A program made the position numbers and the translations under genes. From Gemmatimonadota bacterium (lineage in GTDB: Bacteria; Gemmatimonadota; Gemmatimonadetes; Gemmatimonadales; GWC2-71-9), in assembly GCA_003246755.1 (NCBI GenBank), contig QKDC01000162.1:1-33478 (forward strand): a stretch of 33,478 nucleotides of DNA, written 5' to 3'. Each line of letters begins with the position of its first letter. Position 1 is the first letter of the stretch. Shown one piece after another: positions 1 to 33,478 of this stretch. The notes under the pieces were generated by a model, which was not told the DNA's origin, made no database searches, and worked only from the letters and a program-made list of their open reading frames with translations.

Positions 1-112
1 CAGCCCATAGAAGGGCTTGTACTCCAGTACACGCGAGTCCACTCCTGGCGTAAGGACGGGCCCAAGCAGAGTCCTGCGATTGTCTCCAGTACCCTAGCGT
101 GATCCCCAGTCC
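1..112. other. Left edge, no recognisable gene
   Basis: One forward frame is open from the window edge to a TGA at 100-102, so it could be the last 33 codons of a gene cut by the edge. The residues match no family I recognise. The short stretch AGTACCCTAGCG here (about 88-99) recurs just upstream of the first gene (about 244-255). I see no promoter I would defend. Confidence 0.3.
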
Positions 113-186
113 GACACATTTCAGACACATGAGGCTGCTGGGCAGACCTGACCGGGAGGGGCCCCAAAGGCAAAAGCCCCGTCCTG
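113..186. repeat. 74-bp imperfect direct repeat, copy 1
   Basis: By hand alignment this matches 3572-3645 at about 65 of 74 positions (roughly 88%), in the same orientation and without gaps. The two copies flank the peptidase and TolB-like genes. In copy 2 the repeat runs into a complete terminator hairpin. Copy 1 contains only the A-rich tract and the left half of that stem, and identity stops at the hairpin loop. It therefore looks like a severed terminator end left by duplication or insertion. No protein coding is apparent. Confidence 0.75.
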
Positions 187-281
187 GTCATCTCGACCTA
201 ACGGAGTCTTCATCGGGGTCCAACGGTTCTTTCACCTGCGGATAGTACCCTAGCGAGATTGGCACCCAAGGAGGTCCACCC

Positions 282-2579
282 GTGCCTCGTCTTCCTCGCT
301 TCTTCAGCGTCGCCTTCCTGATTCTGATGCAATCAACCCTGACGGGAGGTTTCTCCACCGGCCCGCAGCCTCCTGACACCGTCGGCCAGGCGCAGAGGCT
401 AGAGATGTTCCGGAAGTACCTGCGCTTCGGCACGTATTTGGACGGAGGCGAGGTCGCCCCGCACTGGATGTCTGACGGTGACCGGTTCTGGTATGCCGAC
501 GAGGAGGACGGCGACGCAGTTTATCGGCTTGTCGATCCTCGAGCCGCGACCGTGAGCGACTTATTCGATGTGCCTCGGCTCCGGGAGGCCATTGAGAGCG
601 CCACAGGCCGTGAAGTTGGGGCGGAAGGCCTACCCTTCCGGCAATTCGATTTCTCAACCGAGGCCGGGGATAGGATCACGTTCGAGCTCGATGGAGAGCG
701 TTGGGAGTTGGAACTGGATTCGTATGGGGTTCGGTCCCTACCGAAACCTGAAGACGTTCCCCGACCGAGGCCCATCCAGCAGTATGCAGGCGTTCCGGGA
801 TTCTGGCTCCTCCGGGAGAGGCCGTCACCTGATGGACGGTGGACCGCCACCCTCATCGACGAGAACCTGGCACTGCGTGAGGTCAGGACAGACTCGATCG
901 TGACACTCACGACCGACGGTTCGGTCGACCAGCCGTGGGGCGCCGCGATGTGGGAATTCGGTGCGTGGTGGTCGCCCGATTCTCGCTATCTGCTAGCTGG
1001 TCGAAGGGCGAATCCAATTGCCGAGCGTTGGCCGCTCGTCCGATATCCCTCCTGGGAGGAGGTGCCTGAAAAGGGATTCGCGCCCTCGGTTGAAATGTGG
1101 CCGATCTGGTGGTGGGCGAAGACCTCGGAAGCGTTCGAGTTGTATCTGTTCGATCTGGAATCGGGAACCCGAACCCGGGTGCCGATCAAACCGCGGCCGG
1201 GTCAGTGGCTGGAACCAGTCGAGTGGCTTCGGGACGGATCGGCAGTGCTTCTGGTACGCCGAGGTCCCGAAGCCCGTGTACTGGACCTGCTGGTCATCAA
1301 TCCGGAGGACGCCAGTGTGCGTCTGCTCGATTCGGAATCGGTGGACCGTGGTTCACTGTACCCGGCCAGGGAGCCCCCGTACTGGCGTTTCCTTGAGGAC
1401 GGCCGACGCTTCATCTTCCGTTCCGAGCGCGACGGCTATCAGAATCTCGTCCTATACGACGTGCATGCCGGATTCCTCCGCGTGCTGACCTCCGGCCCTC
1501 ATCCCGTCCGCTGGTTTCGAGAGCATGAAGCGACCGGATGGGTGTACTTCGCCGCCCAACTGGATGATGGCCGTCCGTACGACCGGCATCTGGCCCGCGT
1601 GCCGCTAACCGGAGGGACCGTCGAGCGGCTCAGCAACGAACCGGGCCAACACTTCATGAGCCTCTCGCCGTCGGGACGGTACATCCTCGATCATCATGTC
1701 GCCAACGACCGCCCAATGCGGACCGATCTAAAGACAGCAGAGGGCCGCTACATCATGACGCTCGAATCGGGATCGACCGATCGGATTCGTGAAGAGTTGC
1801 ACTGGTCGCCCCCGGAGGAGTTTTCCGTCGTTGCACCTGATGGCGTCACTAAGCTGTACGGCACCCTCTTCAAACCCTGGGACTTCAATCCGGGGCGATC
1901 GTACCCTGTCATCGATCAGTTCAACGCCCTGCATGGTGTGGGCTCAGTGGTGTTGAGGAGTGACCCGATCGGGACCTCGATGCATACCGCACAGGCTGTC
2001 GCCCAGTTGGGATTCGTTGTAGTGACGCTCGACGCGCGCGGCACGTACTGGCGTGGACGGGACTTCCGGCTGAGCACATGGGGGAGCGGTGACACGGAAC
2101 TGATCCCGGAGCACGTTCATGCCTTGCGGATGCTGGCCTCCGAGCGCCCGTGGATGGACCTGGAACATGTAGGTGCCCTTGGGCACTCCCACTTCGGATA
2201 CCAGGCGGCCCGGGCCATGGTCATGGCGCCAGATTTCTACGACGTCGGCGTGTCCTCCGCGGGGCCCGACCGGCAGGGTTTCGCTGGGACGGAGAACGTA
2301 GCTTCGGTCGTCGGAACGGAAGAACAGCCGTTCCGGTCCAATTCGTCGATGGCCGCAAACCTGAAAGGCCGGCTCCTCCTGATTGTCGGGACCGATGACT
2401 TCCAGGGTCCGCTCTATGCCATGATGCCTCTGATGGACGCACTGGTGGAGGCTGACAAGCAGTTCGACTTCCGTCTCATCCCGGGGGCCGGGCACGGCGT
2501 CTCTTCTCCGAGAGGACCGTTTGGGAAGTACTATTGGGACGCTGTGGCTGAGCACTTCTTGAGGTACCTGAAGAATTGA
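282..2579 (+). CDS. Exported S9-family (prolyl oligopeptidase/DPP-IV-like) serine peptidase
   Basis: The 765-residue product begins with a hydrophobic signal sequence (about residues 1-25). A beta-propeller-like domain with PD40-style segments such as SPDGRW and SPDSRY follows, to about residue 500. The C-terminal alpha/beta-hydrolase domain has the expected triad: nucleophile S636 in GHSHFG, D705 in VGTDD and H738 in GAGHG. Family members cleave peptides, often after proline, and the propeller limits access to the active site. The protein is probably periplasmic. The GTG start follows a full-strength AAGGAGGT (268-275) at 6-nt spacing, so the start is secure. The nucleophile motif GHSHFG lacks the final glycine pair of the usual GxSxGG. 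The next gene begins at once, so the two are probably cotranscribed. Substrate is unknown. Confidence 0.88.
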   Translation: MPRLPRFFSVAFLILMQSTLTGGFSTGPQPPDTVGQAQRLEMFRKYLRFGTYLDGGEVAPHWMSDGDRFWYADEEDGDAVYRLVDPRAATVSDLFDVPRLREAIESATGREVGAEGLPFRQFDFSTEAGDRITFELDGERWELELDSYGVRSLPKPEDVPRPRPIQQYAGVPGFWLLRERPSPDGRWTATLIDENLALREVRTDSIVTLTTDGSVDQPWGAAMWEFGAWWSPDSRYLLAGRRANPIAERWPLVRYPSWEEVPEKGFAPSVEMWPIWWWAKTSEAFELYLFDLESGTRTRVPIKPRPGQWLEPVEWLRDGSAVLLVRRGPEARVLDLLVINPEDASVRLLDSESVDRGSLYPAREPPYWRFLEDGRRFIFRSERDGYQNLVLYDVHAGFLRVLTSGPHPVRWFREHEATGWVYFAAQLDDGRPYDRHLARVPLTGGTVERLSNEPGQHFMSLSPSGRYILDHHVANDRPMRTDLKTAEGRYIMTLESGSTDRIREELHWSPPEEFSVVAPDGVTKLYGTLFKPWDFNPGRSYPVIDQFNALHGVGSVVLRSDPIGTSMHTAQAVAQLGFVVVTLDARGTYWRGRDFRLSTWGSGDTELIPEHVHALRMLASERPWMDLEHVGALGHSHFGYQAARAMVMAPDFYDVGVSSAGPDRQGFAGTENVASVVGTEEQPFRSNSSMAANLKGRLLLIVGTDDFQGPLYAMMPLMDALVEADKQFDFRLIPGAGHGVSSPRGPFGKYYWDAVAEHFLRYLKN

Positions 2580-2588
2580 GTGAATAAC

Positions 2589-3509
2589 GTGCCTCGTCTT
2601 CCTCGCTTCGTCAGTTCCGCCATCATCATCCTCCCGCTCGGATTCCTCTCAATACTCGCGGCCACCTTGTCGCCGACCGCTCCCCAGCAACCGAGTGACT
2701 CCGATATCGCCTTCGTCTCCATGAGGGATGGCATCGAGGACATCTACGTCATGCATCCGGACGGTTCGGCTGTTCGGCGGATCACCATCACCGAAGCCGT
2801 GGAGGGGGAGGAGCGTGGAAGCTGGGTCCCGGCTTGGTCTCCTGACCGCCGCCGGATCGTTTTCGCGTCGAACCGGGATGATGGTGGCAGCGCGAATCTC
2901 TACGCGGTTGATGCGGATGGTCACAACCTCACGCGCCTCTCGGAACATGACGCCTTTGACTACACCCCGGATTGGTCCCCGAGCGGAGACGAGATCGTCT
3001 TCCTTTCTGACCGTGATGGCTTTTACGAGCTGTACGCCATGAAGCCGGACGGCTCCAATGTCAGACGGTTGACATACCTGGAGAGAGAGAAAGGCCAGCT
3101 ATGCTGTCCCGACTGGTCGCCCGACGGAAGGCAAATCATCTTTATGACCCGCAATCCGCCCACGGCTGTCCTACAGACACTCGATCTCGCCACGGGTGAA
3201 GTACACAGACTGGGACTTGGGGGCCTTCCAAGGTGGTCCCCCGATGGGAGGTGGATAGCCTTCTTTGGAGCGGGGCGGCAGATACACGTCATGCGCCCAG
3301 ACGGGTCTGAGATGCGTCGTGTCAGCAATGTCGAGGGGTTTGCGACCTATCCATCCTGGTCCCCGGATGGGACATGGATCGTATTCAGCCACGTCCCTGC
3401 CCTGGGTGACCTCGACAGAACCGAACTCCACATCGTCCGCGCAACTGGTGAAGACCAGCGCCAACTGACCGAGAATGAAGTCATGGATGGCCATCCGAGT
3501 TGGTGGTAA
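2589..3509 (+). CDS. Exported TolB-like PD40 beta-propeller protein
   Basis: The product of about 306 residues has an N-terminal hydrophobic signal segment followed by about six PD40/WD40-like repeats. Each has a core like WSPDGxxIxF followed by a ..DG..xRRLT segment, as in the TolB C-terminal propeller. No TolB N-terminal domain or enzyme domain is present, so a binding or scaffold role in the periplasm is the most I can infer. A GTG at 2580 is in frame, but I prefer the GTG at 2589. Its first codons repeat the start of the upstream peptidase gene exactly (MPRLPRF in both), and it places the signal peptide normally. The stop of the peptidase gene is 9 nt upstream, so the pair is probably one operon. 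Confidence 0.8.
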   Translation: MPRLPRFVSSAIIILPLGFLSILAATLSPTAPQQPSDSDIAFVSMRDGIEDIYVMHPDGSAVRRITITEAVEGEERGSWVPAWSPDRRRIVFASNRDDGGSANLYAVDADGHNLTRLSEHDAFDYTPDWSPSGDEIVFLSDRDGFYELYAMKPDGSNVRRLTYLEREKGQLCCPDWSPDGRQIIFMTRNPPTAVLQTLDLATGEVHRLGLGGLPRWSPDGRWIAFFGAGRQIHVMRPDGSEMRRVSNVEGFATYPSWSPDGTWIVFSHVPALGDLDRTELHIVRATGEDQRQLTENEVMDGHPSWW

Positions 3510-3571
3510 GGGGAGGCTCGGCATCGTGGACGCTGACCAGGGCCGGGGCGAGTAGGAACGGAAGTACCTCA

Positions 3572-3645
3572 GACACATTGGAGACACATGAGGCGGCTGG
3601 GCAGACCTGACCGGAAGGGGCCAAAAAGGAAGAAGCCCCGTCGTG
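3572..3645. repeat. 74-bp imperfect direct repeat, copy 2
   Basis: This is the partner of 113-186 (about 88% identical, same orientation). It begins 62 nt after the TolB-like gene and ends inside the loop of the terminator hairpin at 3634-3653. With copy 1 it brackets exactly the two-gene peptidase/TolB-like unit. Confidence 0.75.
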
Positions 3646-3653
3646 ACGGGGCT
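3621..3653 (-). terminator. Rho-independent terminator for the tRNA strand
   Basis: Read on the - strand, a perfect 9-bp stem (AGCCCCGTC with GACGGGGCT, 2-nt apparent loop) at 3634-3653 is followed by TCTTCCTTTTT. It lies directly beyond the duplicated tRNA-Phe 3' end at 3661-3683. It was probably the original terminator of the tRNA gene before about 116 bp separated them. Confidence 0.75.
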
Positions 3654-3660
3654 CTCGGAA

Positions 3661-3683
3661 TGGCCAGGGCCGGAATCGAACCG
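3661..3683 (-). repeat. Duplicated 3' end of tRNA-Phe (att-like remnant)
   Basis: Twenty-three bases are identical to 3777-3799, the T-arm and acceptor 3' strand of the intact tRNA-Phe, in the same orientation and 116 bp further downstream. Duplication of a tRNA 3' end is the usual footprint of site-specific integration at a tRNA gene. Here the interval holds no integrase, so it would be a collapsed remnant. Confidence 0.8.
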
Positions 3684-3740
3684 AGCCGCATCAGCGGCGA
3701 GGAAGGCCGTGCCGCAGGCCGGCCAACCGGCGAGCTAGGA

Positions 3741-3776
3741 ACTCAGCGTTTCAAGGAGAGCGGTAAGACAGGACAG

Positions 3777-3785
<9 letters not shown>
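3741..3785. repeat. 45-bp imperfect direct repeat, copy 1
   Basis: It aligns without gaps to 6015-6059 at about 36 of 45 positions (80%), same orientation. It covers the last nine bases of the tRNA-Phe and its immediate downstream flank. The second copy lies beyond the start of the metallohydrolase gene, so the tRNA and that gene are bracketed. Confidence 0.65.
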
Positions 3786-3849
<64 letters not shown>

Positions 3850-3861
3850 TTGGGGGGCGTA

Positions 3862-3867
3862 AATATA
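3862..3867 (-). promoter_or_regulatory. Probable -10 box of tRNA-Phe
   Basis: TATATT on the - strand lies 12 nt before the mature tRNA 5' end, in an otherwise GC-rich stretch. The -35 is weak: TTCCGC at 18-nt spacing is the nearest candidate. Confidence 0.45.
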
Positions 3868-3945
3868 GGTCGTGCCTGAACCTTCGCGGAAGCACTGGAG
3901 CGAAGCTCCCATGGGGAGGCGCTAGAAGGCGGACCGACGGAAGCG

Positions 3946-5928
3946 CTATGGCTCGTCGGAAACCCCAGCTTGCGCGGCGTAGATGGCGCGGGCTCGGCGG
4001 AACAGAGCGATCATCGCCTCCCGCTGGGACTCTTCGTGGAATCGGGCGACGGTTTGGGCCCACTCAATGGCCTCATCGGTCCAGCGCATCAAGAAGGCCG
4101 CATCCTCGGGGGAGGAGCGGGGGGCACCCGCGACCGAAACGTAGACGGGACTCGAGTGCGCCTGGAGCAGGACATTATTGAAGGTCGGCATCCGCGTGGC
4201 GGAAGCCGCCCGCACGGCAATCCAGGTGCTGGCCTGCACATCGACCGCAGCATCCAGTCTCAGGGTCCGTCGTCCGTCGGGGTTTTCCTGCACCGCGATG
4301 ATCTCGCCGCCGCGAACGACCTCCAGGCGATCGACGGGCAGCAGGGAACGCACTGTGGCCTGAACCTGCACGGTTCCGGCTCCGGGTAGGGCGATCGTCT
4401 TCCCCGCCTGCTGACCATTCACCTCGAACGTCAGCATCGGTCCGGTGGTGACGAACGTCCGACCGGCTCGGGCCCCTTCGATCCAACCCTGGTAGCTGAA
4501 CGGTTCGTCCACCTGGACATAGGTCCGCACCGAACCCACGACCTGACTGGTATACATCTTGTCGGTCCCCGCCATCGCGGGCAGATCGAAGCCCACGTTG
4601 AGGAGACGATACCAGGTGCGGGCGGCAGGGGCCTCCCCGGTGGTCCGAAAGGCGTCCCCCCAAGTCAGGAGATCCACCGCGTCGAGCTTGCCGAGGGCCG
4701 CATCCACGGGCATCTCCCCCCGCGGGCCGGGGAAGTGCGCCCAGCTGACGAAGCCATCCTGCTCATGGGCGCGATCGGCCTGATGGGCCATGGGGGGCCA
4801 ATCGAAACCGCCGATGACCCCCTCGTACGGGCCGCCCCAGGTCAGGGGGTACACCAGTTCCCTGAGGTTGAGGAGAACGGCGTGGCCCAGGAACCGGTGG
4901 CGAGTCTCCTCGCCCACGTAGACCACCCCCTCCTCGCTGGAGAGCGGGCTGGGTTTGCCGATGAAGTGCTCGACGTTGGTGGTCGCCTCTCCCCACTTGC
5001 TGGCGAGAATGTTCACGACGTCGAGCCCTTCCCCGGCGAGCTGCAGCAGGGCGGATGTGGGGTCCAGGAAATGGACGTGGGTGTCGCCCGAATACCAGCC
5101 TTCGCTCCTCATGTTCACCCACCGCCGGAGCCGCACGGAAATCGGCGCCACCTTGCCGTTCACGACCTCGAAGCGCACCGTCTGTGGCTCGTACTCCATT
5201 CCACGAACGACCTCGAGTTCGTACGGCCCACCGTTCGGCACCGAGACGACGAAATTCGGGTTCACATACGCGTAGGTGCGCCCCGTGACAATGACGTCTC
5301 CCCCGAGATTCGTTCGCGACACGAGGCCAACATTCCGCATCCGGCCCATCGGCGGCCAGTAGGTCCCCGCGGCATCCCGGACATGGACGCGGGTCGTGAG
5401 CGGCGCGCCCGTCGTCGCGTCGCTCACGGAGATCGACACGGGGTGGAGCGGCTGATGCTCGGGCTGCGGACCCTGCACCTCGGCCGGTAACTCCGATAGA
5501 GGGAGGATCCGGACGGCCCGGATCATCCACGTCGTATCCTGCTGCACGAGGATGAGGGCCTGCGGGGTGAGGTGGGATCCCAGTTGCCGAACGATGATGA
5601 GGGGGGCGACGCGGATCGAGTCACCCAGGCGTTCGTACTGGGCGTACTGCAGTAGGATGATGCTGCTGCCCGGAGGGAACCGAACGACCCCCTCCAGCCA
5701 CTCTTGGCGGTTTGGAAACTCGGGATGGAGGACAAGCGAAAGCGCACTCGAGTCGGAGGCGGACACCTCGGCGGCAAAGGTCGTGACCGCGAGGCGTACT
5801 GATTCCCAATCGTGAACGGAGGCGGCGGGATCCGGGGCGGGTCCGGTCCCAACCAGTATGGACGCGAAGGCAAGAGAGACGAGCATGGAGGTCTCCAGGT
5901 ACAAGCGTTTCCCCAAGAGACTGTTCAT
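3946..5928 (-). CDS. Exported CehA/McbA-family metallohydrolase (PHP-like)
   Basis: The product is about 660 residues. After a signal-like hydrophobic stretch (MLVSLAFASILVG) come an N-terminal region of uncertain fold and a carboxypeptidase-regulatory-like segment. The metal-binding domain opens with the signature GWYSGDTHVHF, as in CehA/McbA (carbaryl hydrolase) relatives of the PHP fold. Further likely metal ligands are in GEETRHRFLGHAVLL, PPMAHQADRAHEQDG and SWAHFPG. A C-terminal segment resembles the usual beta domain (FVTTGPMLTFEVNGQ). The family hydrolyses esters or phosphoesters; the substrate here is unknown. The start is uncertain: ATG 5928 gives an n-region with KR, ATG 5886 has a better Shine-Dalgarno (GGAG, 6-nt spacing), and the longest frame starts at 5970. 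Confidence 0.82.
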   Translation of the reverse strand: MNSLLGKRLYLETSMLVSLAFASILVGTGPAPDPAASVHDWESVRLAVTTFAAEVSASDSSALSLVLHPEFPNRQEWLEGVVRFPPGSSIILLQYAQYERLGDSIRVAPLIIVRQLGSHLTPQALILVQQDTTWMIRAVRILPLSELPAEVQGPQPEHQPLHPVSISVSDATTGAPLTTRVHVRDAAGTYWPPMGRMRNVGLVSRTNLGGDVIVTGRTYAYVNPNFVVSVPNGGPYELEVVRGMEYEPQTVRFEVVNGKVAPISVRLRRWVNMRSEGWYSGDTHVHFLDPTSALLQLAGEGLDVVNILASKWGEATTNVEHFIGKPSPLSSEEGVVYVGEETRHRFLGHAVLLNLRELVYPLTWGGPYEGVIGGFDWPPMAHQADRAHEQDGFVSWAHFPGPRGEMPVDAALGKLDAVDLLTWGDAFRTTGEAPAARTWYRLLNVGFDLPAMAGTDKMYTSQVVGSVRTYVQVDEPFSYQGWIEGARAGRTFVTTGPMLTFEVNGQQAGKTIALPGAGTVQVQATVRSLLPVDRLEVVRGGEIIAVQENPDGRRTLRLDAAVDVQASTWIAVRAASATRMPTFNNVLLQAHSSPVYVSVAGAPRSSPEDAAFLMRWTDEAIEWAQTVARFHEESQREAMIALFRRARAIYAAQAGVSDEP

Positions 5929-6014
5929 GCGGTGCCTGCGCAACCCACATTCTGAACCGGGCCGGTACATCTTTGAAGCCCGAGACGCAGACTCGAGGCA
6001 ACGGCGAACTGAAA

Positions 6015-6059
6015 GCTCAGCGTGTCACGGAGAGCCGTAGGACAGGGGAATGGCCCGGG
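6015..6059. repeat. 45-bp imperfect direct repeat, copy 2
   Basis: It matches 3741-3785 at about 80%. Read on the - strand it begins with CCCGGGCCA, one base from the CCCTGGCCA that ends tRNA-Phe, followed by the same downstream flank. It therefore resembles a decayed tRNA 3' junction with no tRNA body attached. Confidence 0.65.
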
Positions 6060-6085
6060 AAAGAGAGGGGCCAACTACATGTTCG

Positions 6086-6628
6086 TCAGTCCCGAATGTC
6101 GGGCTCCCACTGCGCCAACGGCGACACCCGGTCCAGCGTGGTCACCTCATCGCTATCGAGGACTTGCGTTGGACTCTGTTTCCCGTCAGTCCTCTGCAGA
6201 AGCGGAGGGGAGGGGCGTGGTAGAGCGGTGGTGGCCTTGTCGTAGTGATCGGGTTCCATGTCCTCGCTACTGCATCCCCCCGTGAGGACGAGACGAGAGA
6301 TGGCGCGGTTCGTTGCGCGGGTTTCTGCAGTGGCCTCACAAACGGCACGGCCCATGGCCCAGGCATGGCCGTTCTGGAATCCCTTCTCCTCTGCGAAACA
6401 GCTGCCGACCGCCTCTACAGTTTGCCCCCACGGGGCCATGGCCCGCACGATACACCGCGCGTGAAAGCCGTCCTCCCGGTGCTGGGTCTCGATCTGAGTC
6501 ACCCGGGTAGAGATGCCGAACCGGCGGGCCAGCTTGGCCCACGCCAACTCTCTCTCCTGCAGTCGCCCTTGGTCTTGTTGTGAGTCATTCATGCCGATCA
6601 GCGCGGCACCTGTTTCGTCGCAGAGCAT
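6086..6628 (-). CDS. Putative recombination/annealing-associated protein (AETRA..NRA motif)
   Basis: The product is 180 residues with no signal peptide. The centre reads like proteins from phage and plasmid recombination modules. A short beta-rich segment (FHARCIVRAMAPWGQTVEAV, about residues 55-74) is followed by an acidic turn and a helix with the pattern AETRATNRAISRLVLTG (about residues 101-117). That AETRAxNRA pattern recurs in ssDNA-annealing-type proteins of the RecT/Rad52-like groups. The C-terminus is proline-rich and probably disordered. It lies about 60 nt beyond the last gene of the sigma-factor cluster on the same strand, so read-through is possible, but nothing else links them. 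ATG 6628 has a weak GGTAGG; ATG 6592 is an alternative. The family assignment is tentative. Confidence 0.5.
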   Translation of the reverse strand: MLCDETGAALIGMNDSQQDQGRLQERELAWAKLARRFGISTRVTQIETQHREDGFHARCIVRAMAPWGQTVEAVGSCFAEEKGFQNGHAWAMGRAVCEATAETRATNRAISRLVLTGGCSSEDMEPDHYDKATTALPRPSPPLLQRTDGKQSPTQVLDSDEVTTLDRVSPLAQWEPDIRD

Positions 6629-6687
6629 CGCAACCTACCGTCGATTGAGTGAGGAGTTCGCCATGTGGCACCTGGGACCGGACTCTC

Positions 6688-7419
6688 CTAGGGGTTCGAA
6701 GCCGGACGGGGATGCGATCCTGGCGGTCGAGGTCTCTTGCCGGGAACACCCGGGTTTCCCGGCACGCCACCGGGCGGACCGAACCCGAGACCCACCCCGC
6801 CCATCCGACCCGGGAAGCCCGCACGTGCCATACCGAGTGCGGGCCCTACCTCGCTGGGACGCATCCCCTCAGCGATCATACGCCCGACCTGTTGTGGAAG
6901 GCCCGAAAGCTCGACGTCACTGGCCCGCGCTTCGAGACGAAGCAGCACGGCGGTGAGTGCCTGATCCGAGGGAAGGCCTCGATTCACCAGCGCTCCCACC
7001 AGGGCAAGAGGGACCACGAGAGAGCGACCTGAGGGCGCCGAAGCCGCCAGCGCGCTCACCGCATCCCCGTCCACACCCAAGGCCATCGTGTGACCCGCCG
7101 CCGCGATCTCGTCTTCGCCAGGACTCCGACCGGTCGTTTCAAGCGCGATCCGGGCGGCCTGCAATTGGCTCACAAACAGTTGTGCCGCGGCGAGCACTTC
7201 CTCCCCAGTGCGGCCTTTCGCCACCCCCTCGAGCGCCAGATTCGCCACGGCACCCCCTGGCAGCCCCCGGCTCATGGCGTCTTCCACCAGCGCCACCACC
7301 TGATCCCCGACTGCACCCGGTAGGACTTCACGCAAGCGCTCCACCGGCTCCTGCGCGAACAAGAACCCGGGCATCAGCACCAGCAGCATGACCAGCACAC
7401 CTCGCTCCATCGCCTTCAT
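6688..7419 (-). CDS. Exported helical protein of unknown function, paralogue of 8636-9298
   Basis: The 243-residue product has a clear signal peptide (about residues 1-22, ending FLFAQ) and then a mostly helical region. The C-terminal tail is rich in glycine and proline (GFGPPGGVPGNPGVPGKR). It is a paralogue of the product at 8636-9298: both contain ALEGVAK followed by a matched helix (LFVSQLQAARIAL against RLAAELREARGLL). Both also have a later segment built on VPLALVGALVNRGLPSDQA or IPFAVLGELVQRGVPAEQA. I know no named family. Start ATG 7419 follows GGAGG closely. It is the last gene of the sigma-factor cluster, 86 nt after the barrel/CBM48 gene. Periplasmic or surface location is inferred from the signal peptide. 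Confidence 0.75.
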   Translation of the reverse strand: MKAMERGVLVMLLVLMPGFLFAQEPVERLREVLPGAVGDQVVALVEDAMSRGLPGGAVANLALEGVAKGRTGEEVLAAAQLFVSQLQAARIALETTGRSPGEDEIAAAGHTMALGVDGDAVSALAASAPSGRSLVVPLALVGALVNRGLPSDQALTAVLLRLEARASDVELSGLPQQVGRMIAEGMRPSEVGPALGMARAGFPGRMGGVGLGFGPPGGVPGNPGVPGKRPRPPGSHPRPASNP

Positions 7420-7461
7420 CGTTGCACCTCCGTTTTCACACAGCCCTCACGGGCTCACACG

Positions 7462-7489
7462 ACAGACTCTTCCACTACAGACTCTTCCA
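7462..7489. repeat. Two 13-bp tandem direct repeats
   Basis: ACAGACTCTTCCA occurs at 7462-7474 and again at 7477-7489, a 15-bp period, in the gap between the barrel/CBM48 gene and the last exported protein gene. A small GC hairpin (AGCCC-TCAC-GGGCT, about 7442-7455) lies beside it with no T-run. A regulator site is possible but not shown. Confidence 0.5.
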
Positions 7490-7505
7490 ACCCCAAAGCG
7501 GTCAC

Positions 7506-8639
7506 TCACGGCACGATCAGTAGACCACTCTGGCTCCCGAACCCGTCGTCCACGGTGGGCACACCCTCGGGCACGATCCAGCGGTCCCCATCGATCACGA
7601 GGTTAAACCGATACACCCCCGACGGAAGAACTGTTCGCAACACCCAGGCACCATCAGGGGCGCGCTGCATGACGAGCGGCTTCCATCCCGTCCAGTCGCC
7701 AACGACCTCGACGCGGGTCGCCACCCCCACCATGAAACGCAAGAGGCCGGTTTCCTCTTCCCGCTCGTACACCGGGCGGCCGAGGGGTTTGATCGAGGGC
7801 ACTACCGAACGGCGCGTGGCAATCCGGAGCCCAACCGAGACGTAGCGTCCCCGAGGGAGCGCCTCCAGCAGGTCGGATGGATAGCTTCCTGCACCCGCGA
7901 CCAGCGCCATGTTGCGCGCGACCCACCAGGAGATGGTACCGCCGCCCCAAGCCGATGCTTCGACCGTGCTTCCGGTGGCGCCGTCGCGCCAGCCGCCGTA
8001 CGCCAGGACCTCGACGGGTCCCGCGACGGTCGAAACCCGGGCGTTGAGTTCGGGAAACCAGAAGCCTTCAATGCGGAGCCGCGTGAACATCAGTGCGGCG
8101 CGCGTGGTACCTTGGCGCCCCCAGAGACCCGCGGTTGGCCCGGCGCCACCGATCACGTCGCCGGTACCGGAGGCCCAGCCTCTCGCGCCCACGACCCCAA
8201 CCCAGCCACCAACCTGGCGTCCGCCCGCGTGAAGGCGGAACTCACCTCGGGTCGAGGCAGTACGAAAATCGGCGGTATGATAGGAGCCCTTCGCGATCCC
8301 CAAGAGTTCCATTCTGAACGGACTCAGGGCCCCAAGCGGAGCCGCCAACAGCGAAATGTCGCCCCGTCCTTGGGCGGCCCATTCCCCATCTTCAAAGCCA
8401 GTGAAACTCCCCGTGAGACTTGTAAACAGCTTTTGCGTTTGCCACTCGATCAACGGGGAAACCGAGGCGGAGTTCAGCGTGGCGACCGTATCGAAATCCA
8501 CCCGCGTGCCACTCAGGTCCGCTTGGATTCGTTGCGCTGATGCGGGACTCCCGGTCAACACCAGTGTCAGAACCACGAGCAGCGCAAGGCCTCGTTGCAC
8601 GGTGTCGTTCCTCAACCCGTTAGGAGAATGATGACTCAC
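7506..8639 (-). CDS. Probable outer-membrane barrel with C-terminal CBM48 glycogen-binding domain
   Basis: The 377-residue product has a signal peptide (about 1-36, ending SPASAQ). About 250 residues of alternating, glycine- and aromatic-rich strands follow, typical of an outer-membrane beta-barrel. The last roughly 75 residues are an AMPK-beta-type glycogen-binding domain: VEVVGDWTGWKPLVM, then GVYRFNLVIDGDRW and the ending VDDGFGSQSGLLIVP. The same domain, with the same VDDGFG ending, closes the membrane protein at 9309-9938. In the family this fold binds alpha-glucans such as glycogen or starch. The GTG start overlaps the upstream stop by 4 nt (GTGA), so translation is probably coupled. 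The barrel call rests on composition and pattern, not on a family match. Confidence 0.75.
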   Translation of the reverse strand: MSHHSPNGLRNDTVQRGLALLVVLTLVLTGSPASAQRIQADLSGTRVDFDTVATLNSASVSPLIEWQTQKLFTSLTGSFTGFEDGEWAAQGRGDISLLAAPLGALSPFRMELLGIAKGSYHTADFRTASTRGEFRLHAGGRQVGGWVGVVGARGWASGTGDVIGGAGPTAGLWGRQGTTRAALMFTRLRIEGFWFPELNARVSTVAGPVEVLAYGGWRDGATGSTVEASAWGGGTISWWVARNMALVAGAGSYPSDLLEALPRGRYVSVGLRIATRRSVVPSIKPLGRPVYEREEETGLLRFMVGVATRVEVVGDWTGWKPLVMQRAPDGAWVLRTVLPSGVYRFNLVIDGDRWIVPEGVPTVDDGFGSQSGLLIVP

Positions 8640-9298
8640 GGATTACCTGCAGGTGGACGGTTGGGGCGCCGGGGTCCAGGAGTGATCGGGCGCATTGGAA
8701 TACCAAGGCCTTGGAGTGCACTGCCCAACGCGGCAACTGGTGGCGCTCCCACCCGCAGGGCCACATCCATGCGGTCTGGAACTTCGACGAGCCGTTCCTG
8801 GGGCACCCGAGAGGCAAGGAACTGCTCGATTACACCGCGGGCCTGCTCGGCTGGAACACCACGCTGCACGAGTTCACCGAGCACGGCGAATGGTATCTCC
8901 AAAGGAGTGTCTGGTGGCGTCGTGTTGCGCAGTGTGGTGATCTCCCCCGGCGCGACACCGCGGCGCAGGGCTTCTGCCACAGCCACAACCTCGCCGGCGG
9001 TCGCTCTGCGCATCCCGGGTGCGGCGGTGACGAGGAGCCCCCGCGCCTCTCGCAACTCAGCCGCCAGACGTTGTACCACGGCCACGATCTGGGACCCGGG
9101 CCTCTTCTTGGCCACACCCTCCAGTGCCTTCGCCTCCAGCGCACGCAGCGGGATGGAGTCGCGCCGGGCCTGATCCAGCACAGGTTTCAACGCCTCGTAT
9201 GTCGCCGGGTCCAGCCGGGTTTCGAGCACACTCTGCTGGGCGCGAAGCGTGATGGGGGAGGCAGCGAGCAGGAGGAGAGCGAGGGTCCTGACGCTCAT
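8636..9298 (-). CDS. Exported helical protein of unknown function, paralogue of 6688-7419
   Basis: The product of about 220 residues has a signal peptide (SVRTLALLLLAASPITLRAQ) and a helical body. It shares ALEGVAK-x-R-x-G and later segments with the protein at 6688-7419, but lacks that protein's long glycine/proline tail, ending instead in a shorter proline/arginine-rich tail. It sits between the membrane CBM48 protein and the barrel CBM48 protein. Start ATG 9298 follows GAGGTG at 6-nt spacing. GTG 9307 would extend it by three residues. Its stop overlaps the next start. Function unknown; the conserved pairing with CBM48 proteins suggests an envelope role in the same process. Confidence 0.75.
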   Translation of the reverse strand: MSVRTLALLLLAASPITLRAQQSVLETRLDPATYEALKPVLDQARRDSIPLRALEAKALEGVAKKRPGSQIVAVVQRLAAELREARGLLVTAAPGMRRATAGEVVAVAEALRRGVAPGEITTLRNTTPPDTPLEIPFAVLGELVQRGVPAEQARGVIEQFLASRVPQERLVEVPDRMDVALRVGAPPVAALGSALQGLGIPMRPITPGPRRPNRPPAGNP

Positions 9299-9308
9299 TC
9301 GGCCCACC

Positions 9309-9938
9309 TCAGCTCTTCCGAGTCGGGATCAACAGCACACTGTTGTGCTGTCCGAACCCGTCGTCCACCTGAGAGGTGGCATTCGGATCGGGACGCCATT
9401 CGGTCCCGTCGATAATGAACACGTAATGGTGCACTCCTGGAGACAACTCCAATTCGGTTGTCCATACGCCAGCCCCACGCCGGTCTTCGAGCTGGATTCC
9501 ATTCGGATCCCAGTCAACAAAATCGCCGGTCACCGCCACACTCCCGGCGGAGGGAGCAACGAACACGAAGCGGGTCACGGCTCCCGTCGTAGTCGTGGCC
9601 GATGGCAGGTCTGCGGCACCTCGCCCCGAGAAGGGGAGGGCGAGCACGACGAGCGCGAGAACCAGGGCCACGGCCAAGGTGCCCGCGGCCGGGCTCAGGC
9701 GCAGGGTCTTGGGCGTGACGACCCAGTCCCACACGCGAAGCCACGGTGACTTTGCCAGAACCCGTACCTGCTTCATCACCCGCTCCCGGAGGGCACCCGG
9801 TGCGGTGATGCGTTCGCGCTTGAGCGCGGTCACGATGCGTTCGAAGTCCTGAGCATCCCGCTTGAGATCGGCAGGCAACTGTTCGAAGCCGTACTCGCCG
9901 TTCAGATACCGACTGAGGTCTTCATGCTCCCGGTTCAT
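9309..9938 (-). CDS. Anti-sigma-like single-pass membrane protein with C-terminal CBM48 domain
   Basis: The product is 209 residues. The cytoplasmic N-terminus (1-80) begins MNREHEDLSRYLNGE, is charged and helical, and resembles the start of small anti-sigma proteins without a zinc-binding HxxxCxxC motif. One transmembrane helix spans about 84-104. The outer domain (about 121-206) is an AMPK-beta/CBM48 glycogen-binding module: GSVAVTGDFVDWDPNG, ELSPGVHHYVFIIDGTEW and VDDGFGQHNSVLLIP. Its start overlaps the sigma gene stop by 4 nt (ATGA). By analogy with ECF/anti-sigma pairs, it probably holds the sigma factor until the outer domain senses a ligand, presumably a glucan. That role is inferred from layout and topology. 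Confidence 0.8.
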   Translation of the reverse strand: MNREHEDLSRYLNGEYGFEQLPADLKRDAQDFERIVTALKRERITAPGALRERVMKQVRVLAKSPWLRVWDWVVTPKTLRLSPAAGTLAVALVLALVVLALPFSGRGAADLPSATTTTGAVTRFVFVAPSAGSVAVTGDFVDWDPNGIQLEDRRGAGVWTTELELSPGVHHYVFIIDGTEWRPDPNATSQVDDGFGQHNSVLLIPTRKS

Positions 9939-10534
9939 AGTGCCACCCCTTGAAGTCTCTCCCGCAACGCCTCACGCCCTCTCAGGAGGCGCATTTTGAG
10001 GGCCGACTGGCTCGTGGATAAGAGATCGGCGATCTCCGGCAGGCTCAACCCATCGATATACTTGAGCACGAGCGCTTCCCGCTGGTCCACGGTGAGGTGC
10101 TGAAGCGCCTCGTGCACCGTACGCCGCAGTTCCGCTCCTTCGACGGCGGTATCGGGAGCATCCTTGTCGCCCGGCACACCCACGGCCGCCGAGAGCGATT
10201 CCCGATGGCGGCGGTGGTGGCGGGCCAGGTGAGTCTTGCACTGGTTGCTTACGATTCGAAACAGCCAGGCCTTGAAACGCGCCGGGTCCTTGCACTGCCG
10301 CAGCGACTTGTACGCCCGCACAAAACTGTCCTGGACAACGTCTGCGGCGTCGTCCGCGCTGCCAATCATGTAGTTGGCATATGCCACCAAGTCGTCTTGA
10401 TACCGATCGATGAGGAATCCGAACGATTCGGTGTCCCCGCACAGGACCCGTTCGATCACGGTACCGTCGGTCGGACTTTCGGGCATACGGTTTGGGTTCT
10501 CGAGCATACGGTTCGGGTTTTCGCGCATACCCAT
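9935..10534 (-). CDS. ECF-family RNA polymerase sigma factor
   Basis: The product is up to 199 residues. Sigma-70 region 2 spans about 32-105, with FGFLIDRYQDDLVAYANYMIG and then ADDAADVVQDSFVRAYKSL, the latter being the classic ECF region 2.2. Region 4 spans about 137-190, with LTVDQREALVLKYIDGLSLPEIADLL and an HTH helix STSQSALKMRLLRGREAL. It lacks regions 1 and 3, as ECF factors do. The N-terminus carries three 21-bp tandem repeats (MRENPNR, MLENPNR, MPESPTD), each beginning with an in-frame ATG (10528, 10507, 10486). None of these, nor ATG 10534, has a clear Shine-Dalgarno, so the start is open. It overlaps the CBM48 membrane protein gene by 4 nt and heads the operon. Confidence 0.9.
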   Translation of the reverse strand: MGMRENPNRMLENPNRMPESPTDGTVIERVLCGDTESFGFLIDRYQDDLVAYANYMIGSADDAADVVQDSFVRAYKSLRQCKDPARFKAWLFRIVSNQCKTHLARHHRRHRESLSAAVGVPGDKDAPDTAVEGAELRRTVHEALQHLTVDQREALVLKYIDGLSLPEIADLLSTSQSALKMRLLRGREALRERLQGVAL

Positions 10535-10836
10535 TGAGCGATACGCGCGCAGGCCGGTTTGGGATTGTCCACTGGTTGCCCGCCATCGTTTGCTCCGGGG
10601 GGACCCACCCCAGAGACTCCGCAGGCACTAGAAAGGTCACACCCGGGCCAACCACCCGCTAGCCAAAGGGTAACTAGGCGAAGCAGTGACCTGACCCCTC
10701 GTCGCCGAGAACGAGGGCGCACCAGGCGGGCGGGGTCAGAGGACCGATCCCCGACCGTCGTCTTTTCCTGGCGTGGACAGGCCGGACGTTTCCGCTCGTC
10801 GTCGGCACATTCCTCGCGCCGCACGGGGCTGTGGAT

Positions 10837-10856
10837 CCTCGAACCCACATTCGAGG
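10837..10856. other. Perfect inverted repeat upstream of histidine kinase
   Basis: CCTCGAA and TTCGAGG form a 7-bp perfect stem around a 6-nt loop. No T-run follows, so it is more likely a protein site or leader structure than a terminator. Confidence 0.5.
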
Positions 10857-10873
10857 GCTACGAGTAACCCAAC

Positions 10874-10894
10874 ACCGGGGATCGAGTCCCCGGT
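10874..10894. other. Perfect 8-bp hairpin upstream of histidine kinase
   Basis: ACCGGGGA and TCCCCGGT pair perfectly around a 5-nt loop (TCGAG). It is strong and GC-rich but is followed by TGCCCTTCC rather than a T-run. It could be a leader structure or an operator. Confidence 0.5.
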
Positions 10895-11052
10895 TGCCCT
10901 TCCACTGATTGCCCGGATCGCTGGACACTGGCAACACACTGGGTACCTTCTCCCCCTGGGCCCCAGACACCATGCACACCCGCCTTGTCGCGCTCCTCTC
11001 CTGGGGCGGGCCTGGCTCGTGGCAGGCACTCTGCTGGCTAGGGCAGGTACCG

Positions 11053-14000
11053 ATGTCGCAGCCCCGCCGCAACCGACTCCGCGTACTCCCAGCGGTCTGG
11101 CTGTTATTGGCCGGCCCGGTTTTCGCCCACACCCCATCTCTACAGAACCAGTCGCCTGCGGTCCGGCCGCACCAGGTCGTCACTGCCGGACCCGGACGGG
11201 GACAATGGCGCACCTTTGGTGTTCCAGATGGACTCCCAAGCGGGCTCGTGTGGGCCGTGCTCCCCGACCGCGACGGATACTTGTGGTTCGGTACCGACGG
11301 CGGTGGGATCGGGCGGTTCGATGGGCAGGAGTTTGAGGCGATCGCCGGGCAGGATCTGAGCGACCCCGCCCTTAGAGTGGTCTGGGCGATCCATCAGGAC
11401 CGGACGGGGAACCTGTGGTTTGGTGGCCCCAGCGGCGCGAGCCGATTCGACGGCGCATCCTTCACCAGGCTCGCTGATCAAGATGGCCCGATAGACGATT
11501 GGGTGCGCGTGATCGCCTCCGACCGTGCGGGCGCCCTGTGGTTCGGTACCCGTGGCGGTGCGGTGAGGTATGACGGCTCCACGATTGGGCGGCTCACCGC
11601 TGAAGATGGACTCGGCAGTGATTCGGTGGAGACGATCTTCCTGGACGACGAAGGCTTCCTCTGGTTCGGTACCTCGGGCGGTGTGAGCCGATATGACGGC
11701 CGAACGATCGTGACCTTCACGACCGATGACGGGCTGGTCCACAATTTTGTCCGCGCGATCGCCCAGGATCGGGAGGGATTTCTCTGGTTCGGTACCGCGG
11801 CCGGTGTCAGTCGGTACGATGGCGAGACGTTTGAGACGATCACGATGGAGGGCGGCTGGCTGGAACATACCGTGCAACCCATCGTCCGTGACCGGGCCGG
11901 CAATCTGTGGTTCGGACTCCGATCGGAATCCCGCGGTGGCCTACTCCGGTACGATGGCCAGAGGTTCAAGGTGTTCACCAGCCGCGACGGCCTCGTCGAC
12001 GACTATGTACAGGCCATTACGCAGGACCGGGAAGGGCACCTGTGGTTCGGTACGAATAGTGGCTTGAGCGAATACTCGGGGGACACGTGGACCACATTCA
12101 CGAGCGCCGATGGATTGGTGAACAACGACGTGTGGTCGCTCGCCGAGGATGGACAGGGACGCGTGTGGATCGGGACACGTAACGGCGTGAGCCGCTATGA
12201 CGGCACTTCGTTCACGACGCAAACCACCGAGGACGGCCTGGTCGATAACGTGGCCTACCGCATGTTCCACGATGGTCAGGGGAACGTCTGGGTGGGCAGC
12301 TGGAATGGAGGGGTGAGCAGATACGATGGCCGGACTTGGATCACGTTCCAGCAAAAGAACGGACTTCCGCTCCAGATGGTTCAGGCCTTTCTGCAGGACC
12401 GTAACGGCGACGTCTGGGTTGTGGGAAGGGGCGGTGCCAGTCGGTGGGACGGTCGCAGTTTCACGACAGTCACGACAAACGATGGTCTCGTGCACGACCA
12501 GGTGACGTCCGTCTTCGAGGATCACGAGGGGGTTCTCTGGTTCGGAACGACAGGCGGTGTGAGCCGTTACGACGGCGAACGCTTCGTCTCCTTCACCATG
12601 ACAGACGGACTGGCCGACAACCGTGTGCGCGCCATCAACGAGGACCGCGACGGCAACGTGTGGTTCGGCACCTTGCACGGTGTGAGCCGATACGATGGGG
12701 AGCGCATCACGAGCTTCACCAGCGCGGACGGTCTGGCCCACAATGCCGTAGTAGGCATCGTGCGCGACGGACGCGGGGACCTCTGGTTCGCCACTGAGGG
12801 TGGCGGCGCCAGTCGCTACGATGGGAAAGTCTTCTCGACATTTACCGTCGAGGACGGTCTGGCGCATAACGACGTCCGGGGCATGCTGATAGACCGAGAG
12901 GGAAGCTTGTGGTTCGCGACCTTGGGCGGGGTGACACGCTATCGTCCTCCCGCGCGCGGTCCACCATTGATCTTCATCGATGCGGTGGTGGCCGATCGGC
13001 GTTACGAGGGAGTGACAGAGCTTGCCTTACCCACGAACGTGGGGCTGACGTCCTTCTTGTTCCACGGCATCAGTTATAAGACGCGGCGGGGGGCGATGAC
13101 ATACCGCTATCGGTTGGCGGGTCACGATACGGGATGGCGGACCACCCATGAGCGGCGTGTCGAGTATCAGGACCTTCCGCGAGGGGCTTACACGTTCGAG
13201 GTGCAGGCCCTGGATCGCGACCTCGTCTACTCCGCGAACGCGGCAACGTTGCGTTTGACGGCGCACCTGCCCTACACCCAGGTCTCGCTGCTGTCGGCTC
13301 TAGGCCTCGCTGTGGTACTCATCGCCTGGCAGACGGGTCGTGCGGTCCAACGAGGCCGGCGGCTGGCGTTCGCCAACCAGACCCTCGAGTTGCAAAAAGC
13401 GGAGCTGGCCGGGGCGCGGGAGGCTGCGGAACGGGCCAACAGGGCCAAGAGCCGGTTCCTGGCCAACATGAGCCACGAGATCCGGACCCCGCTCAATGCG
13501 ATCCTGGGCTACGCGCAGATTCTGCGACGTGACTCGGAGACACCCAGGACCCACGACCGCGCGCTCGACACCATCGCGCGGAGCGGAGACCACTTGCTGA
13601 GCGTGATCAACGAAATCCTCGATATCTCCAGAATAGAGACGGGTGCGCTGGCACTCCACCCAGCCGATTTCGATCTGCAGACCGTGATCCGCGACCTGGA
13701 TGGCATGTTCCGGTTGCAGTGTGAATCGAAGGAGCTGAACTGGTGTGTGGAGCGGCCGGCAGATGATCGGTTGCTGGTTCGTGGAGATGAGGGGAAGCTG
13801 ACCGAAGTCCTGATCAACCTAGTGGGCAACGCCGTGAAGTTCACTGACGAGGGCAGCGTGAGCCTCAGGGTCACCTCCGGGCCCGCAGAGGAGTACCGAT
13901 TCGAGGTCGTGGATACCGGCCCGGGGCTTTCACCGGAGGTCCAGGACGTCATCTTCGAGCCGTTTGAACAGGCGGGGGTTGGGGTTCGGAAGGGAGGGAG

Positions 14001-14808
14001 CGGCCTGGGCCTCTCCATCGCACGGAGGCTGGTAGGCCTTATGGGCGGGGCCTTGACGGTGGAATCCAACCCGTCCGGGGGATCACGCTTCTGCTTCTCC
14101 CTGGAGCTTCCACCGGGACGGAACGGCCCGGTCGCGGTCGCAAGTTCACCGTGGTCCCGAGTGCGCCGCCTCGCAAATGGATATCATGTCACGGCCTTGG
14201 TCGCCGACGACGTGCTGGAGAACCGGGAAGTGCTTCGCCGCATCTTGATGGACGTTGGTGTAGCGGTGACCGTCGCCCACAACGGACGGGAGGCCATCGG
14301 ACGCCTGCAACACGAGGTGCCCGACATAGCGTTCCTGGACGTCCACATGCCCGAGATGGACGGGCTGCGGGTCGTCCGGTGGATCCGGGAACACCTCGGC
14401 CAGGACACCATCAAAGTCGTTGCCGTGTCGGCCTCTGTCCTCGACCAGGAACGAGAGCAGACCCTCGCAGCAGGGTTCGATTGGTTCTTGGCGAAGCCGG
14501 TCCGCGCCGAAGAGGTGTACGCGTCCCTTGCCGATCTACTTCACGTGGAGTACGACGAGGTGACCGCCGATGTGGTCGGGGATACGGTTTACGCCGAGCC
14601 AGACTGGAGACGACTGCCAAGTGGCCTGCTTGCCCGACTCGCGGAGGCCGCCGACGCACACAACGCCACCGACTTGGACCGATGCATCGCGGAGCTTGAT
14701 GCATTGGGCATGGAAGGGCGACACCTCGCCACTCGCCTCCGTGGATTGAGCGCGGACTACGACATGGATGGGATCCTGCGCCTGCTCGGAGGCCATCGCA
14801 ATGCCTGA
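11053..14808 (+). CDS. Hybrid histidine kinase with 14-repeat Reg_prop sensor, Y_Y_Y domain and REC
   Basis: The product is 1251 residues. A signal/anchor segment ([16 protein letters not shown]) is followed by fourteen propeller repeats of the form LWFGT..GVSRYDG, enough for two seven-bladed propellers. A Y_Y_Y domain (about 625-735) and a transmembrane helix (about 745-765) follow. Next is HisKA with phospho-acceptor H808 in [11 protein letters not shown], then HATPase with [16 protein letters not shown] and [10 protein letters not shown]-terminal receiver has acceptor D1096 in [11 protein letters not shown]. This is the hybrid two-component layout known for periplasmic polysaccharide sensing in Bacteroides, but it lacks the AraC-type output domain. 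Output is presumably passed to the overlapping sigma54 regulator gene. ATG 11053 is chosen because it follows AGGGCAGG and gives an ideal signal peptide. In-frame ATG 10972 and TTG 10909 give implausible N-termini. Confidence 0.9.
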
Positions 14809-16300
14809 GGCATCTGTGGACGTGGCCGGAGCCCGCGTGCTTCTCATCGACGACAGGCCCGAGAATCTCAGCGTGCTCCAGCGGGCACTGGAATCGGCCG
14901 GATTCAATGTTCTTGTCGCTACCAACGGGACGCAGGGCCTCAAGGTCGCAAAGCGCACGGTCCCCGACCTGATCCTGTTGGACGTGGTCATGACGGGCAT
15001 GGATGGGTTCGAAACCTGCCGGCGGCTCAAGGCCGAGCCGGTCACGCGGGATATCCCGGTGCTCTTCCTGACCGTCCGCCGGGAGACGAGCGACGTGGTG
15101 AGCGGCTTCGCGGCTGGTGGCGTGGACTATATCGCAAAGCCCTTCCAGCACGAGGAATTGCTAGCGCGCGTCCGGACCCACCTCGAGAAGGCTCGCCTGG
15201 CACAGACTCTCATCGAGCAGAATCAACGCCTCGAAGCCGAGATCGCTTGCCGAGAGGCTCTCGGCCGGGAGCGCAACCAGCTTGCTGGTCGGTTGTCGAT
15301 GATTTCGCAACACGAGACCGAACGGTGGGGAATCGCAGGCCTCGTGGGCCGGAGCCAGGCCATACAGCAGATTCTCGAAGAGATCGACCTGCTCCGACAG
15401 ACTCCCAATGCCTCGGTCCTCATCACCGGCGAGAGCGGTACTGGCAAGGAGTTGATCGCCCGCGCGTTGCACTTTGGAGGCCCGCGGGCGGAAGGGCCCT
15501 TCGTGGCCGTGAACTCGGCGGCCGTACCGGCGGATCTTGCTGAATCCCGGCTCTTCGGTCATGTGCGCGGGGCGTTCACCGGCGCGGAAAGCGACCGGAT
15601 AGGGAGCTTCGAGTTGGCTGATGGGGGAACCTTGTTCCTGGACGAGATCGGGGCCATGCCCACTGCTCTGCAACCCAAGTTGCTCCGGGTGCTCGAGGAT
15701 GGTCGGTTCCTGCCGGTGGGGGCGAAACAGGAGCGCACGGCGAGCGTGCGCCTGGTGTGTGCGACCAACGCCGATCTGCAGTCGGAGATGGCTGCGGGCC
15801 GGTTTCGGCCGGATCTCTACTTTCGGCTCGCGCGGTTTGTGGTTCGGGCGCCGGCGCTGCGCGAACGAAGAGAGGATGTGCCGCTCTTGAGCCGCCACTT
15901 CATCGCCGTGTTCGCGCGCGAGATGAACCTGGAACCGCCGGCCCTCAGCCCCCAGGCGCTCGAGGCACTCGCGAGCTACCATTTTCCCGGCAACGTGCGC
16001 GAGCTGAAGAACATCGTCGAGCGTGCCCTGATCTACAGCCGCGGAGCCGAGATCCGGCCCGAACACCTACAGTTCGCGCCTCAGGTAAGGTCCGGACCGT
16101 CGCCCACACCCGACCCCGTCACGCCGGCAGAGCCGGGCACCATCCCTCTCGAGTTAGAGGGGGCCACCCGGTGGGCAGTTGAACGCGCCCTTGTGATGAC
16201 CGATGGGAATGTGGCGGCAGCCGCCCGTCTTCTCGGCACCAGCCGCACTCGCATCTACCGCCTGCTTCAGAGGGAGAGAGGCGAACGCCATGAGGGGTGA
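14801..16300 (+). CDS. NtrC-type sigma54-dependent response regulator
   Basis: The product is 499 residues. The receiver (about 8-125) has acidic DD in LLIDDRPEN, acceptor D61 in LILLDVVM and lysine in IAKPF. After a coiled linker comes the AAA+ sigma54-interaction domain with Walker A GESGTGKE (210-217), the sigma54-contact loop GAFTGA (257-262), Walker B GTLFLDEIG and arginine-finger region FRPDLYFRL. The C-terminal Fis-type HTH (NVAAAARLLGTSRTRIYRLL) binds DNA. All parts needed for an active enhancer-binding protein are present. It overlaps the histidine kinase gene by 8 nt. ATG 14801 follows GGAGG at 14788-14792 with 8-nt spacing, better than ATG 14768. The cognate pair is therefore clear; targets are not. 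I found no -24/-12 promoter in the gaps of this window. Confidence 0.92.
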   Translation: MPEASVDVAGARVLLIDDRPENLSVLQRALESAGFNVLVATNGTQGLKVAKRTVPDLILLDVVMTGMDGFETCRRLKAEPVTRDIPVLFLTVRRETSDVVSGFAAGGVDYIAKPFQHEELLARVRTHLEKARLAQTLIEQNQRLEAEIACREALGRERNQLAGRLSMISQHETERWGIAGLVGRSQAIQQILEEIDLLRQTPNASVLITGESGTGKELIARALHFGGPRAEGPFVAVNSAAVPADLAESRLFGHVRGAFTGAESDRIGSFELADGGTLFLDEIGAMPTALQPKLLRVLEDGRFLPVGAKQERTASVRLVCATNADLQSEMAAGRFRPDLYFRLARFVVRAPALRERREDVPLLSRHFIAVFAREMNLEPPALSPQALEALASYHFPGNVRELKNIVERALIYSRGAEIRPEHLQFAPQVRSGPSPTPDPVTPAEPGTIPLELEGATRWAVERALVMTDGNVAAAARLLGTSRTRIYRLLQRERGERHEG

Positions 16301-16503
16301 CCGTACTTCTCTTCAGCCTCGACGGACGATAGCCACCCTCAGATCGATTCCCCTCGTGTAGCGCGTCACGACAGCCCAGAGGCTGATCGTGACACTGTGC
16401 ACCGGTTCGCGACACGTCGGGTCTGCGCCGACTTGGCGCAGTCTTCCCTCATGTCCTTCCTGTACAATGGGTTACTTCGTCACCGACCGAAGCGGCACGG
16501 TAT

Positions 16504-16569
16504 CCGCCCTTACAGGCGGCTCCCATGCGCCCAGCCGCGAAGCCTTCGAGGACGGCACACGGGCTGGGC
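16504..16569 (+). promoter_or_regulatory. Structured leader with mutually exclusive hairpins, candidate attenuator
   Basis: In the 5' leader of the lipoprotein gene, three pairings compete. CCGCC (16504-16508) pairs with GGCGG (16515-16519). GCGGCT (16516-16521) can instead pair with AGCCGC (16533-16538). GCCCAGCC (16529-16536) can pair with GGCTGGGC (16562-16569), enclosing CGAA-GCC-TTCG. CCTTC at 16543-16547 could also pair with GAAGG of the ribosome site (16593-16597). A TACAAT box lies at 16463-16468. No known riboswitch class is recognised. Confidence 0.4.
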
Positions 16570-16608
16570 GAACCCGCCTAGGCCAAGACCATGAAGGAGG
16601 AACAGGCC

Positions 16609-17169
16609 ATGTCACTTCGCATCGCGACACCACCTCTGGCGATCCTGCTCGGCGCACTCGCCCTTGCGTGCGCGGACGGTGGATCGCAACCCGTTGGGCT
16701 CGATGAGCCCGGCATTCAAGCTAAGAAGGAGTACCCGAATCGCTCGGACCTCGTGACGGTGACCGTCAACTCTTCGATCCTCAACGGTACCGACACCGAC
16801 CGCGCCGCCAGCCTCGGCGATGGAGGAAGCTCGATCAACGCCGTCACGCTCACGGTCACAGGCAACAATTGCTCCCCCAGCGGCGTCCTCGTGGGCAAGA
16901 TGGGGATCCTGACAACGCGTCAAGGAGAACAAAGCGCCGGCTTCACCTTCCCCGTCCCGGTCGGATCACCGAGGTGGCATATCACCTTTTCCGGAGGATC
17001 GCTCACCGCGGGGGTCTGGCCGCCGGGGCTTGGCGAGAGCGCGACGTGGACCTACACGGCGTGGGAATTGGTTCAGGAAACCCCCAAAGGTGGACCGACC
17101 GCTGGTGATTGTCCGGTCAGCGGGAACGAGGTCAGTACCATAACGGTCACGAAGACTGGAGAGATCTAG
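16609..17169 (+). CDS. Small secreted lipoprotein-like protein, unknown function
   Basis: The product is 186 residues. A signal peptide ending in LALAC (C21) suggests lipidation, though the lipobox (A-L-A-C) is slightly atypical. The mature part is beta-rich with few charged residues and two further cysteines (NNCSPSG and AGDCPVSG) that could form a disulphide. Phrases such as LVTVTVNSSILNG and AVTLTVTGNNC suggest an Ig-like or jelly-roll sandwich. ATG 16609 follows AAGGAGG (16594-16600) at 8-nt spacing. The ATG at 16591 lies immediately before that ribosome site and is rejected. It lies downstream of the two-component genes after a structured leader of about 300 nt, so it is separately controlled. 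No family recognised. Confidence 0.75.
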   Translation: MSLRIATPPLAILLGALALACADGGSQPVGLDEPGIQAKKEYPNRSDLVTVTVNSSILNGTDTDRAASLGDGGSSINAVTLTVTGNNCSPSGVLVGKMGILTTRQGEQSAGFTFPVPVGSPRWHITFSGGSLTAGVWPPGLGESATWTYTAWELVQETPKGGPTAGDCPVSGNEVSTITVTKTGEI

Positions 17170-17218
17170 GCTTGAGAGACGACTGAGACGACGGTTCGGT
17201 AGTACCACTTCCCGCACG

Positions 17219-17684
17219 GTGACCCGGTCCTCTGTGCGCTGTATCCGGGCACAACGGAGCCACGGCGGCAAGCATTACCTGTGCCCTGCTTGTCGCCTGT
17301 GGCACCGACACCGGCGGTCCGACAGGGCCTAGGCCCGGAGGTCCCTCGACATCAGTCCCGGTCCAGGTCACGATCACCCCTGGCGATACTTCCGTGCGCC
17401 AGGGCGACGTCGTCTCGTTCGCCGCGACGGCTCGGTATCAGGATGGGTCCGTCCGGCAGGACGACCCCGTCGCCTGGACGATCATCCCCAGCAATAGAGG
17501 CATGGTCGCGGCCGACGGCCGATTCGTCGGGTACGCCCCCAACGAGGCTCGATTGGTCGCCACCATCGCGGGCCGGGCGGATACCGTCGAACTGACTGTC
17601 CACCAGCGGGGCAGCGTCGGCCTCTTTCGAATCACCGCGGCCCGGCGCGAGCGGCAAGATTTCGAAGGATCTCCACGGGTATAG
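17219..17684 (+). pseudogene. Ig-like (Big_2-type) lipoprotein, 5' end frameshifted and probably truncated
   Basis: From about 17274 to the stop at 17684 one frame encodes TCALLVACGTDTGG, a lipobox with Cys at 17298-17300. A proline-rich linker and one bacterial Ig-like domain follow (VTITPGDTSVRQGDVVSF ... YAPNEARLVATIAGRAD). No ATG, GTG or TTG in that frame gives a signal peptide. In another frame, a GTG at 17219 starts VTRSSVRCIRAQRSHGG, exactly the basic n-region missing from the lipobox. A single-base shift near 17260-17275 would join them. After the domain the frame ends in 25 unremarkable residues, whereas such domains usually precede a larger module. Either a decayed gene or a sequencing indel. 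Confidence 0.5.
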
Positions 17685-17720
17685 CAGGAAGAGGTCGTTG
17701 GCGGGAACCGTATTTCTTAC

Positions 17721-20429
17721 CTAGTCGGCCCGCAGCGCCTTCATGGGATCCACCCGGGTCGCGCGCTGCCCGGGAACGAGACACGCGAGCACCGCGGAGA
17801 TCAGTAGGATTATTCCGGCCCCCAGATAGATGACCGGATCCTCGGCGGACACCCCGAACAGAAGATCCTGAATCTGCGATGCGAGGCCCCACGCGAGGAC
17901 AACCCCGACCACGACCCCCGCCCCAGCCAAACTCAGGCCCCGCCGCATGACCAGTCGCATCACACTCCGCCGCCCAGCACCTAGTGCCATCCGGACACCG
18001 ATCTCATGCGTGCGCGTGGTCACCATGAACGCCACCAGGCTGTAGAGACCGATCGCGGCGATCACGAGCGCGAGAAGACCGAACACCCCAATGAGCGTTG
18101 CACCTAGCCTCCAAGGACGCATTTGCGGATCGAGTGCATTCTGCAAGGTCGCGACCTCGAGCCAGAGCACCGACGCGTCCACGTCGCGAAGGCCACTCCG
18201 TACTTCCGCGATCATGCTTCCGGGCTCGCCACGCGAACGGACGAGCAAACGGGAACCACCAATACCCTCCTCCTGGCCCAGCGGGAGGTAGTACTGCATC
18301 GCAGGTTGTTCCTGCAAACTGAAGCGGTGCGCATCCTCCACCGTCCCCACGACCTGGGTACACGGCGGGTCCGGCTCCGACCCGATCATGATGCACTGAC
18401 CAATGGCATCGCCTCCGGGCCAGAGCGCACGCGCCATGGTCTCGTTGACGATGGCCACCCGGTCGCTCCCCTCGTGATCTCCCGATCCGAAGGCGCGACC
18501 GCTCAGGAGCCGAAGACCAGTGGTTTGGAAATAGTCGGGAGAAATTGCCTGGAGATAGGGACCACCGCCTGGAAGTCGAGGGATCGAATCACGGCCCGCA
18601 ACGCGCAGTCGTTCCTGGAAGGACGAAAAGAACGGTGTCCCTATCGCGATCGCTGCCGCCTCTACCCCGGGCATCCGCTGGACTCGACGAAGAGCCTCAT
18701 CGTAGAACGTGGTACTCCGCGCCCGCCGCTCCGCGCGAGATGTGGACGCACTCGAAGGCCACGTGGCGTCGATAGCCAGGATCTGCCCCGGTTCGATTCC
18801 CAGGTCGGCACTGTTCGCCTGATGCAGGCTTCGCAGGAACAGTCCTGCGCCCACGAGGAGGACCAGGGAAGCCGCCGCCTGCCCAACGGCGAGCCCCATT
18901 CGTACCCTCGATGCCCGCGCACCCTCCGGTCCCATCCCACTCCTGAGATCCGCACTCACCACACCTCGGCCAATTTGGAGAGCCGGCACCAACCCAGTCA
19001 GCAACCCAGCCACTAGTGTCAATCCGCCAGCGACGAACAGGACACGAAGATCCAACGCCGACCCCGTCCACTCCACATTCGCCAGCAAGACGCCGCGTAC
19101 TAATCCAGCCACCACCGGTACCACGAGAAGCGCTGCCACTCCACCCATCACGGCGAGCACCATGCTCTCGGTCAGGAGTTGACGAACCAGCCGGCCTCGC
19201 GTGACCCCGAGGGCGAGACGGACACTCACTTCCCGCCGCCGCCGAAGCGCTCGCGCCAAGAGCAGGTTGATGACGTTGGCACAGGCAACGAGGAGCACCA
19301 CGAGCGAAACCCCGATCAACCAGCGAGCAACGGCCACCTCCATCGGTTCCCGTCCGGCATCGTCATACCAGAGCGGCCCCGCATGGAGTTGTGCCTCCCG
19401 AAATGGCTCTTCATCGCCAGCGTACACGGTACGGAAGAGTTGCGAGGCATCCGCCTCTGCCGCCTCACGCGTGAAACCCGGTGAAAGCCGAGCCACCACT
19501 TTGAGCCATTGAGCATCCCACGCCGTCTGCCATTCGCTGGTTGGCTGGCGCAGCGACATCGGCATCCAGATGTCCACCCGAGCGAGGTTTGCGCCGGTAA
19601 ACCCTGAAGGCATCACCCCGACGACGACATAGGGGTCACCCTGAATCGGAACGGTCTTGCCGAGGATGTTCCGGTCACCACCGAAGCGACTGCGCCATAC
19701 CTCGTAGCCGAGGACGACGACGTGCTGAGCGGCACCGGGCTGGTCTTCGGTGGGATCGAAGAACCGTCCGAGCATCGGCTGCACACCCAACAGTGCAAAG
19801 AAGTCCGAGGTGGCATGCCCTGCCCTCACCCGGCGAGCGTCTTCCCCTTCGCCGAGTATGCCCTCGTCGTTTTCCGAATAGGCGGCCACACCATCGAATC
19901 CGCGGGTACCGTCCCGCAGTGTCGTATAGGTCACGTACCCGAAGGTGTTGTCGCTGAAACGCCCCAACCCAGGGACGTCTACCGAGTAGTAGATCCGCGT
20001 CAACCGGCTGGGGTCCACGACATGCTCCGGACCGCGGACGAGAAGCCGGTCGAGAATCCCGAACATCGCGGCATTCGCTCCGACGCCGAGTGCGATCATG
20101 ATGATGACGACCAGGGTGAATCCCGGTTCGTGCACCGCCGACCGCAGGGCGTAGCGCACGTCCTGTCGTAGTGCCTCGAACCACTCGCGCACGGCACTCC
20201 GCCTTTCGCGTACCAGTGCGGCATCGGCCAGACGTCGGCGTGCCAGATCGAGCGACCCGAAACGTCGAATCGCCTCGGCCTTCGCGTCCTCCGGCGTCAA
20301 TCCCTGACGCTCCAACTCTTCCGCTCGGGCGGCGAGGTGCGATTCGATTTCTTCTCGGGTTTCTCGCTCGACCACATCTCGACGTCGCAGTCGCAAGTGG
20401 AAGAGACGCCGGATACCGGGCCGGATCAC
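17721..20429 (-). CDS. ADOP-type ABC transporter permease (MacB/FtsX family)
   Basis: The product is 902 residues. The N-terminal cytoplasmic prefix (about 1-95) has EEIESHLAARAEELERQG and AIRRFGSLD, typical of acidobacterial duplicated orphan permeases. Two MacB-like units follow, each with a periplasmic core and FtsX-type membrane helices. The first helix is FTLVVIIMIALGVGANAAMF, and the last unit ends with ISAVLACLVPGQRATRVDPMKALRAD. About eight transmembrane helices are visible. No ATPase gene is adjacent, which is usual for this family. MacB relatives export macrolides, peptides or lipoproteins by mechanotransmission; the substrate here is unknown. The start overlaps the PadR gene stop by 4 nt, so expression is coupled to that repressor. 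Confidence 0.9.
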   Translation of the reverse strand: MIRPGIRRLFHLRLRRRDVVERETREEIESHLAARAEELERQGLTPEDAKAEAIRRFGSLDLARRRLADAALVRERRSAVREWFEALRQDVRYALRSAVHEPGFTLVVIIMIALGVGANAAMFGILDRLLVRGPEHVVDPSRLTRIYYSVDVPGLGRFSDNTFGYVTYTTLRDGTRGFDGVAAYSENDEGILGEGEDARRVRAGHATSDFFALLGVQPMLGRFFDPTEDQPGAAQHVVVLGYEVWRSRFGGDRNILGKTVPIQGDPYVVVGVMPSGFTGANLARVDIWMPMSLRQPTSEWQTAWDAQWLKVVARLSPGFTREAAEADASQLFRTVYAGDEEPFREAQLHAGPLWYDDAGREPMEVAVARWLIGVSLVVLLVACANVINLLLARALRRRREVSVRLALGVTRGRLVRQLLTESMVLAVMGGVAALLVVPVVAGLVRGVLLANVEWTGSALDLRVLFVAGGLTLVAGLLTGLVPALQIGRGVVSADLRSGMGPEGARASRVRMGLAVGQAAASLVLLVGAGLFLRSLHQANSADLGIEPGQILAIDATWPSSASTSRAERRARSTTFYDEALRRVQRMPGVEAAAIAIGTPFFSSFQERLRVAGRDSIPRLPGGGPYLQAISPDYFQTTGLRLLSGRAFGSGDHEGSDRVAIVNETMARALWPGGDAIGQCIMIGSEPDPPCTQVVGTVEDAHRFSLQEQPAMQYYLPLGQEEGIGGSRLLVRSRGEPGSMIAEVRSGLRDVDASVLWLEVATLQNALDPQMRPWRLGATLIGVFGLLALVIAAIGLYSLVAFMVTTRTHEIGVRMALGAGRRSVMRLVMRRGLSLAGAGVVVGVVLAWGLASQIQDLLFGVSAEDPVIYLGAGIILLISAVLACLVPGQRATRVDPMKALRAD

Positions 20430-20776
20430 CGCGCGCCTCGTGTTTCTGGTGGTGCGGTCAGAATGGAGGTGAGCAGTTCACCATAACGAACGAACTGGCG
20501 GGTTTCAGCCTTGAGGTGGCGCCGGCCATCAGGAGTAATCGCGTAGAAGCGAGCCCTCCGGTTGTTGGCGCTCACACCCCACTCCGCTTCGATCAGTCCG
20601 CGGGCTTCCATGCGGTAGAGGGCCTGGTACACGCCCGACTCGTCGAAACTCAACTCTCCACCCGAACGCTCGGCGAGCCAGTTGGTGATCTCGATGCCGT
20701 GCATCGGCGTCCAACTCAGGGCCTTGAGCACGAGGATATCGAGCGTGCCCTTCAACAGTGGTACCATGTCGCTCAT
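20426..20776 (-). CDS. PadR-family transcriptional repressor
   Basis: The product is 116 residues. The winged-helix domain covers nearly the whole protein: LLKGTLDILVLKALSW, then HGIEITNWLAER, then LSFDESGVYQALYRMEARGLI, with the wing at ARFYAITPDGRRHL. A short C-terminal helix would support dimerisation. PadR proteins repress neighbouring genes and lose DNA binding on meeting a ligand, often an aromatic compound or drug. Here the neighbour is a coupled ADOP permease, a pairing frequent in Acidobacteriota and Gemmatimonadota. A consensus promoter and an inverted repeat at its -10 box lie directly upstream, so autoregulation is likely. Confidence 0.92.
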   Translation of the reverse strand: MSDMVPLLKGTLDILVLKALSWTPMHGIEITNWLAERSGGELSFDESGVYQALYRMEARGLIEAEWGVSANNRRARFYAITPDGRRHLKAETRQFVRYGELLTSILTAPPETRGAR

Positions 20777-20779
20777 CCA

Positions 20780-20806
20780 CTCTCACTTGAGACATTCATT
20801 TGAGAG
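20780..20806 (-). promoter_or_regulatory. Probable PadR operator (inverted repeat)
   Basis: Read on the - strand, arms CTCTCAAATGA and TCAAGTGAGAG match at 9 of 11 positions around a 5-nt spacer. The site touches the last bases of the -10 box and covers the expected transcription start, ending 4 nt before the PadR start codon. That position fits autorepression. Confidence 0.7.
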
Positions 20807-20833
20807 TCTACAAGGAGTGAGTGAAGGCGTCAA
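20805..20833 (-). promoter_or_regulatory. Sigma70-type promoter of the padR-permease operon
   Basis: On the - strand TTGACG (20828-20833) and TAGACT (20805-20810) are separated by exactly 17 nt, close to the housekeeping consensus. Transcription would start about 7 nt downstream, inside the inverted repeat at 20780-20806. Confidence 0.7.
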
Positions 20834-20893
20834 GCGTCTCGAGGCCCCGCGAGGATGCAGGCCGGGGGATGCTCCCCCGACCCGCCTTCGGTT

Positions 20894-22894
20894 CTAGCGC
20901 GGCTTCGGCAGATCCAGTGCGGGATTGCGCGTGAAGAACCCGGTCGGCTTCAACACGAAGCTATGCCACGCGACGGGCATGATGGGCCAGTCCTCCGACC
21001 GCGGAATGTGGTGGAACCCCACCGTGTACCAGGCCACCACGTCGGTGTTGGCGATCGGCCGGTTCCCGGAGGTCCACGCCGGCAGCCCCTGCCCCGGCAG
21101 GTGCGCCGTCGGATAATCCCCCGCGGCGAACAACTCATCCGCGACGTAGGGGGTGACCCAGAGCGTATGCTCGGTGAAGCCGGCTCGGCGCCGGATGAAG
21201 TCATCGTCCGACAGCAGGGTCACGGCCTGGTGGCCGCCGGCGATTTCGTAACTCACGGGGTCACCGTAGGGACCGGCATGATTCGGATTGGTGACGCGCC
21301 AGACTTCGGGCTTGTCGATCGTGGACCGGCGTTGCGCGTCGCCCTCGCGTTGAGCGATGTCGGTGATGTAATTCCAGAGACTCGTCCGCGCACTCCCCTT
21401 CGGCATGCGCTCGGTCACCAGACGGTCGACGGCCACCGAATTCGCCGGACCATCGATATCGAGGTCGAGTCGGAACGAGAAGAAGTGGCTGTGATTCACC
21501 CCAACGAGGTTCGGAGCGATGAATCGTCCGTGGAGATCCTCCCGCGGGGCGCCGGTTCGCTCGGCGGTCGCACGGGCTTCGACAGCATTGGCGGCACGGA
21601 CCGTTCGGGTCTGATCCATCCCTGAGGCGCCCACCCTGATCTCGAGCATACCGTCCTGCATGAAGACGTAGTCGAAGAGGTAGTCGTAGTTGCCCGCTGT
21701 CATGAACATCCGGAGTACGAGGTCACGCCGTGGCCGAGAATCGGTGACGCGTCCGCCACGCGTGTGCCGCCATGCGGGATCGCCGGTCAGCCGTTCGAAG
21801 AGACAGGCTGCACGGACCCGCTGGACGGGCCGGCCCGATTCCGTGCTCACCACCGCGTCGAAATAGGTGGCGTAGTCGGGGCAATCCGCGCCCGGCTCGA
21901 GCGTGTTGGCCACCCCGCCAAAGACGTTGGCGTAGCTGCCCAGATCGAAATACGCCTGGTAGTTCCAGCGCTCTTCAGGACTCGAATAGGGGACGAAGAG
22001 CTCGGAGATGGATCCCTGGTACATCACCGAGCGCGCCGTGGTGTCGTCCACCCACTTCACCAGCGACACGACGAGGCCTCGCCGAGGGTCGATCCGGAAG
22101 TGAAAACGCCAATTCTGCCAGGAGACGGACTGGCCATGCAGCGTGAAGGACGGCCCCATCGGTTGAACCACGGCGATCGGCGTCTTCATGTCGCGCACGG
22201 GGCCGACGACATCCGGGCCGTATTCCCCACCATCCGAGGCCAGGGGAATGGGATCTCCGTCGATCACCCGGAGGACCTTCTTCGCGGTGAGATCCACCAC
22301 CCCAACCAGCCCCTCGTAGGACGCCCCGTATCCGGAAAACCGCCCAGTCCCGTTCGAGCAGGTCGCCCGCACAACGCGATTGCCACGCTCCTCCGGGAGA
22401 TCGAAGTAGCCCTCGTTGGCACCACCGCAGTCGATGTGGGTGAAGTCCGTCGCACCACGACGGCGGAGGGCGGCCTGGACTTCGGGATTGGCAAGCATCA
22501 GTTGGGAAACCGTCCGGTCGTCACCGGAGTGCCACATGTACTTCTGACCCGGTGAATCACTCCACCTCAAGATCTGGCCGGCATTCAGGTCGATCAGGAC
22601 TTCATGCCCCGAGCCACCCTGGATGAAATGGACGAATGCTTCTCGCCGAAACGGTTGTCCCTCAGACCAGGCCAAGACCTCTGCCTTGGGTGGTTCTCGC
22701 AGCGCGACGTACGCGATGACCAGCGTTGTATCGGTTCGACCCGACGCCCTGAGCGTGTTGTACACCTTCCAATGCTCGGCGGGGGTCAGGTGATCGAGAG
22801 GATGGAGTGGTGCGGCCATGGGAACCTGCGCCGCCAGCGGGCCGGCCAGGAGAGTGAGCAAGGCCAGTTTCAGGAGACACTGCGATCTCGTCAT
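20894..22894 (-). CDS. Exported copper amine oxidase
   Basis: The 666-residue product has a signal peptide (TRSQCLLKLALLTLLAGPLAAQ). The catalytic domain shows every key residue of the family. The topaquinone precursor is Y403 in AGNYDYLF, and the catalytic base is D317 in YFDLGSYANVFG. The copper ligands are H468 and H470 in NHSHFFSF and H644 in AWHSFVL. The base-to-cofactor spacing (86 residues) matches known bacterial enzymes. Such enzymes oxidise primary amines to aldehydes, releasing ammonia and hydrogen peroxide. The periplasmic location suggests amine scavenging or detoxification. The frame is open to 23134, but ATG 22894 is chosen because it starts the signal peptide. It is a single gene, divergent from the dehydratase gene. 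Confidence 0.92.
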   Translation of the reverse strand: MTRSQCLLKLALLTLLAGPLAAQVPMAAPLHPLDHLTPAEHWKVYNTLRASGRTDTTLVIAYVALREPPKAEVLAWSEGQPFRREAFVHFIQGGSGHEVLIDLNAGQILRWSDSPGQKYMWHSGDDRTVSQLMLANPEVQAALRRRGATDFTHIDCGGANEGYFDLPEERGNRVVRATCSNGTGRFSGYGASYEGLVGVVDLTAKKVLRVIDGDPIPLASDGGEYGPDVVGPVRDMKTPIAVVQPMGPSFTLHGQSVSWQNWRFHFRIDPRRGLVVSLVKWVDDTTARSVMYQGSISELFVPYSSPEERWNYQAYFDLGSYANVFGGVANTLEPGADCPDYATYFDAVVSTESGRPVQRVRAACLFERLTGDPAWRHTRGGRVTDSRPRRDLVLRMFMTAGNYDYLFDYVFMQDGMLEIRVGASGMDQTRTVRAANAVEARATAERTGAPREDLHGRFIAPNLVGVNHSHFFSFRLDLDIDGPANSVAVDRLVTERMPKGSARTSLWNYITDIAQREGDAQRRSTIDKPEVWRVTNPNHAGPYGDPVSYEIAGGHQAVTLLSDDDFIRRRAGFTEHTLWVTPYVADELFAAGDYPTAHLPGQGLPAWTSGNRPIANTDVVAWYTVGFHHIPRSEDWPIMPVAWHSFVLKPTGFFTRNPALDLPKPR

Positions 22895-23079
22895 AAACCA
22901 GTTTCCAGGAGGATGGGGAGAGCGACCGAGATTCGGACGCGCGGACCAATCTACTACGGGGCCGCACGTGCAGCCATGTCCCCGTCCCCCCGGTCGCTGA
23001 ATACCATCACCACGGGCCGCGATAGCTCTCTCCGCCGGAAGAGGTATGTTCAAGAGGCGTAATCGCTTCGGAGGATTTG

Positions 23080-23412
23080 ATGAGTGACCTGACACAGAAA
23101 CAGTGCGTTCCCTGCATGGGGGGTGTACCCCCACTCAGGGGGGACGAGATCACGAAGTTGCTGGCCCAACTGGGCGGCGATTGGCGGGTGGAAGACGAGC
23201 ATCACCTGGTCAACGAATACAGCTTTCCCGATTTTGTGACCGCGCTCGCGTTCACCAACCGAGTGGGCGATCTCGCCGAGGTCGAGGGACATCACCCCGA
23301 CATTTTCCTGGCCTGGGGCAAGGTCGGGATCAAGATTTGGACGCACAAGATAGACGGCCTCACCGAGAGCGATTTCATTCTCGCGGCGAAAATCGATCAG
23401 GCGGCGAGCTGA
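23080..23412 (+). CDS. phhB: Pterin-4a-carbinolamine dehydratase
   Basis: The 110-residue product is close to the family's usual length. The core motif is VEGHHPDIFLAWGKVGIKIW followed by THKIDGLTESDF, with the active-site histidine pair (HH) and the later THxxGLTxxDF histidine. The enzyme dehydrates 4a-hydroxytetrahydrobiopterin, recycling the cofactor of aromatic amino acid hydroxylases. Bacterial homologues without a neighbouring hydroxylase may act in other pterin pathways. No hydroxylase gene is visible here. ATG 23080 follows GGAGG (23070-23074) at 5-nt spacing. An in-frame TTG at 23077 is ignored. Cytoplasmic; no signal peptide. Confidence 0.92.
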   Translation: MSDLTQKQCVPCMGGVPPLRGDEITKLLAQLGGDWRVEDEHHLVNEYSFPDFVTALAFTNRVGDLAEVEGHHPDIFLAWGKVGIKIWTHKIDGLTESDFILAAKIDQAAS

Positions 23413-23496
23413 GTCCCGGCGGCCACACCCCTCGCACAACGCACACATCGGGGGCATCTTAGTAGTCCATCGCCCCAACCGTTTCAGGAGAGACCC

Positions 23497-24030
23497 ATGC
23501 GTGTGCAGCGACTCGTCCCCGCCCTAGCCTTGCTATTCGCCACCGCGGCCCCGGCTGCCGCCCAGAAGTTCATCCCGCAATCGGCGCTCATCGCGATGGT
23601 GGAAGTCCACAAGGCCTCGCTCCTCCGGTACCTCGACGTCGCTCCCGACTCGATGCTCGATTTCATGCCCACTCCCGGCGTTCGGACCTTCGCCGAGCAG
23701 ATCGAGCACGCCGCCTGGGCCGATGCCTTCATCGCCCATTCGGCGATCACCGGATCACAGGAAGTCCCCAGCTTCGGCGACAAGAACGTCTACCTCAAGA
23801 ACAAGGCAGCCCTCCGCACCTATGCCATCGCTGCCATGGACCACACCATTGCCATGCTGCGCGCTCTACCGGATGCCGCCATGACAGAGGAAATCACGCA
23901 GTTCGGGAAGAAACTGCCGAGGTATCGGGCCCTGATGGAGCTGCTGGACCATTTCCCGTGGACGCTCGGGCAAACGGTGCCCTACCTCCGGCTCAACGGC
24001 GTGACGCCACCCGCATACACCCCATTCTGA
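23497..24030 (+). CDS. Exported DinB-like four-helix protein
   Basis: The 177-residue product has a clear signal peptide (RVQRLVPALALLFATAAPAAAQ). The mature part matches the DinB/YfiT superfamily: a first helix with HKASLLRYLDVAP, the motif TFAEQIEHAAWADAFI with a potential metal-binding His, and LLDHFPWTLGQTVPYLRLNG. The last corresponds to the family's H-x3-H...GQ...RLNG region, but the second His position appears to be Trp (DHFPWTLGQ), so metal binding may be altered. Most family members are cytoplasmic thiol or metal-dependent enzymes; export is a feature of some Gemmatimonadota/Acidobacteriota versions. ATG 23497 follows AGGAGA. Not apparently in an operon. Confidence 0.82.
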   Translation: MRVQRLVPALALLFATAAPAAAQKFIPQSALIAMVEVHKASLLRYLDVAPDSMLDFMPTPGVRTFAEQIEHAAWADAFIAHSAITGSQEVPSFGDKNVYLKNKAALRTYAIAAMDHTIAMLRALPDAAMTEEITQFGKKLPRYRALMELLDHFPWTLGQTVPYLRLNGVTPPAYTPF

Positions 24031-24069
24031 TCGCATTGCCCGGGTTGGCTTAGGGCGATTCCGGGTTCA

Positions 24070-24103
24070 CCCACTGGAAGGCCTCGTCGGAGCTTCCAGT
24101 GGG
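24070..24103. other. Perfect 11-bp inverted repeat after the DinB-like gene
   Basis: CCCACTGGAAG (24070-24080) and CTTCCAGTGGG (24093-24103) pair perfectly around a 12-nt loop, 40 nt after the stop. No T-run follows on either strand, so it is either a weak terminator or a protein site between the DinB-like gene and the toxin-antitoxin pair. Confidence 0.55.
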
Positions 24104-24131
24104 AAACTCAGTGTAGGGTATATGACTAGTA

Positions 24132-24150
24132 ATGACTATCTTATAGTCAT
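24132..24150 (+). promoter_or_regulatory. Inverted repeat overlapping the antitoxin start (probable operator)
   Basis: ATGACTAT and ATAGTCAT form a perfect 8-bp palindrome with a CTT spacer. The right arm overlaps the antitoxin start codon at 24149. A third half-like element, ATGACTAG, lies at 24122-24129. The AT-rich block stands out from the surrounding GC-rich DNA. Autoregulation by the antitoxin complex is the likely role. Confidence 0.6.
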
Positions 24151-24403
24151 GAAACGAGTGGGTATCGCCGACCTCAAGGCTCGGCTCAGCGAACACTTGC
24201 GGTACGTCCGGCGCGGTCACAGGCTCACCATCCTCGACCGCGATACGCCGGTGGCTGAAGTCCGTCCAGTGAGTACGCGGGAACCATTAGCGGTTCGCTC
24301 TCCGGCGGGCCGGCGCCCTCTGGGCAGAATTCCGCTCGGAAAACCCCTTGGGCGAACAGTGGATGTCGTCGCACTGCTTCGTGAGGAACGGGGGGAGAGG
24401 TGA
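24149..24403 (+). CDS. Phd/YefM-type antitoxin
   Basis: The product is about 84 residues. The N-terminus KRVGIADLKARLSEHLRYVRR is the DNA-binding fold of Phd/YefM antitoxins, followed by GHRLTILDRDTPVAEVRPV. The basic, flexible C-terminus (about 50-84) would wrap the toxin. ATG 24149 matches the family's usual start but lies inside a palindrome. ATG 24122 would add nine residues and has a weak GGG ribosome site. Its stop overlaps the toxin GTG by 4 nt, ensuring coupled synthesis. Function: neutralise the adjacent PIN toxin and repress the operon. Confidence 0.85.
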   Translation: MKRVGIADLKARLSEHLRYVRRGHRLTILDRDTPVAEVRPVSTREPLAVRSPAGRRPLGRIPLGKPLGRTVDVVALLREERGER

Positions 24404-24816
24404 GCGTCTATCTCGACGCATCAATTCTGCTTCGAGTCGTCCTCGACCAACCAGAGCAACTCGAAGGCTGGCGCAAACTCGAGACGGGGGTGGCGAGCGC
24501 CCTCACCGAAGTCGAATCCCTCCGTACACTCGATCGCCTGCGTCTGACGACGGATCTGGACGAAACCGGCCTGGCAGAGCGGAGGAGGTTGGTGTACGCA
24601 CTTACCGAGGAAATGGAACTGGTGGAGGTGAGTCGCCCGATTCTCGACCGGGCGGCCGGTGCCTTCCCGGTGACTGTGGGAACGCTGGACGCCATTCACC
24701 TCTCTACCGCACTTGCCTGGCAAGAGGCTCGGCAAGAGGACATCACCTTTGCCACCCACGACCGTCGCCTGGCCTCGGCGGCGAGAGCGGTCGGTCTAGA
24801 GGTGGTCGGGACCTAA
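24400..24816 (+). CDS. vapC: VapC-type PIN-domain toxin
   Basis: The 138-residue product is the full length of a VapC. The four acidic residues of the PIN nuclease site are present: D6 (YLDAS), E37 (LTEVES), D97 (TLDAIHL) and D121 (THDRRL). VapC toxins are Mg-dependent ribonucleases, usually cutting tRNA or rRNA to halt growth. The GTG start overlaps the antitoxin stop by 4 nt. No sign of decay, so the module is probably functional. Confidence 0.92.
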   Translation: MSVYLDASILLRVVLDQPEQLEGWRKLETGVASALTEVESLRTLDRLRLTTDLDETGLAERRRLVYALTEEMELVEVSRPILDRAAGAFPVTVGTLDAIHLSTALAWQEARQEDITFATHDRRLASAARAVGLEVVGT

Positions 24817-24892
24817 CACTCCGTGAAGGGTTCTCCACCCTCGCACGATGGGCCTTCCGGGGGCATCTTATGGTTCCCCAACCGGAGCCCAT

Positions 24893-27583
24893 TTGACTGA
24901 TATGACCCCTGCCCCGATCGCCGAGGCGCTCGCCGAACGTTACCGCATTGAGCGGGAACTCGGTGCCGGGGGGATGGCCACGGTCTACCTCGCCGATGAT
25001 TTGAAACACGACCGGAAGGTCGCGCTCAAGGTCCTGAAGCCGGAACTCGCCGCCGTACTCGGTGGTGACCGGTTTGTTCAGGAGATCAAGACCACCGCCA
25101 ACCTCCAGCACCCGCACATCCTCCCGCTCTTCGACTCGGGCACCGCGAACGGATTTCTCTATTACGTGATGCCGTTCATTGACGGCGAGACCCTGCGCGA
25201 CAAGCTCAATCGGGAAAAGCAACTCGGCGTCGAGGAATCGGTGAGGATCGCGACCGAGGTGGCGGACGCGCTCGACTACGCGCACCGGCAGGGCGTGATC
25301 CACCGGGACATTAAGCCCGAGAACATCCTCCTCCACGATGGCCGGCCGATGGTTGCCGACTTTGGGATCGCGCTCGCCCTGAGTGCCGCGGCCGGCGGCC
25401 GGATGACTGAGACGGGAATGTCGATCGGCACCCCCTACTACATGAGCCCCGAGCAGGCGACGGCCGAGAAGGAACTCTCACCGCGATCGGACGTGTACTC
25501 CCTGGGCTGTGTGCTCTACGAGATGCTGGCCGGCGAGCCGCCGCACACGGGGGCCACGGCGCAGGCGATCATTCTCAAGATCGTGGCCGACACGGCGCGG
25601 CCAGTCACCGATCTCCGAAAGTCGGTGCCCCCGAACGTGGCCGCGGCGCTCACCAAGGCGCTCGAGAAACTGCCGGCCGATCGGTTCGAGAGCGCCAAGG
25701 CCTTCGCTGAGTCGTTGAGCAACCCGGCGTTCGGGCTCGTGGGGCCTTCGGCTACGAGGGCCATGGTGGGCGGGAGGGTGCTCCCCGCGCGCGGCGTCTC
25801 GGTCCGGCTCTTCGCCGCGGTCGGCGCAGTCGCCGTGCTGGCGATCGTCGCCACTCTGTTTCTCGCCCTCAGGTCCCGCCCCGAGGTCCGGGTCTCCAAG
25901 TTCAGCGTCCTCCTCCCGATCCTGACCTACGAGGAATTCCAGGGGACGGATAACCGGTTCGTCGCCACCCCTGACGGAAGAGCTCTGGTGTTCTTGGGTG
26001 ACGACGGCCGGCTCTGGGTGCGTTCGCTCGACGCGCTCGAGGCGCGAGCCCTGGAAGGGACGAATAATGCAAACGCCGCGTTCATGTCGCCCGACGGACG
26101 GCAGGTCGGGTACCTCGCTCAGGGGCAGAACGCCATTCGTCTCGTGTCTCTCACCGGCGGCCCCACGATTACCGTGGCGGATTCCGGGATCGGCCAATGG
26201 GGTGCGACCTGGAGCCAGGACGGGTTCATCTACGCCTCCTCGACCGCTCCCACGGTCACCGGCATCGTGCGGGTTCCGGCCAACGGTGGTGGTCACGCCG
26301 AACCGGTCACCACGATCGACCGTGCGGCCGGCGAAACCGCCCACATCCTCCCTCAGGCGCTGCCCAACGGGAAAGCGATCCTGTTCACGGTCCAGCGTGG
26401 CGGCGTCACCTCGACCAACGACATCGCGGTCACGGTCCCCGGGTCGGGAGAGCACACGATCCTGGTGCGTGGGGTGGCGGCACGCTACACCGCGTCCGGA
26501 CACCTGCTGTACCTGACGACCAACGGTACCCTGATGGCGGTGCCCTTCGATCAGCGCCGCCTCCGGGTCGACGGGGACCCCGTCCCCATTCTGGAGGGGC
26601 TCCCGGTGGCCGGCGCCTTCGCCGACATGGACCTCACCGTCTCCGAGAGCGGGACCCTGTGGTACGGGACCGGATCGATTGCACAGGATGTGGAGCCCAT
26701 CTGGGTGGACCGCGACGGCGGAGTGGTGCCCGTGGAGCCGGGCTGGGTCGGCGATTTCCGCTATCCGGCGCTCTCTCCCGACGGAACACGCCTCGCCTAC
26801 AGCATCGCCGACAACAGCGAGGTTCAGCTCTGGATCAGGAGACTTGGGCCCACTGGTGGCACCCAGGCGATTTTCACGCGGGAAGGCTCGGTCAACTTCC
26901 GGCCATCGTGGTCGCCCGATGGACGCACGATCGCCTTCGTGTCCGATCGTGGCCCGGACTACGACATGTTCGTCAAGCCCGCCGACCAGAGCGGGCAGGC
27001 CGAACTCCTCCTGGGCCGCGACTCCGACAAGCCGCTCTGGGAGGTGGTGTACACCGGTGGCCCGTGGTTGCTCTATCGAGCCGAGGATCGAGCCTCCGAT
27101 CTCTACGCCATCCGGCCGGGCATCGACAGCACACCCACACCGCTGGTCGTGACCGACGCGACGGAGCGCATGCCCATGCTCTCACCCGATGGGCGCTGGC
27201 TTGTGTACACCTCGACGGCCTCCGGGCGGACGGAGGTCTACGTGCGACCCTTCCCCAATGTGACCGAAACCGTCTGGCAAGTCTCCACGACTGGGGGGAA
27301 TGAGCCGCGTTGGTCGCACAGCGGTCGCGAACTGTTCTACCGCAGCGGAGACAACCACCTCGTGGCGGTCGCCATCGCCGCGGGAGCCACCTTCGAGTGG
27401 GGCGCACCCCGCGCGTTGTTCCCGATGACGGGGTATCGCACGGCGGGCAACGGACGGATGTACGACGTGACCCCAGACGACCGGCGATTCCTCATGCTGC
27501 GCGTCCTGCCGAGCGAGAAGGCGTCGGAGGTGATCGTGGTGCAGAATTTCTTCGAGGAACTCAAGGCCAAGGTGCCGAGGTAG
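24893..27583 (+). CDS. Membrane Ser/Thr protein kinase with C-terminal TolB-like propeller (kinase 1)
   Basis: The product is about 896 residues. The Hanks-type kinase domain (about 15-280) has the glycine loop GAGGMATVY, catalytic lysine in VALKVLKPE, HRDIKPEN with catalytic D139, DFG in VADFGIAL and MSPEQ. A transmembrane helix (about 303-325) leads to an outer domain with PD40 repeats (SPDGRQVGYLA, SPDGTRLAYS, SPDGRTIAFVSDR). It therefore probably senses something outside and phosphorylates cytoplasmic targets. The domain order and the closing VVQNFFEELKAKVPR are shared with kinase 2. The start is uncertain: TTG 24893 has GGAG at 5-nt spacing; ATG 24902 is three codons later. The next kinase gene begins 4 nt after the stop. 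Confidence 0.9.
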   Translation: MTDMTPAPIAEALAERYRIERELGAGGMATVYLADDLKHDRKVALKVLKPELAAVLGGDRFVQEIKTTANLQHPHILPLFDSGTANGFLYYVMPFIDGETLRDKLNREKQLGVEESVRIATEVADALDYAHRQGVIHRDIKPENILLHDGRPMVADFGIALALSAAAGGRMTETGMSIGTPYYMSPEQATAEKELSPRSDVYSLGCVLYEMLAGEPPHTGATAQAIILKIVADTARPVTDLRKSVPPNVAAALTKALEKLPADRFESAKAFAESLSNPAFGLVGPSATRAMVGGRVLPARGVSVRLFAAVGAVAVLAIVATLFLALRSRPEVRVSKFSVLLPILTYEEFQGTDNRFVATPDGRALVFLGDDGRLWVRSLDALEARALEGTNNANAAFMSPDGRQVGYLAQGQNAIRLVSLTGGPTITVADSGIGQWGATWSQDGFIYASSTAPTVTGIVRVPANGGGHAEPVTTIDRAAGETAHILPQALPNGKAILFTVQRGGVTSTNDIAVTVPGSGEHTILVRGVAARYTASGHLLYLTTNGTLMAVPFDQRRLRVDGDPVPILEGLPVAGAFADMDLTVSESGTLWYGTGSIAQDVEPIWVDRDGGVVPVEPGWVGDFRYPALSPDGTRLAYSIADNSEVQLWIRRLGPTGGTQAIFTREGSVNFRPSWSPDGRTIAFVSDRGPDYDMFVKPADQSGQAELLLGRDSDKPLWEVVYTGGPWLLYRAEDRASDLYAIRPGIDSTPTPLVVTDATERMPMLSPDGRWLVYTSTASGRTEVYVRPFPNVTETVWQVSTTGGNEPRWSHSGRELFYRSGDNHLVAVAIAAGATFEWGAPRALFPMTGYRTAGNGRMYDVTPDDRRFLMLRVLPSEKASEVIVVQNFFEELKAKVPR

Positions 27584-27587
27584 GCGG

Positions 27588-30284
27588 ATGAACCCAGTGG
27601 ACTCGCTCAACATCGCTCTCGAAGGCCGGTATCGCATCGCACGCGAAATCGGTCGTGGCGGGATGGCCACCGTGTATCTCGCGGAGGACCTGAAACACAA
27701 GCGCAACGTCGCCCTCAAGGTTCTCCTGCCGGAACTGGCTGCCATGATCGGCGCCGACCGCTTCCTCAAGGAGATCGAGGTCACCGCCAATCTGCAGCAT
27801 CCGCACATTCTGCCGCTGTTCGATTCCGGCCTCGCGGAGACGCGGGGCGGAGACGGGAGCCGCTTTCTCTATTACGTGATGCCTTTCGTCGAGGGCGACA
27901 CGCTCCGTGACAAACTGCGCCGCGAAAAACAGCTCGGCGTGGAAGAGGCGGTCGAGTTGACACGAAGCGTGGCCGCTGCGCTCGACTATGCGCACCGTCG
28001 GGGCGTCGTTCACCGTGACATCAAGCCGGAGAACGTGTTGCTGCACGACGGGCAGGCGATGGTGGCCGACTTCGGGATCGCACTCGCGGTGCGCGAGGCG
28101 GGTGGTACCCGACTCACGGGCACCGGGCTCTCGGTGGGCACCCCGTCGTACATGAGTCCCGAGCAGGCGATGGGCGACCGGGAACTGGATGCGCGAAGCG
28201 ATATCTACTCGCTCGGTGCCATGCTCTACGAGATGTTGGCGGGCGACCCGCCGTTCACCGGAAGTACCGCGCAGGCAATCGTCGCCAAGATCCTGACCGA
28301 GGCGGCGCCCGCGGTGACTCGTGCTCGTGCATCGGTGCCCGGCAACGTCGGCGCCGCGATCCACAAGGCCCTCGAACGGCTTCCGGCCGATCGCTTTGCC
28401 AGCGCAGCCGAGTTCGCAGACGCACTCTCGAATCCGTCGTTCACCGTTCAGGGAATGGCCGGCTCGGCAACCGCTTCGACGGGAGCCCGTTCCCTGTGGA
28501 ACTCCCTCAGCGTTGCCACCACTGCCGTCGCGCTCGTCGCCATCCTGGCGCTCGTCGGGGTCGGACTGCGGCCCGAGCCTGGGCTACCGGTCAAGCGGCT
28601 CGTCCTTGCGGGCGAGGCGCTGGTACCGGGCGGGATCAATAGGATCGCACTCGCACCTGATGGGTCCGCGTTCGTCTACGCAGGCCAGGATGCATCCGGC
28701 GCCTCTCGCCTCATGCTCCGACGCTTCGAGCAACTCGGTGCCACGGCGCTTCCCGGTACGGAAGGCGGGGTCTCCCCGGCTTTTTCTCCCGACGGAGAGC
28801 GGATCGCCTTTCTCAGCAACGCGCCGTTCTCGATCAAGGTCGTATCCACCAACGGGGCTCCTGCGATCACGCTGGAAGACCAGGGCGTGATCGGCGGGGG
28901 AGTGGCCTGGAGCAAGGACGACTGGATCTACTTCGATGCTGGGGCCAGTCTCGATCGAGTCCGAGGTGGAGGCGGAGGACGGGAAACGGTCGTGGCTCTC
29001 GACTCGACCATCGGGGAGGTTGGTTTCGCCTGGCCCGAGCCGTTGCCGAACGGCAAGGGCCTGATTTTTCGGTCCCGGCGTTCGGGCGAGACGGTGCAGA
29101 ACTACGTGATCAAAGCAATGGACCTCGAGACTCGGACTCAGAAGGTCCTGCTGCAAGCGGTTGTCGCCCGCTATGTGTCGACGGGCCATCTCGTTTATGT
29201 CACGGGTGACGGGGTTCTCCTTTCCGCCCCGTTCGACCAGGATCGACTGGAACTCACGGGCGCACCCACTCCGCTCATCGAAGGCCTCGGCGTAGCCGGT
29301 TTCGGCAGCGTGGACCTGGCGTTGTCGGAATCGGGGGATCTCATGTACCTCAGCACCGAGGGCCCCGGGGGTGAACGGATCTCGTGGGGGCGCCGGGATG
29401 GGACATCCGAACCGGTCGACCCCGAATGGGAGATCGGGGTGGAAACCATCATCGGCATGGCACTCTCCCCCGATGGCAAACGGCTGGCCCTGGCCATTGG
29501 CTCAGGAGGCGGCCGTGGGGCTCCAAGCGATATTTGGGTGAAGGACCTCGACACTGGCCCGATGTCGAAACTCACCTTTGAGGGTGTCAACTATTCGCCC
29601 GCATGGACCCGTGACGGATCGGCCATCGTGTACATCGCTGTTCCGTCCAACGACCCGAACATCGTGGGGCAATTGTACCGAATTCGGGCAGACGGAACCG
29701 GCTCCCCGGAGCCCTTGCTCACCGAGCCCCGTGGCGTGGATGAGGTCCATGTCTCGCCGGTGGATGACTGGATCGTCGTCTCCAGTGCGCCATCGGGGAG
29801 CGGCGCGGGGGATATCCTCGCGTTCCGTCCGGGGCGCGATACCGCAATGGTCCCCCTTCTCTCCAGTCCTAGCCTTGAGACCCTGCCAAGACTCTCGCCC
29901 GACGGACGGCTGCTGGCTTACGTGTCAATGGAGTCCGGACGTCCCGAGGTCTATGTTCGGCCATTTCCTGGCGTGACCCAGGGCAAGTGGCAGGTTTCCG
30001 TAGAGGGTGCCTTCTGGCCCCGGTGGACGCACAGCGGCTCGGAACTCCTCTACCTGACCCTCGGCAACGATGTGACGTCGGCTGAAGTCCGCACCACTCC
30101 GACCTTCTCCGTGGGTCGGCGGCGAGTGCTGCACAACGCGGGCGCCATCCCGATGTTCGAGGTGGCTCCGGACGATCAGCGGTTTCTGCGTCTCGCCTCG
30201 CGGGCCCGCTCGGATTCGACGATGAGCCAGTTGGTGCTGGTGCAGAACTTCCTGACAGAGCTGAAGGCCAAGACCCCACGCTAG
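27588..30284 (+). CDS. Membrane Ser/Thr protein kinase with C-terminal TolB-like propeller (kinase 2)
   Basis: The 898-residue product is a tandem paralogue of kinase 1. Its kinase domain has GRGGMATVYLAEDLKHK, HRDIKPEN with D144, VADFGIALA and the activation segment ending GTPSYMSPEQ. One transmembrane helix (about 305-325, VATTAVALVAILALVGVGL) precedes the PD40-rich outer domain, which ends LVLVQNFLTELKAKTPR. The ATG follows GAGGTAGGCGG at the end of kinase 1, so translation is likely coupled. The shared propeller ending suggests a recent duplication, while differences in the blades may reflect different ligands. Substrates unknown. Confidence 0.9.
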   Translation: MNPVDSLNIALEGRYRIAREIGRGGMATVYLAEDLKHKRNVALKVLLPELAAMIGADRFLKEIEVTANLQHPHILPLFDSGLAETRGGDGSRFLYYVMPFVEGDTLRDKLRREKQLGVEEAVELTRSVAAALDYAHRRGVVHRDIKPENVLLHDGQAMVADFGIALAVREAGGTRLTGTGLSVGTPSYMSPEQAMGDRELDARSDIYSLGAMLYEMLAGDPPFTGSTAQAIVAKILTEAAPAVTRARASVPGNVGAAIHKALERLPADRFASAAEFADALSNPSFTVQGMAGSATASTGARSLWNSLSVATTAVALVAILALVGVGLRPEPGLPVKRLVLAGEALVPGGINRIALAPDGSAFVYAGQDASGASRLMLRRFEQLGATALPGTEGGVSPAFSPDGERIAFLSNAPFSIKVVSTNGAPAITLEDQGVIGGGVAWSKDDWIYFDAGASLDRVRGGGGGRETVVALDSTIGEVGFAWPEPLPNGKGLIFRSRRSGETVQNYVIKAMDLETRTQKVLLQAVVARYVSTGHLVYVTGDGVLLSAPFDQDRLELTGAPTPLIEGLGVAGFGSVDLALSESGDLMYLSTEGPGGERISWGRRDGTSEPVDPEWEIGVETIIGMALSPDGKRLALAIGSGGGRGAPSDIWVKDLDTGPMSKLTFEGVNYSPAWTRDGSAIVYIAVPSNDPNIVGQLYRIRADGTGSPEPLLTEPRGVDEVHVSPVDDWIVVSSAPSGSGAGDILAFRPGRDTAMVPLLSSPSLETLPRLSPDGRLLAYVSMESGRPEVYVRPFPGVTQGKWQVSVEGAFWPRWTHSGSELLYLTLGNDVTSAEVRTTPTFSVGRRRVLHNAGAIPMFEVAPDDQRFLRLASRARSDSTMSQLVLVQNFLTELKAKTPR

Positions 30285-30285
30285 C

Positions 30286-30405
30286 ATGACCACCCCGGAA
30301 TCCCTCCGCTTCGCCGTCGCCGACCCCTATCGTATTGAACGGGAACGTGACCAGGGCGGCACGGCCGTGGTCATTCGTGCCGAGCCGCTCCTGGCCCAGC
30401 GTTGA
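30286..30405 (+). pseudogene. 39-codon relic of a fourth kinase N-terminus
   Basis: An ATG one base after the kinase 2 stop opens a 39-codon frame. Residues 15-27 read YRIERERDQGGTA, the YRIERELGxGGMA start of the Hanks kinase domain with two substitutions. The frame ends soon after, before any catalytic lysine. The glycine loop is damaged (the first loop glycine is replaced by Asp, and MATVY by TAVVI). Its stop overlaps the TTG upstream of kinase 3. It looks like a leftover from unequal recombination in the kinase array, though a short leader peptide cannot be excluded. Confidence 0.65.
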
Positions 30406-30413
30406 GCGGCGAC

Positions 30414-33095
30414 ATGCAGGGAGAGCAACCAGGTGGCCGAAGCGAGTCCGACCGACTGACAAAGGCTCTCGCCGATCGCTATCGGATCGAGAGCGAGCTC
30501 GGCCAGGGCGGAATGGCAACGGTGTATCTCGCCGAGGACCTGAAGCACAAGCGCATGGTGGCGCTCAAGGTCCTCCGGCCCGAGCTGGCGGCCGCGCTCG
30601 GCAGTGATCGGTTCCTCCGGGAGATCGAGGTTGCCGCCGGCCTGCATCACCCACACATCCTGCCACTGTACGACTCGGGAGAAGCCGACGGATTCCTCTT
30701 TTATACCATGCCCTACGTCCAGGGTCAGTCGCTCCGGGATCGGTTGGAGCAAGAGGGAGAACTACCGGTCCAGCAGGTGGTGCGGTTGCTGCATGACGTC
30801 GTCGATGCGCTGAGTCACGCGCACCAAAACGGCCTCGTTCATCGGGACATCAAACCGGAGAACGTGATGATTGCGGGACGCCACGCCCTGGTCACCGACT
30901 TTGGCGTGGCCAAGGCCCTCGGTGAAGCCGGTAAGCGCGACAGGCTCACCAGTATCGGTATCGCCCTGGGTACGCCCCTGTACATGGCACCGGAGCAGGC
31001 CGCCGCCGATCCGCAGGTCGATCATCGGGCGGACATTTATGCCTGCGGGATGCTGGGGTACGAGCTACTCACGGGACGGACCGCGTTCGCCGGTCTCAGC
31101 CCACAGGCCATCCTGGCCGCCCATATGACGCAGGCACCGCAGCCGGTGAAGGAACTCCGGCCGACGGTCCCGCCGGTGCTGGCATCCCTGATCATGCGCT
31201 GCCTCGAGAAGAAGCCGGCCGATCGGTTCCAGAGCGCCGAGGAGATGCTCCCGGTGCTCGAGGCCCTGGCCACCCCAAGCGGTGGAACCACTCCGCTTGC
31301 TGTGCTCGGTGGAGTGGCGGCCACCACACCGTGGCGCCGTCGGTTGTATGTCGCGGGGGGTGGCGCAGTCCTCGCAGCGCTCGCCTGGATTGGGTGGCGC
31401 GTCACCAGGCCACAAGGTCCACCAATCACGATCACCAATGTCCGCCAACTCACGCATCAGAGGGAACCGGCCATCCACGTGGCGGTTTCTCCGGACGGCC
31501 GGGAGGTGGTGTATGAATTGGGGTATCCCGGTCAGACGCACATTGAAATCCGCGACCTGGCCGGAGGCCGGCCGGTGCCTTTGACCGCAGACTGGACTGG
31601 TCCCCGCGGACAAGCGTTTCCGTCCTGGAGCCCCGACGGCCGGAGCATTCACTTCCTCAACGTACGTGGGAGCCCGGCGCAGGCGGCCGGACGATGGATG
31701 ATGCCGCGCCTGGGTGGCGAAGCCGTCAGACCCGATTCGGCGGAGTTGGCATCGCTCCACGGTGGTGTCCATCTGGTCCAGCGCGGGGACACCCTGGTCG
31801 CGGTCGCTGCGCAAGGAACTGAGACCGTCATTCGCATCGGTGCGGCGCACTCCATGTCGTGGCGGCGGGACGGGAGCGCCGTCGCCTACGTCGTGGGCAA
31901 CGAGAGTGCCGCCTTCCAATGGGGGGCCGTCGCACCGAGCCAGATCTGGGTGACACCGATCGGCGGAGCCCCGGCTCTGGTCACCGACAGCACATCCTCC
32001 AACACGAGCCCCGAGTGGATGCCTGACGGCACCCTGCTCTTCGTCTCCAACCGCGATGGCGCCCGGGATATCTACGCCGTGCGGCTCGACCGCTCGGGCC
32101 AACCTCGCGAACCGCCGGTGCGGCTCACCACCGGGCTCGAGGCCTACAGTATCTCGGTGTCCGACGACGGTACCACCGCCGCCTACGATCGCTTTACCCT
32201 GCGGCGCAACATCTATGTCATCCCGATCCCGGATTCCGGGACGGTCTCCGTCAAGGATGCCCGGCAGTTGACCACCGGCAACCAGGTGATCCAGAATGTG
32301 AGCCTCTCGGCCGACGGCAGCTGGCTCGCCTTCGACTCCAATCTCCAAGGCAACCAGGACATCTACATCATGCCGGCGACGGGCAGTGAACCCCGTCTCG
32401 TGACGAGAGACCCGAACGATGACTTTGGACCGAGCTTCTCACCCACCGGCCGGCAACTCGCCTACTTCTCGATTCGCGACGGCGTTGGGGACATCTACGT
32501 GATCAACACCGATGGAACTGGAGACCACCGCCTGACGAGCGGCGTGGAGGACTCCGACCATCCCTACTTCTCACCAGACGGTCTGCGCATCGCGTATTCC
32601 GCATTCACTGGCGAGGGACCCACCGTGCGGATCCTCCGGCGGGAGAGCGTTGACGCGCCCTGGGGCACACCGGAACCCACCCCGCTCGACCAGGGATACG
32701 CACCGCAGTGGTCTCCCGACGGCTCTGCCCTCGTGGTCGAGGACGGTCGCGCCCCGCTCCTCATCAACCAGAGCGCCGGGGCCCTCTGGATCTATCCGCT
32801 GGGCGGGGAAAAGCGAACCCTCTTTGCGGGAGGAACGGAGGAGATCTGGGTCCCCAAGTGGCCTCTGTGGTCTCCGGACGGGAGCAGGGTCTACTTTCGG
32901 GCGTTCCAGTCCGACGGGACGGAGGGGCTCTTCGAGATTCCTCCGAGTGGTGGCTCTCCCCGACACCTGATGCGATTCGACGATCCATCCAAGCCGGTCT
33001 ATGAAGGGGCGCTGCCGGTAGGGAATGGGCTCGTCTATATGGTGATCGGCGAGCTGGAGAGCGACATCTACGTCATGAATCTCGTGAAAAAATGA
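30414..33095 (+). CDS. Membrane Ser/Thr protein kinase with C-terminal TolB-like propeller (kinase 3)
   Basis: The product is about 893 residues. The kinase domain has GQGGMATVYLAEDLKHK, lysine in VALKVLRPE, HRDIKPEN with D145 and VTDFGVAKA, and the activation segment ends GTPLYMAPEQ. One transmembrane helix (RLYVAGGGAVLAALAWIGW, about 308-326) precedes a propeller of classic TolB-like blades (SPDGRSIHFL, FVSNRDGARDIYAVR, FSIRDGVGDIYVINTDGTGD). It differs from kinases 1 and 2 in the DFG region, activation segment and C-terminus (no QNF..ELKAK ending), so it is a more distant paralogue. ATG 30414 is used; TTG 30402 is in frame and overlaps the relic's stop. Neither has a strong ribosome site. 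Confidence 0.88.
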   Translation: MQGEQPGGRSESDRLTKALADRYRIESELGQGGMATVYLAEDLKHKRMVALKVLRPELAAALGSDRFLREIEVAAGLHHPHILPLYDSGEADGFLFYTMPYVQGQSLRDRLEQEGELPVQQVVRLLHDVVDALSHAHQNGLVHRDIKPENVMIAGRHALVTDFGVAKALGEAGKRDRLTSIGIALGTPLYMAPEQAAADPQVDHRADIYACGMLGYELLTGRTAFAGLSPQAILAAHMTQAPQPVKELRPTVPPVLASLIMRCLEKKPADRFQSAEEMLPVLEALATPSGGTTPLAVLGGVAATTPWRRRLYVAGGGAVLAALAWIGWRVTRPQGPPITITNVRQLTHQREPAIHVAVSPDGREVVYELGYPGQTHIEIRDLAGGRPVPLTADWTGPRGQAFPSWSPDGRSIHFLNVRGSPAQAAGRWMMPRLGGEAVRPDSAELASLHGGVHLVQRGDTLVAVAAQGTETVIRIGAAHSMSWRRDGSAVAYVVGNESAAFQWGAVAPSQIWVTPIGGAPALVTDSTSSNTSPEWMPDGTLLFVSNRDGARDIYAVRLDRSGQPREPPVRLTTGLEAYSISVSDDGTTAAYDRFTLRRNIYVIPIPDSGTVSVKDARQLTTGNQVIQNVSLSADGSWLAFDSNLQGNQDIYIMPATGSEPRLVTRDPNDDFGPSFSPTGRQLAYFSIRDGVGDIYVINTDGTGDHRLTSGVEDSDHPYFSPDGLRIAYSAFTGEGPTVRILRRESVDAPWGTPEPTPLDQGYAPQWSPDGSALVVEDGRAPLLINQSAGALWIYPLGGEKRTLFAGGTEEIWVPKWPLWSPDGSRVYFRAFQSDGTEGLFEIPPSGGSPRHLMRFDDPSKPVYEGALPVGNGLVYMVIGELESDIYVMNLVKK

Positions 33096-33117
33096 TGGCA
33101 GGGTCCACACCTCGCAC

Positions 33118-33478
33118 ATGTCCGCGAGCGGCAATCGGCGGTCGTTCGTGGAACTCGTGAGTGAAGTAGACGTCCTCCTGGACATCAACATTCTCGGCAG
33201 GGGAATCGGCGGTGACGTCAGCCGCACGGGGATCTTCCGGGCCACCCTCGGCCTCACGCATGCGATGCTCCGTCGGCCCGAGATCACACTCCACCTCGCG
33301 GCCGAGGCCAATTGGGCCAGCGAACTCCTGCTGCTCGCTTACGATCAAGCATCGGGCGGCACCCTGACCCCCAGGATCCTCAGAGCCTGGCATCATCCCG
33401 ACATCGCCGACGCCGAGGCGACGGAGTTGATCACCCATGTCGTGACCGAAGAGGCCGCCGGACGCGACGCCCGGCGGG
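33118..33478 (+). CDS. Probable glycosyltransferase, 5' part only
   Basis: The frame is open from ATG 33118 to the window edge (120 codons). It reads VDVLLDINILGRGIGGDVSR, then TGIFRATLGLTHAMLRRPEI. That pattern, D-I-x-x-L-G-x-G followed by R-T-G-I-F-R-V-type residues, opens many large GT4-type glycosyltransferases. The remaining domains lie outside the window. No Shine-Dalgarno precedes ATG 33118; internal GTGs at about 33149 and 33158 are alternatives. It is on the same strand as the kinases, 22 nt after kinase 3. Confidence 0.55.
   Translation, partial: MSASGNRRSFVELVSEVDVLLDINILGRGIGGDVSRTGIFRATLGLTHAMLRRPEITLHLAAEANWASELLLLAYDQASGGTLTPRILRAWHHPDIADAEATELITHVVTEEAAGRDARR

Follow-up and report, generated by a model that had tools for sequence, protein, structure and literature searches.

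An ECF sigma factor, a single-pass membrane protein with an outer CBM48 domain, an outer-membrane barrel whose C-terminal domain is another CBM48, and two small exported helical proteins form, as judged from sequence comparison across the phylum Gemmatimonadota, one self-contained and autoregulated module that is inherited as a unit. What is new here is a conserved ECF-type promoter, which is predicted upstream of the sigma gene and, independently, upstream of the last helical-protein gene. The window, that is, the whole stretch of DNA that was analyzed, comprises 33,478 nucleotides from a soil-type member of this phylum. All five open reading frames claimed in an earlier note on this DNA lie at the given positions on the minus strand, and the same five genes are chosen in the window by an independent codon-usage gene caller. 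They follow the order ECF sigma factor, single-pass CBM48 protein, helical exported protein, barrel with CBM48 and helical-protein paralogue; the first two overlap by 4 bases, in line with the ATGA coupling read from the sequence before. The two promoters were absent from the earlier note (Table 1).

Table 1. Features of the module, in window coordinates.
Feature	Position	Strand	Basis
Predicted ECF-type promoter P1 of the sigma operon, core GTGACC-N17-GTCT	10614..10640	-	PWM 20.4
ECF sigma factor, sigma-2 and sigma-4 domains	9935..10534	-	profile matches, homologue alignment
Predicted class I-like anti-sigma factor, ATGA overlap with sigma gene	9309..9938	-	domains, adjacency, anti-sigma model matches
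CBM48 (AMPK1_CBM) of predicted anti-sigma factor	9324..9548	-	Pfam, residue alignment
Small exported all-alpha protein A, place equivalent to rseB or cnrX	8636..9307	-	predicted structure, pLDDT 91
Outer-membrane barrel of 14 strands, OmpG/CymA-like porin fold, C-terminal CBM48	7506..8639	-	Pfam, AlphaFold2, Foldseek
CBM48 of barrel protein, periplasmic by barrel topology	7512..7721	-	Pfam, hhalign, residue alignment
Predicted ECF-type promoter P2, precedes small protein B	7479..7505	-	PWM 15.2
Small exported all-alpha protein B, a paralogue of A transcribed as a separate unit	6688..7419	-	phmmer, upstream motif

The expectation that the cluster is conserved in relatives was borne out: Sampling across the phylum showed the same set of genes again at 40 loci, which removes the objection of missing conservation and means that the locus is not a product of chance. 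The earlier observation is thus confirmed as real, and it is larger than described. Of 298 sampled genomes of the phylum, 189 (about two thirds) encode homologues of the CBM48 membrane protein, often several each, and the sigma gene adjoins the membrane-protein gene in 38 of 40 relatives, with one further locus ending at a contig edge; in most relatives the two genes overlap by ATGA or a similar arrangement. The distances between homologues correlate from part to part (r 0.69–0.79), including those of the sigma factor and the N-terminal part of the membrane protein (r 0.69). A contig search with a single sequence had returned only one named relative, a Gemmatimonadetes MAG.

The assignment of the sigma factor rests on matches above the curated cut-offs to Sigma70_r2 (PF04542, 62 bits), to Sigma70_r4_2 (PF08281, 53 bits) and to the NCBIfam model sigma70-ECF (TIGR02937, 109 bits against a cut-off of 42.9). 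Its best NCBIfam models are of ECF type, for example PRK05602, SigW and sigma70-ECF, and like other ECF (group IV sigma-70) factors it consists only of the sigma-2 and sigma-4 regions in about 170–200 amino acids. According to the alignment with homologues, its true start is likely at 10486 (MPESPTDGTVIERV). Upstream of the sigma genes, and independently upstream of the last helical-protein gene, we found a phylum-wide ECF-type motif, (A/G)TGTGACC-N15-T(A/C)GTCTTT; 14 of the 39 upstream regions of homologues contain the dyad GTGAC-N18-GTCT, compared with at most 5 in shuffles. The conserved motif suggests that the sigma factor is autoregulated through the predicted P1.

The second promoter, P2, was scored with a PWM trained on sigma promoters only, and a motif of its type precedes 10 of the 17 small-protein genes that have a free gap upstream, as against 10 of 205 genes of other kinds (p 4e-8). 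When this genome was searched with exact patterns, the strict motif gave only two intergenic, gene-proximal sites, P1 being one of them and both lying within the module; apart from these two, the 30 sites inspected were intragenic or had no nearby gene start and were taken as chance. In a sister species the sigma promoter is the only close fit to the motif. In another family the strict motif yields 31 sites in 35 genomes, most of them ahead of the sigma operon, versus 5 for a reversed control; the pattern TGTGACC-N17-GTCTTT, tried as a search motif in family f1, proved too strict (2 sites). Judged by its motif sites, the regulon hardly extends beyond the module, adding exported proteins and lipoproteins; the switch appears to control mainly itself. 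No glucan enzyme was seen among the motif sites examined.

For the single-pass protein, the best reading of its sequence is that of a class I-like anti-sigma factor. Its predicted topology comprises a cytoplasmic N-terminal part, one transmembrane helix (about residues 86–104) and a periplasmic CBM48. The proposal that the ECF factor is paired with a membrane anti-sigma factor bearing an outer CBM48-type domain gains support from an NCBIfam anti-sigma model, to which 17 of the 38 homologues show a match in their N-terminal part (best E 1.7e-10, short of the curated cut-off), and from a weak resemblance of residues 1–64 to RseA of PDB 1or7 (E 0.049). No Pfam anti-sigma family was matched by the protein and no HxxxCxxC motif was found in it; this motif is optional in class I (ASDI) anti-sigma factors (PMC7406223). 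None of the 38 homologues has a Pfam or NCBIfam match to the RsgI N-terminal domain or to the autocleaving periplasmic domain. Some homologues have a short N-terminal part, and at one locus, L072, the membrane protein stands without an adjacent sigma gene.

The barrel, formerly only a probable one, was predicted by AlphaFold2 as 14 strands followed by the C-terminal CBM48 (mean pLDDT 88) and is best read as a porin of the monomeric type. Its best PDB matches are OmpG, with the cyclodextrin porin CymA lower in the list: Both have the 14-strand barrel in common with it (Foldseek E 1e-7 and 1e-5), but the identity is about 10% and both lack a C-terminal CBM48. The likeness may reflect strand number only. 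A barrel with terminal CBM48 is present in 34 of 41 loci; since seven loci do without it, the barrel is dispensable for the switch. The helical protein is present in 40 of 41 loci. The paralogy proposed for the two small proteins is evident from mutual phmmer matches (E 1e-8 to 1e-10), and in protein A an ATG start at 9298 is more likely. A PDB fold search with the helical protein gave nothing under E 0.1, and no consistent Pfam family was found for the small proteins; weak and inconsistent matches to TraE, TAL-effector and T2SSF were dropped.

Both CBM48 assignments hold at a cut-off of 26.8 bits for AMPK1_CBM, with 44.1 bits for residues 131–205 of the single-pass protein and 32.7 bits for residues 307–374 of the barrel protein, and these two domains are the only PF16561 matches in the whole genome. 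Their shared VDDGFG ending is genuine: The two families align in hhalign with E 3.6e-30, and each of them conserves the D and G positions. In a tree they form two clades with mirrored subclades. The nearest solved structures are the glycogen-binding domains of AMPK-beta (E about 1e-11), in which Trp100, Trp133, Lys126 and Asn150 contact the glucan. The equivalent of Trp100 is kept in 40/40 anti-sigma and 34/34 barrel domains, that of Trp133 in 38/40 and 33/34, and that of Asn150 in 35/40 and 9/34, respectively, while the position of Lys126 is never Lys or Arg in the 74 sequences; in the anti-sigma factor of the window the two stacking tryptophans are W143 and W181. As both ends of a 14-strand barrel are periplasmic, its C-terminal CBM48 should be periplasmic as well, like that of the anti-sigma factor; the predicted topology thus places both domains in the periplasm, whereas the earlier note had proposed glucan-binding proteins at the surface.

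The idea of surface glucan is supported in part: The stacking tryptophans are kept, whereas the topology argues against a surface location, and the loss of Lys126 in 74 of 74 domains, the GH13 inventory and the neighboring genes lend no support to alpha-glucan as the signal. GH13 enzymes are absent from the genome, and in the sample of family f1 the same is true of 15 of 44 module-bearing genomes, where a tested link between module and GH13 was not significant (p 0.18). No glucan enzyme or other glycan gene was found to recur beside the module loci. The glycogen genes of this genome (GT5 and three GH57) lie away from the module, look cytoplasmic and lack the promoter motif; as the motif is missing, control of this cluster by the sigma factor was rejected.

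We propose that the sigma factor is retained at the inner membrane by the N-terminal part of the single-pass protein, whose periplasmic CBM48 reads a signal, either a sugar or a partner protein. Most likely this would be an alpha-glucan-type oligosaccharide that enters the periplasm and is bound on the tryptophan pair; binding would release the sigma factor, presumably by regulated proteolysis as in other membrane anti-sigma factors. Once free, the sigma factor would act on both promoters, on P1 for its own operon and on P2 for small protein B, thereby yielding the porin, whose periplasmic side bears the sister CBM48, as well as the two helical proteins, which may serve as periplasmic co-regulators or chaperones, comparable to RseB for RseA. 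We put the chances of this sugar-gated circuit at about even, the ligand being its least secure step. The same circuit could also work without sugar if CBM48 were a protein–protein module through which the anti-sigma factor senses porin assembly or the helical proteins. Such an envelope sensor would fit the narrow regulon, the sister domains on sensor and target with their mirrored trees, the exported protein in the rseB position as well as the lost lysine and the missing GH13 link; pure protein contact, however, would not need the stacking tryptophans kept in nearly all 74 domains, and several loci have the anti-sigma factor and a small protein but no barrel. We regard it as possible, though on the unlikely side.

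A sugar sensor with a ligand other than alpha-1,4-glucan, such as an envelope or exopolysaccharide glycan, a trehalose-type sugar or an osmoregulated periplasmic glucan, seems improbable to us: A kept tryptophan pair beside a lost Lys126 and a divergent Asn150 equivalent would suit it, as would modules without alpha-glucan enzymes in genomes without GH13, but the closest solved relatives bind alpha-glucan, and the neighborhood of the module shows no recurrent gene for another glycan either. That the membrane protein is no anti-sigma factor at all, the sigma factor being regulated otherwise and the operon simply encoding envelope proteins, is very improbable. The absent Pfam family, the marginal RseA match, the short homologues and L072 would fit it; the translational overlap, the correct single-pass layout, the NCBIfam matches and the correlated distances of sigma factor and N-terminal part speak against it. 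A bolder reading, less likely than not, is that the sister CBM48s of sensor and porin descend from one ancient duplication and compete for the same ligand, hand it over or touch, so that the cell would gauge the inflow of sugar or the supply of porin right where the porin opens into the periplasm; if true, this would be a phylum-wide signaling principle in Gemmatimonadota. Because its sigma factor and promoter are defined and its targets few, the module lends itself to direct tests in E. coli or in a Gemmatimonadota strain in culture.

The open-access literature searched yielded no earlier account of the module, and two function-unknown families, the DUF4382 lipoproteins and the helical proteins that are exported, gain a regulatory context. 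The CBM48s share the PF16561 family and both stacking tryptophans with AMPK-beta but have lost Lys126, are exported and are unlinked to a kinase or glucan enzyme. The envelope stress module rpoE-rseA-rseB of E. coli likewise has the order sigma factor, single-pass anti-sigma factor and exported periplasmic protein under autoregulation, and the N-terminal part of RseA weakly resembles the predicted class I-like one here; however, RseA lacks a CBM48, the helical proteins are no relatives of RseB, and the RpoE regulon is wide. The Bacteroidetes ECF/FecR-type systems with SusC/D also couple a sigma/anti-sigma pair to a sugar-permeable outer-membrane protein, whereas the module has a 14-strand barrel and no TonB-dependent receptor, SusD, FecR domain or glycoside hydrolases. 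RsgI of Clostridium thermocellum is a membrane anti-sigma factor with an outer C-terminal carbohydrate-binding module, present as several paralogous pairs per genome (PMC12203970, PMC10766802). The SigI/RsgI biomass sensors thus resemble the module in this outer domain and in the several pairs per genome, but RsgI has an autocleaving periplasmic domain and exposes CBM3, CBM42, PA14 or GH sensors outside the Gram-positive wall, with cellulosome genes as regulon, whereas the module has a CBM48 in a Gram-negative periplasm, no autocleaving domain and a regulon of porin and helical proteins. By its domains, the module would work like SigI/RsgI yet is not a member, having neither RsgI domains nor a SigI-type sigma factor. 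With it, carbohydrate-sensing anti-sigma factors would be represented in a third lineage, by a different sensor, next to those of cellulolytic clostridia and the regulators of glycan uptake in Bacteroidetes.

The module is real and conserved throughout the phylum; its predicted promoter is well delimited and the mechanism proposed for it is coherent. In the 3.15-Mb, 96% complete genome carrying the window (contig C87, all 33,478 bases of it), the five genes lie on the minus strand, in the order that the earlier note had described: ECF sigma factor, CBM48 membrane protein, and two small exported proteins flanking a second CBM48 protein. Its assignment of a CBM48 domain to both the membrane protein and the probable barrel protein likewise holds, as the Pfam scores of the two C-terminal AMPK-type domains exceed the curated cut-offs; no further PF16561 protein was found in this genome. 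The annotated sigma start crosses a short tandem repeat, which is probably leader DNA because the sigma homologues start at the last Met of this stretch.

Coordinates of the module, its predicted promoters and further features (window positions unless a locus or genome is named)
Feature	Position	Strand	Remarks
ECF sigma gene	9935-10534	-	likely start 10486
Tandem repeat	10486-10534		..RENPNRMLENPNRMPE..
Single-pass protein, 209 aa	9309-9938	-	C-terminal AMPK-type CBM48 (Pfam)
Small exported protein A	8636-9307	-	
Exported 377-aa protein	7506-8639	-	C-terminal AMPK-type CBM48 (Pfam)
Small exported protein B	6688-7419	-	
Promoter match P1	10614-10640	-	matrix from sigma upstream regions
Promoter match P2	7479-7505	-	exact site, just after barrel gene, ~60 bases before small protein B
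Matrix match	30344-30375	+	score 20.9, AACGTGACC-N15-TGGTCATT
DUF4382 lipoproteins	L033:4811-5443, L034:2147-3088, L039:7724-8488		adjoin module, with its promoter
Helical lipoproteins	L040:4082-5161, L044:785-1834		adjoin module, each with promoter match; family in six of 41 loci
Anti-sigma homologue	L072:5869-6562		no adjacent sigma gene, promoter motif directly in front
Glycogen-type cluster (L138)	G000:C35:30317-38948		probable phosphorylase, GT5, three GH57; genome without GH13
180-aa ORF	6086-6628	-	adjoins module; no Pfam or NCBIfam match
Hybrid histidine kinase	10909-14808		large, propeller sensor (by eye)
Response regulator	14768-16300		sigma-54 type, overlaps kinase (by eye); pair adjoins and faces away from sigma operon
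Three consecutive genes	24848-33095		same layout, Ser/Thr protein kinase then WD40-like propeller; Pfam check covers last only
tRNA-Phe (GAA)	3776-3849	-	sole RNA gene found in window

Of 298 genomes sampled from the phylum, 189 encode homologues of the single-pass protein; at genus level the count is 81 of 119, and two to eight matches in a single genome are frequent. Among 40 regions from seven families, which were picked from the better matches and are not a random sample, the sigma gene lies directly upstream in 38, which answers in the affirmative the question, raised by the earlier note, of whether the gene order is conserved in Gemmatimonadota; of the other two, L046 lies at a contig end and L072 has no adjacent sigma gene. 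A four-base overlap joins the two genes in 17 of the 39 pairs that were measured, and short overlaps of other lengths are frequent. Counting the window, 34 of 41 loci encode another protein that ends in a CBM48, and 40 encode the exported helical protein; when all neighbours were clustered, the module families were the only ones found in more than seven loci.

Matches of its N-terminal part, together with the overlap with the sigma gene, suggest that the single-pass protein is likely a class I-like anti-sigma factor. In 17 of 38 homologues this part matches an NCBIfam anti-sigma model over the residues before and through the transmembrane helix, the best match (E 1.7e-10) lying below the model's cut-off, and over residues 1-64 the family profile has a weak match (E 0.049) to RseA of the sigma-E complex. 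According to PMC7406223, a class I anti-sigma factor accompanies about 79% of the ECFs in Gemmatimonadetes; the class I domains are reported not to require a zinc motif and, as a rule, to be joined to C-terminal domains specific to their group, to which signal sensing is attributed. In the alignment of the homologues (A5, L059-L071 group), two forms occur, one of which lacks the first ~25 residues with their LDGE motif; this short form accompanies one CBM48 subclade.

The 377-aa protein is predicted to form a 14-strand barrel followed by the CBM48 domain (mean pLDDT 88, 33-sequence alignment). Among solved folds it is closest to OmpG (E 1e-7), with the cyclodextrin porin CymA lower in the ranking (E 1e-5). 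Both ends of an outer-membrane barrel with an even number of strands are periplasmic; by this topology the C-terminal CBM48 should be periplasmic as well, which contradicts the surface location proposed earlier. For the helical protein the prediction is all-alpha and of high confidence (pLDDT 91), and the PDB fold search returned no solved relative with E below 0.1.

Regarding the ligand, the nearest solved sequences of both CBM48 families are AMPK-beta glycogen-binding domains, and equivalents of Trp100 and Trp133 (AMPK-beta numbering) are found in 74 and 71 of 74 domains, all of which speaks for glucan, whereas the absence of a Lys126 equivalent from all 74 speaks against it. The Asn150 equivalent counts on both sides, being present in 35 of 40 anti-sigma domains but absent in most barrel domains. 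No GH13 protein was found in the window's genome by a search that was positive in 13 of 14 controls; its GT5 and three GH57 genes lie in one cluster, show no signal peptides by eye, and no module promoter was found there. Of the 44 genomes with a module in the family of the window, 15 have no GH13, and the association between module and GH13 is not significant. Taken together, these residue patterns and enzyme inventories make sugar binding by the CBM48 domains likely, alpha-glucan a possible ligand and extracellular starch utilisation unlikely.

For the promoter, two-block words were enumerated in the upstream sequences of 39 sigma homologues and compared with shuffled sets: GTGAC-N18-GTCT occurs in 14 of the 39, whereas no word exceeds 5 in the shuffled sets, and almost every locus has a site for the refined matrix (A/G)TGTGACC-N15-T(A/C)GTCTTT. 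Its training set comprised only sigma upstream regions, yet this matrix matches 10 of the 17 small-protein genes with a free upstream gap, as against 10 of 205 among unrelated genes (p 4e-8); those missed are mostly of the A type, that is, following the anti-sigma gene. Another family yielded 31 strict sites in 35 genomes versus 5 for a reversed-pattern control, mostly before the sigma operon. P1 and P2 are the only intergenic strict-motif sites with a gene nearby in the window's genome; in the sister species G013, the sigma promoter alone is closely placed. In relatives, the motif also precedes DUF4382 lipoproteins, of which the window's genome has none, and other exported proteins. Because the sites are few and lie at the module and at exported or lipoprotein genes, the regulon looks short and envelope-directed. 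The strong plus-strand matrix match ~40 bases before the protein-kinase/PD40 gene at 30414 may mark a further target or be due to chance.

In the tree, the two CBM48 families separate as clades (support 95/92), and the subclades of one mirror those of the other. Distance matrices of sigma factor, anti-sigma N-terminal part, anti-sigma CBM48, barrel CBM48 and barrel body correlate with r of 0.69-0.79 (permutation p 0.0005 each), to which shared species history contributes. In G013 and G198, which carry two modules apiece, the components of a given module mostly cluster with one and the same set of other modules and not with the second module of their own genome. From these sequence comparisons we infer that the sister CBM48 pair on the predicted sensor and the porin that it would control is old and inherited together.

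Descriptions of a CBM48 anti-sigma factor or of a porin with CBM48 were not found in the open-access literature searched, many subscription papers lying outside it. The gene order of the module resembles rpoE-rseA-rseB (PMC8103513). In C. thermocellum, the SigI/RsgI biomass sensors report polysaccharide through a CBM that the anti-sigma factor carries on its outer side (PMC12203970, PMC10766802). Although the module is not a member of this system, having neither an RsgI domain nor a SigI-type sigma factor, it is alike in its proposed working, its predicted anti-sigma factor also carrying an outer CBM.
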